Part shown: one piece after another, positions 1 through 54,714 of the stretch
Position numbering within the stretch: position 1 is the first letter of the stretch
How the letters are laid out: each line of letters begins with the position of its first letter
Source of the DNA: a virus
Virus record (IMG/VR): IMGVR_UViG_3300042549_005982
Location: 1 to 54,714 of that record
DNA length: 54,714 bases
Reading direction: 5' to 3' (one strand)
Notes under the pieces: model-generated
The model's database searches: none
Told to the model about the DNA's origin: nothing
Seen by the model: the letters and a program-made list of their open reading frames with translations, nothing else
Made by a program: the position numbers and the translations under genes

Positions 1-198
1 GATAGGCTGGAGCCCAATCGAGGAACGACTCTTGAAGGATGGACTGGTCGGCTGGAGTTATGAGGGGTGCCGTTCGTGCCGATTTCGGCGGGGCGTCCGC
101 CGATGCGCCGGTATGGGGGGTTTTTTGGCCGGTGGTTGCGTCTAAAAGGTCGTCTAGGGGGTTACTACCTTCCACCCCTTCAAGGGCGTCATTGGCCG
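1..198. repeat. Left copy of the terminal overlap (contig closes on itself)
   Basis: The first 198 bases recur at the right end of the window (54517-54714). Bases 72-198 are identical, a run of 127. In bases 1-71 there are four differences, at 17, 26, 62 and 71. All lie in the methyltransferase gene and all are synonymous. The simplest reading is one locus seen twice because the molecule is circular or circularly permuted, with two co-occurring strain variants. Confidence 0.92.
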
Positions 199-760
199 CC
201 GCTGTGGCGCTATGCAAAAGGTTGCTAACCGCGTCCGCCGCGACCCGTTCATCCTCTCTGGATATGAAGTTGTAGGCGCGGGTCGCAGACTCCATCATTC
301 GCACGTTATCGCGATGGAGTTCCTTGGCGACACGGCAGCATCGCTGCACCCACGCGGGGCTATAACCCAGATTGTCCGCGGTCTTCGTGTAGTTCCAGCT
401 ATCGCCGTGTTGCTGGCCCAGCACTTCATGGATCGAAGCCATCGCGAGACATTGATCCTGCCAGCCCAAATCTTTACGCCTCAAATTTTCTTCGAGTTCG
501 ACGACACGCTGTTCGATGGGCGAGAGGTCCGAAAGTAATCGGGCCGGGATGGTTTCGAGGTCTAACTGGCGAGATGCTGTGAAGCGCCGTTCGCCTGCGA
601 TCAATTTGTAAGGTTGGTTTGCGGGGCCAGTTTCGGCCACCAAAATGATCGGCACCAGCACTCCATTCCTCGGAATGCTTTCCAAAAGGTCGTCGATGAT
701 AATTTCTTTTCGCTGGCGTGACCCACGGTCAATCCAGATGTCTTTAAGGGAAATGTCCAT
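1..760 (-). CDS. ParB-methyltransferase fusion, N-terminal part (ParB/HTH), runs off the left end
   Basis: The minus-strand frame opens at an ATG at 758-760 behind an AGGAT ribosome site and stays open to base 1, so the gene is cut by the contig end. Joined through the terminal overlap to 53843-54714 it encodes about 477 residues. The N-terminus is a ParB/Srx-type domain: GERRFTASR near residue 56 and ELEENLRRKDL near residue 90 match the nucleotide-binding boxes of ParB CTPases. A KorB-like helix-turn-helix follows (about residues 120-150, TADNLGYSPAWVQRCCRVAK). A low-complexity linker at about 190-240 leads into the DNA methylase half. ParB domains fused to beta-class DNA methyltransferases are known in phages and mobile elements. 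They probably place methylation at ParB-bound sites, but targets here are unknown. It is the downstream continuation of the recombination operon. Confidence 0.88.
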   Translation of the reverse strand, partial: MDISLKDIWIDRGSRQRKEIIIDDLLESIPRNGVLVPIILVAETGPANQPYKLIAGERRFTASRQLDLETIPARLLSDLSPIEQRVVELEENLRRKDLGWQDQCLAMASIHEVLGQQHGDSWNYTKTADNLGYSPAWVQRCCRVAKELHRDNVRMMESATRAYNFISREDERVAADAVSNLLHSATAAANDALEGVEGSNPLDDLLDATTGQKTPHTGASADAPPKSARTAPLITPADQSILQESFLDWAPAY

Positions 761-780
761 GGTTCATCCTGCAAGGTGGT

Positions 781-801
781 GGGAGGGCGCAAGGCCCTCC
801 C
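781..801 (-). terminator. Perfect 8-bp hairpin between DUF669-like and ParB genes
   Basis: GGGAGGGC, a five-base loop, then GCCCTCCC form a perfect stem just after the stop of the upstream minus-strand gene. No T-tract follows on the minus strand, so it is a weak or rho-assisted terminator, or an RNA-stabilising hairpin. Confidence 0.4.
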
Positions 802-816
802 AGTTGTTGGATGCGA

Positions 817-1251
817 TTACTCGCCCTTCACGCTCTTGATGTTGTTACGCGGCGGATCATCCGGGCGTTCCGGGTTGAAACGCTGCGTGATGTAAGCAAG
901 AACGCTCTGGCCGACAGCCTCCGGGATCAGTTCGTCAAACGTCGAACCAGTCGTCTTGAGGCCAAGGGACTCCAGAAAGTCTTTCAAGCGGAAACGCGCA
1001 TCCGGCGTGAGGTAGAAGTCCGTGGACATCTTGCGAGTCGAAAGGTCGATCTCCGCCAAGTCCTTCGGGTCCACATCATCGCTCGCGGAGTGGAACTTCA
1101 AGCCAAAACGCACGTAAGGCGTCTTGTTCTTGTTGTTATCTCCGTATTCGAACGAAGCGATTGTGCCGTGATAAGTGCCTTCCGGCAGCGCCATCGGCGC
1201 TTTCACATCATCGAGATTTACAGCGAGGAGGTCTTTGAAATTAACAGCCAT
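817..1251 (-). CDS. DUF669-like ssDNA-binding recombination partner
   Basis: This 144-residue protein starts at an ATG with GGAG six bases upstream. The body (LPEGTYHGTIASFEYGDNNK, then VRFGLKFHSA) has the OB-fold-like pattern of DUF669-type phage proteins, which are usually encoded next to a RecA-like annealing ATPase, as here. The likely role is binding single-stranded DNA during phage recombination or replication. The C-terminal part (FNPERPDDPPRNNIKSV) is polar. Unlike several neighbours, it has no acidic phenylalanine tail. Family assignment rests on pattern and gene neighbourhood, not on catalytic residues. Confidence 0.6.
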   Translation of the reverse strand: MAVNFKDLLAVNLDDVKAPMALPEGTYHGTIASFEYGDNNKNKTPYVRFGLKFHSASDDVDPKDLAEIDLSTRKMSTDFYLTPDARFRLKDFLESLGLKTTGSTFDELIPEAVGQSVLAYITQRFNPERPDDPPRNNIKSVKGE

Positions 1252-1306
1252 TTTTTACTCCATAGTGAATAGACCCCGTGAAGGGCCAGTATTAGGACCT
1301 TTGGTC

Positions 1307-2110
1307 CTAATTTCGGACCGCTGCGAAATAGTCTGCTAGACCAGACTCGAGCGGATAAGACGCTTGAACTTTTGAAGGTGCTGTGTTTTTGCACTCAATC
1401 GTTCCTTGAGACGTGGTGAAGATCTGGCGTTTGAGATTTTGCCCGCGACCAGAAGACTGCGCAAGCAAGACCGTGTTGAAGTAACGGCCCACTTTCGGAG
1501 GGAGAGCTTTTCCCAAAGTGTTAGGATAGTAACGCTCCGGGCCACTTTCGTCTCCCATCGGTTTGATGTGGCAGTTGATTATCACGTTGCATTTTACGGA
1601 CTCGTCATACAACATGCGCAACAGGTTCTCGACGAGGACCTGAGCCAAGCCCCAGTCGCTTTGATGAGGATGCTGGCCGAGGCGACCGTTCATTGCCAAA
1701 ATGTAAGACAAAGCTGCGTCGGAAAGCATGGTGAGTGAGTCGATGACGAGAACTGTCTTGCTGTCCCATGTGGTGATCGCACCGAGGCTCGTGTCGCCGT
1801 CTTTCCAATCGCCCAACATGCTTGTCGTGCGCTGCCAAACGCTGGCCTTCGCGGGGATCAACTTGCCGCCCACGTTTTTCATTGGCTCCGTGATGGTCAC
1901 GTAATCCACGTTTGCGATGCTGTCTTTCGCGTAGCGGCCTGATGTCAAAAGGTCGCGCAGCACATCCACGCCGTTGTCGAGATCGAGGATGCGAATTTTG
2001 TAGTTCGCCGCCGCAAGGCTCGCAAGTGCGCCGGTCTTGCCTGATCCCGAGTCGCCCACGAACAACAGCTTTGTCGTGTCTGCGGAGTGATGGTCTTTAA
2101 GGGATGGCAT
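1307..2110 (-). CDS. Sak4-like RecA/AAA ATPase (single-strand annealing)
   Basis: This is a 267-residue RecA-fold NTPase. The Walker A motif is GDSGSGKT at residues 19-26 and a Walker B-type strand TVLVIDSLTML lies near residue 120. NVIINCHIKPMGDE near 175 resembles the sensor strand of phage AAA_24/Sak4 proteins. Sak4 ATPases promote annealing of single strands and occur beside an SSB-like gene and a Cas4/RecB-like nuclease, which is the arrangement seen here. The start ATG overlaps the stop of the preceding small gene (TAATG), so translation is coupled. The Walker motif makes ATPase function secure; the annealing role is inferred from family and context. Confidence 0.75.
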   Translation of the reverse strand: MPSLKDHHSADTTKLLFVGDSGSGKTGALASLAAANYKIRILDLDNGVDVLRDLLTSGRYAKDSIANVDYVTITEPMKNVGGKLIPAKASVWQRTTSMLGDWKDGDTSLGAITTWDSKTVLVIDSLTMLSDAALSYILAMNGRLGQHPHQSDWGLAQVLVENLLRMLYDESVKCNVIINCHIKPMGDESGPERYYPNTLGKALPPKVGRYFNTVLLAQSSGRGQNLKRQIFTTSQGTIECKNTAPSKVQASYPLESGLADYFAAVRN

Positions 2111-2262
2111 TATTGCATCTCCGCTTTAATAAGAAGCAAAAGGATAAGTTCAGCAGTTGCTTTGTTTTCGCACTCAGCAATTTTGCGATAAACGCCATCT
2201 CGATCTGCTTTGATGATGCAGAAAGTTGTGCCTTCTTCTATGTAAATTGCGTAAGAGGTCAT
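2110..2262 (-). CDS. Small hypothetical protein (50 aa)
   Basis: A 50-residue frame begins at an ATG overlapping the previous stop (ATGA) and ends in a TAATG overlap with the Sak4-like gene. The sequence MTSYAIYIEEGTTFC... ends in a leucine-rich helix (ATAELILLLLIKAE). Coupled overlaps at both ends support translation. I recognise no family; it could be a small regulator or partner of the recombination enzymes on either side. Confidence 0.6.
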   Translation of the reverse strand: MTSYAIYIEEGTTFCIIKADRDGVYRKIAECENKATAELILLLLIKAEMQ

Positions 2263-2408
2263 GTCATGCTCCGTTGTAGTGCGACTGATATTTGTTTTGC
2301 CAAAAGTTCGTGCGGCGTTGTGGCGACTGCGATCCAGGTTTGTGATTTACGGTCGAAGACGATGATGATGTAACCGTCGTCTGAGTGGCGTACGATGTGG
2401 ACGCTCAT
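2259..2408 (-). CDS. Small hypothetical protein (49 aa)
   Basis: A 49-residue frame whose ATG overlaps the stop of the PD-(D/E)XK nuclease gene (ATGA) and whose stop overlaps the next start in the same way. It reads MSVHIVRHSDDGYIIIVFDR, then an amphipathic C-terminal helix. The coupling on both sides argues that it is a real gene in the recombination operon. Its function is unknown. Confidence 0.6.
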   Translation of the reverse strand: MSVHIVRHSDDGYIIIVFDRKSQTWIAVATTPHELLAKQISVALQRSMT

Positions 2409-3349
2409 ATGTCACCACGAACCTTCAAGGGGTCCCAAATTCTGCGCGTGAAATCAGCGCGAAGCCACTCGTGACGCACGGATGGGGGAAGGCCGCAGAT
2501 TTTGCGGAACGGGCAACCGCCATACATGCCGCAGGCTTTGTCGTTCATCGGCCAATAGTTTTGTGCAGCGTAAAGTTCTGCGGTCGCGATGTATTGGCCG
2601 AGGTCGAAATACCATTCTTCTAACCCAGACTCCGTGCGTGGAACGACGCCACGCAAGAAACGTGTGAAGGTCTGCGCGATCTGCGCACCGTCCACGATGA
2701 TGCCTTCGATCTGCACGTTGTAAACGATCTTGCCAGCGATGGCGTAAAGCGACATCTGGTTGTCGGGTGTGAACTTGTCGAAGAACGACTGGTTGATTGT
2801 GGACTTTGTGGTTTTGCGGTCAAGCACGAAGGCTTTGCCATTAAGCGTGGCGAGACGATCAAGATGCCCGCAGAGCAAAATACTTTCGCCTTGGCGTGAC
2901 GTGTAGCCGCTGTCGAAGCGGAACGAAAGTTCGACCGCAGGCTTGCCATTCGCGAGGCGCACAGTTTCAATCGGATCGTCTTTGAACTGATCGAGATACC
3001 AAACGATGCTGCGCAGAAGCGTCAGGCGGTTTTTGTTCGGGTCGTCTGAAATCCACGGACGATTTTTTTGCTCGTCCCAAGTGATTGTCAACACATATCT
3101 AACCACTTCACGCAGCGCTTCGTCATAACCCATGCCGCCGAAGCGCAGATGATCGTATTGTTCAAGCGCGGAGTGAAAGTGAAGGCCGAAAGTTAGGTGG
3201 ACGGAGATTTCTCTCGGCTGCCATCCCTCAAGAATGGAAAGCTGGTAATAGCGTGGGCACGTTTTGAAAGCGCCAATCGAGGTGCTGTCCCACGCAAATT
3301 GAAAGCGCGGAGTGATTAGCGAAAGTGAGTTGTTTACGACTTCTGACAT
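2405..3349 (-). CDS. PD-(D/E)XK nuclease, RecB/Cas4-like
   Basis: With the ATG at 3349 (AGGGA seven bases upstream) the product has 314 residues; a GTG at 3388 would add 13. After an N-terminal segment with a PRYYQLSILEGW motif, typical of RecB/Cas4-family nucleases, the active-site strand reads FVLDRKTTKS (Asp...Lys), followed by QMSLYAIAGKIV. The C-terminus has cysteines (CGMYGGCPFRKICG) that could bind an iron-sulfur cluster as in Cas4 and AddB. The probable role is 5'-end resection feeding the Sak4/DUF669 annealing pair downstream in the same operon. Nuclease assignment is strong; polarity of action is not visible. Confidence 0.78.
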   Translation of the reverse strand: MSEVVNNSLSLITPRFQFAWDSTSIGAFKTCPRYYQLSILEGWQPREISVHLTFGLHFHSALEQYDHLRFGGMGYDEALREVVRYVLTITWDEQKNRPWISDDPNKNRLTLLRSIVWYLDQFKDDPIETVRLANGKPAVELSFRFDSGYTSRQGESILLCGHLDRLATLNGKAFVLDRKTTKSTINQSFFDKFTPDNQMSLYAIAGKIVYNVQIEGIIVDGAQIAQTFTRFLRGVVPRTESGLEEWYFDLGQYIATAELYAAQNYWPMNDKACGMYGGCPFRKICGLPPSVRHEWLRADFTRRIWDPLKVRGDI

Positions 3350-3365
3350 GGGGCGTCCCTGTCTG

Positions 3366-3569
3366 TTAGGATTTGCGAGTGTCTGCACCGATCTGAACCA
3401 TGCGATAACCGTTCATCAGCATCGCTTGAATGTTGTCGTGATGTCCTCTCAAAAACATGGTGTGTGCGATGAGACGCTCGATCTTTTCACTTGCCTCATC
3501 CCCGAGCCATGTTGATGCCTGCTGCCGAATGTCCTGCACGAGTTGCTCAAGTTCTTCTTTGGTCAGCAT
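3366..3569 (-). CDS. Small helical hypothetical protein (67 aa)
   Basis: A 67-residue protein starts at an ATG preceded by AAGGTG. It is predicted helical and starts MLTKEELEQLVQDIRQQAS, with no recognisable catalytic motif. It sits between the nuclease and a run of small proteins with close spacing, consistent with one transcript. I do not recognise the family. Confidence 0.6.
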   Translation of the reverse strand: MLTKEELEQLVQDIRQQASTWLGDEASEKIERLIAHTMFLRGHHDNIQAMLMNGYRMVQIGADTRKS

Positions 3570-3577
3570 GGGGCACC

Positions 3578-3874
3578 TTAAAAGTTTAAGTCGATGTCTT
3601 TTAGAAGTTCGTCTGCGGAAAGGATCGGGCCTTTCTGGCGAGGCGCTTTTTTGGGCTTTGGTGCTGCTTCCTGTGCGGCAAACTTTTCCCGTTGCGCTCT
3701 CAAATAGTCGATGATCCTATCCGCCTCTGCGTCCGTGATCTGCGGGGCGCGGTTCATCAATTCTTCGAGGCTTGCAGGGGACGCCTCTTCTAAAATCTTT
3801 TCCCCGATATGCTCGGCATTAGCCGTCGTCGATGAGGGCTGTGATGCTGGGGTCGAAGGCGACTGACTTTGCAT
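3578..3874 (-). CDS. Hypothetical protein with acidic-hydrophobic C-terminal tail (98 aa)
   Basis: This 98-residue protein starts inside the end of the preceding gene (56-base overlap) behind a GAGG site. A Ser/Thr/Pro-rich N-terminus is followed by a helical segment (ADRIIDYLRAQREKFAAQ), a basic stretch (PKPKKAPRQK) and the ending SADELLKDIDLNF. That ending resembles tails on several other proteins of this region (DLSDLF, DLLSDLF). The layout of basic linker plus acidic-aromatic tail suggests a docking protein, but function is unknown. Confidence 0.6.
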   Translation of the reverse strand: MQSQSPSTPASQPSSTTANAEHIGEKILEEASPASLEELMNRAPQITDAEADRIIDYLRAQREKFAAQEAAPKPKKAPRQKGPILSADELLKDIDLNF

Positions 3875-4046
3875 GGGCTTTCCTCTTTATTTGCTGCAGA
3901 TACGCATGGATGATGAGTCGAAGAGCCTTGGACCTGCCGACCGTCCGAATGCCTTCGCGGCAAAAAAGCTGGTCGATTTCTTCCAGGTCCTTGGTGAAAA
4001 TGTGGAAGTGGATTTTTGTCGTGTCCTCAGAAAGCCGCGCGGCCAT
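3819..4046 (-). CDS. Ribbon-helix-helix-like small DNA-binding protein (75 aa)
   Basis: A 75-residue protein with an AGGAGA site eight bases before its ATG. TKIHFHIFTKDLEEIDQLF followed by GRSKALRLIIHAYLQQI fits the strand-helix-helix pattern of Arc/MetJ-type ribbon-helix-helix repressors. The GRS.A.R.II.. element is typical of the second helix region. It is therefore a candidate transcription regulator of the early region. Its end overlaps the next gene by 56 bases in another frame, which is unusual even here. Confidence 0.5.
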   Translation of the reverse strand: MAARLSEDTTKIHFHIFTKDLEEIDQLFCREGIRTVGRSKALRLIIHAYLQQIKRKAHAKSVAFDPSITALIDDG

Positions 4047-4047
4047 T

Positions 4048-4344
4048 TTAGTCGTCTCCTAACAAGTCGGCTAAGTTGTAAAGGGGGCCGTCTCCCTGTG
4101 GGTTTTGTTTAAGGGCTTCGCCCTGCGGGGGCGTGGACTGCACTTGCGGTTTGTCGGTTTTGACTATCCAAATATGTGTCGGAGAAGTGGGGGATCGGGA
4201 GATTTGAAGAATGTCGAGGTCAGGGTCTTTTCGTTTTGCTGCGTAAAGGCGCTGAAGTGACATCTGGTAATTGCCCAGAAGTTCGACTTCAATTCCGTAG
4301 TCGGAATGATAAGCCTCGTAGAGCAATTCCATTTCTTTCGACAT
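4048..4344 (-). CDS. Hypothetical protein ending in DLLGDD (98 aa)
   Basis: This 98-residue protein has an N-terminal mixed alpha/beta part, a proline/glutamine-rich linker and the ending YNLADLLGDD. The tail resembles LNDLLGDF on the protein at 7639-7998 and belongs to the recurring acidic-hydrophobic C-termini of this genome. Its stop and the following ATG are one base apart, so translation is likely coupled. No enzymatic motif is seen. Confidence 0.6.
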   Translation of the reverse strand: MSKEMELLYEAYHSDYGIEVELLGNYQMSLQRLYAAKRKDPDLDILQISRSPTSPTHIWIVKTDKPQVQSTPPQGEALKQNPQGDGPLYNLADLLGDD

Positions 4345-4363
4345 TGCACCTTTTACCTTTTGG

Positions 4364-4393
4364 CAAAAAGAAAGCGGGGGCAGACCCCCCGCT
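4364..4393 (-). terminator. Rho-independent terminator after the 157-aa early gene
   Basis: On the minus strand AGCGGGGG, a five-base loop and CCCCCGCT form an 8-bp GC stem followed by TTTCTTTTT. This is a standard intrinsic terminator placed directly downstream of the gene at 4485-4958. Confidence 0.8.
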
Positions 4394-4484
4394 CGCCAGT
4401 AGTTTCAGAGGTCCATCGTCTGGCTGACGGACAAGCGGGGAAGGGAGGAAACGAAAACCCCGCTATTCATGCAACGCGCAGGTA

Positions 4485-4958
4485 TTAGAAAAGGTCCGAA
4501 AGCAGGTCGCCAGCAATCTGGCGGGAAGAATTGACACGACGCTCGGCTTCCTCGCGGATTTCCGGCTTGTGCTGGAGAACCTTCGCGACGTATTCGGAAA
4601 TCTGCTCGGCGGAATAGTCCGAAGGATTGCCGCCCTTTTTGCGGATAGCCGCGAGAACCTGCTCCTTGGCGATCTTGTTCGCCTCTTTGGCGACCGGATC
4701 AGCGGCGGCTTTCGGGGCGCGGACAGTGAACGAATAGGCGTCAGCATACGCCTGAAACTCTTTCGACAGGGCCGTGGCGTCAATCTCACCAGCTTCCGCG
4801 AGCTTCTTAATCTTGGCGATCAGCGAGGTCCGCACGTTGTCCGCGAGGACATGGTTCAGCTTGTCCGCTTCGAGCGCGGTCAGCACATGGCCTTCAGCGT
4901 AGGGCTGCGCGACGGAGACGTTGACGCCATGCGGCAGCTTGAGAGCACGATTTGACAT
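4485..4958 (-). CDS. Helical early protein with DLLSDLF tail (157 aa)
   Basis: This protein starts at an ATG with AAGGAA nine bases upstream. It opens with ALKLPHGVNVSVAQPYAEGH, a signature I associate with an uncharacterised phage family. A long helical Lys/Ala/Glu-rich body follows (AADPVAKEANKIAKEQVLAA) and then the tail QIAGDLLSDLF. It is a transcription unit of its own: a 150-base leader lies upstream and an intrinsic terminator downstream, so it is probably expressed strongly and separately. The acidic phenylalanine-ending tail recalls single-stranded DNA-binding proteins such as E. coli SSB and T7 gp2.5, but no OB fold is evident. Function unknown. Confidence 0.65.
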   Translation of the reverse strand: MSNRALKLPHGVNVSVAQPYAEGHVLTALEADKLNHVLADNVRTSLIAKIKKLAEAGEIDATALSKEFQAYADAYSFTVRAPKAAADPVAKEANKIAKEQVLAAIRKKGGNPSDYSAEQISEYVAKVLQHKPEIREEAERRVNSSRQIAGDLLSDLF

Positions 4959-5109
4959 TTACTGGTTCCTTAAATTTTAGGATTGTGGGGGATGCCCCTT
5001 TGACGGTTTAAGGTGCCATAAGGTTTGACCCATTGCAACTAAAAAGTCATGCACTGGGCAAAAAACTTAGGGCCATTTCATACCGTCTAGCAAAGGGGCC
5101 TAATCCCCG
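4959..5109 (-). promoter_or_regulatory. Leader/promoter region of the 157-aa gene with variant TGGGYYTAA motifs
   Basis: The 150 non-coding bases contain GGGGCCTAA (5095-5103) and GGTTTAAGG (5005-5013, directly after TTGAC). These are one- or two-base variants of the TGGGYYTAA motif repeated in the 15.4-17.6 kb control region. No clean -35/-10 pair is evident on the minus strand, so the promoter itself is not placed. Confidence 0.45.
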
Positions 5110-5652
5110 TCACCACCCGTGCCAGCCGCACAGCGCAATCAGCCTTCCGGGCTTTTTAACTTTCCATTTCGGGGCGGCCTTCTGGGCCTCAGTTAAAACA
5201 TTGGGCTTGGGTGCAGGACGCTTCGGCTCCGCCTGTCGGCCCATTTCCTGACGAGCGAGTGCGGCCTTTGCAGCGGACGCTCTTGTTGCCTTAACTTGTG
5301 CTTCGCGTTTTTGCCGCAGTCGATTGGCTTTTTGTTCTTCGGTGAGCACAGGTTTGTTTTTGGCGCGTCTCGCCCGCGCAAGTTCAAGTGTGCGTTCGCG
5401 AAATTCTGGATCATTTGTGTAGCGTTCCTTTGTGCGAGCTGCGCGTTGTTCTTTGTGTTCGCGGTTCCAACGTCGATTGATTTCTTTTCGTCGCTCGGCG
5501 CTTGCCGCTTTCTTTTCTTCGCGAAGGCGCTCAAGTTCCGCGAGGGTTTCTGGCGGAAGGTCGAGTCCTTTTTTGCGTAAGCGGTAACGAGCGGAATGTA
5601 ATCGCGCTTTCTCGCGGTTTTCCTCTCGCCACGATTTTTTATCGAAGGCCAT
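5110..5652 (-). CDS. Arg/Lys-rich hypothetical protein (180 aa)
   Basis: The ATG at 5652 has AAGGAG seven bases upstream, which decides the start over an upstream in-frame ATG. The 180-residue product is extremely charged and helical (SWREENREKARLHSARYRLR, NRRWNREHKEQRAARTKERY), with many Arg/Lys repeats and an odd aromatic end (CGWHGW). Similar basic N-terminal segments occur in phage HNH and recombination-endonuclease VII-type proteins, but I see no His-Asn-His or zinc-cysteine core. Nucleic-acid binding is likely; an enzymatic role is not supported. Confidence 0.6.
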   Translation of the reverse strand: MAFDKKSWREENREKARLHSARYRLRKKGLDLPPETLAELERLREEKKAASAERRKEINRRWNREHKEQRAARTKERYTNDPEFRERTLELARARRAKNKPVLTEEQKANRLRQKREAQVKATRASAAKAALARQEMGRQAEPKRPAPKPNVLTEAQKAAPKWKVKKPGRLIALCGWHGW

Positions 5653-5818
5653 GGAATAACTCCTTTGGAACGCAGGCGAAACCGATCTTATAACCAAGTC
5701 CGCCTTGCTCCGACACAACTTTTCCTGCGTTGTCACACGCTTCTTTTGATACAAATTCATGAGTGGTCGTGGCAACATTCGCACCGACGAACCAGATTAT
5801 CAAAACCCATGCAGGCAT
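5639..5818 (-). CDS. Small membrane or exported protein (59 aa)
   Basis: The N-terminus MPAWVLIIWFVGANVATTT is a hydrophobic segment that could be a signal anchor. The remainder has two cysteines and ends KELFHGLR. The ATG at 5818 has GGAG nine bases upstream; an ATG at 5833 would add five residues. It overlaps the next gene by 14 bases. No family is recognised; it likely acts at the cell envelope. Confidence 0.55.
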   Translation of the reverse strand: MPAWVLIIWFVGANVATTTHEFVSKEACDNAGKVVSEQGGLGYKIGFACVPKELFHGLR

Positions 5819-5819
5819 G

Positions 5820-6233
5820 TCATTCATCTCCATCAGGTTCGAGTGATGCGTCGTGGGAAAGGGCTTGATAGGCTCGTTTCACGCGAACGCGGTTGAGGAT
5901 GTTCGCGACGCTGCCCGGTTCGACGCCGACAGCTTCTGCAACTTGCTTTCGAGTCTTGCCGTCGTTCACAAGTTTTTCCACGAGCAATTCGCGATCAGTA
6001 ATAGGTAAAGCCTGGACTTCTTTCACCCAATGCGCGCTGTGTGATGGGTTCTCGATGTGCGGGACTGCTTCAGGAGATTTGTATTTATGGTAGAAATCTG
6101 TTCCTTCACCCTCGAGCCATTTCAAGCGTGGGATGGAAAGAAGCATGTGGCGCTGTGTGCTTCCCGCAGCGACACCTTCCGATTTGAGCCCCGTGACGAC
6201 CGGGACATATCTGCTAACCTTCTCGATCTTCAT
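5820..6233 (-). CDS. Helix-turn-helix protein (137 aa)
   Basis: The C-terminal third has a clear helix-turn-helix (ELLVEKLVNDGKTRKQVAEA, then VGVEPGSVANILNRVRVKRA), with the R-K-Q-V-A and S-V-A-N-I-L pattern of homeodomain/Trp-repressor-like DNA-binding domains. The first 80 residues are unrelated to anything I recognise. It is a candidate early transcription regulator. It overlaps the upstream gene by 20 bases. Confidence 0.6.
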   Translation of the reverse strand: MKIEKVSRYVPVVTGLKSEGVAAGSTQRHMLLSIPRLKWLEGEGTDFYHKYKSPEAVPHIENPSHSAHWVKEVQALPITDRELLVEKLVNDGKTRKQVAEAVGVEPGSVANILNRVRVKRAYQALSHDASLEPDGDE

Positions 6234-6447
6234 CTTTCAAGGCTTTCGTTGCGTAAAGGACTGGAAGGGGTTCGATGAGAATAAGGTTGGGTTGGAGAGG
6301 AAGTTTGTCACCTTCCCAATAGGTGGATAAATCTGCGAAAGGTTTGAGTGCGGATTTAAGTTCCGCGATGCAGACGTCGCGCTTTGCTATGGTCGCGTTC
6401 GCTAATTTTTGAAGTTCCATGATAATTTCGGTTTGGTCGTCACTCAT
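6214..6447 (-). CDS. Small phage protein with LKPFAD motif (77 aa)
   Basis: The LKSALKPFADLSTYW segment is typical of a large group of small phage proteins of unknown role (AL.PFA..). A neighbour at 6832-7059 has LMEALKPFSDAWDE, so the two are probably distant paralogues. The start overlaps the upstream stop as ATGA, and the ribosome site (GGGGATAAGGA) is embedded in the C-terminal codons of the upstream gene. Confidence 0.6.
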   Translation of the reverse strand: MSDDQTEIIMELQKLANATIAKRDVCIAELKSALKPFADLSTYWEGDKLPLQPNLILIEPLPVLYATKALKDEDREG

Positions 6448-6635
6448 TCCTTATCTCCCCTATAAGCGGCGCGGGCAGAACCCATCCACGGTTTAGAAAT
6501 TGCCTTTTTCAGTTCTTCGTTCTCGGCTTCAAGTTCCGCGATGCGGGCGCGTAGCGCCAGCGTTTCATCAGCGCGGATTTCATGAACCGCTTGGTGTTCG
6601 GCCATCAAAGGCGGCCCGTTCCCAACCCCACTCAT
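6444..6635 (-). CDS. Small coiled-coil protein (63 aa)
   Basis: The ATG at 6635 overlaps the upstream stop (ATGA) and is served by GGGGGAGAAAG, which encodes the end of the upstream protein. The body RARIAELEAENEELKKAI is a heptad coiled coil, and the end reads AAYRGDKE. The ending is shared with the next two genes upstream because it contains the next gene's ribosome-binding site. Confidence 0.55.
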   Translation of the reverse strand: MSGVGNGPPLMAEHQAVHEIRADETLALRARIAELEAENEELKKAISKPWMGSARAAYRGDKE

Positions 6636-6835
6636 TCTTTCTCCCCCAGATAAGCGGCGCTCCACTGATTCAAACAATCCATCAAATGCTCTAGGTCAAT
6701 ATTAGTGTGCTCATTCCCGCTGCAATTATAAGCGCGGATTACAATTCTGCCTTTATAAAGCCAAACCTCTACAGGTCCGCCTTCGCCAAGTTCATTGACG
6801 GAATATAATTGAGAAATCTTTGTGTCAGTTGTCAT
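6632..6835 (-). CDS. Small hypothetical protein (67 aa)
   Basis: The sequence is beta-rich (GGPVEVWLYKGRIVIRAYNC) followed by a helix and the ending WSAAYLGEKE. Start and stop both overlap neighbours in ATGA fashion. No family is recognised. Confidence 0.55.
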   Translation of the reverse strand: MTTDTKISQLYSVNELGEGGPVEVWLYKGRIVIRAYNCSGNEHTNIDLEHLMDCLNQWSAAYLGEKE

Positions 6836-7059
6836 AGTTTATTCTCTCCCAGATAAGCGGCGCGGGCGGCGCGGAGGTCGTCTATATTAATCTGCCACCG
6901 CCATGTTTCTTTCTCATCCCATGCGTCAGAAAATGGCTTTAGCGCCTCCATCAATTTCTCAATCACGTCGGCTGCGTCGCAAAATTCGTCGCGCTTACTG
7001 ATGATTGCGAAAGCCCGTAGCTTCTCACACAAGTCGGCATACCGATTATAGTCCATCAT
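6832..7059 (-). CDS. Small phage protein with LKPFSDAW motif (75 aa)
   Basis: The product has the EALKPFSDAWDE element of a common small phage protein group and ends ARAAYLGENKL. The start is one of two adjacent ATGs with only a weak purine tract upstream. The 63 bases upstream of it contain no convincing gene. Confidence 0.55.
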   Translation of the reverse strand: MMDYNRYADLCEKLRAFAIISKRDEFCDAADVIEKLMEALKPFSDAWDEKETWRWQINIDDLRAARAAYLGENKL

Positions 7060-7122
7060 GACGTATCCATACTGCGATTGTAATACCTAACAAGCAAAGC
7101 CACATAGCGACGAGATTATGGG

Positions 7123-7398
7123 TTACGTCTCTGATAGCCTCAACAATGAGCCTAGCCCTTCGTCGTGCGCTTCGATGTAGTTGATGCGCGCTTCAAGTTC
7201 CGCGATGCGGGCGCGGGCTGTCTTGTATTCGCTGTGCATCATGTCAGCTTCTTTACGCAAGTCAGCGATACGCTTCTCTTGGCTACGGATAAGGCTCATC
7301 GCCTGATGACACGCGCCAGCCTCGCCCGTGTAGCCTTTGGCGTTGAGCCAATCTTCGACGTTCACAAGGTCGGGGTAGGTGTTGGTGTGGTCAGTCAT
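7123..7398 (-). CDS. Coiled-coil hypothetical protein (91 aa)
   Basis: The ATG at 7398 overlaps the stop of the upstream gene (ATGA). The N-terminal 35 residues carry a small alpha/beta segment (VNVEDWLNAKGYTGEAGACH). The rest is a long coiled coil (KTARARIAELEARINYIE). This coiled coil resembles that of the 6444-6635 protein, suggesting shared ancestry or assembly. Function unknown. Confidence 0.55.
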   Translation of the reverse strand: MTDHTNTYPDLVNVEDWLNAKGYTGEAGACHQAMSLIRSQEKRIADLRKEADMMHSEYKTARARIAELEARINYIEAHDEGLGSLLRLSET

Positions 7399-7637
7399 TC
7401 TTCGCCTACAAGGTTGGAGGAAGAGCCTGCGTAAGAGCCTTCGGAGTTGTAGTAAGTTGTGTATCCGCCGAGAGAGTTGGCGCTCCCAGCATACTGCCCT
7501 TGTGGCCCGTAAAATGTCGAGTAGCCTGCGATGGTGTTGGCCGATCCGGCTAACTGGCCTTGAGGGCCGTAGAAAGTCGTGTAGCCGTCGCACAGGCCAA
7601 TGCACAAACACAGGATCGAGATTGCATTGCGCGTCAT
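7395..7637 (-). CDS. Exported repeat protein with three 20-residue tandem repeats (80 aa)
   Basis: The N-terminus (MTRNAISILCLCIGLCDG) looks like a signal peptide. It is followed by three tandem units of 20 residues whose core is GY(S/T)T(F/Y)Y...G..AGS: GYTTFYGPQGQLAGSANTIA, GYSTFYGPQGQYAGSANSLG and a diverged third. Tyr/Gly repeat proteins of this kind occur in bacterial envelopes and phages and probably form a short beta-solenoid outside the cytoplasm. The start lies just after the upstream stop (TGACATG). Confidence 0.6.
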   Translation of the reverse strand: MTRNAISILCLCIGLCDGYTTFYGPQGQLAGSANTIAGYSTFYGPQGQYAGSANSLGGYTTYYNSEGSYAGSSSNLVGEE

Positions 7638-7638
7638 G

Positions 7639-7998
7639 TCAGAAGTCTCCGAGTAGATCGTTAAGGTCGAGGGTAGGCGTTGCGCTAGGTGTTGCCCCTT
7701 GGGGCAACGGCACCCATCCAAATTCGCGTTCCGCCACGCCTTCGGGGTCTGCCAACCAGCGTGTCCAGAACGCTGCAAAACAATCCGCACGGATTGTTAG
7801 GACCTTGCGGGTCGAACGGTTGGGGCCGGATGAGAAGAACCCGGAGATTTCGACTTCCGTGCCATCGCCTATCGGCGAGCAGTAAAGGCCGGGGATGATC
7901 GAGAGTCCACCGGGGTTCATGTCGGTGCGGAACGCGGGGAGCCCGGAGATGCGTGGGCGCTCGGGCGCAAGGAAATGTAGAGGAGCAGTGTTTGTCAT
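7639..7998 (-). CDS. Hypothetical protein ending in DLNDLLGDF (119 aa)
   Basis: The ATG at 7998 overlaps the stop of the helicase gene (TGATG), so the two are coupled. The body is mixed beta/alpha with an aromatic segment (CFAAFWTRWLADPEG), then a Pro/Thr-rich linker and the ending LDLNDLLGDF. This is one of the clearest examples of the shared C-terminal tail. Coupling to a helicase and the SSB-like tail suggest a replication or repair accessory protein; no catalytic motif is visible. Confidence 0.62.
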   Translation of the reverse strand: MTNTAPLHFLAPERPRISGLPAFRTDMNPGGLSIIPGLYCSPIGDGTEVEISGFFSSGPNRSTRKVLTIRADCFAAFWTRWLADPEGVAEREFGWVPLPQGATPSATPTLDLNDLLGDF

Positions 7999-9494
7999 CA
8001 CGAAAAATCCTTTAGGTTTGCCAGAATTAAAGTGTGCTTGGTGCGCGTTTCGAGCACGTATTGTAAGTTGTGCTCCTGTTTGATCTCGTCGTCTTTCTTG
8101 GCCCATTTGGAAGGGATGCGCCACGGATCGAGATGCACAACGGTATCCCATTCGAGGCCCTTTGCTTTGTGGCCTGTCGCGAGTGTGACGAGGCCGGAGT
8201 CCTTCGCGAACAAATTGTCAAGTTCAGACACAAGGGCGCGGACTGTGCTGGGCGATCGGTTTTCGATCACCGACACAATACACTCATAACGATCTGTCAC
8301 GGAGTCGATCTTGCTCGCGTCGTCGTTCGCTTCCGCTTTTGATCGTTCGGTTTCAAACCAACTTTCGAGCTTTTGTTTGAAAACGTCGATGGTCGTTGAT
8401 TGATCTGCGGAGAGTTTTTTGCAAAGCGCCGAAAGACCACGGCCAATGTCACGACCGAGCATGTTCACGCCCATGCCTTGGCGCAGCAATTTGAAGGCCA
8501 TGCTTAAAAGCGGCGCGTTGTTTCGACAGAGGATCGCAACGTCGCCTTGCGAAAGGTCTTCGATCTTGCTCCAATCCCACGGTTCGCCTCGCATAAATGT
8601 GTTGACGGAACCTTTCGGGTTGGAAGGCGCTGCACGGTAGTCCGGGGCGTGAATGTGTTGGCGCTCGACCACAGACTGCGGACAGCGGAACGTGGTGTTG
8701 AGCGGGAGTTCGATCCATTCGGATTTGAGGGTTTTGAGGTTGGTCATGCTGTTATGGTCTGCGCCGCGAAAAGCGTAGATGGCTTGGCGGGGATCGCCCA
8801 CAACGATCAATTTACCAGCAGCCACTTTGCGGAGCATTTGGTGATTGAGGGGTGAAAGGTCCTGGGCCTCGTCAACCAGCACAATGTTGAAACGCGGGAA
8901 CGCTCCCGAAAACACGACTGGGAGATAAATTTGGTCGTCGTAAGAAATGCAGCCGTTCATTCCTTCTTCGATGGACGAGATGAGAACCCTGCGCGCAAGT
9001 TTGCGCTCGTCAGCGGTGAGGTTTAGATCAAGTTCGTAGTCAAGTTTTTCCCATGTTTCGGGGGTGTCGGGAACGAGCGATTTGGCATGTTGGAATTGCG
9101 ACGGGACGAGTCCGCGCTGCATCGCCATGACCACAAGTGTGCGGATCGCTGACCATTCCCCTTTGCTTTCGGGAAAAGGTTTGAGCGCGTCAGTTGTGAG
9201 GCGTCCGATTTTGTTCGCGTCGATCAGCATTTTCTTTTTGTTGATCGTAAAAGACCATGCGCGATGGCCGAGGCCGTTCATGGTCATTACGCTGAAGTTT
9301 TTGGGAAAGCGTTTTTCTAACTCTTCCTTAATTTTCTTGTTGAAGGCGAGGGCAAGGGCTGGCTCGGGGGGCAAAGCCTTGGCGAGCATGGTGAGGGTTG
9401 TGGTCTTGCCGGTGCCTGCGAGCGCGTTTACCATGAGCGACTGAGGCTGCGTGGCCGCGTGAATGATGGCGGCTTGTTCGGGAGTTGGTTTCAT
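7998..9494 (-). CDS. UvrD/Rep-like superfamily 1 DNA helicase
   Basis: This 498-residue SF1 helicase has the Q motif PTPEQAAII near the N-terminus, Walker A ALAGTGKTT at 24-32, motif II VLVDEAQDLSPL, motif III GDPRQAIYAFRGAD, motif V LATGHKAKGLEWDTV and a degenerate motif VI (YVLETRTKHT, usually T-R-A-K). It is shorter than cellular UvrD (about 720 residues), with reduced 1B/2B domains, as in many phage helicases. It probably unwinds DNA 3'-5' in replication restart, recombination or repair. The downstream tail protein is translationally coupled. Confidence 0.9.
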   Translation of the reverse strand: MKPTPEQAAIIHAATQPQSLMVNALAGTGKTTTLTMLAKALPPEPALALAFNKKIKEELEKRFPKNFSVMTMNGLGHRAWSFTINKKKMLIDANKIGRLTTDALKPFPESKGEWSAIRTLVVMAMQRGLVPSQFQHAKSLVPDTPETWEKLDYELDLNLTADERKLARRVLISSIEEGMNGCISYDDQIYLPVVFSGAFPRFNIVLVDEAQDLSPLNHQMLRKVAAGKLIVVGDPRQAIYAFRGADHNSMTNLKTLKSEWIELPLNTTFRCPQSVVERQHIHAPDYRAAPSNPKGSVNTFMRGEPWDWSKIEDLSQGDVAILCRNNAPLLSMAFKLLRQGMGVNMLGRDIGRGLSALCKKLSADQSTTIDVFKQKLESWFETERSKAEANDDASKIDSVTDRYECIVSVIENRSPSTVRALVSELDNLFAKDSGLVTLATGHKAKGLEWDTVVHLDPWRIPSKWAKKDDEIKQEHNLQYVLETRTKHTLILANLKDFS

Positions 9495-9514
9495 AACGAC
9501 ATATCCTTGCAGAT

Positions 9515-9757
9515 TTAAGCGATACGATGAATAAGCAGGCCGAAGCCTTTTGTGTTGTGGGTAGATCGGACTGTTATTCTAAATCCAGGTTGATGTTTTT
9601 CGCGAAAGCGGCGAGCCGCGTTGTGGACTTGTGTGGAGCAGTTCGGCCTCATGTCACGAGGGCAAGGCATGAAAAACGCATCCCCAATCTCCATGCGAAG
9701 AAAGGGGTATTGCGTGAGCGGCTCAGGCTTTTTGCCTTTCAAGATTTTGAATTGCAT
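9515..9757 (-). CDS. DUF7303-like small phage protein (80 aa)
   Basis: The ATG at 9757 gives 80 residues. YPFLRMEIGDAFFMPCP followed by VHNAARRFREKH and a C-terminal strand fits the pattern YPF..M.vGDSFFVP....AAR.y..rh of a widespread small phage family of unknown function (DUF7303-like). The ribosome site is weak. The role is unknown; assignment is from pattern memory only. Confidence 0.6.
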   Translation of the reverse strand: MQFKILKGKKPEPLTQYPFLRMEIGDAFFMPCPRDMRPNCSTQVHNAARRFREKHQPGFRITVRSTHNTKGFGLLIHRIA

Positions 9758-9767
9758 GGTGCGCTCG

Positions 9768-10202
9768 TCAAAGGTTGAAGATAACCGCAGGCTGGCCCGA
9801 GCCTGTAAACGACAGTTTGCACGGGAAACCACTCCATAGAAAACCTTCTCCTGAAACCGCAGCATCTTCGTTGTGGCCTTCGATTATCATGGCGACTCGT
9901 TCTTGGTGGATCGCAGCGTGTTCTTTTGCGAGATAGCCAAGCTGCCAAAAGCGTTGGGAAAGAAGGTCTTCGAGGTTTCCACCGTTCGCGGGGAGCGTGG
10001 CCTCGAGTTCCTCTTTTGCGTCGGGCGAGAGGTGTGAGGCATCGAACCAGACCGCGACGGCGTTGGGGTCGTAAGGGTTAGACGGCTCGGGGCGAAGTTC
10101 GAGCGTGTAACCGGCGGGAAGAGATTGAATGATCGTCTTCGCCGGGGGGCGGAAATGTGCGCCGACGAGAGGGACGACGAAGGTATTGGAGTTGGAAAGC
10201 AT
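9768..10202 (-). CDS. HIRAN-domain protein
   Basis: The 144-residue protein carries a HIRAN signature: LELRPEPSNPYDPNAVAVWF near residues 34-53 and the later QLGYLAKEHA. HIRAN domains recognise damaged or stalled-fork DNA, including 3' ends, and are found fused to SNF2 helicases or as stand-alone phage proteins. Here it is free-standing, close to the UvrD-like helicase, fitting a repair or fork-processing role. It lacks any nuclease or helicase motif. Confidence 0.75.
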   Translation of the reverse strand: MLSNSNTFVVPLVGAHFRPPAKTIIQSLPAGYTLELRPEPSNPYDPNAVAVWFDASHLSPDAKEELEATLPANGGNLEDLLSQRFWQLGYLAKEHAAIHQERVAMIIEGHNEDAAVSGEGFLWSGFPCKLSFTGSGQPAVIFNL

Positions 10203-10238
10203 GTGGCACCTTTCGGGTTTGCGGTTTGGGGTTTGCGG

Positions 10239-10463
10239 TTAGTTTAGAGTCGTGCCTTGCGGCGCGGGGTTAAAGCCGTCGATCAGCATGTTCATCATGT
10301 CGATCTGATTTTCAGTCGATACGTTTGAAATGGAGCATATTTTGAGGCCGCCGGGCATGTCGAAACCTGCGACAACCATACAAGGATGATCCTGGAGAAT
10401 TTCGCGAGCAGCGTCCATAGCGCGTTGCATAAGGGCGCGCTGCTCGTTGTCGTCATGCGTCAT
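10239..10463 (-). CDS. Small hypothetical protein (74 aa)
   Basis: It overlaps the end of the previous gene by 11 bases. The sequence has an acidic N-terminus and a central helix-strand unit (AAREILQDHPCMVVAGFDMP), ending PQGTTLN. No recognised family or motif. Confidence 0.5.
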   Translation of the reverse strand: MTHDDNEQRALMQRAMDAAREILQDHPCMVVAGFDMPGGLKICSISNVSTENQIDMMNMLIDGFNPAPQGTTLN

Positions 10464-10782
10464 ATTTCGCTCTTTCGGCTGGAGTCATGTTTGTGTATTC
10501 CGCAGCAATGTTGAAACCTTTTTGCATAAGGTCAAACTCTTTGTTCATGGCTTCGCGCCATACGTCGAGAAGTTTTGCGGGAGGCACTTCGCCACATTCC
10601 AAACGTGCGGAGCAATAAAGCATGAGGAAGGCTGCAGACATGGATGATGATGCGACGACTGCGAGCATGGAAGGCTGTCGTCCGAATGTGTCGCAGATGC
10701 GGTTGATGGACTCGATTGTTCGGTCGTATGCGAGCTTTTGCACGTCTCGTTTTATGTGCTTTGGGATGTCGGGGTCAGTCAT
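10453..10782 (-). CDS. Helical hypothetical protein (109 aa)
   Basis: The product is all-helical with a small-residue and methionine-rich central segment (LAVVASSSMSAAFLMLYC) that could be a membrane or packing helix. The ATG lies eight bases inside the previous gene. Function unknown. Confidence 0.55.
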   Translation of the reverse strand: MTDPDIPKHIKRDVQKLAYDRTIESINRICDTFGRQPSMLAVVASSSMSAAFLMLYCSARLECGEVPPAKLLDVWREAMNKEFDLMQKGFNIAAEYTNMTPAERAKYDA

Positions 10783-10990
10783 GTTTGCACTCTGTGAGTT
10801 TTTGTTCGATGAATTGAATGATCTCGTCGATTTCGACGGGGGTGAAGCGGGACGCTTTGCCTTTGGCGTGTAGGTTTAGTTTGCGAGTCCAGTGGGCGAG
10901 GAGTTGGCGTAGGATCGGTGCTATGTGTTGCGGGGGATAGTGAGCGCACAAGGCGCTCACTTCTTTCAGAATGTCATCGACGCGACTCAC
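10775..10990 (-). CDS. Small hypothetical protein (71 aa)
   Basis: A 71-residue helical protein with a basic middle (WTRKLNLHAKGKASRF) and an acidic amphipathic C-terminal helix. Both ends overlap neighbours by a few bases, consistent with coupled translation. No family is recognised. Confidence 0.55.
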   Translation of the reverse strand: MSRVDDILKEVSALCAHYPPQHIAPILRQLLAHWTRKLNLHAKGKASRFTPVEIDEIIQFIEQKLTECKHD

Positions 10991-11262
10991 GCGACTTCCT
11001 CGGGGGCAGAGAGCAACGGGAGGTTGAGGGTTTTGGCGACGGTCTTGGAGTTCATCAGGGTGTCGAATTTTTCGAAAGCGAGGCGCAAGGCTTCGTCCCC
11101 GTCAGCAGCGTTGCAGCGCACTTTGATTTCCGTCCCGTCGTTGTCAACGGTGATGCTGCATCCCCAGCGCTCAGGCGTCTCGGTGTAGCGATAGTTGTTG
11201 CGAAGCAGCGCGACTTCAGCGTTGAAAGCGTTAAGTTTGGCGAAGATCTGGGAAAGGGTCAT
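10987..11262 (-). CDS. Hypothetical protein (91 aa)
   Basis: The ATG at 11262 has AGGAG a few bases upstream. A helix, a three-strand segment (WGCSITVDNDGTEIKVRCNA) and a second helix suggest a compact alpha/beta fold; the end is SAPEEVA. Function unknown. The gene is the first of a short overlapping run extending to 10239. Confidence 0.55.
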   Translation of the reverse strand: MTLSQIFAKLNAFNAEVALLRNNYRYTETPERWGCSITVDNDGTEIKVRCNAADGDEALRLAFEKFDTLMNSKTVAKTLNLPLLSAPEEVA

Positions 11263-11327
11263 TTTGATTGCTCCTGCGTGATAGGTGTTAGGTGTTAGGC
11301 ACATTGTGGATTGAGTAGCAGATGGGG

Positions 11328-11344
11328 TTAGCCCGTAGGGCTAA
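11328..11344 (-). terminator. Hairpin overlapping the stop codon of the 123-aa gene
   Basis: TTAGCCC, three bases, GGGCTAA form a perfect 7-bp stem whose arm contains the TAG stop. On the minus strand CCCC, not a T-tract, follows. The layout resembles the hairpin at 12795-12812. Confidence 0.35.
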
Positions 11345-11712
11345 AATTCAAAGTTCGGGTCGTTGAACAGTTCCTCCATGTCTTTCAGTTTTTCGGTGAG
11401 AGGTTTGCGTGCAAAGCGTTCCTTCTCGGCGCGTTCGCGGGCGCGTTCGGCTTTTGCTTCGGCGTTGGGGTCACGAGCCCAGGAATTGACGACATGCTGG
11501 ATCGGCATGGTCGGGCCTGCTATGCGGTGCGGCTGGGTTGCCCCGGCCATCTCGCGTTCACGCAGGACTCGCATGAGCGCTGCCATGCCTCCGGGTGTGG
11601 CGGGGAAGGAAAGCTCTTGCGTGTAGCCTTTTGTGGCGCGGAGTTGGAGGTAAATGAAATCGCCTTCTGAGTAGATGGCGGTGGCAGCGTGGAACGGGGC
11701 GGTTCGTGACAT
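11341..11712 (-). CDS. Hypothetical protein with charged helix and NFEF tail (123 aa)
   Basis: The ATG at 11712 has GGAG seven bases upstream. The N-terminal 60 residues are beta-rich. The C-terminal half is a charged helix (AEAKAERARERAEKERFARK) and then the ending MEELFNDPNFEF. The acidic, phenylalanine-ending tail places it with the other tail-bearing early proteins. No known domain is recognised. Confidence 0.58.
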   Translation of the reverse strand: MSRTAPFHAATAIYSEGDFIYLQLRATKGYTQELSFPATPGGMAALMRVLREREMAGATQPHRIAGPTMPIQHVVNSWARDPNAEAKAERARERAEKERFARKPLTEKLKDMEELFNDPNFEF

Positions 11713-11809
11713 GGCAGGCTCCGAGGTAACGTAGGGTAACAGGGGACAACTCACATATTATAGTCGCACAACGGGCGGGAAAATGCAACAAAAAAGTCCA
11801 CGGCTGCGA

Positions 11810-11992
11810 TCATTCGTCGTAAATAATGGCCCGATACAATCCTTTCGGACAAATCGCTTTCCGAGTCTCGTCGTCCCAGAGGCAAAAATACGAAAATATC
11901 AACGAGCCATAAATCAGCGTGTAAGCCGCGATTGAAAAGAAAAGCCACGCCATGAGAAAAGCTGAAAGCGTGAACAATGCAGCGAATAGCAT
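11810..11992 (-). CDS. Small inner-membrane protein (60 aa)
   Basis: Residues 1-40 are almost wholly hydrophobic (LFAALFTLSAFLMAWLFFSI, then more), enough for one or two membrane helices, followed by a short charged cytoplasmic tail. AAGGA lies eight bases before the ATG. It could be an early membrane-acting effector such as a superinfection-exclusion type protein; that is speculation. Confidence 0.55.
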   Translation of the reverse strand: MLFAALFTLSAFLMAWLFFSIAAYTLIYGSLIFSYFCLWDDETRKAICPKGLYRAIIYDE

Positions 11993-11993
11993 G

Positions 11994-12206
11994 TCAATAA
12001 TCCTTTTCTTCGAGCGGACGGAGGTGGAGTTCCACTTTGCCGGGAGTGAGGCAAATGATCTGCGCCCAGAAGTTTTGGGGTTTGTATGCGCGGATCAAGT
12101 CGAACGCCTCGTCCATGTCCGCGCAGTTGAATGTCAGGGTTTGGCGCTTGCCCTCTGGGTTTAGAGGTGCGGAGATGCAGTCATCGGTCACGGTAATAAT
12201 CCTCAT
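11994..12206 (-). CDS. Small hypothetical protein (70 aa)
   Basis: A compact beta-alpha-beta protein (MRIITVTDDCISAPL ... CADMDEAFDLIRAYKP) ending RPLEEKDY. The start at 12206 overlaps the previous gene by 26 bases; an ATG at 12224 is an alternative. No family is recognised. Confidence 0.5.
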   Translation of the reverse strand: MRIITVTDDCISAPLNPEGKRQTLTFNCADMDEAFDLIRAYKPQNFWAQIICLTPGKVELHLRPLEEKDY

Positions 12207-12504
12207 CTGGATAGGAGTCCTCATCTTCGCCCCACTCCCCGATGTAATCAAGGATCGCGTCGTCAACTGCGCGATGAGTTGCAAGGAGTTCGAGCAGCGC
12301 GCCAGTTGCTTTGAAGAGCGGGGCGTCCGGTTTGTCTGGGTCGTCGAGTTTGAGATGGATCGAGTTGACTTCCCATTCCGGGTCGTCTCCCTCGTAGCAA
12401 TCCTCCGGCGGGCCGTAGAGTTGGGGTTTGGTGCCGGGATGGGTTAAAGTCCAGTCGATGTCGAGGATGAAATCGTGGCCCATGAAATAAAGTCCGGTCT
12501 GCAT
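12181..12504 (-). CDS. Acidic hypothetical protein (107 aa)
   Basis: The ATG at 12504 follows AAAGG. The protein is very acidic, with short aromatic strands (GLYFMGHDFILDIDW) and a C-terminus dense in Asp, Glu and Tyr (GEDEDSYPDEDYYRDR). Such DNA-mimic-like composition occurs in some phage anti-restriction proteins, but also in many unrelated ones; no function is assigned. Confidence 0.52.
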   Translation of the reverse strand: MQTGLYFMGHDFILDIDWTLTHPGTKPQLYGPPEDCYEGDDPEWEVNSIHLKLDDPDKPDAPLFKATGALLELLATHRAVDDAILDYIGEWGEDEDSYPDEDYYRDR

Positions 12505-12508
12505 GATT

Positions 12509-12742
12509 TTAGCCTTTCGAAGGAGCAAACATGATGCTGCTGGAGTATCCATCGCAGAGGGGGAACGATCGCTCTTTGATGCCGGAAGCGAGCAGTCCTT
12601 TGCGTAGGTCATCGAAAACGCCGCGAGGTGAGAGGGATGGATCGCCTCCGATGTTGTTGCATACGAAGGCCAGCACTTCAGCTTCGTATTCGGAGATAGT
12701 TATGGTGACTTCGATGGCTGTAGCTTGAGAAGTGATTTTCAT
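12509..12742 (-). CDS. Small hypothetical protein (77 aa)
   Basis: CGGAG lies seven bases before the ATG. The product has a beta N-terminus (ATAIEVTITISEYEAEVLAF) and a glycine/serine-rich second half. ITISEYEAEVL..V is a pattern seen in other small phage proteins of unknown function. Confidence 0.55.
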   Translation of the reverse strand: MKITSQATAIEVTITISEYEAEVLAFVCNNIGGDPSLSPRGVFDDLRKGLLASGIKERSFPLCDGYSSSIMFAPSKG

Positions 12743-12794
12743 GTTGGGACTCCGTGTTGAGGGGTAGAACCGCAGGTGCGTGGAGGTGAAAGGG

Positions 12795-12812
12795 GTTGCC
12801 CGCTAGGGCAAC
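12795..12812 (-). terminator. Hairpin overlapping the stop codon of the glycosylase gene
   Basis: GTTGCCC, four bases, GGGCAAC form a 7-bp stem that includes the TAG stop. On the minus strand CCCCTTT follows. It is a weak terminator or a 3'-end stabilising hairpin. Confidence 0.4.
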
Positions 12813-13219
12813 GGCCAGACGTAGGGAAGGTCGGGGCTTTCGATCCATCCAAACTGGCGATAGTGTTCGGGTAATTTGCGAAGCAAATTGGAGCGGTGGG
12901 ATGCGTGGAAGTCGGCGTTGCCGAGCCATTTCGGGGGTGAAACGGCTTCGCCGTTTGGCATGTGTGCGGCGATTTTGGCAGCGCATGTGTCGTTGAACCC
13001 GCGTTTTTTCCATTCATCACATATCGCCAGACCATACAAAACGAGGTGGGCGATGTGGCCGCGCCACATTTTGACTGCGGGATGGTTTTGCCAACCATAA
13101 GAGGGATTGGTGAGCGCGTTGAGGATTTGCAGCGTTTCGACGCGCTGCTTTCCAAGTCTGCGATTGTCGAGAGATCGGGCGGACATGGGGAAGTCGCTGT
13201 AAGGTAAGAAGGTTTGCAT
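12803..13219 (-). CDS. Pyrimidine-dimer DNA glycosylase-like protein (MSMEG_6728 type)
   Basis: The ATG at 13219 has AGGAGG six bases upstream. The start MQTFLPYSDFPMSARSLDNR, then RLGKQRVETLQILNAL and NHPAVKMWRGH, closely follows the family annotated as pyrimidine-dimer DNA glycosylase/endonuclease V-like (MSMEG_6728 family). Such enzymes would start base excision repair of UV-induced dimers. The 138-residue length matches the family. With the uracil-DNA glycosylase and HIRAN protein it makes a repair-rich early region. Confidence 0.75.
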   Translation of the reverse strand: MQTFLPYSDFPMSARSLDNRRLGKQRVETLQILNALTNPSYGWQNHPAVKMWRGHIAHLVLYGLAICDEWKKRGFNDTCAAKIAAHMPNGEAVSPPKWLGNADFHASHRSNLLRKLPEHYRQFGWIESPDLPYVWPLP

Positions 13220-13221
13220 GG

Positions 13222-13416
13222 TCAGCCTCCTGAATAAGAGTTGCGTAAAAGCCATTGGCGTTCGGCCTCGTTGTCGAGACATTCTTGCAGATCGGAGATG
13301 AATTGTTCGAGATCCAGCCTCTCGTCTTTTGTGATTTTGAAATTGGGGTTTTGCAGGTTGGCGACGAGAACGCGAATGGCTGTTTGCGCGCCGTCTGGGT
13401 AAAGTTCTGCGATCAT
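13222..13416 (-). CDS. Small hypothetical protein (64 aa)
   Basis: The ATG at 13416 is served by GGAGG seven bases upstream and overlaps the upstream stop (ATGA). The sequence is helical (RLDLEQFISDLQECLDNEAE) and ends RNSYSGG. Unknown function; coupled with the next upstream gene. Confidence 0.55.
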   Translation of the reverse strand: MIAELYPDGAQTAIRVLVANLQNPNFKITKDERLDLEQFISDLQECLDNEAERQWLLRNSYSGG

Positions 13417-13586
13417 TCTGAGTCCTCCATGATGTAGTCGATGAATGTGGAGCGGCGGAAAGTGCTGGATGCAGCCGCACAAACGTCTGCGATGTTGTTG
13501 ACGAGCAGTTTGAACGCGAGAGGGTTCATATGCTGGCGGGATTCACGGAGCGCCTTTGCGAGTGCTATGAAATGTTTCTTGCTCAT
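13413..13586 (-). CDS. Small phage protein, MSKKHFIALAKALRES type (57 aa)
   Basis: The frame opens with MSKKHFIALAKALRESRQ and has the helical LLVNNIADVCAAASSTF core. Short proteins starting with this KKHF.ALA.ALR pattern are common in phages and mobile elements, with unknown role. The stop overlaps the next start in ATGA fashion. Confidence 0.65.
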   Translation of the reverse strand: MSKKHFIALAKALRESRQHMNPLAFKLLVNNIADVCAAASSTFRRSTFIDYIMEDSE

Positions 13587-13589
13587 GGT

Positions 13590-13877
13590 TCACCAAGTGT
13601 AGTTCTGGGTTTTGAGAATGTCTCTAAGTTCCTGCTTGATGCGCCTTGCGTGTTCTCCGCGCCATGTGGCAGCGTTTGCCAGGAAGTAGGCCACAACGCT
13701 GACGCCAGAATCCAGGCCATACATTTCTCCGATCTGGTTGAGCGAGCGCATGGCGTATATGTAAGGGAAAGCCGCAAAATGCGGCTTGGGCCAGTTTTGG
13801 CGTATGTCCGCAGCGATGATGTAGAGGGGGCGGTGCCTTTCGGCTGGAGCGCCTTCGGCGGGAGATGTCTGAGTCAT
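13590..13877 (-). CDS. Conserved phage protein (95 aa), RPLYIIAADIRQNW type
   Basis: The core RPLYIIAADIRQNWPK ... YIYAMRSL ... VVAYFLANAATWRGEHARRI matches a small family frequent in phage early regions (I..DI...W....Y...YL.AM..L......YG.DSG..VV.YFL.NA..W.G..A..IK.EL). No function is known to me. The start lies just after the upstream stop. Confidence 0.68.
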   Translation of the reverse strand: MTQTSPAEGAPAERHRPLYIIAADIRQNWPKPHFAAFPYIYAMRSLNQIGEMYGLDSGVSVVAYFLANAATWRGEHARRIKQELRDILKTQNYTW

Positions 13878-13878
13878 G

Positions 13879-14169
13879 TCATTCGTCCGAGGTGATGGGC
13901 AGGGCGGACTGCATGGTGGCGATCCAGATGGTGAGGTCGTCGATTGCCATTGCAGCCTGGGTTCGTTTGTATTTGGTGTTTGTGATCTCGCCCGCAGCGC
14001 GCAGCATGTTGGTGATGCCCATGCCGCGAGTTGGGATGACCTGCCCGTTGGTTTTGATGTAGAGCTGCAGGGCGGAGCGCAGTGAGCGGGCGCGGAAGTA
14101 TGCAACAGCGTCGGGGCCGGAATAGCTGACTGCGCCAGATTTGCCGATGTGAATTGATGACTCTGACAT
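13879..14169 (-). CDS. Hypothetical protein (96 aa)
   Basis: The product begins MSESSIHIGKSGAVSYSGPD and continues as a helical protein with a basic segment (NTKYKRTQAAMAIDDLTIW). The first 40 residues (sGPdAv..frA..LrsaL.ly...G) resemble a common phage early protein pattern of unknown function. It ends two bases before the next ATG. Confidence 0.6.
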   Translation of the reverse strand: MSESSIHIGKSGAVSYSGPDAVAYFRARSLRSALQLYIKTNGQVIPTRGMGITNMLRAAGEITNTKYKRTQAAMAIDDLTIWIATMQSALPITSDE

Positions 14170-14180
14170 GGGACTGCCTG

Positions 14181-14396
14181 TTAGTTGGAAATGGTCTGGA
14201 TGACGAAGCGGCGGTTGTCTCGCACAAGCCACTTGGTGCCGCGCCAGACGTTGATGGCTGACGCGACTGGCCAGAGTGGTGTTTGGAAGCGAAAACGCTT
14301 TCCAGCGCGTGTGCGGCCAGTGACGAGGTAGAGGTCGCCGGGGGCGGGAGTCCAGACAACTGCGCCGTTGGGGGAGCGGGTGAGAGGGGATTGCAT
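14181..14396 (-). CDS. Small beta-rich hypothetical protein (71 aa)
   Basis: Short beta segments (GDLYLVTGRTRAGKRFRFQT) and WRGTKWLVRDNRRFVIQTI suggest a small barrel. CGGAG precedes the ATG. No recognised family. Confidence 0.55.
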   Translation of the reverse strand: MQSPLTRSPNGAVVWTPAPGDLYLVTGRTRAGKRFRFQTPLWPVASAINVWRGTKWLVRDNRRFVIQTISN

Positions 14397-14429
14397 GGTT
14401 TTGGCTCCGTTGGTGAAAGGGGACGATCG

Positions 14430-14666
14430 TTAGAGCGTCGGGGTGATGAAAATGCAGATGGGGTTGTTGACTAAATCCAGACGTAAAAGATCGCCCCAGT
14501 CTGTTGTGCGGTGACGGCAGGGAGAAAGGCCCAGAGCCTTTTTGGCTCGGCGGATTAGGGTTTGGCTTGTGGCGTCAGCGGGCGCGTCGATTTCGACTCG
14601 ATGCACCCAGCAGTAGTTGGCTTCGCCTCCGAAAGTATCGGTCATTTCGACTGAGTAACGGCACAT
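14430..14666 (-). CDS. Small hypothetical protein (78 aa)
   Basis: The ATG at 14666 follows a GGAG site. MCRYSVEMTDTFGGEANYCW and the RAKKALGLS..R..TTDWGD segment match a recurring small phage family that starts as a beta hairpin and has a helix near the middle. Function unknown. Confidence 0.58.
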   Translation of the reverse strand: MCRYSVEMTDTFGGEANYCWVHRVEIDAPADATSQTLIRRAKKALGLSPCRHRTTDWGDLLRLDLVNNPICIFITPTL

Positions 14667-14703
14667 GGTAGGGCTCCAGGTTTGGGGGTGCAGAGGTGCA
14701 GAA

Positions 14704-14934
14704 TTAGAGTGTGGGGAAAGCGCCGGAAAGCTGCGTCCAGAAGCAGGACAGCATAACGTCGTGTGAATAGCCTGCGTCCTCGAACAGGCGGATCTCCTTG
14801 TCGAGATCGAGTGCATCGTCACCCTGGATGAAAAGGTCGGAGCGAGAGATGCGATTGTAAAGAGTGTAAGCTGATCCATTGCCGTGGGAGTAGAGGTGGA
14901 AATGGTCTGTGGTGATGGAGAGGCTGGTTTGCAT
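14704..14934 (-). CDS. Small hypothetical protein (76 aa)
   Basis: AAGGAG lies seven bases before the ATG. The protein starts with beta strands (SLSITTDHFHLYSHGNGSAY) and contains FIQGDDALDLDKEI. No known domain. Confidence 0.57.
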   Translation of the reverse strand: MQTSLSITTDHFHLYSHGNGSAYTLYNRISRSDLFIQGDDALDLDKEIRLFEDAGYSHDVMLSCFWTQLSGAFPTL

Positions 14935-14954
14935 GGGAAGGCTCCTTGCAGATG

Positions 14955-15272
14955 TTAGAAAAGGTCTGAGAGGTCGTCAGCGGTGATGACTGCGACAGCT
15001 TTGCCACGCTTGGTGGTTACGCGCTGTGCAGCGTCTTGGACGGCTGGATGATCAGCGCCCCAGATGTTGCGGAGGTTCGCGAGGTAACGCTTGTGCGCCT
15101 CGGCAAAGCCAGAAAAGTGGTCGTTGTAAGAGGCAGGCCAGAGGTTTTCGGGGAAGTCTTGGAAGAGCTTGCGGGTAGCCGCAGGCTGCGCGTCGTAATA
15201 GGCAAAGAGCTGGGCTTTGTCTTTGCGGATTGTCTGCTGGTAGCGGTTGCGGGAGTTGTTTGTGGCTGGCAT
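14955..15272 (-). CDS. Helical protein ending in DDLSDLF (105 aa)
   Basis: CAGGA precedes the ATG. A helical body (RYQQTIRKDKAQLFAYYDAQ) with conserved-looking aromatic residues is followed by a basic strand (VTTKRGKAVAV) and the tail ITADDLSDLF. The tail is nearly the same as on the 157-aa and 184-aa proteins, although the bodies are unrelated. The gene follows a non-coding stretch with a large dyad and a TGGGCCTAA motif, so it may begin a transcription unit. Confidence 0.62.
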   Translation of the reverse strand: MPATNNSRNRYQQTIRKDKAQLFAYYDAQPAATRKLFQDFPENLWPASYNDHFSGFAEAHKRYLANLRNIWGADHPAVQDAAQRVTTKRGKAVAVITADDLSDLF

Positions 15273-15317
15273 TGCAAGAGTCCTGACTGCGCTGGTGCAG
15301 TGTGCGGGGTTGCGTCT

Positions 15318-15351
15318 GGATGACGAGTGAAAAACAAATCACCCGTCATCC
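15318..15351. promoter_or_regulatory. 13-bp inverted repeat upstream of the 105-aa gene
   Basis: GGATGACGAGTGA and TCACCCGTCATCC pair over 12 of 13 positions around an 8-base A-rich loop. TTTTGTT follows on the plus strand. It may be an operator, an attenuator or a terminator against antisense transcription; it lies immediately before the leader of the 14955-15272 gene. Confidence 0.5.
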
Positions 15352-15377
15352 TTTTGTTGCATATAATGGGCCTAAGG

Positions 15378-15530
15378 TCAATCCAAAAAACGTCGAGCGG
15401 TTGAAGGATCGGCGGCGATTAAAAGCTCCAAAAAGTCAGCGTATCGGTGCTGGTTTGCTTCTCGCATCAGTTTAATAGCGAGTCTCAAAACGGCGCGGAG
15501 ATGGATGATTGTATCGTCTTTGGCTGACAT
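15378..15530 (-). CDS. Small helical hypothetical protein (50 aa)
   Basis: The ATG overlaps the upstream stop (TAATG). The product is MSAKDDTIIHLRAVLRLAIK plus a second helix ending AADPSTARRFLD. Coupling supports it as a gene; no function is recognised. Confidence 0.58.
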   Translation of the reverse strand: MSAKDDTIIHLRAVLRLAIKLMREANQHRYADFLELLIAADPSTARRFLD

Positions 15531-16213
15531 TAGAAAACTCCTTCGTCGTCAGTTGGAAGGCCGAGGTGAATTTTGTGGTCGAGTGAAAGGGGCTCGTCGT
15601 CGTTGTAGAGGTCTGGAAACGGCGCGGGTTGGCCGAGAGCAGTCCAGGCTTGGTTGATTGCGTGTTTTTGGTCAGCGAGTTCAATGTTCATGTGTTGGGA
15701 AAGCTGGCGATCGGAGAGGGTTTTGTTGTAGCGAGCTGCTGCGCCGTAGTGGGTTGGGGTTGCAGGTATTGGGTCTTTGGGGACTGCGAGAACAGTGGAT
15801 TTGTCGAAGTATTGTGAAAAGCCTTCTGGCGTTTTTGTGCCGATTGCGGCAGGCGCGGTTTTGCCGGGGGTGAGATATTCGGCTGGAGGAGCTTCGCCGG
15901 GAAGGAGTTTGTAGGGTGTTGGAGTGGCGTGGCGTTTTGCGCGATTGCGGAGCATTTGACGAGTATTGCGCTGCGCGTTGAGTTTGAAATGAGCGTTTTC
16001 GTTCGCGAGAATTTCGAGCGCCTGCGGATTGATGGTGATGAGGTTGGTGATGGCCTGGATGGTTTGGATGGTGGAGAGGAGTTCATCGGGAGTTGGTTGA
16101 GGTGGGAGGGCGCGGATTGCGTCGGAGATGTTGCGGTGGGTGGAGAGAAGTAGGTCTTTGAAATCGCTGGATATTTTGAGGAGTGCGAGCATTCGGGTTT
16201 GTGATATTGCCAT
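15530..16213 (-). CDS. Hypothetical early protein, first gene after the control region (227 aa)
   Basis: AAAGGAG lies eight bases before the ATG. The N-terminal 90 residues are helical (LLSTIQTIQAITNLITINPQ). A basic patch (QRNTRQMLRNRAKRHA), a Pro/Thr-rich low-complexity middle and a C-terminal helix follow, ending LPTDDEGVF. It is the first gene leftward of the presumed origin/control region and heads the long minus-strand operon. The position suggests an immediate-early or replication-start role, but no domain is recognised. Confidence 0.6.
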   Translation of the reverse strand: MAISQTRMLALLKISSDFKDLLLSTHRNISDAIRALPPQPTPDELLSTIQTIQAITNLITINPQALEILANENAHFKLNAQRNTRQMLRNRAKRHATPTPYKLLPGEAPPAEYLTPGKTAPAAIGTKTPEGFSQYFDKSTVLAVPKDPIPATPTHYGAAARYNKTLSDRQLSQHMNIELADQKHAINQAWTALGQPAPFPDLYNDDEPLSLDHKIHLGLPTDDEGVF

Positions 16214-16274
16214 GGAAAGGGCTCCTTTGGCGATGTGTTAGGGTGAACAATGCACCCGTTGTATCACGCGGATG

Positions 16275-16293
16275 AGTCCGTGCATATAAATCA
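16275..16293 (+). repeat. 19-bp inverted repeat, left arm
   Basis: AGTCCGTGCATATAAATCA is an exact reverse complement of 16528-16546. The arms flank 234 bases. Read leftward, the arm lies about 60 bases before the 15530-16213 gene and contains TATA-like bases, so it may be part of the leftward promoter. Confidence 0.85.
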
Positions 16294-16527
16294 AGTGGGT
16301 GTTGCTCGCGTTTTTGGGTTATGGGTGGGTTTAAGGTTGTGGGTGGGATAGCTGGGGGCCTAGTTGACATTCGATTTTTAAAAAAAAATATATAATTAAG
16401 GAGTTAAAAGGGCTCTAACCTTTTAAAATATATATTTAGAGAAAAGGTTAGGCCCACAATATACTGGCTATAGAGTGGGTTTAAGGTTAAGGCCACCATT
16501 GCCGTCCCAGAGGGCGTAAAGGGTAGG

Positions 16528-16546
16528 TGATTTATATGCACGGACT
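16528..16546 (-). repeat. 19-bp inverted repeat, right arm
   Basis: TGATTTATATGCACGGACT is the exact reverse complement of the left arm. It sits about 46 bases before the iteron array. Confidence 0.85.
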
Positions 16547-16592
16547 GATTGCCGGGAAACAATGCCGGTAACATCGCCGCTGCCGCTCTGCC

Positions 16593-16666
16593 ACCATTTC
16601 CCTACCATTTCTCCTGCCACCATTTACCATTTCTCCAACCATTTGCTGACCATTTTCCTACCATTT
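16593..16666 (+). repeat. Seven ACCATTT iterons at mostly 11-bp spacing
   Basis: Exact ACCATTT starts at 16593, 16604, 16619, 16626, 16638, 16649 and 16660. Except for the 16619 copy, spacings are 11, 22, 12, 11 and 11, so the sites lie on one face of the helix. Flanks often extend to CTACCATTTC. This is an iteron-like protein-binding array. Confidence 0.8.
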
Positions 16667-16717
16667 GAAATCAGCGAAAAAATTTAGCATCTGGTCGTGA
16701 TGGCAAAACGCAGAGCC

Positions 16718-16750
16718 AAAAAAGCCCCGCCAGAATGACCCGGCGGGGCT
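16718..16750 (-). terminator. Rho-independent terminator of the 184-aa gene
   Basis: On the minus strand AGCCCCGCC, a 10-base loop and GGCGGGGCT form a strong stem followed by TTTTTT. It ends the transcript of the gene at 16756-17310 before the control region. Confidence 0.88.
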
Positions 16751-16755
16751 GTTGA

Positions 16756-17310
16756 TTAGAATATATCTGCGAAATCGTCGGACTGTTTCGCTGCTTTGCG
16801 CTTGCGGTCGGAAAATTCCTTTTCGACTGCGGCAGCGAATTTTGCGTTTTGCAAGGCATTGGCAAGGAAAGTCTCAAACGCCTCCTTTTCCTCCGGCTTG
16901 CTGCGCTTTGGCAGCGCTTTGCCTTTTGCTTTGGCGACATTCTCCAAAAGCTCGATAGCAATAGCGCGGCGCATTTTATCATCGTCTGACATGCGCGGGG
17001 ACGAGGCGCGACTCTTGCGTGCGACTCCCGAAACAATGCTTTCAAACATTTCTCGTTGAATCGCCGCGCAAATTTTCGCGGCTGTTTCCTCGTCCCGACC
17101 GCCGCCAGTTATGGCGAGGCGGTTACATTCGGCGGCAATATCGTCATCTGACCAAGGGTTAGCCCCATTGCCCATAATACCTGCCTTCACCCCCGCAATC
17201 GAGTTCTTGATTGCCGTCGAAAATCCCAACTGCATAAGATGTGCGATGGAATTTTCAGGAAGGTTAGCGCTGTTGACGTTAAAACCGGCGAACGAAAGAT
17301 GATACGACAT
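16756..17310 (-). CDS. Monocistronic early protein with DDFADIF tail (184 aa)
   Basis: The first minus-strand gene at the divergence point. The N-terminus (MSYHLSFAGFNVNSANLPEN) is polar. A helical middle has an unusual Gly-rich loop (ITGGGRDEETAAKICAAIQR). A basic helical C-terminal part (SDRKRKAAKQ) leads into the ending SDDFADIF. Basic segment plus acidic-aromatic tail resembles the layout of phage SSBs, though no OB fold is evident. The unit has its own terminator and a structured leader in which a hairpin holds both the ribosome site and the start codon, so expression is probably feedback-controlled. Function unknown; likely an abundant early nucleic-acid-linked protein. Confidence 0.65.
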   Translation of the reverse strand: MSYHLSFAGFNVNSANLPENSIAHLMQLGFSTAIKNSIAGVKAGIMGNGANPWSDDDIAAECNRLAITGGGRDEETAAKICAAIQREMFESIVSGVARKSRASSPRMSDDDKMRRAIAIELLENVAKAKGKALPKRSKPEEKEAFETFLANALQNAKFAAAVEKEFSDRKRKAAKQSDDFADIF

Positions 17311-17330
17311 AACATTGACTCCATGTTATG
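17308..17330 (-). promoter_or_regulatory. Start-codon-sequestering inverted repeat
   Basis: CATAACAT and ATGTTATG (8-bp perfect arms, 7-base loop) enclose the GGAG ribosome site in the loop, and the last three bases of one arm are the ATG of the 184-aa gene. This is the form of a translational operator. Confidence 0.6.
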
Positions 17331-17695
17331 CCCTATCGGGTTTTACGATTTCAAACAGCAAGAACCCGGTAGGGCTCAAATCGAATCGAATTGATTCGAT
17401 GGGTTTAAGGTAACAGAAAAAAACTGCATTACAAGCGGTTTTTTCGTTTTTTCAAAAAAAAAGTTAGGCCCATTTGTCAACTCGTCACACATGCGCGAAA
17501 GGCGATGGGGTGGGGGATATATAGCGGCGACTCGTTTCGTGCATGGGCGGGCGTTTTTGGGGCGTTTAAGGGCTATGAAAGAAAATCGCGCCAATGTGTT
17601 TTTTCTTGCTTTGGGGTAATTGACACGGTGGGCCTAACATGAAATAAACGGGCATACCCGAAACGGGTAGGGCTTTTTGACATTGTGAGGAACCA
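17311..17695. other. Divergent intergenic control region (385 bp)
   Basis: No gene fits here. It holds the leader hairpins of the leftward gene, a perfect dyad ATCGAATC/GATTCGAT (17380-17400, 5-base spacer), three TGGGYYTAA motifs, two TTGACA boxes on opposite strands (17475-17480 minus; 17620-17625 plus) and A/T tracts near 17416-17461. Neither TTGACA has a good -10 at 16-18 bases, so promoters are probable but not placed. A short stem ACCCG/CGGGT followed by TTTTT (near 17656-17678) precedes the first rightward gene. Confidence 0.55.
17330..17375. promoter_or_regulatory. 13-bp leader hairpin next to the start-codon repeat
   Basis: GCCCTATCGGGTT and AACCCGGTAGGGC pair at 12 of 13 positions around a 20-base loop and abut the start-codon hairpin. 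It may be a leader RNA structure or a repressor operator. Confidence 0.6.
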
Positions 17696-17842
17696 ATGAC
17701 CGTTCATGAACTGGTGACAGCGCTTTTGGACATGAACCCGGACGCGCAGGTATATGTGAAAGGGCCAGCTTTTGAGGAAGAAGGGCTGACCGACCCCAAA
17801 CTGAAAATTATAGGAACTGGGGATTATATTTGGATTGAATAA
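17696..17842 (+). CDS. Small phage protein, first rightward gene (48 aa)
   Basis: A GAGGA site precedes the ATG. MTVHELVTALLDMNPDAQVY follows a very common small phage pattern (MTV.EL...L....PDA.V.V). The end TGDYIWIE is acidic. It lies alone between the control region and a hairpin at 17845-17864, away from the late operon. Role unknown. Confidence 0.65.
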   Translation: MTVHELVTALLDMNPDAQVYVKGPAFEEEGLTDPKLKIIGTGDYIWIE

Positions 17843-17844
17843 AC

Positions 17845-17864
17845 GCTGGGGCAAATGCCCCAGC
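17845..17864 (+). terminator. Perfect 8-bp hairpin after the 48-aa gene
   Basis: GCTGGGGC, AAAT, GCCCCAGC lies directly after the stop codon. No T-tract follows. It is a likely transcript end or 3' stabiliser. Confidence 0.5.
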
Positions 17865-18013
17865 TATCCGACCGCAAAAGCTGCCAAGCGCCAGATGCCG
17901 GGGGACTGGCCCAGCGGGGGATTGGAGTAATGCTTTGCCGAACCCACATTTGTCTGAGCGAAAAATAAAGTGATGGGTCTATTTCACGACTTTCCCCCTT
18001 GCCCTTGCAGTAA

Positions 18014-18042
18014 TTGCCAAGCAGTCAGACCCATGATATACT
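18014..18042 (+). promoter_or_regulatory. Sigma70-type promoter of the late operon
   Basis: TTGCCA (18014-18019), a 17-base spacer and TATACT (18037-18042) lie 35 bases before the small terminase gene. This is the best -35/-10 pair seen in the window and would start the long rightward transcript. Confidence 0.65.
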
Positions 18043-18076
18043 CAGTCCAAGATGGTGTTAACCCCTTGGAGCCAGC

Positions 18077-18940
18077 ATGTATATCGCCCCGCCCGGAAAA
18101 GGCCGCAGACCCGCCCCGATCACCTACGGGGTGCCACGGCACCTCTCGGAAGCCGACATCGCCTCGATGTGGGATCACATGGGGAGCGGGCAAAAGGGGG
18201 TGCCGCGGATCAAAACGCTCCGCTACAACCACCATCTGCTGGCGAAAGCGGTGGCCTCGGGCAAAAGCCTGCTGGAATGTTCAAACCTCTGCGGCCTCAC
18301 CGTGGCCCGCATCTCTGACCTCAAAAACGACCCAGCCTTCCAAGAACTGGTAAGTTTCTATGCAGAGGAACTGAACGAGGTTTACGTGGACGTGCATCAA
18401 CGCATGGCCGCGCTTGGCACCAGCGTGCTCGAAGAACTTCAGGAGCGTTTCGAGGCGGAGCCAGAAAAGTTCACGAAGCGCGAACTTATGGACCTGTTCA
18501 CGACCATGGCCGATCGCAGCATCGCCACGGCCAAGGGCGGACCCAACCCTCAACAGGTGATCGCAACTGGCAACGGTGCGGGACTCGCACTCCAGATAAA
18601 CTTTGTTTCTCCCGCATCAGGCGAGCCCGAAACCCTCGACGCAACCCTCATCCCCGCACCTCAAACCCAGGCGCCCGCGGCTCTGCCCACATTCGCACAA
18701 GACGAGCGCGAAGTGGTCAGGTCCCCTCTTGCCGAGTCTTTCGGCTTTCCCCCCGGTATCGACATTGACGGGGAGCCTATCGTCCCCCACACTCCCGTTC
18801 CAGTCCCGACCTCTGCCGAAATCCAACAGGCGCGATTTGACGCGACGGGCGAGGCGGTCGCAAAACGGGAAGCGGACGCAGCGGCGCGGGACGCACTTCG
18901 CGCAGAATACATGGCGAAAGGGCGAAACCATCATGGCTAA
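18077..18940 (+). CDS. terS: Terminase small subunit-like protein
   Basis: GGAG precedes the ATG. This is a 287-residue protein. Residues about 55-95 carry a helix-turn-helix (AVASGKSLLECSNLCGLTVA, then RISDLKNDPAFQELV), followed by long helices (YVDVHQRMAALGTSVLEELQ), as in small terminases that recognise pac DNA. A long Pro/Ala-rich C-terminal region and a basic helix complete it. It opens the late operon, but about 11 kb of other genes separate it from the large subunit, whereas in P22 the two are adjacent. It would select genome ends and load the large subunit. Confidence 0.68.
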   Translation: MYIAPPGKGRRPAPITYGVPRHLSEADIASMWDHMGSGQKGVPRIKTLRYNHHLLAKAVASGKSLLECSNLCGLTVARISDLKNDPAFQELVSFYAEELNEVYVDVHQRMAALGTSVLEELQERFEAEPEKFTKRELMDLFTTMADRSIATAKGGPNPQQVIATGNGAGLALQINFVSPASGEPETLDATLIPAPQTQAPAALPTFAQDEREVVRSPLAESFGFPPGIDIDGEPIVPHTPVPVPTSAEIQQARFDATGEAVAKREADAAARDALRAEYMAKGRNHHG

Positions 18941-19208
18941 AACCCCAGCGTGGCAACGGGCCGAAGGCAAAAACCCAGCGGGGGGCCTGAACGCCAAAGG
19001 GCGCGCGTCTTATAACGCGAAAGCGAAAGCCGAGGGCAAACCGGGGCTAAAACCTCCCGCCCCGCACCCCAAATCTGAAGCGGAAGCTGGACGGAAAAAG
19101 TCATTTTGTGCCCGGATGTCTGGGATGAAGAAAAAGCTCACGAGCGAAAAGACAGCCCGCGATCCGAACTCGCGGATCAACAAATCGTTAAAAGCGTGGA
19201 ACTGCTGA
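18933..19208 (+). CDS. DUF6321-like basic phage protein (91 aa)
   Basis: The ATG lies eight bases inside the terminase gene. The pattern MAKTPAWQRAEGKNPAGGLN, then KSFCARMSGMKKKLTS and DPNSRINKSLKAWNC, matches a conserved small phage family (DUF6321-like). It is often near structural genes and very rich in Lys/Arg, with two cysteines. It may be a virion DNA-associated protein. Function is not known. Confidence 0.75.
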   Translation: MAKTPAWQRAEGKNPAGGLNAKGRASYNAKAKAEGKPGLKPPAPHPKSEAEAGRKKSFCARMSGMKKKLTSEKTARDPNSRINKSLKAWNC

Positions 19209-19209
19209 G

Positions 19210-19374
19210 ATGACTTCGCACAAAAAAGAGGTGTGGGAAAAACCCCGGCCCAAGGCGTTAGGCAAGCCCAAAGCCCTCTCTGCAAAGCAAAAGGCGGGCG
19301 CGAAAGCTGCAGCGAAAGCGGCGGGGCGGCCTTATCCGAACCTTGTGGACAATATGCGGGCGAGCACGAAATGA
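19210..19374 (+). CDS. Small basic Lys/Ala-rich protein (54 aa)
   Basis: MTSHKKEVWEKPRPKALGKP continues with an AKQKAGAKAAAKAAG stretch resembling histone-H1-like tails and ends VDNMRASTK. The stop overlaps the endolysin start (ATGA). One of six very basic mini-proteins in the late operon. Confidence 0.62.
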   Translation: MTSHKKEVWEKPRPKALGKPKALSAKQKAGAKAAAKAAGRPYPNLVDNMRASTK

Positions 19375-19943
19375 ACGAGGCGTATTTTTTCGAGCGAGTC
19401 CGCAGGGCGGTTTTCGGCGGGCGGCTAACGGCCCGTCAGGTGGACGGCATCAACCAGATCCTTGCTTATCGCGAGGCCAAATGGCCGAAAATGTCCGACG
19501 CCGAACTCGCATACCTGCTCGCCACTGTCGTGCACGAAACGGCGTTCGAAATGCAGCCCATTCGCGAGCGGGGCGGACAAAAATACCTGCAATCAAAGCC
19601 TTACTTCCCGTTTTATGGCCGAGGCCTCGTGCAAATCACCTGGGAACGCAATTACAAACTTTTCAAAGTTGATCCGGCGGATAAGGCGCTGGAATGGCCG
19701 ACTGCGCTCGACATTGCCTTTCGGGGCATGGTGCTGGGCATGTTCACGGGCAAGAAACTGTCGGATTACATCGGCCCCGGCAAGTGCGATTACGTGGCGG
19801 CGCGGCGCATTATCAACGGCAAGGACCGCGCCCGCCTGATCGCGGGATACGCTCGATCTTTTCAGGACGCCCTCAAACAGGCCAATCAGACCGTGGCCGC
19901 GCCCTCCGCGCCTGCGGCTCTACCAGTGAAGAAGTCCGCTTAA
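19371..19943 (+). CDS. Endolysin, GH19 chitinase-like muramidase
   Basis: The 190-residue protein has the GH19 lysozyme core: LAYLLATVVHETAFEMQPI near 47-65, with the catalytic Glu in HET, then YFPFYGRGLVQITWERNYK, the classic YxGRGxxQxTxxxNY segment. A C-terminal Ala/Pro tail is unstructured. It cleaves peptidoglycan at lysis. No N-terminal signal is present, so it needs a holin. It is followed directly by a lipoprotein, a holin-like protein and spanins, a standard lysis cassette. Confidence 0.88.
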   Translation: MNEAYFFERVRRAVFGGRLTARQVDGINQILAYREAKWPKMSDAELAYLLATVVHETAFEMQPIRERGGQKYLQSKPYFPFYGRGLVQITWERNYKLFKVDPADKALEWPTALDIAFRGMVLGMFTGKKLSDYIGPGKCDYVAARRIINGKDRARLIAGYARSFQDALKQANQTVAAPSAPAALPVKKSA

Positions 19944-20129
19944 ATGTCCGCTTCAACGAAGGGGCGTGAAATGCTGCAAGAGGCTGTAAGATTTGTGATT
20001 TGCGCCATGCTGGCGTGTTTGGTGCTGTTCGGGACGGCTATGCTGCTGGCCGGATGCCAAAGCACTCATGATGATGCGAAGTTTGTGGAATGCTGGCTAC
20101 GGGACGGCACGTCCCGTCCGTGTAACTAG
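19944..20129 (+). CDS. Small lipoprotein (61 aa)
   Basis: A hydrophobic segment (FVICAMLACLVLFGTAMLLA) ends in the lipobox LAGC, giving a short mature peptide of about 22 residues with two more cysteines. The ATG directly follows the endolysin stop; an internal ATG at 19971 would give 52 residues with a normal signal n-region. It probably sits in the inner or outer membrane and takes part in lysis or envelope control. Confidence 0.6.
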   Translation: MSASTKGREMLQEAVRFVICAMLACLVLFGTAMLLAGCQSTHDDAKFVECWLRDGTSRPCN

Positions 20130-20159
20130 GCGGGCTGCCTTAACCTTTTGGAGAGTAAA

Positions 20160-20333
20160 ATGTTTACGAATTGGATGACGACACTGCCGGGAATTTTTAC
20201 GTTGATTTCGGTTTTGGCTCATGCGTGGCAGACGAAAGACATCAACTGGGTTGATCTGCAGAACGCGCTGATCGGCGTTGGTCTTTTGGCGGCGAAAGAT
20301 TGGAACGTCACTGGCGGGACGAAGGGTCAGTGA
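20160..20333 (+). CDS. Holin-like small membrane protein (57 aa)
   Basis: TTGGAGAG precedes the ATG. Two hydrophobic stretches (TTLPGIFTLISVLAHAW and LQNALIGVGLLAAKDW) and the ending WNVTGGTKGQ match a frequent phage membrane protein family near endolysins. A holin or accessory role is inferred from composition and context. Confidence 0.62.
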   Translation: MFTNWMTTLPGIFTLISVLAHAWQTKDINWVDLQNALIGVGLLAAKDWNVTGGTKGQ

Positions 20334-20566
20334 TCCCCGCGCTTTTGACCGTGCTGGGCGCTTTGTTCAGCGCGGTCGGGAAGATTTTCGAGTTCCTCTA
20401 CGCTCGAAATCTGGCAAATGCGGGAAAAGTGCAGGAGCAACTGGATGCGCTTAGACGCCAAGTCAAAGACGCGCAGATCGCCGTCGCGGCGCGGGAAGCT
20501 GTGCGGGCTTCTATTGCTGCCAACCCTGACGGCGTGTCAGACGACGACCCCTTTAGACGGGACTGA
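20330..20566 (+). CDS. Inner-membrane spanin-like protein (i-spanin), GTG start
   Basis: The GTG overlaps the preceding stop as GTGA. An N-terminal membrane helix (IPALLTVLGALFSAVGKIFE) is followed by a periplasmic coiled coil (KVQEQLDALRRQVKDAQIAV). This is the i-spanin layout. A lipoprotein gene begins inside it in another frame, matching overlapped Rz/Rz1 pairs. It would fuse inner and outer membranes at lysis. Confidence 0.72.
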   Translation: MIPALLTVLGALFSAVGKIFEFLYARNLANAGKVQEQLDALRRQVKDAQIAVAAREAVRASIAANPDGVSDDDPFRRD

Positions 20567-20726
20567 TGCGACGCAAGGGGTGTCGTTTTGTCAGGCGGCT
20601 CGGGCGATTTACTATTCAAAGCACGACACGCCCCCGACGATTGCGCAGATCAAAGAGCATAACGCAGTCGGCATGGCGCTGAAATGCGGGTGGCTTCCAG
20701 CCAACAAGCAAAAGGTGTCGAAATGA
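20418..20726 (+). CDS. Outer-membrane spanin-like lipoprotein (o-spanin), embedded start
   Basis: The frame begins inside the i-spanin gene. Basic residues (KSKTRRSPSRRGK) are followed by a hydrophobic core and the lipobox LTAC. The periplasmic part contains YYSKHDTPPTIAQIKEHN, a motif seen in other phage proteins of this position. The exact start is uncertain (ATG at 20418 or 20445). It extends 160 bases past the i-spanin, so it is overlapping rather than fully nested. Confidence 0.68.
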   Translation: MREKCRSNWMRLDAKSKTRRSPSRRGKLCGLLLLPTLTACQTTTPLDGTDATQGVSFCQAARAIYYSKHDTPPTIAQIKEHNAVGMALKCGWLPANKQKVSK

Positions 20727-21010
20727 TTGAAGATGGCTTTGCGGCTGCGGAAGATTATTTGACGCTGCATTTTAGTCGCGAAACAGCGATAGGTTTGGTG
20801 GATAGACTTCGCCGGGAAAATGTGCAATATTTCAAGGTGAAAGATATTTTTCGGGCAGCAAAAATGGAATATCGGCAGTTCACGGGAGCGGAACAGGTTG
20901 TGCTGCTGGTGCGGGCAAGTAACGGGCTGATTATCGCGGACGGGTATGAATTTGTTTGTGAGGCGTGGCTGGAAAATAAAGAAAAGTTGATTGCGTGTAA
21001 GATTGTTTAG
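20723..21010 (+). CDS. Hypothetical protein (95 aa)
   Basis: The ATG overlaps the o-spanin stop (ATGA). It is a compact alpha/beta protein (HFSRETAIGLVDRLRRENVQ, then FTGAEQVVLLVRASNGLIIA). No family is recognised. It is placed between the lysis and tail genes. Confidence 0.58.
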   Translation: MIEDGFAAAEDYLTLHFSRETAIGLVDRLRRENVQYFKVKDIFRAAKMEYRQFTGAEQVVLLVRASNGLIIADGYEFVCEAWLENKEKLIACKIV

Positions 21011-21024
21011 GAAAGGGATGAAAG

Positions 21025-21900
21025 ATGACATTTCCGCAACCGTTCGACTTTGGGAAGCGCCTGCAGGATGGGCAGGATTTGGACGGGGCGCTGGCGAACC
21101 CGGTGTGGTCGTATAGCAGGCCCCTGACGGCCACGATAGGCGGGACGCGGGCGACGAGCACGAAGATCACTGAGGCGATTGCGAATGTCGCGACGGTCGG
21201 GGCGACGGGCGCAGGCGTGACTTTGCCGGTGGCGCTTCCGGGTAAAGTCGTGCTGGTTTACAATAATTCCGCCACGGACATGCGGGTTTTTGCGGACGGC
21301 GGGTCAGCAATCGACGGCACAACGGGCGATGTGGGGATTTCGCAGCGCGCAAGCACGGCGTGTTTGTTTGTGGCGCAGGAACTTCGGAAATGGACTTACT
21401 CGTTTATTCCGATTTCGTTGGCCCCGTCAAGCGATTACATATCCGCGTATGACACGACAATCCAGCCAGCGGTTCCCCCGGCGACGGCGGCGAATGAACA
21501 GATTATGACGTTCAACACGGTGGACTCGTCGTTGGGCATTAGCATTGTGGGGGGCTCGCAGATCACTGTCACGCGAGCGGGAGTTTATAATCTGCAGTTC
21601 TCTGCGCAGTTTGATAAAACGGACTCCGGGCAGGACACGTTTGAAATTTGGCTGAAAAAGAACGGGCAACCGTTGGCGTGGTCGAACACGACGAGTGATG
21701 CGAACAATAATAACGCGAAAGTCGTGGCGGCGTGGAATTTTGTGCTGCCGTTGGCGGCAGGGGATTTTTTGGAATTGGCGTGGTGGTCGCTGGATGTGAA
21801 TATGAGGTTGTTTGCACAGGCAGCGCAACCGGCGGTTCCGGGCGTGAGCCCTGCGCGCCCCGCGATCCCGTCTGTGATTGTGACGATGCAAGGAGTTTGA
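21025..21900 (+). CDS. Virion/tail protein: shared 125-aa module plus C1q-like jelly roll (291 aa)
   Basis: Residues 1-125 (MTFPQPFDFGKRLQDGQDLD, GSAIDGTTGDVGIS) are a paralogous copy of the module also at the N-terminus of the 842-aa tailspike and alone at 40564-40959. Residues about 140-290 look like a C1q/TNF-type beta sandwich (GVYNLQFSAQFDKTDSGQDT, FLELAWWSLDVNMRLFA), a fold used for trimeric receptor-binding domains. It is likely a virion decoration or receptor-binding protein attached through the shared module. Inference from sequence pattern; no signal peptide. Confidence 0.65.
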   Translation: MTFPQPFDFGKRLQDGQDLDGALANPVWSYSRPLTATIGGTRATSTKITEAIANVATVGATGAGVTLPVALPGKVVLVYNNSATDMRVFADGGSAIDGTTGDVGISQRASTACLFVAQELRKWTYSFIPISLAPSSDYISAYDTTIQPAVPPATAANEQIMTFNTVDSSLGISIVGGSQITVTRAGVYNLQFSAQFDKTDSGQDTFEIWLKKNGQPLAWSNTTSDANNNNAKVVAAWNFVLPLAAGDFLELAWWSLDVNMRLFAQAAQPAVPGVSPARPAIPSVIVTMQGV

Positions 21901-21901
21901 T

Positions 21902-22063
21902 ATGCCCGCGAAAAGCAAAGCGCAAGCAAAACTCATGGCGATGGTGGCGCATGACCCGAAGGCTGCGAAGCGGTTGTGCATCCCGCAGAGCGTGGGCAAA
22001 GAATTTGAGGTTAAAGGCAAAGGTGCGCTCAAGCGATTGCCCGCAAAAGTGAAGAAGAAATGA
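21902..22063 (+). CDS. Small basic protein (53 aa)
   Basis: MPAKSKAQAKLMAMVAHDPK, then KGALKRLPAKVKKK: strongly basic. It matches a small phage protein type found near structural genes. The stop overlaps the next start (ATGA). Possibly DNA-binding or a packaged peptide. Confidence 0.6.
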   Translation: MPAKSKAQAKLMAMVAHDPKAAKRLCIPQSVGKEFEVKGKGALKRLPAKVKKK

Positions 22064-22269
22064 CTCGGTATCGGCTTGGAGTGTTTGAAGGGCTGCTGGA
22101 AATTGAAGCGGTGGAAAGCGGCCCTTTTCCACTCCGGGCGTATGGGTTTTTGCAGTTTTCCCCGAAAGATCATCCGAACGGCGAATTGATGCTGGAGGTG
22201 AGGGGAAAGGAAATCTGGGTTTGGGTTGCGGAGAAAAGACATGGCGAAGATGCAAACAAAAGCGTGTAA
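22060..22269 (+). CDS. Small beta-rich hypothetical protein (69 aa)
   Basis: Alternating strands (YRLGVFEGLLEIEAVESGPF, ELMLEVRGKEIWVWVAEK) suggest a small beta protein. It overlaps the next gene by 29 bases. Unknown function. Confidence 0.55.
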   Translation: MTRYRLGVFEGLLEIEAVESGPFPLRAYGFLQFSPKDHPNGELMLEVRGKEIWVWVAEKRHGEDANKSV

Positions 22270-22384
22270 GAACGGCAAAGCGATGGGCGGGGGCGATGCG
22301 AAAGGCAAAGCTGTTGCGGTTAAAGCGGCGAAAAAGGCTGGAATGAAAATCGGTGAAAAGAAAGCGCCTTACGCGAAGGGATAA
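22241..22384 (+). CDS. Small basic protein (47 aa)
   Basis: GGAG lies seven bases upstream. The product MAKMQTKACKNGKAMGGGDA ends with a Lys/Ala-rich helix (KAVAVKAAKKAGMKIGEKKA). It belongs with the basic mini-proteins of this operon. Confidence 0.58.
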   Translation: MAKMQTKACKNGKAMGGGDAKGKAVAVKAAKKAGMKIGEKKAPYAKG

Positions 22385-22386
22385 AG

Positions 22387-22857
22387 GTGTATCATCGCGC
22401 AGTGGTCGGGCTGGTTTATGCGGCGAGGTGTTTGCGCCCCGCCCATATCCCGAAAAGCAGGCCGAAAGGGTCGAAAGCGGCAGGCTTGCGCTATGAAAAG
22501 GCGTTAAGCGCGGCGATCCCGCGAGCGGAACACGGGCAGTGGTTTGAATTTAAGGATTTGAACGGGCCTGGACATTGCCAGATGGACTTGATTATTGAAG
22601 GGCAAAAGCGGATTGTGGTGATTGAATGCAAGTTGACTGATGTTGACCAAGGCATGAGACAGCTGCATGAATTGTATTTTCCGATTGTGGAGAAGGTCTG
22701 GCCGGATAAAAAGCCTCTTGGGATCGTGGCCGCGAGACATTTAAGCAAATGCCCTGATACAAAACTGGTCGAAACCAGCTTGAAGGGGGCGATTTTGCGG
22801 GCGGAAACGCAAGGCGTCATCCCGGTGCTGCATTGGATGGAGCGAATGCCGATTTGA
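22387..22857 (+). CDS. PD-(D/E)XK nuclease-like protein, GTG start (156 aa)
   Basis: GAAGGG lies six bases before the GTG. The core CQMDLIIEGQKRIVVIECKL has the Asp...Glu-x-Lys spacing of the PD-(D/E)XK fold, with a preceding helix (GLRYEKALSAAIP) and a following helix (DQGMRQLHELYFPIV). It could be a structure-specific or DNA-end-processing nuclease used in packaging. It lies in the late operon, apart from the recombination nuclease on the other arm. No HTH or metal-binding cysteines are seen. Confidence 0.62.
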   Translation: MYHRAVVGLVYAARCLRPAHIPKSRPKGSKAAGLRYEKALSAAIPRAEHGQWFEFKDLNGPGHCQMDLIIEGQKRIVVIECKLTDVDQGMRQLHELYFPIVEKVWPDKKPLGIVAARHLSKCPDTKLVETSLKGAILRAETQGVIPVLHWMERMPI

Positions 22858-22874
22858 CGGCGAAAGGTGGGCAA

Positions 22875-22994
22875 ATGTTACCGCCAGACTGGGAATTTTT
22901 CCTGTATTTCGCTATCCGGCTGGTTGGGCTGGGAATTGTGACGATTGTTTTGCACAATGTTTTGAAATTGGTGTTAGGTCAGAGCCATTTTTGA
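22875..22994 (+). CDS. Tiny membrane protein (39 aa)
   Basis: AAAGG precedes the ATG. MLPPDWEFFLYFAIRLVGLG continues as a single membrane helix, ending KLVLGQSHF. It may be a lysis accessory; the frame is short, so it is moderate confidence. Confidence 0.45.
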   Translation: MLPPDWEFFLYFAIRLVGLGIVTIVLHNVLKLVLGQSHF

Positions 22995-23117
22995 CTATTT
23001 TTAGAGGCAAAAAGCATTGACGGCTTGCGGCAAAGGGGCCAGTATGCTCGCAGGCCAAGGCCCGTAAGCGCCTCGGGCAGCATACGCTTAGAAGGCGGCG
23101 CTTGCGCCGATGAGAAA

Positions 23118-23390
23118 ATGGCAAATGGCAAGAACAGCGGAAAAGTAATTGCGGAACGCCCGCTCCGTGGCGTGAACACAAGCCGCACTCAGCACTCGAC
23201 GGAATATAAATACGACGAGAAGACTGGGACTTTCGGCAAAGAAGCTCGCAAGGGCAATGCAAATTATCAGGCCCCGGACAGATTTGTGCCGGGAAATCCT
23301 GATTTTGAGTCTGGCGTCACCCAGAATGTTGGAAATCCCGTGCAGAGTGACGGACTGCGCGGAGCTATCTCGCTCATAAGAGGCAAATGA
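23118..23390 (+). CDS. Basic polar hypothetical protein (90 aa)
   Basis: MANGKNSGKVIAERPLRGVN continues as a disordered, basic, Asn/Gly-rich protein ending LRGAISLIRGK. The start lies after a short GC hairpin (GGCGC/GCGCC) and lacks a strong ribosome site. It overlaps the next gene by four bases. Probably virion-associated by position; no family recognised. Confidence 0.52.
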   Translation: MANGKNSGKVIAERPLRGVNTSRTQHSTEYKYDEKTGTFGKEARKGNANYQAPDRFVPGNPDFESGVTQNVGNPVQSDGLRGAISLIRGK

Positions 23391-24019
23391 TGAAAAAGGT
23401 TGCTCTTGTCGGCGGACTGCTTGCGCTTCTGGGTGCGGGCTCCGCCTATGCTGCTGGTCAGTTTCCGGGTTATCCGCTTTCTACGTCCCCGCTGACTGGT
23501 TTTGAATACATCCCTGCGGACACGGGCGCTGTTGCGTCTGGCGCGAGCTTCACGGGCTCGATTTCTGGAACGACGCTGACGGCGACGAGCATCACCGGCA
23601 ATATTTATGTCGGACAGAACATCGTTGGCGCGAATGTCGCTCCGGGCACGGCGATTGTGTCGGGTTCGGGCGGAACGTGGACTGTTAGCGTTTCGCAGAC
23701 CGTCGCTTCGACTGCGATGACTTCGGGTGGCGGCGGCGTCAATCCGCAGACCGAAATGATCCAGGTTCAGCAGCTGCGTTCGTATGTGCTGTCGGCTGGT
23801 GGTTCGGTTTCGACCTACATCAAGCTGCCGTCTTCGACGATTGCGGCGCTGCCGACTTGCGATGCGACGACGCTGGGTTCGCTGGCGACCGTCACGAATG
23901 GCACGGCGTATGGCACCGGCACGTATGGCTCGGCTGTTAGCGCGACGGGCGCTGTTTCGCGCACGGTTATGTGCACGAACACTGGCGGCGCGACGACTTA
24001 TGCGTGGGCGTATAACTAA
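23387..24019 (+). CDS. Exported structural/tail protein with signal peptide (210 aa)
   Basis: MMKKVALVGGLLALLGAGSA followed by YAAGQ is a standard Sec signal with a likely cut at SAYA-AG. The mature part holds the phage-tail motif SFTGSISGTTLTATSITGN ... VGQNIVGANVAPGTAIVSG, then VSVSQTVAS, a beta-repeat common in tail proteins. A Sec signal on a phage protein inside the late operon is uncommon. It ends at a strong intrinsic terminator. Whether it joins the virion or works in the periplasm is unclear. Confidence 0.6.
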   Translation: MMKKVALVGGLLALLGAGSAYAAGQFPGYPLSTSPLTGFEYIPADTGAVASGASFTGSISGTTLTATSITGNIYVGQNIVGANVAPGTAIVSGSGGTWTVSVSQTVASTAMTSGGGGVNPQTEMIQVQQLRSYVLSAGGSVSTYIKLPSSTIAALPTCDATTLGSLATVTNGTAYGTGTYGSAVSATGAVSRTVMCTNTGGATTYAWAYN

Positions 24020-24028
24020 GAATTGCGC

Positions 24029-24054
24029 GAGGGGCCTAGTGCCCCTCACCTTTT
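24029..24054 (+). terminator. Intrinsic terminator after the signal-peptide gene
   Basis: GAGGGGC, CTAGT, GCCCCTC, then ACCTTTT: a 7-bp GC stem with a short T-run. It would reduce read-through into the fibre genes. Confidence 0.7.
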
Positions 24055-24087
24055 AGGCAATTTGCTTGAAGATTTGAGGAACAGATC

Positions 24088-24363
24088 ATGGCGATCACCC
24101 CTGACGCAAAAATGTATGATTATCAGACGGGCGTGGCGACAAAGCTCGTTCCGATGTCTGATGGACAGGGCACTTATGCCCCGGCGGTTGTGGCGTTTCA
24201 GCCGTTAAGTCCTGCGGAATACGATTATATCTCGTGTTCTTACACGGGAAGCAATTTAACGACTGTGGTGTATAAGTTGGGTGGGGCGAGCGGCACGATA
24301 GTCACCACGTTGACGATGACGTATGATGGTTCGGGTAATCTGCTGACCGTGACGCGGAGTTAA
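24088..24363 (+). CDS. Small structural-like protein (91 aa)
   Basis: GAGGA precedes the ATG. The product is beta-rich ([38 protein letters not shown]) and typical of small fibre-associated proteins. It precedes a tail fibre gene by four bases. No known domain. Confidence 0.6.
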
Positions 24364-24367
24364 AATC

Positions 24368-25354
24368 ATGGCATGGGTTTTCAATCCGTTCACAGGGACG
24401 TTTGATTATTCGACTACTCCGGCAAGCGGAGGAGTTACGACGTTTAGCGCGGGAACAACTGGACTTACCCCTGCTGTCGCGACAAACGGGGCGATTGTGC
24501 TCGGTGGAACGCTGGCCGTTACGAATGGCGGCACGGGTTTGACGACTTTGGCGGCAGGGCGCATTCCGTATGGAAATGCCACAAGTGCTTTTAATTCGTC
24601 AGCCACGTTTGTTTTTGATGGCACGGTGTTAGCTGTCGGATATACGCCGTTTGCGTGGGTGGGAAAAGCTGTCCAAATTGGAACTTTGACCGCTGTTGCG
24701 CAGGCATCTTCCGGCGCAGCATTGCATACTTTTAACTGTTATCAAAACAGTGCCGGTAATTATATTTACAACTCCACAGCGGCTGCTGCGAAGTATGAAT
24801 GTGGGTTGAATGGCACGGCAACCCATGCTTGGTTTATTGCAGGCTCAGGCACTGCGGGTAATGTTGTTAGTTTTACGCAGGCATTGACGCTAGATGCTTC
24901 TGGCCACCTTGGACTGGCCGCAACGCCGAATGCTTGGTCCACCGATTACAAGTCATTGGACATTGGCATAAGCTCTTCATTTTATGGGCGTGTAGCCACT
25001 AAATCCACTGGATTTTCCGAAAACGCTTACAGAAACACTGCCGGTAACTGGATTTATAAAAATACTGACTACGCAAGCCGAAATGAAACCGGAAGCGGTG
25101 GTTTTCAATGGTACACCGCACCCTCCGGCACCGCAGGAAATACCGCCACATTTACGCAGATAATGACGCTCGACGCGAACGGCAATTTGCTAGTGGGCGT
25201 TACCAATGCTGCCACAACTTCCGCTAAGACCATCAACATCTCGAACGGCACCGCGCCAACAGCCAACATTACAGGCGGCATTTTGTATGTTGAAGCAGGT
25301 GCTCTGAAATACCGTGGTTCTGGTGGAACTATTACGACACTTGGCGCAGCATAA
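24368..25354 (+). CDS. Tail fibre-like protein (328 aa)
   Basis: [20 protein letters not shown] is a common N-terminal phrase of phage fibre proteins. [20 protein letters not shown] is the usual fibre repeat. The C-terminal region has repeated phrases ([59 protein letters not shown]), that is, two similar beta units. No intramolecular chaperone or collar domain is present. It probably forms a short trimeric fibre. Confidence 0.72.
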
Positions 25355-25363
25355 GGAATTATC

Positions 25364-25690
25364 ATGGCTAACACCTACACTTGGCTCATCTCGGCACTTG
25401 AGTGCTATCCTGAACAGGACGGCAAGGAAGATGTTGTGTTCACCGTCCATTGGCGTCGTCAGGCGACGGACGGCACTTACAATGCCGGCATCTATGGCGC
25501 GCAGCCCGTGACGCTTGATCCCGAAGCGCCGTTCACGCCTTACGCTGCTTTGACTGAAGAGCTGGTCATCGGCTGGCTTGAAGATGCTTTCGGCCCTGAA
25601 CTGCTTTCGGCGCAGGTTGAGGCGCTTGACCAGCAGATTGCTAATCAGATCAATCCGCCCGTGGTGAGTCCACCGCTGCCGTGGGAATGA
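25364..25690 (+). CDS. DUF7936-like phage protein (108 aa)
   Basis: MANTYTWLISALECYPEQDG, then VVFTVHWRRQATDGTY and PFTPYAALTEELVIGWLEDA, matches a conserved small protein found between fibre genes in many phages (DUF7936-like). It ends in a Pro-rich tail (PPVVSPPLPWE). Probably a tail-tip or fibre assembly protein; exact role unknown. Confidence 0.68.
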   Translation: MANTYTWLISALECYPEQDGKEDVVFTVHWRRQATDGTYNAGIYGAQPVTLDPEAPFTPYAALTEELVIGWLEDAFGPELLSAQVEALDQQIANQINPPVVSPPLPWE

Positions 25691-25708
25691 GTGTGGAAGG
25701 AGCCAAAA

Positions 25709-25891
25709 ATGGAAAAGTTGATTAAAATTGAATTGACCATTGCAAAATGGAATGTGGTGATGAAGGGTGTAGGAAATCTGCCGTTCGTGGAAGTTTCTGA
25801 GATTATCGCGGAAATGAAACAGCAGGCTGATCCGCAGTTGCTGCCGGAGGGAATGCAGACCCCGGAAACGTCAGAAGTTCAGCCTTCGTAA
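25709..25891 (+). CDS. Small hypothetical protein (60 aa)
   Basis: AAGGAG precedes the ATG. MEKLIKIELTIAKWNVVMKG, then a helix (VSEIIAEMKQQADPQL) and a polar tail. The pattern (l.iel..a..n.vl..L...PF.ev..li..i..Q) is frequent in small phage tail-region proteins. Confidence 0.6.
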   Translation: MEKLIKIELTIAKWNVVMKGVGNLPFVEVSEIIAEMKQQADPQLLPEGMQTPETSEVQPS

Positions 25892-25902
25892 AGGAATAAA
25901 AG

Positions 25903-28431
25903 ATGACGACGCCTGATCCGTTCGCCCCTGGGTATCGACTGACTGACGGAAATCAGTTGAATGATCGAGTTGCAAATCCGCAATGGTCTACGACTTCAAG
26001 TCTGGCGGCGAAAGCGGGTGGAACGGTTTTAACGTCGTCAAAGATCGTTGATACTGTTACGCAGATCACAGCGGCGTCCGCTCCGAATGCGGGTGTGGTG
26101 ATTGAACAGGCGCTTCCGGGGCGGCTGCTGTGGATCGTGAATGATGCTCCGAATACTGTCGTGGTGTTTGCGGAAGGCGGATCGACGATTGACGGAGTTC
26201 CGGGTGATGTTGGTATTTATCTGGGCGCTGGGGATAGTGTTTATTTCATCGCCACAGATGTGAATACGTGGCAATCGTTTGCTGCACTGCCTGTTGGTGG
26301 ATTGAATGGCGTTGTTAATATTATAACGAATATTGCGGCACTTCAGGCGTGGAATAAACCGGCGGCTAATAGCCCTGAAATTTTTGCGCTGGTTTATAAC
26401 ACGGTGTTGGGCGATGGCGGTGGACTTTTCTATCTTGACGCTGCGGATCATACGACGCCGGATAACGGCACGACTGTGATTGTGGATGCGCAGGGTAATC
26501 GCTGGAAACGTGAACTTGTTCAAGCGACTTATATCGCAAATACTCCGGCAGGCAATATCGCAGCGACGACGGTGCAGGGCGCGCTTAACGAACTTGACAC
26601 GGAAAAAGTGTCCTATGCTGCGCTGGCGGCAAGCAGTGGGTCTTCGCTGGTTGGATATACGCAGGGTGGCGCTGGCGCTGTTACGGAAACAGTGCAGACT
26701 AAACTACGTCAAAGCGTGAGTGTTGATGACTTTGGTGGAAACGGTAATGGCGTTGCGAATAATACTGCAGCGTTTGCGGCGGCGATGGCAGCTTCCACGT
26801 CGGTGTATGTGCCAGTTGGAACTTATGCGATTGGCTCGTATATTACGCTCCCGGCGAATACTAAGTTGTATGGCCCCGGCACGATAAAAGCCGCAGCGGG
26901 TTATGCTGATAATTTCTTAGTGCTGTTGAGTGCGAACTCGACGCTGGAAGTGAATAAACTAGACGGCACGGGGATGCCGGTTCCGGTGGCGGATTGGACT
27001 GGCGGTGGTGCAGGGCTCGTTAGATCGCCGATCGGTAGTGCTGTTTTTGTGAATGGAGCAGTCGGTTCTTCAGTTGACAACGTGACTATTCGGAATGTGA
27101 CGTTCACAAATTTTCCGAGCGGCCCTGTTTGCACGTTTTATGCGGCTAATCTTCTCGTTGATGGCTGTCTGGCGCTCAACTCACAGACCGCTGTGGCGAC
27201 GAAACCGAATGCGGTGTTTAATATTCAAAGTTCGAACCATGTTCGACTGGTGAATAGTCACGCGCAAAATTATAACGTGAAGGTGTTTTATTTCGGAAAT
27301 TGTTATAATGGATTGATGCAAGGCTGCGCCTGCACGTCTGCGAGTATTGCTTGGCCGGGATTTTCCGCATCGCACTATATCTCTGGTGGATTTTCCCATG
27401 TCATTTCGGGATGTCAGAGTGAATATTCGTTTGGCGTGAAATTAACGCAGACGAGCGATGTCGCTGTAGTTGGATATACCAGCCTTAATCCGGCATACGG
27501 TGGAATGATTATTCAGTCTTCAACCGATATTGAGATTAGTAATTGTTTGTTTAGACTCACGCCGACTGGCGGCGCGGATACGCCGTATGGGATTGGATTT
27601 GTTGCGCCGCAGACTGAAAGCGATGTTCGCCGCGTTACCGTATCCAACTGCAATATCATATATGCCTCGCCGGGAACGTCGATAAATAATTCCGGTTTCC
27701 TTTTCCAGTTGGTTAACGACTCGGCACCGCCGGTAGGATTGACGGTAAATATCGACGATATTCAGATTAATAACTGCACCGTCACGTCGCCGTATGTCGG
27801 AGTAAAGATGGACCCGTTTACTGGAACCTGGACAAGTGGCACGATTTCGAGAGTGAAGATTAATAATTGTTCGATTTATAATCCTGTGCTGTATGGCATT
27901 TTGTCGTATTGTGCGAGCTTGGAAGTAAGCGGCTGTCTGATGCAGGGTATGGGTGCGGGAGTTACGCAGCCATTGGCGGCCCTTTATACCCAACCGAATG
28001 ATACGCTCGCGTATTTGCGGGTTGTGAATAACATAACCCGTGCGGTGGATGCGGCTACAGTTCATTGGGATATTGCACAAGGTGGCAGCGCGAATAACGG
28101 TAAATTTGCTACGATAGAGTTTAGCAACAACCACGCAGATTATGGCACATATTGTATGCGCTATGATGGAGGTCTTGCGGGATCGACTTTGAACACGTTT
28201 GTTGTTCAGAATAATATCGGCAGTTTCCAAAGCGCGGCTGATGCGATTTCTATGACGATGATCCCGGCCCCTGGTAACACATTTTCCGTCTGCCTACAGG
28301 GCAATTCGCTCGTTGATTCAGCGGCAAGGCGGAATTTGAAAGTTATTAATTCTGCCGCGATCACCAATATTGTTGATGGCGGTGCGACTGGTAATAACGT
28401 CAACACCGGCCAGCCGGTTTATGTCCCGTAA
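25903..28431 (+). CDS. Tailspike with shared N-terminal module and pectate-lyase-like beta-helix (842 aa)
   Basis: AAAGGA precedes the ATG. Residues 1-125 are the second copy of the shared module (MTTPDPFAPGYRLTDGNQLN; GSTIDGVPGDVGIY). A second adaptor (TVLGDGGGLFYLDAADHTTP) resembles the N-terminus of the other tailspike. From about residue 270 a right-handed beta-helix begins with SVDDFGGNGNGVANNTAAFA, the pectate-lyase-3 entry motif, and runs through many Asn-rich coils (VSNCNIIYASP, INNCTVTSPYVG). Such spikes bind and often cut surface polysaccharide. It probably determines host range. Confidence 0.82.
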   Translation: MTTPDPFAPGYRLTDGNQLNDRVANPQWSTTSSLAAKAGGTVLTSSKIVDTVTQITAASAPNAGVVIEQALPGRLLWIVNDAPNTVVVFAEGGSTIDGVPGDVGIYLGAGDSVYFIATDVNTWQSFAALPVGGLNGVVNIITNIAALQAWNKPAANSPEIFALVYNTVLGDGGGLFYLDAADHTTPDNGTTVIVDAQGNRWKRELVQATYIANTPAGNIAATTVQGALNELDTEKVSYAALAASSGSSLVGYTQGGAGAVTETVQTKLRQSVSVDDFGGNGNGVANNTAAFAAAMAASTSVYVPVGTYAIGSYITLPANTKLYGPGTIKAAAGYADNFLVLLSANSTLEVNKLDGTGMPVPVADWTGGGAGLVRSPIGSAVFVNGAVGSSVDNVTIRNVTFTNFPSGPVCTFYAANLLVDGCLALNSQTAVATKPNAVFNIQSSNHVRLVNSHAQNYNVKVFYFGNCYNGLMQGCACTSASIAWPGFSASHYISGGFSHVISGCQSEYSFGVKLTQTSDVAVVGYTSLNPAYGGMIIQSSTDIEISNCLFRLTPTGGADTPYGIGFVAPQTESDVRRVTVSNCNIIYASPGTSINNSGFLFQLVNDSAPPVGLTVNIDDIQINNCTVTSPYVGVKMDPFTGTWTSGTISRVKINNCSIYNPVLYGILSYCASLEVSGCLMQGMGAGVTQPLAALYTQPNDTLAYLRVVNNITRAVDAATVHWDIAQGGSANNGKFATIEFSNNHADYGTYCMRYDGGLAGSTLNTFVVQNNIGSFQSAADAISMTMIPAPGNTFSVCLQGNSLVDSAARRNLKVINSAAITNIVDGGATGNNVNTGQPVYVP

Positions 28432-28444
28432 TTTGGAGAAAACA

Positions 28445-28678
28445 ATGCCAATGCACCCAGATCATTCGACGCCCGATCTTGTTGGGGCATTGTTTACGAC
28501 GACAAATGAAAAGGTAGGAGGGGTTGTTGCGGGGGCGGCGATAACGTCACCGATGTGGTTGCAACAGATAAAGCCGTATTCAGATGTCGCGGCGATTTTC
28601 GTCCCGATTTTGGGTTGCATTTATCTGACGTTGCAGATTACGTTTAAGTTGTGGGATCGGACAAGAAAGGAAGACTGA
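28445..28678 (+). CDS. Holin (77 aa)
   Basis: GGAG precedes the ATG. The N-terminus is polar, then two hydrophobic segments (VGGVVAGAAITSPMWLQQ and AIFVPILGCIYLTLQITF) and a charged end (KLWDRTRKED). This matches a widespread small holin family. It lies 8 kb from the endolysin cassette, so the phage has two holin-like proteins at separate sites. Confidence 0.7.
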   Translation: MPMHPDHSTPDLVGALFTTTNEKVGGVVAGAAITSPMWLQQIKPYSDVAAIFVPILGCIYLTLQITFKLWDRTRKED

Positions 28679-28679
28679 T

Positions 28680-28853
28680 ATGAAAAAGTGTTGTGACCAT
28701 AAACGCCCGGATCGTGAAAGTCATGTTATGGGCATGAAGCATGACATGGGTAAACTGATGTCTGCGAAGGCGAACAAAGGCGGTATCGCCCCGAATACGC
28801 AGCAGAAAGAATTGAAAAGTCTGAAGTCCAGCAAGCAGCCGGGAGGTAATTGA
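28680..28853 (+). CDS. Small basic protein with N-terminal CCDH (57 aa)
   Basis: MKKCCDHKRPDRESHVMGMK is followed by a Lys/Met-rich stretch and KELKSLKSSKQPGGN. The GGAGG of its last codons serves the next gene. Basic, no known family. Confidence 0.58.
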   Translation: MKKCCDHKRPDRESHVMGMKHDMGKLMSAKANKGGIAPNTQQKELKSLKSSKQPGGN

Positions 28854-28854
28854 T

Positions 28855-29022
28855 TTGGCGAAGGGCAAAATGACGATGGCTGAGTGGGAACGCTCGCCGA
28901 TGGACAAGAAAAAGGACGCAGCGCTCAAGAAAAAGGGCGTGAAAGAAGGCTCTGCCAAGGACAAGGCGATGGACAAAAAGGGCCTTGCTGCTTACAATGC
29001 CAAGGTCGGCAAGAAGAAATAA
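28855..29022 (+). CDS. Small basic Lys-rich protein, TTG start (55 aa)
   Basis: The TTG eight bases after GGAGG gives a frame continuing AKGKMTMAEWERSPMDKKKD and ending AAYNAKVGKKK. The pattern M...EWE.SP.D...D....KG.kEGS..D...D is common just upstream of podophage terminases. It may be a virion DNA-associated or head protein. The start codon choice rests on the ribosome site; ATGs five codons on are alternatives. Confidence 0.62.
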   Translation: MAKGKMTMAEWERSPMDKKKDAALKKKGVKEGSAKDKAMDKKGLAAYNAKVGKKK

Positions 29023-29045
29023 GCCCACTACGGATTGCGTATAAG

Positions 29046-30410
29046 ATGGACTTAACCGCACAAAATGCAAAAGTGATTGAGTGGCCGGAAAAGCTGCAAT
29101 GCTTGTTCTGGCCGCAGGTCAATGGTTTGCCTGTGCGTTATCGAGTTTTATATGGCGGTCGTGGTGGCGCGAAGTCATGGGGAATTGCGAGGGCACTGGT
29201 GCTGCTTGCGGCAAAAAAGACCCTTCGCATTCTCTGTGCTCGTGAATTACAAAACTCAATTCGTGACTCGGTGCACAGAGTTTTAAGTGACCAGATTGAT
29301 CTTTTAGGACTGCAAGGTTTTTATCAGATCGAGCAGGCAAGAATTTATTGCCCGTCTACAGGCTCGGAATTTTCTTTCGAGGGCATTCGAAACAATGTCA
29401 CGAAGATTAAGTCATATGAAGGTGTGGACATTTGCTGGGTGGAAGAAGCGAATAAAGTCACGAAGACCTCGTGGGACGTGCTTATTCCGACGATCCGTAA
29501 GGAAGGTTCTGAAATCTGGGCTTCGTTTAACCCGGAGCTTGAGAGCGATGATACGTATGTGAGATTTGTGCTGCAGCCGCCGAAGAACGCGATTGTGCAG
29601 AAGATTTCATGGCGCGATAATCCGTGGTTTCCGCAGGTTTTGAAGCAGGAAATGCTCGATCTTAAAGTCCGCGACCGCGATGCGTATTTGCATGTGTGGG
29701 AAGGGGAGTGCCGAAAAAGTCTGGAAGGAGCGGTTTATGCGGACGAACTTCGTGACTGCGCTGAAGAAGGTCGTATCACACACGTTCCTCACCATTCTAG
29801 CTCTGCTGTTAATTTGTATTTCGATCTTGGCCGGTCAGACAGCACGGCAATTATCTTCGAGCAATACGTCGGAATGCAACGACGAGTCGTGGACTTTTAC
29901 GAGAATCGACTCAAAGGGCTAGATCATTACATTCATGTGCTGCGCACACGCAGGGGCTCCACGGGCGAACTTTATGACTATGGTATCTGCTGGTTGCCGC
30001 ATGACGCTCGGGCCAAGACATTAGGTTCGAAGAAGTCGATAGAAGAGCAGATGCGTGATGCGGGTTTTCAGGTTCGGATCGTGCCGAGGTTGAGCAAGTT
30101 CGACGGGATTATTGCGGCGAGAAGCATTTTCCCGACATGCTGGTTTGATGCCGCAAAATGTGAGAAGGGGCTTTTACACGCTCTTCGGCATTATCATTAC
30201 GAAGAAAACCCCGTGACTGAGACGTTCAGCGCGGAACCTGTGCATGATTGGTCGTCTCATGCTGCTGACGCTTTTCGATACATGGCTATTGCCTCGAACG
30301 AAGGCGGATCGGATGGGCGCAGTCGTAAGGTGGCGGGGGCGCTAAAGCGTCAAAGCGGGTTAATGGGTAAGCTGCAGAATTTGGGCGAAAGCCTGGGATG
30401 GATGGGATAA
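29046..30410 (+). CDS. terL: Terminase large subunit (PBSX/Terminase_3 type)
   Basis: The 454-residue packaging motor has Walker A GGRGGAKS at 37-44 and Walker B VDICWVEEAN near 127-136, forming the ATPase. The nuclease domain has YFDLGRSDSTAII with Asp260, and the later WSSHAADAFRYMAI near the C-terminus supplies the last acidic residue. This is the PBSX-family organisation. It translocates DNA through the portal and cuts headful concatemers. The ribosome site is weak, and the stop overlaps one base before the portal ATG, so the two are coupled. Confidence 0.93.
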   Translation: MDLTAQNAKVIEWPEKLQCLFWPQVNGLPVRYRVLYGGRGGAKSWGIARALVLLAAKKTLRILCARELQNSIRDSVHRVLSDQIDLLGLQGFYQIEQARIYCPSTGSEFSFEGIRNNVTKIKSYEGVDICWVEEANKVTKTSWDVLIPTIRKEGSEIWASFNPELESDDTYVRFVLQPPKNAIVQKISWRDNPWFPQVLKQEMLDLKVRDRDAYLHVWEGECRKSLEGAVYADELRDCAEEGRITHVPHHSSSAVNLYFDLGRSDSTAIIFEQYVGMQRRVVDFYENRLKGLDHYIHVLRTRRGSTGELYDYGICWLPHDARAKTLGSKKSIEEQMRDAGFQVRIVPRLSKFDGIIAARSIFPTCWFDAAKCEKGLLHALRHYHYEENPVTETFSAEPVHDWSSHAADAFRYMAIASNEGGSDGRSRKVAGALKRQSGLMGKLQNLGESLGWMG

Positions 30411-32612
30411 ATGGCACGGCAAGCAGTTGACAGCGATAAATTCCAGAAAGTCCTGAAACGTGCGCAAGAGCGTTTTAAGCGTTGCGAAGGCTGGGAAAGC
30501 TACGCCCGCAGATTGTTCATGGATGACATTCGTTTTGCGAATGCGGACGCTGACAATAAATATCAGTGGCCGACGCGCATGTGGAATGATCGGCAGCGCG
30601 ATGAGCGTCCTGCCTTAACGATCAACAAGACCCGTCAGCATAATCTGAACATCATTAACGATGCGAAGATGAATAAGCCGGGAATTAAGTATCGTGCTGC
30701 TGGTAATGGTGCGACAGCGGAAAGTGCTCGAATTTGGGACGGAATCGCGAGACACATTGAGTATCAGTCAAATGCCCCGGCGCACTACGATTACGCCACG
30801 CGCTTTCAGGTCGAAGCTGGCATCGGCTATCTGCGTGTCAACACGGACTACGTGGACGAGAACTCGTTCGATCAGGAAATTTATATCACGAGTATCGCAG
30901 ACCCGCTGACGGTTTATATTGACCCGGACGCGAAGGCTCCGGCGAAAGAAGATGCGCGCTTTGCGTTTATCTTCGAAGACATGCCGAAAGATTTGTTCGA
31001 CCAGAAATATCCGCAGTATAAGCAGTTTGCTGGGCAGGAAGTTCTTGTTGGCGAAAAAGGCTGGTATGACGAGGACCATGTTCGCGTTGCGGAATATTTT
31101 GAAGCGGAAGACGTGAACGATGAACTGCTGATGTTCGATGGTCCGAATGGTCAGCCAATGACGCTTATGGCCTCGGACTTGCGGAAGGTCGATCCGAAAA
31201 GTAAAATTTTTGATGATCCCCAGACCCGTAAACGTGACGTGACTCGCCGTGTGATCCATTACCACTTTATTGTTGGTAATCATGTGGTGCAGGAAGAAGA
31301 AAAGGTTTGGATTGGCAAGACCATTCCGATTATTCCAGTTGTTGGTGAGGAAACGATTATTGAGGGAAGGCTGGACCGTAAAGGTCACACCCGTGCGTTA
31401 AAAGACCCTCAGCGTATGTATAACTATTGGGCGTCTGCTGCAGTAGAATACGGAGCCTTGCAGTCCAAAACTCCATGGATCGTTGGAGTGGAAAGCGTAG
31501 AAGGCTTTGAGGAATACTGGGCTACGGCGAATCGCCAAAATCATGCGTATCTGCCTTATAAGTCTGTTGGAGATGATGGTAAGCCTTTGCCTCCACCTTC
31601 TCGTATTGAACCACCTGTGCCGTCGCCGGTCGCGCTAAAAGGCATGGAAGTGGCGAATGTTGAAATGCAGATGGTTTCCGGGCAATACGAAAACCAACTG
31701 GGTATGCAGGGAAATGAACGCACGGGGAAAGCCATAGCCGAAAGGCAACGGCAGGGAGATCGTGCGACTTATCATTTTATCGACCATCTGGCGATTGCTA
31801 TTCGGCAGGTTGGTAAGATCATTCTTGATCTCGTGCCGAAAGTTTACGACACCAACCGTGTTGTGATGATTTTGGCTGAGAACAATGAGAGTCTGGAAGT
31901 CAAGCTCGATCCGCAGTTGCAGCAAGCGCATATGCTGGAATTGAATGAGAATAATGAAGTGATCGGGCGGGTGCTGAACCCGGCGGTCGGAAGTTATGAA
32001 GTGCTGGCTGATGTGGGTCCGGGCTATGCGACGAGACGTGAGGAAGCGTTTAATGCGCTGACTCTGATCCTGACGCAGAACCCTGCGCTGACGAGCGTTA
32101 TTGGCGACATCATGTTCCGCGCTGGCGACTTCCCGATGGCGGAAGAAGCGGCAGAGCGTCTGAAGCGCATGGTTCCCCCGCAGGCGCTCGGTCAAGGCCC
32201 GTCGCAAAACGAGCAGATGCTTGCCGCACAACTTCAGCAGATGCAGCAGGCCCTTCAAGCCTCTATGGATGAGTTGGCGAAGGAAAAAGGCAAATCCCAG
32301 GCGAGACTCGAAAAAAGAGAGGTCGAGGTTTACGACGCGATCACTAAACGTCTGGACATTCTACTCAAGAATGTGGGAATGTCGCCGCAGCAGAACGCGC
32401 AAATTACCGATCAGGCTGTGCAGGAAAGCACCGAAGTCCCGATCAGCGATACCTACGAAGGGCACGAAGATCAGATGCCGGGACGGCAGATGGCGTTGCC
32501 GCTTGAGGATCACGAAATGCCAGAAGGCGCGTTTCGTGGAGAAGATGGACATGCTTATGCGCCACACCCGGAAATGCCCGGAATGATGGCCCGCGTTACG
32601 AAGGAGAGTTGA
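30411..32612 (+). CDS. Portal protein, P22-like
   Basis: The 733-residue protein has the P22-type portal signature: an N-terminal helical region (RRLFMDDIRFANADADNKYQ), PALTINKTRQHNLNIINDAK, then YDYATRFQVEAGIGYLRVNT and the later VSGQYENQLGMQGNERTGKA. The C-terminal third is a long helix/coiled coil (LQQMQQALQASMDELAKEKG), like the P22 barrel. It forms the 12-subunit vertex through which DNA is packed. Its length matches P22 gp1 (725). It starts immediately after terL. Confidence 0.92.
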   Translation: MARQAVDSDKFQKVLKRAQERFKRCEGWESYARRLFMDDIRFANADADNKYQWPTRMWNDRQRDERPALTINKTRQHNLNIINDAKMNKPGIKYRAAGNGATAESARIWDGIARHIEYQSNAPAHYDYATRFQVEAGIGYLRVNTDYVDENSFDQEIYITSIADPLTVYIDPDAKAPAKEDARFAFIFEDMPKDLFDQKYPQYKQFAGQEVLVGEKGWYDEDHVRVAEYFEAEDVNDELLMFDGPNGQPMTLMASDLRKVDPKSKIFDDPQTRKRDVTRRVIHYHFIVGNHVVQEEEKVWIGKTIPIIPVVGEETIIEGRLDRKGHTRALKDPQRMYNYWASAAVEYGALQSKTPWIVGVESVEGFEEYWATANRQNHAYLPYKSVGDDGKPLPPPSRIEPPVPSPVALKGMEVANVEMQMVSGQYENQLGMQGNERTGKAIAERQRQGDRATYHFIDHLAIAIRQVGKIILDLVPKVYDTNRVVMILAENNESLEVKLDPQLQQAHMLELNENNEVIGRVLNPAVGSYEVLADVGPGYATRREEAFNALTLILTQNPALTSVIGDIMFRAGDFPMAEEAAERLKRMVPPQALGQGPSQNEQMLAAQLQQMQQALQASMDELAKEKGKSQARLEKREVEVYDAITKRLDILLKNVGMSPQQNAQITDQAVQESTEVPISDTYEGHEDQMPGRQMALPLEDHEMPEGAFRGEDGHAYAPHPEMPGMMARVTKES

Positions 32613-32613
32613 G

Positions 32614-34026
32614 ATGGCTTACTGGGATGAAGTGCTCGGCAATGTGCCGGAAGGTTTAATGGGTTCCGCGCAGGGCATGTATGATGTAGCCACAAATCCT
32701 CTCCAGGCTGCGCAGGGTGTTGGTTATTATGCAATGCACCCGCAAGAGGCAGCAGCTCGTGCTTATGGGCATTATGCCAGACGTTATAAAAATTTGCCGA
32801 CTGCGATGGAAACATTTCGGCAGAATCCTGTAAGTGTTGCGGAGGACCTTTTGCCTCTGGCGGCGCTGAGAGGACTTGCAAAAAAAGGTGCAAAAGCTGG
32901 GGCCAAAAAAGGAGCGCAGGAAGCGGCTCGCCGTGAAATTGCAGGGCCTGCGGCTATCGAAGGGGAAGTGCTTCCCCCTAGACCGCAAATTGGCTATATG
33001 CCCCCGGAGCCTGTTCCGGCTGCGCCGTATTATCGCAATGTCCCGCCGGAAATGGGCACGTCGATGCGTCCGATGACGCCGTTCCAGCAGAACCAAGTCG
33101 GCCTTTCGACTGGGCGGTTTGGTATGCAGGGTTATGCGCCGGAAATGGCTGTCACGGACTTTGAGTCGTATGCTCCGGGTGGCATGGGCCGCACGACTAC
33201 TGGTCCGACGCCGATGAACAAGTTCGATCAGAACATGATGGACGCTTATCGCCGTGGTCGAATGAGCACAGGTGCTTCACGCGGAATGTATGGCGAATAC
33301 ACTCCGGAGGAAATGGGCTCCGCAGTTGCGCCGTATCGGCAGGGTGGACTGGTTTATGAGCCTGTCGGCCCGCAGGGTGCAGCTCCTCGTCAGATTGGCG
33401 GTCCGCAGGGTGCGCCGCGTTTGGGCTATGAGCGAGGCCCGATTGAGGGTGAATGGTCGGAAGTCTATGGCATCGGTGGCCCGCAGGGTCGTCCGGGTTA
33501 TGGCGGCGAAACGTCGATGGGTTCTCGCATGGCTGCGGGGGCATATCCCTATGTCTCAAATGCTGGACGCGGAGGGCTGCCGTGGGGCACGATGGCCGGA
33601 ATTGGTGCCGCTGGTGCAGCTTTTCCAATGGCGATGGATTATTTTTCGAATAATCCATTGCAGCCTACAAATGCGCCGGAAGCTGCAGCTCTGCATCCGA
33701 CTTTCCATGGTCAGATGGGGCCAGTGGAATTGCCGAGCGAACGCCGAGTTGCGCAACTTCCGCCTTTAGATATTTATTCACGTCGAGGGGGCGCTGCTGC
33801 GGCTCCTTCCGCACCGACAGGTAAATCACAAAAAGGAGCAAGAGGTGCTGGACAGAAGGGTGCACCGTTGCCGCCAACTCGCCCGGAAGAATATAATGCA
33901 GGTCAGTTTGAACCTAACCTGAATTACCAGTTTACTGCTGCGCTTGATGCGTTATTTGGACAGCGAGAAGCCAAACGTGGCCGCAACACTCAAGAATATT
34001 ACGCCACAAACCCGTGGCCGTATTAA
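32614..34026 (+). CDS. Gly/Pro-rich virion protein, unassigned (470 aa)
   Basis: An N-terminal helical part with a basic Lys/Ala-rich stretch (AKKGAKAGAKKGAQEAARRE) leads to a long low-complexity region rich in Gly, Pro, Tyr and Met, with several GPQG units (VGPQGAAPRQ, GGPQGAPRLGY, GGPQGRPGYGG) resembling short collagen-like segments. A transmembrane-like stretch (GTMAGIGAAGAAFPMAMDYF) sits near residue 335. Located between portal and scaffold, it is probably a head or ejection protein; I do not recognise a homologue. Confidence 0.55.
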   Translation: MAYWDEVLGNVPEGLMGSAQGMYDVATNPLQAAQGVGYYAMHPQEAAARAYGHYARRYKNLPTAMETFRQNPVSVAEDLLPLAALRGLAKKGAKAGAKKGAQEAARREIAGPAAIEGEVLPPRPQIGYMPPEPVPAAPYYRNVPPEMGTSMRPMTPFQQNQVGLSTGRFGMQGYAPEMAVTDFESYAPGGMGRTTTGPTPMNKFDQNMMDAYRRGRMSTGASRGMYGEYTPEEMGSAVAPYRQGGLVYEPVGPQGAAPRQIGGPQGAPRLGYERGPIEGEWSEVYGIGGPQGRPGYGGETSMGSRMAAGAYPYVSNAGRGGLPWGTMAGIGAAGAAFPMAMDYFSNNPLQPTNAPEAAALHPTFHGQMGPVELPSERRVAQLPPLDIYSRRGGAAAAPSAPTGKSQKGARGAGQKGAPLPPTRPEEYNAGQFEPNLNYQFTAALDALFGQREAKRGRNTQEYYATNPWPY

Positions 34027-34028
34027 CA

Positions 34029-34049
34029 GAAGGGGGAACTTCCCCCTTC
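34029..34049 (+). terminator. Hairpin after the Gly/Pro-rich gene
   Basis: GAAGGGGGAA and TTCCCCCTTC pair almost without a loop. No T-tract follows, so it is a weak terminator or an RNA-processing site before the head gene cluster. Confidence 0.45.
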
Positions 34050-34067
34050 ACACTATAGGAGCCAAGA

Positions 34068-34400
34068 ATGTCAAGAGAGCCGTTGATTAGGTTGCCGGGA
34101 AAAGGCGCACATGCCCATAAACTGGTGGCGAAAACTGCGATGGAAATGGCGCAGGAAGTCTATGAAAAGAATGCTGGACGCTCAAACGATTTTTATGAAA
34201 AGTATCCAGATCGTGAAGCGTATGTTTCAAGTTGCTGGGCGCTTTATCTTGATGCTGCTAGGACCACTTTGACGCAGTTATTGACTACGAACATGGATGA
34301 CAACTTGAAGCAAGAGATATATGATGCCTTGGTGAAAGACGCTACGTTGCGTCGAGGACGTGAGGGCGTCCTTCAAATGAAACACGGTGCAGGAGCCTAA
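34068..34400 (+). CDS. Helical head-region protein (110 aa)
   Basis: The ATG follows AGGAG. All-helical sequence (AHKLVAKTAMEMAQEVYEKN, DNLKQEIYDALVKDATLRRG). Small helical proteins at this position occur in other P22-like genomes without clear function. The stop is one base before the scaffold start. Confidence 0.58.
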   Translation: MSREPLIRLPGKGAHAHKLVAKTAMEMAQEVYEKNAGRSNDFYEKYPDREAYVSSCWALYLDAARTTLTQLLTTNMDDNLKQEIYDALVKDATLRRGREGVLQMKHGAGA

Positions 34401-34401
34401 C

Positions 34402-35172
34402 ATGAAAACTTTGATGCTGAATTTTTGGGAAGGCGCGATGCGCCAAAGTGACGGAGAGCAGGGCGCGGCACCGCCAGAGGCACCAGCCGCTGTCGAGGCT
34501 CCCGTTGTGGCCGATGCTGGTCAAGAAACGGTAGCAGATAGCGTTCCCCACGATGCTGCTCCCGATGAAAGCTCTGCGAAACCCCCGCAGGGCCTGCTTG
34601 ACCGCATCGGCCAGCTTACTCGCCAAAAGCGTGAACTTGAAGAACGACTGCAGCAGGTTCAATACTATCAGCAGCCGCAGGCTTATGAACAGCCGCAGGA
34701 TGCTGGTTACGATCCTCGCACCGTGCAGTTGGAAATTCACCGGCAGGCCCAGGAACTCGCCAAACATCAGGCTTGGAAAGATACGACTGACAAGATTTGG
34801 AATGAGGGCCTGAACAAGTTTGGCGATTGGGCTCCGCAGCTTAACAACATGGCTCAGATTTTAGGTGGTATTCCGACCACGCTGACAGAAGCTGCGATTG
34901 AAACTGGAAATCCGCAGGACGTGCTTTATCATCTGGCAAAGAACCCTGATGAAGCAGCGCGGATTGCGATGCTTCCGCCGACAAGGCAGGCGGTGGCGGT
35001 CGCAAAATTAGCGAGTGGATTGAACGCACCGAAACGTGTTTCGTCTGCTCCTCCGCCCATTACTCCGAAAGTGCAGGGTATTGGGTCTGCTCCGGCGACC
35101 CTTGACGATCCCAACATTTCTATGGAAGAATGGGCAAGATTACGCAACGAGGCAACTCGTCGCAGAAGGTAG
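34402..35172 (+). CDS. Scaffolding protein-like (256 aa)
   Basis: AGGAG precedes the ATG. An acidic Ala/Glu/Pro-rich N-terminal half is followed by a coiled coil (DRIGQLTRQKRELEERLQQV) and a basic C-terminal helix (LRNEATRRRR), the typical arrangement of scaffolds whose C-terminus contacts coat protein. It is directly upstream of the coat gene. It would template procapsid assembly and then leave. Confidence 0.72.
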   Translation: MKTLMLNFWEGAMRQSDGEQGAAPPEAPAAVEAPVVADAGQETVADSVPHDAAPDESSAKPPQGLLDRIGQLTRQKRELEERLQQVQYYQQPQAYEQPQDAGYDPRTVQLEIHRQAQELAKHQAWKDTTDKIWNEGLNKFGDWAPQLNNMAQILGGIPTTLTEAAIETGNPQDVLYHLAKNPDEAARIAMLPPTRQAVAVAKLASGLNAPKRVSSAPPPITPKVQGIGSAPATLDDPNISMEEWARLRNEATRRRR

Positions 35173-35333
35173 GCGGGATCACCTTACGATCCCCCCTCTC
35201 TGGCCGCAGGGTAAGTGGTCTGGGCTGGCCCGACAAAGTGACGGACGCGGGCACCGTCGAAACGCAGAGGACTCCCTCCTGCTTTTGGCTTTTGAACAGC
35301 GCGTCCGCGCACTTACTAGGAGGGCCGTAGGCC

Positions 35334-36545
35334 ATGTCGAATACAATTCTTACAATTAACATGATTACCCGTGAGGCCGTTCGCCTCTGGGTCAATACCA
35401 ACTCGTTCCTGCAGCATATCGACACGCAGTATGACGATCAGTTCGCCATTACCGGCGCGAAGATCGGCCAGAGCCTGCGTATCCGCCTGCCGAACGACTA
35501 CACCGTTCGCACGGGTCCGGTCGCGCAGATTCAGGATACGGCGGAAACCAGCACCACGCTGACGCTCGCCACCCAGAAGGGCGTTGACGTGTCGTTCAAC
35601 TCTGCCGAGCGCACGATGTCCTTGGACGATTACTCCAAGCGCATTCTTGCTCCGGCGGTGAACAATCTGGTCGGCGCGGTTGCGGCGGACGTTATGTCTG
35701 GCGTTGAAGGCGGCGTTTCGAACCTTGTTGGCAACTTTGACGCTGCTGGCAATCTGCTGCGTCCGACGCTCGACACTTGGCTGCAGGCTAAGGCGCTGTT
35801 GTCCTTGCGTTCGGCCCCCACGGATAACCGCAAGTTCATTCTTGATCCGGTTTCCATGGCCCGCACGGTGCAGAACCTGTCCGGTCTTCTCAATCCTGCG
35901 ACGGAAATCTCCGAGCAGTATCGCAAGGGTGAAGTTTATAACGCGATTGGCTTCGACTGGTTCGAAGATCAGACCGTTATTAAGCACACGACTGGCACGT
36001 ATGTCGCTGGTGTTTCTCCGACCGTCAACGGTGCGAACCAGACGGGCACGAGCATCAACATCACGATTGGCGCTTCGTCGTTCACCGTTGGCGACATCAT
36101 CACCTTTGCTGGCGTGAACGCGGTCAACCGCATCACCAAGGTTTCGACGGGTGAACTGCAGCAGTTCGTTGTGACGAGCTACGCTGGCGGTGTGCTGGGT
36201 ATCTATCCGGCTATCGTTCCGCCGTCCGGTGGTAATCCGGTTCAGTATCAGACGGTTACTGCTTCGCCTGCGAACGGCGCGCAGATCAACAGCCTGACGC
36301 TGACGGGCACGGTTTATCGCAAGAACCTTGCGTTTATTCCCGATGCCGTCACGATGGCGACCGCCGATCTGGAAATGCCGAAGAACATGCAGGAAGTCGC
36401 TCGTGAGCGTATGGACGGCGTGTCTCTCCGTATGGTCACTGGCTTCGACATTAAGTCGGATCAGTTCATCACCCGTCTGGACGTTCTTTACGGTTATCTC
36501 TGGGTTCGCCCGGAGTGGGCCGTGGTTGTCGCGGACATCATCTAA
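35334..36545 (+). CDS. Major capsid protein, P22 coat-like
   Basis: Residues 1-40 (MSNTILTINMITREAVRLWV NTNS-region) match the N-arm of P22-type coat proteins. The HK97 fold follows, and residues 220-310 form a beta-rich insertion (INITIGASSFTVGDIITFAG) in the place of the P22 I-domain. DVSFNSAERTMSLDDYSKRI and the C-terminal RLDVLYGYLWVRPEWAVVV fit the A-domain region. It has 403 residues, against 430 in P22. AGGAGG lies 10 bases upstream and a strong hairpin follows. It forms the icosahedral shell. Confidence 0.9.
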   Translation: MSNTILTINMITREAVRLWVNTNSFLQHIDTQYDDQFAITGAKIGQSLRIRLPNDYTVRTGPVAQIQDTAETSTTLTLATQKGVDVSFNSAERTMSLDDYSKRILAPAVNNLVGAVAADVMSGVEGGVSNLVGNFDAAGNLLRPTLDTWLQAKALLSLRSAPTDNRKFILDPVSMARTVQNLSGLLNPATEISEQYRKGEVYNAIGFDWFEDQTVIKHTTGTYVAGVSPTVNGANQTGTSINITIGASSFTVGDIITFAGVNAVNRITKVSTGELQQFVVTSYAGGVLGIYPAIVPPSGGNPVQYQTVTASPANGAQINSLTLTGTVYRKNLAFIPDAVTMATADLEMPKNMQEVARERMDGVSLRMVTGFDIKSDQFITRLDVLYGYLWVRPEWAVVVADII

Positions 36546-36555
36546 TCGCAAAAAG

Positions 36556-36584
36556 CTGGGGGCTTCGGCCCCCGGCATCTTTAA
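36556..36584 (+). terminator. Terminator with TTCG tetraloop after the coat gene
   Basis: CTGGGGGC, TTCG, GCCCCCGG forms a very stable stem followed by CATCTTT. A strong hairpin after the coat gene would favour high coat mRNA with partial read-through. Confidence 0.75.
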
Positions 36585-36595
36585 GGAGCATGGAA

Positions 36596-36922
36596 ATGGC
36601 TAAAACAAGACAGCAGTATCTCGGTGTTTACGAGAATATGGATTTCCCTGATTATAAGTTTGAGGAATATCCGAAAGTTGTTGGTTATCGGGACGAGAAA
36701 AAGACGATCCCGATTATTGTTGGGAACGCGAAAGAGGAAGTGGAATTTATCACCACTGGTTCTCCGGGCGCGCATATTTCCCGAGAAGATGAACTTCAGG
36801 CTGAACTTGATCGTAAGGCTATGGAGTTGGAAGTTGCGAAAAAGCAACTTGCGGAACTCAAGGCAGGACAGGAAAAGGCGAAAGCATCTTTGCCGCTCCC
36901 TGCTGGTAAAAAAGAAGGTTAA
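36596..36922 (+). CDS. Head-region hypothetical protein (108 aa)
   Basis: AAGGAG lies seven bases before the ATG. The first 55 residues are beta-rich (YKFEEYPKVVGYRDEKKTIP), and the C-terminal half is a coiled coil (LQAELDRKAMELEVAKKQLA). Possibly a head-completion or decoration protein; no family is recognised. Confidence 0.57.
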   Translation: MAKTRQQYLGVYENMDFPDYKFEEYPKVVGYRDEKKTIPIIVGNAKEEVEFITTGSPGAHISREDELQAELDRKAMELEVAKKQLAELKAGQEKAKASLPLPAGKKEG

Positions 36923-36926
36923 GAAG

Positions 36927-36959
36927 TTTGGTGGTTTGAAATATAACCACCAACTTTTT
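36927..36959 (+). terminator. Intrinsic terminator with 9-bp stem and T5
   Basis: TTGGTGGTT, an 8-base loop, AACCACCAA, then C and TTTTT. It lies between the 108-aa head gene and the 84-aa protein. Confidence 0.8.
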
Positions 36960-36974
36960 GTATAAGGCGAGACG

Positions 36975-37229
36975 ATGGGATCGAAAGTTTCAAGACAACA
37001 GTTTCTTGCGGCAGCGGCTGCAAACGGAAACGCTGAGACTTTCTTTCAAGCCGTGTCTGCGGATAAAGCCAATCCGAATTGGATACAATACAATTCTGCG
37101 GTTTGCATCAGCAACACGGACTCTCTTGCAAGTCTGTATCAAGTTCTATTCGGACTTGATGACATGAACATGATAGAATTTTTCCAGCAAGCTGCGAAGT
37201 TGCCTGGTGGAAATAAAAGCTGCAATTAA
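36975..37229 (+). CDS. Stand-alone copy of the tail-factor N-terminal module (84 aa)
   Basis: The protein begins GSKVSRQQFLAAAAANGNAE and has FFQAVSADKANPNWIQYNSA and KLPGGNKSC. Residues 1-84 align with the first 85 of the gp4-like tail factor at 39558 (VSRQQFFEAVAQQASLEILF, FQAVSADKADPSWVQFNAAT, LPGSTSCC). It is a paralogue lacking the gp4 part. AAGGCGAG precedes the ATG. It probably binds the same partner as that module. Confidence 0.72.
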   Translation: MGSKVSRQQFLAAAAANGNAETFFQAVSADKANPNWIQYNSAVCISNTDSLASLYQVLFGLDDMNMIEFFQQAAKLPGGNKSCN

Positions 37230-37241
37230 AGGATTGGTGAA

Positions 37242-39542
37242 ATGGTCGCTCCGACGCAGATCAGTTTAGGCATAGATCAGGCCACGCAGCAGATTTATCT
37301 GAATACTGCGGGGGTTTGGAACCCTATTGAACTGCCTGTTGGCGTTGCGCTGTTTGCCGATCTAGCTGCTTTGCCCCCAGTGTCGGGTGAAGTCGTGACT
37401 GTGGCAGGATATAATGTTGTCGGTGATGGCGGAGGCGGGCAATTTTATGGCGTGACGGGAGCGCCTGCTGGCACTTATGTCGATAATGGCGGCACAATCA
37501 TTTTACCGACTGGTGGTGATGGATCGGCAGCATGGTTGCGAGTGTATGACGGTAATTTGAATGTTAAGTGGTTTGGAGCAGTTGGTGATGGAGTTGCCGA
37601 TGATGCAGCTGCCATTCAACTTGCTGTAGATGCGTTGCCTACTGACGGGACATTAGAATTTCCGCAAGGAACTTATGTCCTAACTTCTTCTAGCACTACA
37701 ACGTCTGCGGTTGTGTTTGCGGGAAAATCAGGAATTACGCTTCTAGGTTACGGAGCGACTATCAAAGGAACTGCGACTCGAGTTAAGTCGTATTTTGATT
37801 TTTCGTCCACCAGCGGTGTGAAAATTTTTGGTTTCAACTTTGATATGATGTTTGGAACTTTGGCGCAGTATTTTGGCGCTGATTATCCGACAAATTACAA
37901 TGTTGCGGTTTATACTGCTACATCTGCGACAAACATTGAAGTGTATTACTGCTCTTTTGAAAATCTTTATACAAATGCGGTGTATTGTTATAGTGCTGCT
38001 GGATCGCTGATTGTCGATCATTGCCAGTTTACGTCACCTGCACAAGATCAGGGATATAACTGTCAGCACATTCAAGCGGTGACGTGGCAGAATATAAATG
38101 TCACTAACAGCACTTTCTTGAACACCCCGTTTCCGACTGCATCTGTCGGGGTGCCATCTATCTTGTTAGCAGCTATCACTGGCGAAGTGTTGGTTGCGGA
38201 TAACAATATAGATCACTCTGGTCGTGATAATACTTTTAGTCATCGACTTGGAGCTATCGACTTTTATCAGAGTGTGCCGAAATTCACCGTTCGTAATAAT
38301 GTTGTTACGAATTGCGCTGAATCCATCATGCGAATTGACTCAGTGAAAGAAGGTCGTATTGACGGCAATTATTTCACAATCGCTGGAAATGCTACGCTTA
38401 GTTATAACGGCATTTACTTGCAAGGTTATTATGCAGGTTCTTGCGAAAATATTGTCATTTGTAACAATGTGCTCGAAGACCCCTTTAATCGCCTTGGGGT
38501 TGGAATTTCTGTGCTTGCTTATAACTGGCAGCAACCTTCGAAAAATATCGAAATTTATTCGAATGTGATTAGCGGAGTTGATACTGCCTTTTTGGTGTAT
38601 AATGCTTTCCAGAATATTGCATTCCGAAATAATAATGTGTTCGGGTTCAACAGTCGTATTACTGTTGGAATGACTTATACGCCTCCAGATACTGTATATG
38701 GGGTTGGTAATGAAGCCACGGGAGCCATGGAAAATCTCGTAATCGAAGGAAACTCTGTGAATGGGGCTGCTTCGATAAACGTAAATCAAGTTGGTTTTCA
38801 GGGATATGCTTCTACGCCATATTCGCAGACTGGCGCTGTTGCCGTCACGATTGACGCACCGTATCAGACTTTTGTGGTTGGCAGTTCTGTGGCTCTTAGA
38901 TTTTTCAAAACAAGCGGCCCTGATCCGGTGCCGGTGAGTGGCACATATGTGGTGGCAAGCATGATTGATGCCGGTTTGGCAACTGCCGCTTTTACTGTTA
39001 CATCTGGATTGGCTGGGACTTCTGCGGGTGTTGTGGATGTTGGTTTTCGTGGAACTATAAATGATATATCTGTTAAAAATAACAGAATTATCGGAACAGG
39101 TTTAGTAGGATCAATAGGTGTGTATATTGACGGGCTGGGGCCAACTGTAACCGCATTCGCATATCTTGAAGGCAACAAAACTATCAATCTTTATACTCAT
39201 TATTTTGTGCGAAATACTTATCGCACAGATTTATTCCACAATGCAGCTGGCGGTTCCTTCACTAATTATTTTTATGATGGTGGCGGAAATAATTATGTGC
39301 AACGAAGATTTAATTCTGTTTCGCAGGAAAGACGGCAGGGCACAGCAGTTCTTGTTGCAGGCACTTGCACTGTTATAACTGCTGAAATTTTAGCGGGCGA
39401 TACGGTGATTGTTTCCAGAGGCACGGCTGGCGGCGTGTTAGGCAACTTGTCGGTTAGCAATATTGTGGCTGGAACTTCTTTCGACATTGATTCCAGCAGC
39501 GCCACAGATACTTCGACTGTTTTTTGGGAAATTGTGCATTAA
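37242..39542 (+). CDS. Second tailspike, pectate-lyase-like beta-helix (766 aa)
   Basis: AAAGGA precedes the ATG. An N-terminal adaptor (residues 1-115, with VVGDGGGGQFYGVTGAPAGT) is followed by the beta-helix entry NVKWFGAVGDGVADDAAAIQ and TLEFPQGTYVLTS, typical of pectate_lyase_3. Many coils with N-N-x-(V/I) ladders follow to about residue 500. A C-terminal beta domain completes it (TSTVFWEIVH end). It lies inside the head-tail gene block, unlike the 842-aa spike. It would recognise or degrade a polysaccharide; its substrate may differ from the first. Confidence 0.82.
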   Translation: MVAPTQISLGIDQATQQIYLNTAGVWNPIELPVGVALFADLAALPPVSGEVVTVAGYNVVGDGGGGQFYGVTGAPAGTYVDNGGTIILPTGGDGSAAWLRVYDGNLNVKWFGAVGDGVADDAAAIQLAVDALPTDGTLEFPQGTYVLTSSSTTTSAVVFAGKSGITLLGYGATIKGTATRVKSYFDFSSTSGVKIFGFNFDMMFGTLAQYFGADYPTNYNVAVYTATSATNIEVYYCSFENLYTNAVYCYSAAGSLIVDHCQFTSPAQDQGYNCQHIQAVTWQNINVTNSTFLNTPFPTASVGVPSILLAAITGEVLVADNNIDHSGRDNTFSHRLGAIDFYQSVPKFTVRNNVVTNCAESIMRIDSVKEGRIDGNYFTIAGNATLSYNGIYLQGYYAGSCENIVICNNVLEDPFNRLGVGISVLAYNWQQPSKNIEIYSNVISGVDTAFLVYNAFQNIAFRNNNVFGFNSRITVGMTYTPPDTVYGVGNEATGAMENLVIEGNSVNGAASINVNQVGFQGYASTPYSQTGAVAVTIDAPYQTFVVGSSVALRFFKTSGPDPVPVSGTYVVASMIDAGLATAAFTVTSGLAGTSAGVVDVGFRGTINDISVKNNRIIGTGLVGSIGVYIDGLGPTVTAFAYLEGNKTINLYTHYFVRNTYRTDLFHNAAGGSFTNYFYDGGGNNYVQRRFNSVSQERRQGTAVLVAGTCTVITAEILAGDTVIVSRGTAGGVLGNLSVSNIVAGTSFDIDSSSATDTSTVFWEIVH

Positions 39543-39557
39543 GCGCAGGGGTAAAAC

Positions 39558-40559
39558 ATGGCAGTAACAGTTTCACGTCAGCAATTTTTCGAGGCTGTTG
39601 CTCAACAGGCGAGCCTTGAAATTTTGTTTCAAGCGGTTTCGGCGGATAAAGCTGACCCGTCGTGGGTGCAGTTTAACGCTGCGACTTGCGTTGCAGAAAC
39701 AGATGCTTTGGCGTTGCTGGCGCAGACGACTTTTGGATGGACGGCTGCGCAGCTTACCGCTTGCTTTGCCTTGGCTGAAACTCTGCCGGGATCGACAAGT
39801 TGCTGTGGCGCGACTGTCCCTACGCCTTTTTCGTCTTACACAGCTTTGGACATTATCAATCTGGCGTATAAAGACGCTGGTGTGCTCGGCGTTGGTCAGA
39901 CGCTTTTGGCTGAAGACGTGAACGACGCGCTTATCCGCCTCAACATGATGATCGCACAGTGGCGTATGAAACGCTGGCTGATCTGGCATCTTGTCGATAA
40001 AAGCGTGGTGAGCACGGGAGCGCAGAGTTACACTGTCGGTCCTGGCTGCGATATTGATGTGTCGGTTCGCCCGGATAAACTTGAAACTGCGTATTTCCGC
40101 ATGTTGGCGGGCTCGAACAATTCACAAAACGTGGATTACCCGCTTCAAATTTTGTTCTCATACGAGGACTACGCGAGGATCACGCTGAAAAGTCTGGTGT
40201 CGTTTTCGCAATGTATCTTTTATGACTCCGCGTGGCCGGTTGGGCGCATTTATCCTTGGCCGCTTCCGCAGGCAAACCTTTACGAAGTCCATATCGTGCT
40301 CAAAGACGTGTTGAGCATGTTTGATAATTTGACTTCGTTGTATGTGTTTCCGCCGGAATATCTCGCTGCGATCCATTACAATCTTGTGATACGGACGCGC
40401 GCCGCTTATCGCCTGCCGCCTGACCAAACGTATGAAGGGTTAGCTGCAGATGCGCTCCAAACAATTCGGTCTGCGAATGCGCAGATACCGAGCCTTGTGA
40501 TGCCGGATAACTTGGTCCGTCCGGGCGTCTATAATATTTACTCGGACCAGACGAGGTAA
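39558..40559 (+). CDS. P22 gp4-like tail accessory factor with extra N-terminal module (333 aa)
   Basis: Residues 1-85 are the module shared with the 84-aa protein upstream. From about residue 93 the P22 gp4/packaged-DNA stabilisation family begins: ALDIINLAYKDAGVLGVGQT, NDALIRLNMMIAQWRMKRW and the later YLAAIHYNLVIRTRAAYRLP. This part is about 240 residues; P22 gp4 has 166. It joins the portal ring and holds packed DNA. The N-terminal module is an addition to the family. Confidence 0.85.
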   Translation: MAVTVSRQQFFEAVAQQASLEILFQAVSADKADPSWVQFNAATCVAETDALALLAQTTFGWTAAQLTACFALAETLPGSTSCCGATVPTPFSSYTALDIINLAYKDAGVLGVGQTLLAEDVNDALIRLNMMIAQWRMKRWLIWHLVDKSVVSTGAQSYTVGPGCDIDVSVRPDKLETAYFRMLAGSNNSQNVDYPLQILFSYEDYARITLKSLVSFSQCIFYDSAWPVGRIYPWPLPQANLYEVHIVLKDVLSMFDNLTSLYVFPPEYLAAIHYNLVIRTRAAYRLPPDQTYEGLAADALQTIRSANAQIPSLVMPDNLVRPGVYNIYSDQTR

Positions 40560-40563
40560 TATC

Positions 40564-40959
40564 ATGGCTATCCCGAATCGTTTTCAGTCTGGTTTTCGTC
40601 TTGAAGATGGTGATGCGATTAACAAAGCGTTGGCTACTCCGCAGTGGCAGACGAATTATGGTATCACTGCTTTGGCTGGCGGTGCGCGTAATTCTTCTAC
40701 ACCTGTTCTGGTGCTCGGTGCGAATACGGTTACGACTGTTGCGACGGCGGCTGACAGCGTTGTTCTTCCGGTAGCGGTTGCAGGCAGCGTTGTGTGGCTT
40801 CGTAACGCTGACGCTGCGGACGCTGTGCAGGTGTTTGCCAATGGTTCGGACACGATCAACGGCACGGCGGGCGCGACTGGTATCAGCGTTGCGAATAGCA
40901 AAACTGTGCTGTTTGTCGCCGCTACGAACAACGTGTGGTTCTCGCTGCTTACCGCGTAA
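40564..40959 (+). CDS. Stand-alone copy of the shared 125-aa tail module (131 aa)
   Basis: AIPNRFQSGFRLEDGDAIN, DTINGTAGATGISVANSK and the end NVWFSLLTA align along the full length with the N-terminal domains of the proteins at 21025 and 25903. Here the module is a complete protein, between the gp4-like and gp10-like genes. It may be the base to which spikes attach, or it may compete for the same tail site. Only four bases separate it from the gp4-like gene. Confidence 0.72.
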   Translation: MAIPNRFQSGFRLEDGDAINKALATPQWQTNYGITALAGGARNSSTPVLVLGANTVTTVATAADSVVLPVAVAGSVVWLRNADAADAVQVFANGSDTINGTAGATGISVANSKTVLFVAATNNVWFSLLTA

Positions 40960-40968
40960 GGGTTTAAG

Positions 40969-42384
40969 ATGCCTCAGATTCAGTTAGTTCAAGGTGCGTA
41001 TGAAGCGCGAAGCGTTATCGCTAACGCCCAGCGTTGCATAAACTTATACCCGGAACTAAACACGAAGGACGCTGAGGTTCCTTATACGCATTACTGCACT
41101 CCAGGGCTGGTGACGCTTACGCAAGGAAATGTTGCGGAAGTGCGCCAGCTCTATACAGCAAGCAATGGTTTGCTTTTTGCGGTCATCGGTGACACTGTTT
41201 ATTATGTGCCGGATAGTTTTGTGTTGCAGCCTTTGGGCAACATCGCTACGCAGTCTGGCCAAGTCAGCATGTATGATAATAAGATCACGCTGATTGTTCT
41301 GGATGGTTCGCTTTTTGGCTGGAGTGTGGATTTGGGCACTCTGGCATTTGCGCCGTTTAGCCCTGCGGAATTTCTAGGCGGAAATCAAATCCGCTACATC
41401 GACACGTTCCTTGTGTCGAGCACACAGAATGGTAACATTCAGTCGAGCAACTCTGGGTTGGAAACTTATCCGGCCCTTGGCTACGCCACGATCTCTGGCG
41501 ATGCGGACCAGTTGCAAATTATTGACGTGGTGCATAAAGAAATCTGGGCTTTCGGTCGGCGGACTACGGAAGTCTGGAGTAATGTCGGGACTTACCCATT
41601 TCCTTTTGCTCCGATCCCCGGTGTGTTTTTGCAGCATGGAATTGCTGCGCAACGGTCGCTGGCGAAATGGGGCCTGAATATTTTCTTCTTGTCGCAGGAT
41701 AATAACGGCGAAGCGTTGGTGATGATGGGCACAGCTTACAAGGCTGACATCATCTCGACTCCTGCGATCAGCGATGCCATCGGTGGATACGAAACGATCA
41801 GTGATGCGATCGGTTTCACGTATCAGCAAGGGTCGCACATTTTCTATGTGCTGACTTTCCCCTCTGCCGATCATACTTGGGTTTACGATTTGTCCACGCA
41901 GCTTTGGCATGAGCGGGCCTGGCTCGACAACAACGGGGCGTTGCATCGTCACCGGGCGAACTGCGTTGCGTTTGCTTACGGCAAAACGATCTGCGGCGAT
42001 TGGCAAAACGGAAAACTCTACAACTGGGACCTGCACACCTATACAGACGACGGCGCGGCGATTTTGAAGTTGCGGTCTTTCCCGCACATTGTCAGCAGTC
42101 TGGATCGTATTAGCTATCGACAATTCATGGCCGATATTGAAGTCGGCACGGAGCCGATCCCCGGCATCAATCCGCAATTAACGCTGCGTTGGAGCGATGA
42201 TCGTGGAGTGACGTTTGGAAATGGTGTGCATCAGTCTTTGGGCAAAGGCGGTCAATACAAGGCAATCCCATCTTGGAACAGATTAGGGTTCGCCCGTGAC
42301 CGCGTATTTGAATTATCATGGACTGCCGCTTGCGCCTCGGCGTTAAATGGTGCATTCATTGATGTTGAGAAGATGGAGACGTAA
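40969..42384 (+). CDS. P22 gp10-like packaged-DNA stabilisation / tail hub protein
   Basis: The 471-residue protein starts MPQIQLVQGAYEARSVIANA, then QRCINLYPELNTKDAEVPYT, the gp10 family signature. Beta-propeller-like repeats follow (YNWDLHTYTDDGAAILKLRS). P22 gp10 has 472 residues. It forms the hexameric hub below gp4 that seals the tail and contacts the needle. Gene order gp4-gp10 as in P22 supports the call. Confidence 0.9.
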   Translation: MPQIQLVQGAYEARSVIANAQRCINLYPELNTKDAEVPYTHYCTPGLVTLTQGNVAEVRQLYTASNGLLFAVIGDTVYYVPDSFVLQPLGNIATQSGQVSMYDNKITLIVLDGSLFGWSVDLGTLAFAPFSPAEFLGGNQIRYIDTFLVSSTQNGNIQSSNSGLETYPALGYATISGDADQLQIIDVVHKEIWAFGRRTTEVWSNVGTYPFPFAPIPGVFLQHGIAAQRSLAKWGLNIFFLSQDNNGEALVMMGTAYKADIISTPAISDAIGGYETISDAIGFTYQQGSHIFYVLTFPSADHTWVYDLSTQLWHERAWLDNNGALHRHRANCVAFAYGKTICGDWQNGKLYNWDLHTYTDDGAAILKLRSFPHIVSSLDRISYRQFMADIEVGTEPIPGINPQLTLRWSDDRGVTFGNGVHQSLGKGGQYKAIPSWNRLGFARDRVFELSWTAACASALNGAFIDVEKMET

Positions 42385-42636
42385 ATGCTACGTGCTCTCG
42401 TCCCTAACTCTTTGAAAAACTTAATTCAGCCGGACGGATCAATTTCGCGCCAGTTGCAGTTGCTTCTTTCCGCACTTGTTCAAAACACTGTGCCGACGAC
42501 GCAAGATGCAACCACTGGAGCGCCCTTGGCGGGGGCGGTATTGCTGCCCGACGCCGCGCTTATTCCGAATGGCTGGACACAGATCGACACAATCGTGATA
42601 GGTGCTAACACCTACAAAGTAATCACGCTGGTTTAG
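42385..42636 (+). CDS. Small tail-region protein (83 aa)
   Basis: The ATG directly follows the gp10 stop. NLIQPDGSISRQLQLLLSAL is helical, and the second half is beta-rich (GWTQIDTIVIGANTYKVITL). The position matches the needle/gp26 locus of P22, but the length and sequence do not resemble a needle. Unassigned tail protein. Confidence 0.58.
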   Translation: MLRALVPNSLKNLIQPDGSISRQLQLLLSALVQNTVPTTQDATTGAPLAGAVLLPDAALIPNGWTQIDTIVIGANTYKVITLV

Positions 42637-42645
42637 GAGAGTATT

Positions 42646-43533
42646 ATGGACCCTTTGACTATGGGACTTTTGTATGGAGGGGGATCGTTACTCTCCGGTG
42701 TTGGCGGAATGTTGGGCTCGCAGACGCAGGCTAATGCAGCGCGATCTGCCGGTCAGATGGGATGGCTCGGCTCGGTTCTAGCAGCAAATGCTGCGGAAAC
42801 TGGTTATGGCCGTGCAAAAGAAGCACTTTCTCCATATGCGATTGCCGGTTCTAAGTCCCTTGGCATCCTTACCGATGCTTTAACTGGCACAGGCGCGTTA
42901 AAAGCTGGTATCGGTGGTGGCGGCAACACTTTAATGTCCACCTTTGCTCCGACTCAGCAGCAGTTGGAAGGAACTCCGGGTTATCAGTGGGCTCGGGAAC
43001 AGGCGCTTGGCGGTATGGCGAATACTGGCGCAGCGCGTGGGATGGGGCTTTCCGGTAATGTCATTCAGGACATTGGAAAAACTGCCACGGGTCTAGCATC
43101 TCAGACTTTTCAGCAGCAGCTTCAAAATTACATGCTGCAAAATCAGCAAGCCTTTAACATGCTGTTTGATCCGGCAAAAATGGGCCTGGGCGCTGCTGGT
43201 AGTATTGCAAATGCCGCGACAGGAGCGGCTGGACAAATTGGTAGTGCAGCTATGGGTGCAGGCAATGCACTGGGTCAAAGCATTTATAATGCTGGCACAT
43301 CGCTTGGTGCAGGAACAAATGCTCTCTTTGGCGCGGCGGGATCGGCAATGCAGGTGCCTTATTTGGCATCTCTTTATTCAAAGCGTAATGATCCCTCTCC
43401 TGCTGCCAGCAGCAGTTCCACATTTACACAAATGCTGCCTGACTTTTTGCGATATGGTTTCGGGAGTAGCGGTAATTTACCGTCAAATGTAGTAGGCGGC
43501 CTGGGTGATCGCCCAATCCCGACTTACTACTAA
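42646..43533 (+). CDS. DNA ejection protein, P22 gp7-like position (295 aa)
   Basis: Gly/Ala/Met-rich (LLYGGGSLLSGVGGMLGSQT), with QLEGTPGYQWAREQALGGMA and ARGMGLSGNVIQDIGKTATG, a motif found in podophage internal or ejection proteins. A membrane-active glycine-rich middle (GAAGSIANAATGAAGQIGSA) fits a protein that inserts into the host envelope. It is the first of three ejection-type genes. Confidence 0.7.
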   Translation: MDPLTMGLLYGGGSLLSGVGGMLGSQTQANAARSAGQMGWLGSVLAANAAETGYGRAKEALSPYAIAGSKSLGILTDALTGTGALKAGIGGGGNTLMSTFAPTQQQLEGTPGYQWAREQALGGMANTGAARGMGLSGNVIQDIGKTATGLASQTFQQQLQNYMLQNQQAFNMLFDPAKMGLGAAGSIANAATGAAGQIGSAAMGAGNALGQSIYNAGTSLGAGTNALFGAAGSAMQVPYLASLYSKRNDPSPAASSSSTFTQMLPDFLRYGFGSSGNLPSNVVGGLGDRPIPTYY

Positions 43534-43551
43534 GAAGGTTTGGAGAATAAG

Positions 43552-45087
43552 ATGGCTGACGGAATTACTTACGCGGCTCCGGTCGCCGGACAAAACACGC
43601 AGAACCCGCTTCAAAATATGCAGCAGATGCAGGCTATGGGCCTTCGCGCTGCGGAGATGGAACGGACGCAACAGGCGACTGAACAGCAGGCGATGTCGTT
43701 TGCTGGCAAGCAGGCGCTTGGTGCGATCATGCAGAAGCATTTCAATCCTGAAAATGGCGAGTTCGATCACGTCGGGGCTTTTGGTGATTTAGCCTCCCAC
43801 AAAGAACTTGCGCCAGTTTTAGCTGAATACATGCCCACATTGTTACAAATGCCGGGTGTGCAGGCTGACTCTTTGGATAAACAATTAAATCATCAACTGC
43901 ATCTTACTGAAGCAAACTCCAGATTAAGTGCAGATGCGTTTAATAAATTGCAGGTTGGCGGGGCAGACCCGTCCGCTATTGCAACTGATCTTGTCGCACA
44001 GCAAGCACGAATTGGATATATTGACCGCAAGCAGTTGCCTGCATATACAGCGCAATTAGTTGATCTTGCAAAAAAGAATCCAAAAGCCTTTCAACAGCAA
44101 TTATATTCTTCTGCGCAATTCGGAAAAGAAGCGCAAGAATCGCTGCAGCGCACTAAATCTGATCTTGGGTATCTGAGAGAAGAAGTTGATACATATGGGC
44201 AGGACCCAAATGATTTTGCAACTTACGGTAAAAAAATAACGATGCCTCGTTTTATGGCTGGCACTGTATCTCCTATTTTGCAGAATGTGTTAGGAGAACA
44301 ACAGATGCCAGCCCAACAGGATGCTACGCTCGGTGGGTCGGCTCCTCCTACCGGCGGTGTAGCTAGGCAGGGAGAGTCACCCTCGGCTCTCCCTGCCGGT
44401 CGTCTTGCTGAAGCTCCTACGAGTTTTACGCGCGAACAAGAAGCGCAAAAACCTGAAAGTGCTTGGGGGAAAATGCGAGAAAGCATCGGTGAGGAGGCTG
44501 ATGGCGCTGCGGCATCACAGCAAGCCATTACAGAAACACGCTCGTTGATTAATGATCTACAAAATCTCGGTAAAACCGGCACAGGGCCAACTGCGAAAAT
44601 ACGAGCACAGGCTGTTAAGTTGTTAAATGAGACTCAAGGGCTGTTGGACAATTTGCCAGAAAAATCGCCTTTGAAAAAATTGGCAATTCCTTTCTTCGAA
44701 TCTGCCAGTAAAGCTGTAGCGGGGTCGGATGATCCAAGCAAATGGGTTGGAGCGGCGGAAGCTCTAGAAAAACTTGGAGCTATTACCGCTATTGGCGGTT
44801 TGCGCCGAGCCGTTGGGTCTGGAAATAAAGTCACTCAACAAGAAGTGATGAAATTTATTGATATTTTCCCTGGGCTCACATCTTCTCCGGGAGGTGTGAA
44901 ACGAATGCTCGATTATATGGAAAAGGTGAATAAATCTGTGCTAGAACGTCAGAAATTTTTCAACTTTTTCGAACGAGAAAACAGGGGACACCGCACTAAA
45001 GGTTTTAATCCAAGTGTGTTTGATGAAGAATGGAATGAAATTCTTCGCAAAAGCGGCGCAATAAAGTTTGAGCAGCAAGGAGAATAG
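43552..45087 (+). CDS. DNA ejection protein, P22 gp20-like position (511 aa)
   Basis: GGAG precedes the ATG at 43552, which is preferred to the in-frame ATG at 43540. The protein is helical and Gln-rich (QNPLQNMQQMQAMGLRAAEM), with a Gly/Pro linker near 260-290. Helices follow to the end (KFFNFFERENRGHRTKGFNP). It sits between the gp7-like and lysozyme-bearing proteins. The role is inferred from gene order and composition. Confidence 0.65.
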   Translation: MADGITYAAPVAGQNTQNPLQNMQQMQAMGLRAAEMERTQQATEQQAMSFAGKQALGAIMQKHFNPENGEFDHVGAFGDLASHKELAPVLAEYMPTLLQMPGVQADSLDKQLNHQLHLTEANSRLSADAFNKLQVGGADPSAIATDLVAQQARIGYIDRKQLPAYTAQLVDLAKKNPKAFQQQLYSSAQFGKEAQESLQRTKSDLGYLREEVDTYGQDPNDFATYGKKITMPRFMAGTVSPILQNVLGEQQMPAQQDATLGGSAPPTGGVARQGESPSALPAGRLAEAPTSFTREQEAQKPESAWGKMRESIGEEADGAAASQQAITETRSLINDLQNLGKTGTGPTAKIRAQAVKLLNETQGLLDNLPEKSPLKKLAIPFFESASKAVAGSDDPSKWVGAAEALEKLGAITAIGGLRRAVGSGNKVTQQEVMKFIDIFPGLTSSPGGVKRMLDYMEKVNKSVLERQKFFNFFERENRGHRTKGFNPSVFDEEWNEILRKSGAIKFEQQGE

Positions 45088-45089
45088 TC

Positions 45090-47486
45090 ATGGTCGATCT
45101 TGAAAATACATGGCTAGAAATGTATGGAAAAGGGGGTCAAAAAGCTGCTCCCCCGGCAAGTGGCGCACCTGCGGAGACGCCCGTTGCTCCGATGAGTGAT
45201 ACAGAACGCACTTGGCATGAAATGTATGGCAAGTCTGTTCCGGCGCAATCAGCAACTACTGCTCCGCCTCCTCCTACTTCCACACCTATGGAAGCAAGAG
45301 CGATTGAGGCGTCAAAGCAAGGCAAAAAACACTGGAATGTGAATGAAGCCTATAGGGGCAGCGAAGATCCGGCACGAGCGCAATACAATAGCTTAATTCA
45401 ACTCGGCGCTTCACCCAAAGAAGCGTTGTTTTTGACCGGCGCCGCAGCTTCTGAAAGCAATTTTGATCCAACTGCCGTGCACGATCAAGGCACTGGTTAC
45501 GGCCTTTACGGACACAGACTTGATCGTTTAACTGCTATGCGAAAATTTGCTGGCACGGAATATCCGTCGCAAATACAGCAAAATGCTTTTGCCTTGCAGG
45601 AACTTCGTTCTCGTCCTGAATGGGATATGATTAATAATGCGAAAAATGCAAGAGAACTTGCTATCGCTCAAATGCACTATGAACGTCCTCAAGGCTATAC
45701 CCCGTCTGATCCGACAGGTGGATTAAATTTTGCTGGACGTTTAGGGACGCTTAATAAATTTTCGTCGTTTATGGGTGAAGGCGAAAAGATTGCTCCCGGT
45801 GAATTGGCTCCTGAGTGGGGGGCCATGCAATCTGCTGCGAGTGGCGCGGCGTTTGGTTTTGGCCCGCAGATTCGAGCTGCTTATAAAGCGGGAGGTTTAT
45901 CTGGACCTCAATATGAAGCCTATTTGCACGATCTTCAACGGCAAGAACAACTATATAAAGAGCAAAATCCGTTGTCTGGTTATGGCGCGGAAGCTGTTGG
46001 CACAATGGTTTCGCCCGGAATGTTATTGCGTGGGGCAAAAGTTGTGGCTCCGTTTGCTGCTCCGTATCTTGCGCCAATTACATCAAGAATAACTGGATAC
46101 TTGGCTCCAAAAGTTGCGCCAGTTATTACTGCGGCGGAACCCTATTTGCAAACTGCTGGTGAATTGTTAGGACCGACTGGGGTTGCAGGAGTCGAAGGCG
46201 CTGGGCAGGCTGCGCTTCAAACTGGACTTGAAGCTGGTAGTCAGGCACTTGGCGGAACACTTGGGGATACTGAAACTCCTTTCGCAGAGCAGTTTAAAAG
46301 AAATGTTTTGACAGGAGGTGTGCTTGGTGCAGGCCTGAGTAAAGCATTGACACCTAAAGCTGGTGGGGTGTTTGCTCCTGAATGGGAAGGGAATGCACGC
46401 GCTCTCGGACAAGCGGCATTTGATAAATATAAAATCCCCGTCAGTCCGGGCCAATTTGCGAAGGGTGAGGCTAAACAATTCTTTGAAAAAACTGCATCGC
46501 AAGGAAATCTTGACGCTCAAGCTAAACGCTATTCAGAAGAATTGGCGAAAAGCATTGGTGCAAAAGATTTAACGCCTGCAGGTTGGGATGCTGCAAAAAA
46601 AGCAGCGGGTAAAGAATATGATACGTTTGCAGCTTCTGTTGGAACATTAGCGCCCACGCCAACAGCTGGACGGAAGTTCTATGACATTTACACTTCTGCG
46701 TATGGCATCCGCGATCCAAATATTCGAAACACTGTCATGGATATTCTTACAAAAATTGGAGATGATTTAAGAACTGGGCGCATGAACGGCACCATGTATC
46801 GGAATTATGTAAAGAGCGGAGAAATTATCGACAACAAACTTTTAGGCCTGGATAATGCCACTAAAAAGCATTTTGGTGGAAAAATCCGAGATGCGCTCGA
46901 TACTCTTGTGCGGGATAATTTTCCTGCTGAAGCTGATCAGCTAATCGCTTTGAACTCTCGTTATCGCGATATTAAAACTTTGGAAAAATTGACAACCACA
47001 AGTGGGATTGTTAATCCAAAAGCTGTGGCGAAAAAAGTTAAAAGCAAGGGGGCGTCCGCTAACTCTCCGTTGCAAGAACTTGGTCCAATCGGTGAGTTTT
47101 TGCCGAAAGTTAATGAAGCGGGTGAAGCCGTTATGAAAAAGCCCGCTGAAACTGGCGTGATGGCGGCTCTTGGAAGATATGGCATGTATGGCGGCGGTTA
47201 TGCCTATCTTGCATCCGAGTTGCCCATAGTGAATTCGTTCCTTCAGGCGGGTGGCCCATTATTTGCACAAGCAGTGCCTTATGCTGCGGGCGGTGTAGCT
47301 GCCGCAGGGGCTACAATAGCTGGCAAACGGGCGTTGACTGAGTTAGCTTCTCAACCTGAATGGATGAAGCGCGCCATCTTTGAACAAAAAGTTGGAAAAA
47401 CTATGAAAACTGGTGCGAGAAAAGCTGTGAGGCCGCTGCTTCATGCGGGAATTAGTTATAATCCTTTGACTGGAGTTCAAGAATGA
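45090..47486 (+). CDS. Ejection protein with N-terminal phage tail lysozyme domain (798 aa)
   Basis: After a Pro/Ala-rich start with two repeats (ENTWLEMYGKGG, ERTWHEMYGKSV), residues about 85-230 form a tail-lysozyme/lytic transglycosylase domain: LGASPKEALFLTGAAASESN with catalytic Glu in ASESNFDP, YGLYGHRLDRLTAMRKFAG and ARELAIAQMHYERPQ. The rest is helical and Gly/Ala-rich, with membrane-like stretches. It would digest the cell wall locally during DNA entry, like P22 gp16 or T7 gp16. The stop overlaps the next ATG (ATGA). Confidence 0.8.
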   Translation: MVDLENTWLEMYGKGGQKAAPPASGAPAETPVAPMSDTERTWHEMYGKSVPAQSATTAPPPPTSTPMEARAIEASKQGKKHWNVNEAYRGSEDPARAQYNSLIQLGASPKEALFLTGAAASESNFDPTAVHDQGTGYGLYGHRLDRLTAMRKFAGTEYPSQIQQNAFALQELRSRPEWDMINNAKNARELAIAQMHYERPQGYTPSDPTGGLNFAGRLGTLNKFSSFMGEGEKIAPGELAPEWGAMQSAASGAAFGFGPQIRAAYKAGGLSGPQYEAYLHDLQRQEQLYKEQNPLSGYGAEAVGTMVSPGMLLRGAKVVAPFAAPYLAPITSRITGYLAPKVAPVITAAEPYLQTAGELLGPTGVAGVEGAGQAALQTGLEAGSQALGGTLGDTETPFAEQFKRNVLTGGVLGAGLSKALTPKAGGVFAPEWEGNARALGQAAFDKYKIPVSPGQFAKGEAKQFFEKTASQGNLDAQAKRYSEELAKSIGAKDLTPAGWDAAKKAAGKEYDTFAASVGTLAPTPTAGRKFYDIYTSAYGIRDPNIRNTVMDILTKIGDDLRTGRMNGTMYRNYVKSGEIIDNKLLGLDNATKKHFGGKIRDALDTLVRDNFPAEADQLIALNSRYRDIKTLEKLTTTSGIVNPKAVAKKVKSKGASANSPLQELGPIGEFLPKVNEAGEAVMKKPAETGVMAALGRYGMYGGGYAYLASELPIVNSFLQAGGPLFAQAVPYAAGGVAAAGATIAGKRALTELASQPEWMKRAIFEQKVGKTMKTGARKAVRPLLHAGISYNPLTGVQE

Positions 47487-48844
47487 AAAAGGTAAGTGGA
47501 GCCCTTGCGGCCTTTTTGTATAGCACATCTGCACTCTGGGGCGCGACCTTGCTGCCTAACGGGCAACAGCAATTCGTCGATGCGACGGGCAAGCCCTATG
47601 CTGCTGGCAAGGTGTATTTCTACAGCAATTACCCGACATGCACGGTTCTGAAAAATACTTATCAGAATGAAGCTGGGACGCAGCTTAACACGAACCCGAT
47701 TATTCTGGATGCTGCGGGTCGTGCCACGATTTTTGGTTCGGGCGCGTATTGCCAGGTTTTGAAAGACGCGAACAATAACACAATCTGGACGAAATATACG
47801 TCTGATACGTCGTCTGCGAGTAATTTGGGATGGGGTGGGACGAGTGGCGGAACGGCTAACGCCCAGACCGTGACGGTTTCGGCCTTTTCAAATGTGAATG
47901 GACAGACTTTTTACTTCAAAGCTGGCGCTACAAACACGTCTGCCTTAACGCTTACAGTCAACGGCGGTTCTGCGATTAGCGTGGTGCGTGATACGCCGAC
48001 CGGAACGGTTGCGCTGACGGGTGGTGAGGTGGTGTCGGGCAACATCATCGGCGTGACCTATGACAGTGGCACAGGTGTTTTCCATCTTGTGACCAACAAC
48101 TCACGGCTGTTTGGTTATGCGAATGCGGTGCCTGCTGCCATCACCATGGACCTGAACGCTTCAAGTTCGCACGTCGTGAACGTCACAGGGTCTGGCGTCA
48201 GCATTTCAAGTTTTGGCGCAGGCGGTGCGTCTGCGGCTGCGAACACGATTTTCTTTCTGCAGTTTAACGGCACGAACACTGTCGTAGCTGGGGCGAATAT
48301 CACCACGCCGTCTGGTGGTAATATTGTTGTGTCGAGTGGCGCGTCTTTGACTGTGTTGTATCAAGGCGCAAACTCTTGGCGAGTGCTGCAAGTCACTGGC
48401 GGTTCGAGCAGTGCGATTGGGCAAATTGCCGCATTTGCGACAAGCACTTGTCCGACTGGCTGGCTAAAAGCAAACGGAGCCACTCCTGCGCAAGCGACTT
48501 ATCCAGGTTTGTATGCGGCTATCGGCACGACTTGGGGACCGGCGGCTGCGGGCAACTTCACGCTTCCTGATTTCCGTGGAATGTTCCTGCGCGGGATCAC
48601 CGATGGCCGTGCAACTGATCCGAATGGCGGGGCTCTTACAGCACAAGCCCTTGCTGCTTTTGTGGACGATCAGTTTGAAAGCCACACACACACTTATACC
48701 GCAGGAGGGTCTTCGACGATTGCCCTTTCGGCAGGCGGTGTTCCAGTCAATCAGTCGGCACCTTCTAGCACAAATACTGGCGCAACTGGCGGAACGGAAA
48801 CAAACCCGAAGAACGAAGGTGTGCTTTACTGTATTCAGTATTAA
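47483..48844 (+). CDS. Tail collar-domain fibre with N-terminal signal-like segment (453 aa)
   Basis: The N-terminus MKKVSGALAAFLYSTSALWG resembles a Sec signal, unusual for a fibre. LLPNGQQQFVDATGKPYAAG and VYFYSNYPTCTVLKNTYQNE form a common fibre N-domain. A beta-rich shaft follows. Residues about 312-390 are a phage tail collar domain: IGQIAAFATSTCPTGWLKAN, YPGLYAAIGTTWG, NFTLPDFRGMFLRG. The C-terminal tip ends NPKNEGVLYCIQY. It is the last late gene, ahead of the convergent hairpin. Likely receptor-binding. Confidence 0.82.
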   Translation: MKKVSGALAAFLYSTSALWGATLLPNGQQQFVDATGKPYAAGKVYFYSNYPTCTVLKNTYQNEAGTQLNTNPIILDAAGRATIFGSGAYCQVLKDANNNTIWTKYTSDTSSASNLGWGGTSGGTANAQTVTVSAFSNVNGQTFYFKAGATNTSALTLTVNGGSAISVVRDTPTGTVALTGGEVVSGNIIGVTYDSGTGVFHLVTNNSRLFGYANAVPAAITMDLNASSSHVVNVTGSGVSISSFGAGGASAAANTIFFLQFNGTNTVVAGANITTPSGGNIVVSSGASLTVLYQGANSWRVLQVTGGSSSAIGQIAAFATSTCPTGWLKANGATPAQATYPGLYAAIGTTWGPAAAGNFTLPDFRGMFLRGITDGRATDPNGGALTAQALAAFVDDQFESHTHTYTAGGSSTIALSAGGVPVNQSAPSSTNTGATGGTETNPKNEGVLYCIQY

Positions 48845-48860
48845 GCCCACTTGATAGCTA

Positions 48861-48889
48861 GTGCGGGGTGGGATTAACCTGCCCCGTGC
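48861..48889. terminator. Convergent-gene hairpin between late and early operons
   Basis: GTGCGGGGTGGG and CCTGCCCCGTGC can pair over 12 positions with two G-U wobbles around ATTAA. The stem includes the stop of the leftward helicase gene. It is likely a bidirectional transcription end, though T-tracts are missing. Confidence 0.5.
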
Positions 48890-50064
48890 ATTTCCCTAGC
48901 CAGCGGAACGTAAGTTTCTGTCCCCGCTTGACGCTGAATAATCCCCGCCTTTTCCATTAAATTCATAATACGCTCCGCTTTTTCGGCGGGAGTGCGCTGT
49001 GATAAAAACCGTAAGATTGTTGCCGCAGCAATCGGGGCGCGGTGCTTCACATAAATGCTGAATAAATACTGAAATGTTTCTTCGATCACTTGATCGTCGG
49101 AGCGCATAATCATGTCGCGGAAGATTTGCGGCATCAATTCTTCAATCTCAAGCAACCAGCCTCTCGCCCGTTCGACATCTTGCATTCGAATAGCGAGTTC
49201 TTCGCCGCGAGCCATGGCGGAAGTCATCGCGAGTTTAACGGCAAAGATTGTTCCTCGACGTGGAATGTAGTTGGCGAGTTTCGGATGATCGGGAACTGGT
49301 CCCCATTTATCTTTGCGCCAGCGCTCCATGTCCGCAATAGCTTTCGCGTCCCATTTCATTTCGCCGTAATAGTCTGCGCAGGCATCTAACTTTTGAACAA
49401 GTTTTTTCTGCTCCGCGTCCATGTTTTTGTATTCGCCAAACAGCGGGACATCGGGCATGGACGAGGAATAGACCATTAAAAGGCGAGAGGTCCAGCCCAT
49501 TGTCCATGCGGCCTCGGGAAGCAACGTCGCCAAGAAACCGGGCTGTGATCCGACGAGCAGCGTGGTCATGGGATTGTGAATTTCAATCGGGTCTTTCAAA
49601 CTGTGGCGGCGTTCCTCACGGTATGTTGCTTTGTGGTCGAACAACTCGTTAATGATGGACAGAAAGTTTAGATCGTGAGCGTTAATAAAAACCCCTAGCT
49701 CTGCGGCGAAGACGAACAGGTGGTTGTAATCGAGGACTCCAGAATTGTTGGGTTTGAGCACTGATCGTGCCGACCGACCCAGCGCGTCAATGTATGAGGC
49801 GGCTGTCACGCTGTTGGGCGCGATGTGAAATTTCTTCGTGGCCTTGAGCAGCGCTTCGGCAGGGTTGATCGCTTGCGATTTGCCGATGCCCGGAGGGGCC
49901 ACGAGCATTGTGTAGAGGTTCGCATATTGCGGACCTGCTTTTGTCATGCACCAAACACGTTTTTCTAACGCGCCAGAAAGCGTGGTGATCGCCGCCCATT
50001 TACGGAAAATTTCTGGTGACGGGCGCTCGTCAGTGAACGCCACAAAAGAATCAACAAAGTCCAC
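48874..50064 (-). CDS. DUF3987-like replicative helicase/ATPase, GTG start
   Basis: GGGAG lies six bases before a GTG. The 396-residue protein has Walker A APPGIGKS at 56-63, followed by VTAASYIDALGRS and FVFAAELGVFINAHD (Walker B region), then TTLLVGSQPGFLATLLPEAA. This is the pattern of DUF3987 primase-helicase C-terminal ATPases. A C-terminal winged-helix-like part (FLSQRTPAEKAERIMNLMEK) follows. There is no TOPRIM/primase domain. It is the probable replicative helicase acting with the family A polymerase encoded just upstream. Confidence 0.75.
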   Translation of the reverse strand: MDFVDSFVAFTDERPSPEIFRKWAAITTLSGALEKRVWCMTKAGPQYANLYTMLVAPPGIGKSQAINPAEALLKATKKFHIAPNSVTAASYIDALGRSARSVLKPNNSGVLDYNHLFVFAAELGVFINAHDLNFLSIINELFDHKATYREERRHSLKDPIEIHNPMTTLLVGSQPGFLATLLPEAAWTMGWTSRLLMVYSSSMPDVPLFGEYKNMDAEQKKLVQKLDACADYYGEMKWDAKAIADMERWRKDKWGPVPDHPKLANYIPRRGTIFAVKLAMTSAMARGEELAIRMQDVERARGWLLEIEELMPQIFRDMIMRSDDQVIEETFQYLFSIYVKHRAPIAAATILRFLSQRTPAEKAERIMNLMEKAGIIQRQAGTETYVPLAREMHGAG

Positions 50065-50099
50065 CCCAGGCTCCCTGCATTTCTAAAAGCAAATTGCTA

Positions 50100-51581
50100 T
50101 TAAAGTTTTTGTGAGAGCAGAGGTGTTCTTCTGCGCTCGTCCTTTTTGTTTTTCCACTTAGCCAAACCATCGGGATTGGAGTCTGGGTCGAAGTTGCCCC
50201 AGTTCCATCCGACTTTCGCTTCGCCGGGGACGACTAACTGATGACCGTCTTTTTCAAATGCGAGATCGAAATGTGAAAGAGCCTCGGAGATGATGTCAAC
50301 TTCGTTAAGGTGTTCGGGGTATTGAAAGTAAAGAGCGTCGTGGACTTGGGCAATTAACTGCACTTGCGGCATGTGTTTCCAAACTCTCCACAAAACCAGG
50401 TTCAGCCTCTCCGCCGTCGCGCTCTGTGGTGAAAACGCAATCGCCTCGCGGAGCGTCGAGTCATCGTTCGCTCGTCCGAAGAACGTGCGCTCTCGTCCGA
50501 AAGGTGTGATGATACGGTTTGAAGTTTGGAGTTGTTGGGCGACCCATCTATGCCATTTTGGTATTCCTGAGAAACGCTCGAAGTATCGGGTTTGGAATTG
50601 TTCGGCGACGACAACGGGGAGTTTGGCATGTCGGGCCATGGTCGGAGGTAATCCGCGATAATTGCTTCCGTGCCCGAGTTTCTTCGCCATGTCGCGGTAG
50701 GTGAGGTGACGGTAGAAGGGAGTGTCTGCGATTTTACGGTCGGCCTTTGGATCGTCTGTCCATCCCAATTCGGGCCAAGCAGTCCTTGCCACAAGAGTGT
50801 GAAGGTCGCCACTATAGCAGGCGTCCAGATAAGACCAATCACCGCAGATGGTGCCTGAAAGCCATCCCACTTCTCTACTTTCTGCCTGTTCCAAATCAAT
50901 CCCGCAGAGTTTGTAACCGGGATCGGCGACAAACATTTTTCGCAGAGATGAAGTAATGTTCTGTAAATTCGTGCCGGTGCCGAAAGCGTTTGTGCTGGAT
51001 GAAAAGCGTCCTGTTTCTGTTCCTGCGACATTGTAAGAAGTCCTCATGCGACCGTCGCTGTCCACTTCCGTGTTGAGCACGGAGAGTTGTTTCACAGCGT
51101 CTCGTATAGCCAGTATGGTTGCCACCATTGGACGGGCGTGAAAGTAGTTGTCGAGTTTTTCAAGAGCCTCTCGGTCCATGGACAATTTGCGCTCCCCCTT
51201 CTTCGAAGTCCAGATTTCGGGGATACGCATGTGTTGAAAGAAAAATTCTTGCAGCATTTTTGGGGAATTGGCTTTGAGGGGCTTGTCCCAAACGGCATAA
51301 GCAAAACGATTGAGCAAACCAGTAAGGCGCTGGATTTCGACAGTAAGCGTGTCAATGCCTTTTTGCCTTTCGTAGCTGTCAATGCGGAAGCCCCGCTGCA
51401 TCATGTCCATAACAGGGGCCTGGAGCGCGCGGGTGAAATTGTAAATGCGGGGCGCAGGGCCGATTGCACGAATAGCGTCGAGCACTTCGTGTGTGATGCA
51501 GCAATCCAGACCGTTGTAAAGCTGTTCGTTTTCTGCGAGCACAATGCCTTCTTGCAGCGTGGAGGTGTCGATGATTGGCAT
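50100..51581 (-). CDS. polA: DNA polymerase, family A, with orphan Exo III motif at its N-terminus
   Basis: The ATG at 51581 overlaps the stop of the preceding small gene (TAATG). The product has 493 residues. Residues 22-26 (YNGLD, in LYNGLDCCITHEVL) match the Exo III motif (Y-x3-D) of 3'-5' exonucleases, yet motifs I and II are absent here and occur in the separate protein at 51916-52971. The polymerase has motif A GIDLEQAESRE (Asp229), O-helix RDMAKKLGHGSNYRG (Arg296, Lys300, His304, Tyr308) and motif C QVHDALYFQ (Asp415). His304 sits where E. coli Pol I has Phe762, and Ala416 replaces the usual Glu of VHDE. Main phage replicase. Confidence 0.9.
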   Translation of the reverse strand: MPIIDTSTLQEGIVLAENEQLYNGLDCCITHEVLDAIRAIGPAPRIYNFTRALQAPVMDMMQRGFRIDSYERQKGIDTLTVEIQRLTGLLNRFAYAVWDKPLKANSPKMLQEFFFQHMRIPEIWTSKKGERKLSMDREALEKLDNYFHARPMVATILAIRDAVKQLSVLNTEVDSDGRMRTSYNVAGTETGRFSSSTNAFGTGTNLQNITSSLRKMFVADPGYKLCGIDLEQAESREVGWLSGTICGDWSYLDACYSGDLHTLVARTAWPELGWTDDPKADRKIADTPFYRHLTYRDMAKKLGHGSNYRGLPPTMARHAKLPVVVAEQFQTRYFERFSGIPKWHRWVAQQLQTSNRIITPFGRERTFFGRANDDSTLREAIAFSPQSATAERLNLVLWRVWKHMPQVQLIAQVHDALYFQYPEHLNEVDIISEALSHFDLAFEKDGHQLVVPGEAKVGWNWGNFDPDSNPDGLAKWKNKKDERRRTPLLSQKL

Positions 51582-51739
51582 TAGAGCACCATGCCGCAAG
51601 CAACAAACAGCACCCAAACGGCTAACGCTTTTTCAGAACCAGTCACGATGTAATATGTGAAAGGCACGAACGAGAGGATGAGCGGTGAAAGCATTAGAGC
51701 AAACCTTTCATATGCAGATGGTTGAACACTCTGCGCCAT
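51581..51739 (-). CDS. Tiny membrane protein inserted upstream of the polymerase (52 aa)
   Basis: AAGGAG lies six bases before the ATG at 51739. MAQSVQPSAYERFALMLSPL continues as two membrane segments with a short loop (TGSEK), ending VLFVACGMVL. It overlaps the preceding gene by 46 bases and the polymerase start by one. It lies between the two halves of what is usually a single polymerase gene. Confidence 0.62.
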   Translation of the reverse strand: MAQSVQPSAYERFALMLSPLILSFVPFTYYIVTGSEKALAVWVLFVACGMVL

Positions 51740-51915
51740 GCGTAGCTCCTTACAATACTTACAATGGTAAAGATCGCGGTGAGGCTGATGTTTTCTTGGA
51801 GTGAAGGGTGTAGGTTGAACCATGGGAACACCAGCCATTGCGTCAAAAGGGAAGTTACAAATCCAGAAGCGGTGTTTAGAAAAGCCTCCAGAAAGGAATG
51901 TTTGCGTGATTGCAT
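51694..51915 (-). CDS. DUF7220-like two-helix membrane protein (73 aa)
   Basis: MQSRKHSFLEAFLNTASGFV, then LHPSLQENISLTAIFTIVSI and VRSYAWRRVFNHL, follows a small phage membrane family (K.SR..S..Ea..NT..Gf......vfP.f........N......FT..S..RsY..RR.FN; DUF7220-like). It has two hydrophobic stretches and basic ends. The ATG directly follows the UDG-exonuclease stop. Function unknown; it splits the polymerase locus. Confidence 0.7.
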   Translation of the reverse strand: MQSRKHSFLEAFLNTASGFVTSLLTQWLVFPWFNLHPSLQENISLTAIFTIVSIVRSYAWRRVFNHLHMKGLL

Positions 51916-52971
51916 TTAATCATCCTTTTTCATCTCCGTGATTTTCTTCCCGCGCATTGTTTTCCACGCGGGTTCGGAAGTATAAACGCTGCCTAAAAAG
52001 CCCAGCCCCTTTTGCATTTCAGGATAAAGGGCGTGGTGATAAAGCATTGTGTCTTCGAGGCACGAACGAGGACGATAACCTTCTTTCATTAAATATTGCA
52101 AGTCATAAAGACCGTTCTGGAAGATTTTAACAACGAACGGATTTTCGAGAATTGAACGCACCACGTTTCGAGCATCTCGTTCTAAGTTCGCCGTTGACCA
52201 GTAATTTCCGCCTTTCGAGCGGTCCCAGAATGGAACGACCATTGCGTTTTCAGCGTCGGCGCTAAATCCGATCATCTCGATCATTCCGTATTTTGTTTCG
52301 ATGTCGCAGGCGCTCTCAGCACGAATGTGTTGCGCGATCCATTCGTGGCATTCTGCGATTGTCGGGTTGACTAAAATTCTGCGAGAGGGTCTTTTGATTT
52401 CTGGGAAAAGACTTTCGCGTTTGGCCTTCATTAAATCCGCGAGGGTAATCGGCCTATTGGCCCAATTACGCAGGACTGCCGAAGGGTGATAGGTCGGGAG
52501 GACTTTGCCGCCAGCAAGAGTTCCTGTTGCCACTGTCCCGCGTAGGCTTCCAAGGCCATTAGTGCCAAGCAAAGCCCAACAAGCTGTAGCCCCCAAAGCG
52601 ACAGTGATATTAGGGCGAACTTCTTCCAATTCGACACGGAGGCGCTCCAGTTCTGACAGGTATTCGGGGCGAAGGTATTGTCCGACTTTACCTAAATGCG
52701 GGTGGAGATAGTCTTCTCCGCACTCAGCCTTTTTGCAACAAAGCGCGGTGAAGTCGTTGTTCGGGGGACGCAGCGCCAACACATTTGTAAGAAAGCAATC
52801 TTTTCGAGCAATCCCTGCCTCTTTCAGCATACGAGTCAGTTCTTGACCTGCGTAGCCTTGGAAGGGCTTTCCGACCATTGCCTCTTGCTCACCCCAGGCT
52901 TCACCGACAAACGCAATCTTTGCGTCTTTCGGACCAGAAGAATGAGCGAATGCTGGCGCTGCGTTGTGCAT
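51916..52971 (-). CDS. Uracil-DNA glycosylase fused to a truncated 3'-5' exonuclease
   Basis: Residues 1-190 are a family 4-like uracil-DNA glycosylase: motif GEAWGEQEAMVGKPFQGYAG at 23-42 and HPSAVLR at 162-168. Canonical Fe-S cysteines are not obvious. Residues about 197-340 are a DEDD exonuclease: Exo I DIE at 223-225, Exo II NGLYDLQYLM (Asn286, Asp290) and DTMLYHHAL, then KGLGFLGSVYTSEPAWK. The protein stops before the Exo III Y-x3-D, which instead begins the polymerase protein. In SPO1-like phages UDG, exonuclease and polymerase are one chain. Here the chain is broken inside the exonuclease. Proofreading may need both proteins together. Confidence 0.85.
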   Translation of the reverse strand: MHNAAPAFAHSSGPKDAKIAFVGEAWGEQEAMVGKPFQGYAGQELTRMLKEAGIARKDCFLTNVLALRPPNNDFTALCCKKAECGEDYLHPHLGKVGQYLRPEYLSELERLRVELEEVRPNITVALGATACWALLGTNGLGSLRGTVATGTLAGGKVLPTYHPSAVLRNWANRPITLADLMKAKRESLFPEIKRPSRRILVNPTIAECHEWIAQHIRAESACDIETKYGMIEMIGFSADAENAMVVPFWDRSKGGNYWSTANLERDARNVVRSILENPFVVKIFQNGLYDLQYLMKEGYRPRSCLEDTMLYHHALYPEMQKGLGFLGSVYTSEPAWKTMRGKKITEMKKDD

Positions 52972-52972
52972 G

Positions 52973-53215
52973 TTACTGCTGCTTTGCGGTTAGAGCTTTG
53001 ACAAGCCACATGGCTCCGGCTTCGAACGAAGTAATTGCTTGGCCGTAAAGCCGCAGTTCTTCGTCTTTAAGTTCGGTGCCAGCGCCGTCCGGCATCATGT
53101 CGTAGCAAAAGTCGATCAACTCTGCCGCAAGACGCTTTGCTTCTTTCACGTCTGCTTGTTCGGAAGGGTTGAAGGACTTGCGGACGATCTTTTCGCCGAA
53201 TGATAACTCAGGCAT
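52973..53215 (-). CDS. Acb2/Tad1-hairpin-like protein, candidate anti-CBASS sponge (80 aa)
   Basis: GGAAAGG precedes the ATG. The start LSFGEKIVRKSFNPSEQADV followed by KEAKRLAAELIDFC and LYGQAITSFEAGAMWLVKAL matches the pattern of small phage proteins annotated as Acb2 (F.GE..v...FNPS.......K...A..ID.......E..R....AI...e.A.MW.VKA.T). Acb2 proteins are hexameric sponges that bind cyclic di- and trinucleotides and block CBASS signalling. The length fits. This is family recognition from memory of the pattern, without a search. Confidence 0.65.
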   Translation of the reverse strand: MPELSFGEKIVRKSFNPSEQADVKEAKRLAAELIDFCYDMMPDGAGTELKDEELRLYGQAITSFEAGAMWLVKALTAKQQ

Positions 53216-53217
53216 GA

Positions 53218-53439
53218 TTATACCTTTCCTTGCGGATTGATTAGAATTGCCGGAGCGTGGTTGCCTTTGAACTGCAAGTTGGAGGCGATTGTTCGAATAG
53301 CCTCCGCATTGTGTTCTGCGGCTTTCGCAAGTGCGACAACAGCATTTACAAAATCGGCATCGACTTTGATTGTGGCATCAAAAGTGCAATTCGAGATTGT
53401 GGTGCCGCTGTCAGGTGTGGGTTTGGTGCGAGGGGCCAT
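53218..53439 (-). CDS. Small hypothetical protein (73 aa)
   Basis: The start overlaps the previous stop (TGATG). A Pro/Thr-rich N-terminus precedes a beta segment and an Ala-rich helix (AVVALAKAAEHNAEAIRTIA), ending ILINPQGKV. No family recognised. It is coupled to the MazG-like gene. Confidence 0.55.
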   Translation of the reverse strand: MAPRTKPTPDSGTTISNCTFDATIKVDADFVNAVVALAKAAEHNAEAIRTIASNLQFKGNHAPAILINPQGKV

Positions 53440-53846
53440 CAGCGGTTTTCCTCTGCGACGATAGCGAGCAGCAGCAAGCTGTAAACCACCATGTCGTCGA
53501 TGCGACCTTCGATTGGCTCGCTTCGCGAACGGGCTTTGCCCTCACGAACGTCCTTCACATACTGCGTGATCGAGTCGAGGTGTTTGCCTGCGAGAAAGAA
53601 CCACGCGGTTGACATCGGAACGCCCTGCTGCGCAGCGAGGCGACGGAAGTTCGCAAGGATGTCGCCGCTATCGCCGTATTCAGCATTCTTCGTCGCGAAC
53701 AAATGTTCGGCGCGAGCAATCGCATTCGTGATGGTGGTGTGCTGGGAGTTAGCGGGAGGTGCGGGGATCATGTAAGGCTCCTGTTTAAGATCAGCGATGG
53801 TTTCGTAAAGTTCGTGGATGTCGATTTTTTCAGAAAGTTCACTCAT
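53439..53846 (-). CDS. MazG/Nmad1-like nucleotide-metabolism protein (135 aa)
   Basis: The ATG overlaps the methyltransferase stop (ATGA). The core AEHLFATKNAEYGDSGDILA, NFRRLAAQQGVPM, KHLDSITQYV and GRIDDMVVYSLLLLAIVAEE is the helical pattern of DUF1599/Nmad1 and MazG-like families (K...YG ... D...Y..l...). These act on nucleotides, for example as pyrophosphatases or in base-modification pathways. The MazG E-x2-E/E-x-x-D metal site is not fully visible, so catalysis is uncertain. Confidence 0.6.
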   Translation of the reverse strand: MSELSEKIDIHELYETIADLKQEPYMIPAPPANSQHTTITNAIARAEHLFATKNAEYGDSGDILANFRRLAAQQGVPMSTAWFFLAGKHLDSITQYVKDVREGKARSRSEPIEGRIDDMVVYSLLLLAIVAEENR

Positions 53847-54714
53847 GCAGTTTGCTCCTTTTGCATGGACGATGCTTTTCGCAGCACACGCGATTGATTG
53901 AGGGCTCGTCTCGCGTTTGTCACGTATTCATCGTTAATCTCGAGGCCGATAACATGATCCGCTCCGAGGGCTTCTGCGGCCCGCAGCGATGACCCACCAC
54001 CGCATGTCGGATCGAGAAAACGAGTGTTCGAATCGACGAACATTTGTAAAAAGTGCTTGAGGACTGGTTCGGGTTTGGTGTGAGGGTGATGCTCCTTGTT
54101 GGTTGGGGAGGCGATTGCGTTGCTGACGGGCTTCACAAGCAGGCGATCCTCGCGGCTTGCAATCAGGGCCGTCTCGTAAATGCGTCTGGGTTCGCGCTTG
54201 GGGTCCGGCACAATTCCCACGTTGTCACTCTTGACCCACACAAGGGGGAAATTGCAGAACGACAAATTGGGCGCGAGGTCGGAAAACATCTCCAGGGTTC
54301 TGGCTTGGATTTTGATGTCGCCGGAAAGCCAAAACACCAGATGCCCGGAATGAGCCATGATGCGGTCGAGGTTGGCGCACAAGCATTCAATTAGTTTGAT
54401 GTAAACGTCTGCGCCGTCGTCGTAGCCAGATGTGGTGCGCTTGCCAGACCATGCGCCTCCGAAGACATTCACGCCGTAAGGAAAGTCGCAGTGGATCAGG
54501 TTGAAGGGTTCGCCCCGATAGGCTGGAGCCCAGTCGAGGAAGGACTCTTGAAGGATGGACTGGTCGGCTGGAGTTATAAGGGGTGCTGTTCGTGCCGATT
54601 TCGGCGGGGCGTCCGCCGATGCGCCGGTATGGGGGGTTTTTTGGCCGGTGGTTGCGTCTAAAAGGTCGTCTAGGGGGTTACTACCTTCCACCCCTTCAAG
54701 GGCGTCATTGGCCG
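53843..54714 (-). CDS. ParB-methyltransferase fusion, C-terminal part (DNA N4/N6 methyltransferase), runs off the right end
   Basis: This is the methylase half of the gene whose start lies at 760. The frame is open to the last base; a GTG at 54689-54691 is internal, not the true start. Catalytic motif IV is DFPY (CDFPYGVN, about residues 264-267 of the joined protein), a variant of DPPY. Motif I (LDPTCGGGSSLRAA, about 421-434) follows it, so the order is that of beta-class amino-methyltransferases. The C-terminus GLEINDEYVTNARRAL fits the S-adenosylmethionine pocket. Likely roles are protection against host restriction or marking of ParB-bound phage DNA. Confidence 0.88.
   Translation of the reverse strand, partial: ANDALEGVEGSNPLDDLLDATTGQKTPHTGASADAPPKSARTAPLITPADQSILQESFLDWAPAYRGEPFNLIHCDFPYGVNVFGGAWSGKRTTSGYDDGADVYIKLIECLCANLDRIMAHSGHLVFWLSGDIKIQARTLEMFSDLAPNLSFCNFPLVWVKSDNVGIVPDPKREPRRIYETALIASREDRLLVKPVSNAIASPTNKEHHPHTKPEPVLKHFLQMFVDSNTRFLDPTCGGGSSLRAAEALGADHVIGLEINDEYVTNARRALNQSRVLRKASSMQKEQTA
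54517..54714. repeat. Right copy of the terminal overlap
   Basis: This equals bases 1-198 except for four synonymous third-position changes in its first 71 bases. The last 127 bases are identical to 72-198. Confidence 0.92.

Follow-up and report, generated by a model that had tools for sequence, protein, structure and literature searches.

The ParB-Methyltransferase Gene at the Ends of the Contig

The window analyzed here, the whole 54,714 nucleotides of the IMG/VR record IMGVR_UViG_3300042549_005982, is the genome of a tailed phage, in which a terminase, a portal protein, a head closure protein, and tail proteins are all encoded. On the minus strand, a gene for a ParB-methyltransferase fusion lies across its two ends. 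At the left end, a frame of 253 amino acids (2-760, minus strand) runs open off base 1, and at the right end the frame at 53843-54712 (minus strand) is also open, with a GTG at 54691 as its first ATG, GTG, or TTG codon. The sequence-only reading had described both frames in this way, and had taken them for the two parts of one gene of about 477 residues in a circular genome that was cut inside the gene.

The ends of the contig bear this out. The two ends share a terminal overlap of exactly 198 bases, in which the left copy (1-198) is identical to the right copy (54517-54714) at 194 of 198 positions, and none of the other overlap lengths compared came near this fit. Because bases 1-198 are the same stretch as 54517-54714, the contig closes on itself. 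The overlap is inexact, derived from two strain variants, and is not a perfect direct repeat; all four of its mismatches are silent in the gene. The joined gene on the minus strand comprises 1434 bases, or 477 codons and a stop codon, and yields an identical protein of exactly 477 amino acids from either copy of the overlap. A frame break was sought at the junction, but the sole stop lies at the end of the gene. In the window, residues 1-253 (the ParB_N domain, the helix-turn-helix, the linker, and the start of the methyltransferase) are encoded at 1-760, and residues 189-477 with the stop codon at 53843-54714, of which 54517-54714 duplicates 1-198.

Eight independent IMG/VR contigs (L001-L008) encode the protein intact and at full length, with 99-100% identity. 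Contig L001 spans the junction at 99.9%, its positions 1-4066 matching 4066-1 of the window and its positions 3869-8226 matching 54714-50357; thus, it continues from base 54714 to base 199 as had been anticipated, and the 198 bases are present once in the independent contigs that cross the junction. Across the same region, L002 and L016 came near the 99.9% of L001, and L003-L008 matched at about 87-98%. The longer related records, of 52-62 kb, are similar in size to the window. An assembly artefact that fused two unrelated genes might be argued from the four mismatches, but the whole gene with the same neighbors occurs in independent contigs, so its probability is negligible, and a chimera was ruled out by L001-L008. 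The overlap, the unbroken frame, and the whole gene in these contigs therefore confirmed the junction, the reading frame, and the gene itself, and indicated that the split is due only to the cut site in a circular genome. Inexact contig ends can thus conceal a whole gene from routine annotation. Eight further contigs (L016, L030, L035, L040, L041, L049, L058, and L065) likewise end within this gene, where strain variation perhaps breaks assemblies.

Domain Organization of the Fusion Protein

All of the elements that had been read from the sequence, namely, ParB motifs, a helix-turn-helix, a flexible linker, and a beta-class methyltransferase with DFPY, were recovered in the joined protein (all coordinates in this section refer to the minus strand). 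The ParB N-terminal, NTP-binding domain (PF02195) occupies residues 19-93 (482-706) with a Pfam E value of 5.5e-11, above the cut-off, and the TIGR00180 model is passed marginally, with 58.7 bits against a cut-off of 58.45. This half was assigned from sequence matches, which were to Noc, Caulobacter ParB, and Spo0J, and from whole-model Foldseek matches, which were to Noc/ParB. Both nucleotide-pocket motifs of the TIGR00180 type, GERR and ENxxR, are present: GERR at residues 56-59 (584-595), aligned to Spo0J/ParB chains, and ENLRRKD at residues 91-97 (470-490). The pocket residues G56, E57, R59, E91, N92, and R95 are invariant in the family; R59, E91, N92, and R95 do not vary over 58 distinct members (R59 in 58/58). 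The helix-turn-helix (residues 124-146; 323-391) is formed by helices 124-131 and 135-146 of the AlphaFold2 model, with a pLDDT of about 88; Pfam gave no helix-turn-helix match in the window protein, and HTH_3 was matched in only 1 of 50 relatives.

In the model, which has a mean pLDDT of 80.5, both halves are well folded, and between them runs a disordered linker at residues 195-233 (62-178; pLDDT below 50) that varies in length and sequence. Residues 200-206 (143-163) of the linker carry the clade-specific motif NPLDDLL. The pattern [ND]PL[DA]DL[LIF] was observed in 29 of 58 relatives, which form the closer clade, and was absent from the more distant clade, while the rest of the linker is variable; a replication protein may dock there. 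No Pfam match was obtained for the C-terminal dimerization domain of ParB, whose place is occupied by the methyltransferase.

The beta-class DNA methyltransferase domain spans residues 234-477 (53846-54577; PF01555, N6_N4_Mtase, E 1.8e-11). Motif IV precedes motif I, and this order and the fold are as in the beta-class N6/N4 amino DNA methyltransferases. The best fold matches were M.BceJIV (Z 21.2), CcrM (Z 20.9), and M1.HpyAVI (Z 20.9), and the N4-cytosine enzyme of Adineta vaga was nearly equal (Z 20.7). Since this half is closest to the N6-adenine enzymes M.BceJIV, CcrM, M1.HpyAVI, and M1.MboII, the predicted model points to adenine N6 rather than cytosine N4 as the probable target. The likeness to CcrM, M.BceJIV, and M1.HpyAVI (Z about 21) is confined to the methylase, where the aligned part is 17-22% identical, and nothing in the match corresponds to the ParB half.

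Motif IV reads DFPY (residues 264-267; 54476-54487), and motif I, the SAM pocket, reads DPTCGGG (residues 422-428; 53993-54013); D264, P266, and D422 are invariant. Over the 58 distinct members, the C-D-F-P of motif IV is invariant (DFP in 58/58). However, this set was partly collected with a pattern containing HCDF, and motif IV was therefore recounted on proteins found through the neighboring gene for a uracil-DNA glycosylase (UDG)-family domain fused to an exonuclease, together with three added relatives from named phages or a genome. In this recount, 49 of 52 proteins had DFPY or DFPF, two had DPPY, and one had DLPY. Compared with the consensus D/N/S-P-P-Y/F/W, DFPY keeps the first D, the third P, and the Y, and only the second P is replaced. 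Because DFPY is near-fixed in the family, with few DPPY, DLPY, or DPIY relatives, we concluded that the replaced position is a tolerated family trait and not decay. A dead methylase was ruled out, as strong purifying selection maintains DFPY, which also occurs in a distant Desulfofustis phage protein.

The Gene Occupies a Fixed Place in a Replication Cassette

The fusion gene lies in a replication and recombination cassette encoded on the minus strand. Upstream of it are a PHROG 2698 gene (817-1251), which is a frequent neighbor, a Sak4-like AAA ATPase gene for recombination (1307-2110), and a PD-(D/E)XK exonuclease gene (2405-3388). Downstream are a PHROG 6802 gene (53439-53846), the UDG-family domain fused to a 3'-5' exonuclease (51916-52971), DNA polymerase A (50100-51617), and a DUF3987/primase-helicase gene (48874-50064). 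The ATG of the PHROG 6802 gene overlaps the methyltransferase stop by four bases (ATGA), an arrangement that suggests coupled translation. In the related loci with enough flank, the same order was conserved: PD-(D/E)XK exonuclease, Sak4-like ATPase, usually PHROG 2698, the fusion, UDG-exonuclease, DNA polymerase A, and DUF3987/primase. The terminase (28884-30410) is more than 20 kb away. Neither RNA families nor tRNA genes were found in the window.

The fusion was observed at the same place of the cassette in Microcystis phage Mel-JY34 and Desulfofustis phage LS06-2018-MD01, and, by position and sequence, in Vibrio phage VS-ABTNL-3; in Caulobacter phage Kuura, the cassette lacks the fusion. 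The polymerase of the window is split over 50100-52971 (minus strand) into a UDG-like and 3'-5' exonuclease gene and a separate polymerase A, with about 300 bases between, whereas in Mel-JY34 the UDG-exonuclease and polymerase A form one gene.

Selection and Inheritance of the Fusion

The dN/dS of the whole gene was 0.04-0.08 among close variants and, where computable, about 0.04-0.16 in the two folded parts, compared with 0.29-0.45 in the linker of more diverged relatives. All of the 50 aligned relatives carried both Pfam domains (PF02195 and PF01555). As the first related loci had been found through the fusion itself, a second search was made with an alignment of the UDG-exonuclease, the neighbor on the polymerase side. 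The resulting 68 complete intervals, which include some near-copies, comprise 65 found through this neighbor together with those of Mel-JY34, Kuura, and an Acidobacteria contig; a search of the genome collection gave a single relative, which lies in an Acidobacteria assembly. The fusion was present in 48 of the 68 intervals, and in the other 20 the interval was closed up without it. None of the 68 intervals, the 20 without the fusion included, carried just one half of it, whether ParB or methylase of this family. When presence and absence were mapped on a tree built from 59 distinct sequences of the UDG-exonuclease, 4 changes were required, compared with 14.3 for shuffled labels, which fits an old gene that was lost a few times, the root of the tree being uncertain. 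Thus, the fusion has long been kept and is inherited as one unit.

Silent differences among L001-L008 were scarce in about codons 101-260 and dense on both sides. A hidden DNA element in the linker was considered from the few silent changes there and was rejected, since the low-change stretch spans about codons 101-260, for which recent exchange by recombination fits better.

Comparison with Known ParB-Methyltransferases

The architecture itself is already known in phages. Fusions of the ParB-CTPase fold with an N6_N4 methyltransferase have been documented by Kaljevic et al. (2025, PMC12704722), and these likewise carry PF02195 and PF01555 on one phage-borne chain without ParA; the accessible text describes no replication-cassette family, DFPY clade, or conserved gene order. 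In Paracoccus prophages, 36 ParB-methyltransferases (ParB-Tls locus; PMC6536676), which are also m6A/m4C enzymes with an N-terminal ParB domain, lie upstream of terminase genes. The window gene, by contrast, lies in the replication cassette and does not adjoin the terminase large subunit. M.BceSVII (BCE_0392) of a Bacillus cereus prophage has the same build of a ParB domain and an adenine methyltransferase, a likeness drawn from its published description, but comes from a different host; it was reported as a promiscuous m6A methyltransferase (PMC3526280). When expressed in Escherichia coli, it made m6A and left plasmid DNA unprotected against a panel of restriction enzymes, and a nicking activity was also reported for it (PMC3526280, PMC3459991).

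The Mel-JY34, LS06-2018-MD01, and VS-ABTNL-3 copies agree with the window gene in position, within a replication cassette of like kind, and are annotated as methylase or ParB-like only. The Mel-JY34 and LS06-2018-MD01 copies are about 23-25% identical to the window protein; motif IV is DFPY in the Desulfofustis copy, as in the window, but DPPY in Mel-JY34 and DPIY in the Vibrio copy. To these, the present analysis adds a mostly uncultured phage family in which the gene is locked in a replication cassette, carries DFPY, and is inherited as a unit.

Proposed Function and Alternative Explanations

We proposed, with a probability of about one half, that the protein is a ParB-tethered m6A methylase of low specificity that acts on replicating phage DNA. 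The N-terminal ParB-like NTP-binding domain and the helix-turn-helix would hold the protein on DNA, probably gated by a nucleotide, and the flexible linker would let the beta-class N6-adenine methyltransferase reach nearby DNA with low sequence specificity. The location of the gene inside the replication and recombination cassette makes the phage's own replicating DNA the likely substrate, on which the enzyme would act during replication, and the reported promiscuity of BCE_0392 agrees with low-specificity methylation. ParB-fold proteins bind CTP, ATP, or GTP, which makes CTP binding by the window protein plausible, but 17 of the 28 proteins tested bound none, so the fold does not imply NTP binding, and the ligand is not reliably predicted by sequence or AlphaFold3 (PMC12704722). 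The 20 related cassettes that lack the gene also count against the proposal, as does the failure to find a conserved parS-like palindrome in the window and the related loci.

A stronger version, close to what the sequence-only reading had envisaged, is a nucleotide-gated ParB clamp that loads at one site in the replication region, closes through a methyltransferase dimer, slides, and lays m6A over a stretch of replicating DNA. Because the C-terminal dimerization domain is replaced by the methyltransferase, such a clamp would need another dimer contact, which the methylase could supply, and sliding of ParB-methyltransferases was not shown in the literature examined; we regard this version as unlikely. 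If true, the enzyme would be a methylation writer that spreads by itself and is tied to the replication of the phage. Fusions of ParB with a methyltransferase occur widely among phages, and a worked-out mechanism was found for none. The present family is a clean system: the protein is inherited as a whole, its gene sits at a single fixed position of a replication cassette, and some sister lineages have it and others lack it. It thus allows a direct question, namely, whether the ParB module spreads the methylase along DNA and what effect this has on phage replication.

Several other functions were weighed against the tethered methylase. The retained helix-turn-helix, the position in the replication cassette, and the overlap with the next gene would also suit a site-specific regulator, in which the helix-turn-helix binds one parS-like site at an origin or promoter and the methyltransferase marks it to time replication or transcription. 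However, no recurrent palindrome conserved in relatives was found in the window and the related loci, and this function appears unlikely. An 18-bp palindrome, GTTGCCC-N4-GGGCAAC, occurs exactly twice in the window (7691-7708 and 12795-12812); it was rejected as a parS-like site, with no exact match in 184 loci, and was treated as chance. The nicking reported for BCE_0392 raises the idea that the ParB part is a nickase and that the protein serves replication or packaging by nicking DNA as well as methylating it, but no nuclease motif was identified in the window protein, and the distance of more than 20 kb from the terminase argues against a packaging role, leaving this idea improbable. Only a very slight chance is left that the protein serves true ParABS partition in a plasmid-like prophage: the TIGR00180 score just above the cut-off is in favor of this, but the C-terminal dimerization domain is replaced by the methyltransferase, and a ParA partner was sought without success, there being no ParA family protein in the window and none over the cut-off in 11 related records. 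The absence of ParA disfavors partition, and we treat the protein as a phage-encoded fusion without ParA.

Anti-restriction is a common role of phage methyltransferases. The enzyme could accordingly methylate phage DNA against host restriction, with the ParB part as a mere DNA tether; anti-defence has been suggested for phage ParB-methyltransferases by Kaljevic et al. (PMC12704722), and no second methylase of the same family was found in the window. Genome-wide protection should, however, weaken selection against restriction sites, and strong avoidance was observed instead, which weakens the shield idea. The 6-bp palindromes occurred at 0.38 of expectation, compared with 1.01 for non-palindromic 6-mers; avoidance extended to those having one or two A/T pairs in each half-site (0.32-0.36), and GTAC was observed twice against about 80 expected. 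Avoidance of palindromes is no weaker in loci that carry the gene than in those that lack it (medians 0.61 and 0.70, respectively, uncorrected for kinship). These counts do not decide the matter, since the avoidance could predate the present hosts. We consider protection against restriction a lesser possibility. The two GTAC sites of the window lie at 2390 and 25111, and of 11 related loci, 10 contain none against an expectation of 14-20; this near-absence points to a long history of exposure to a restriction system that cuts GTAC.
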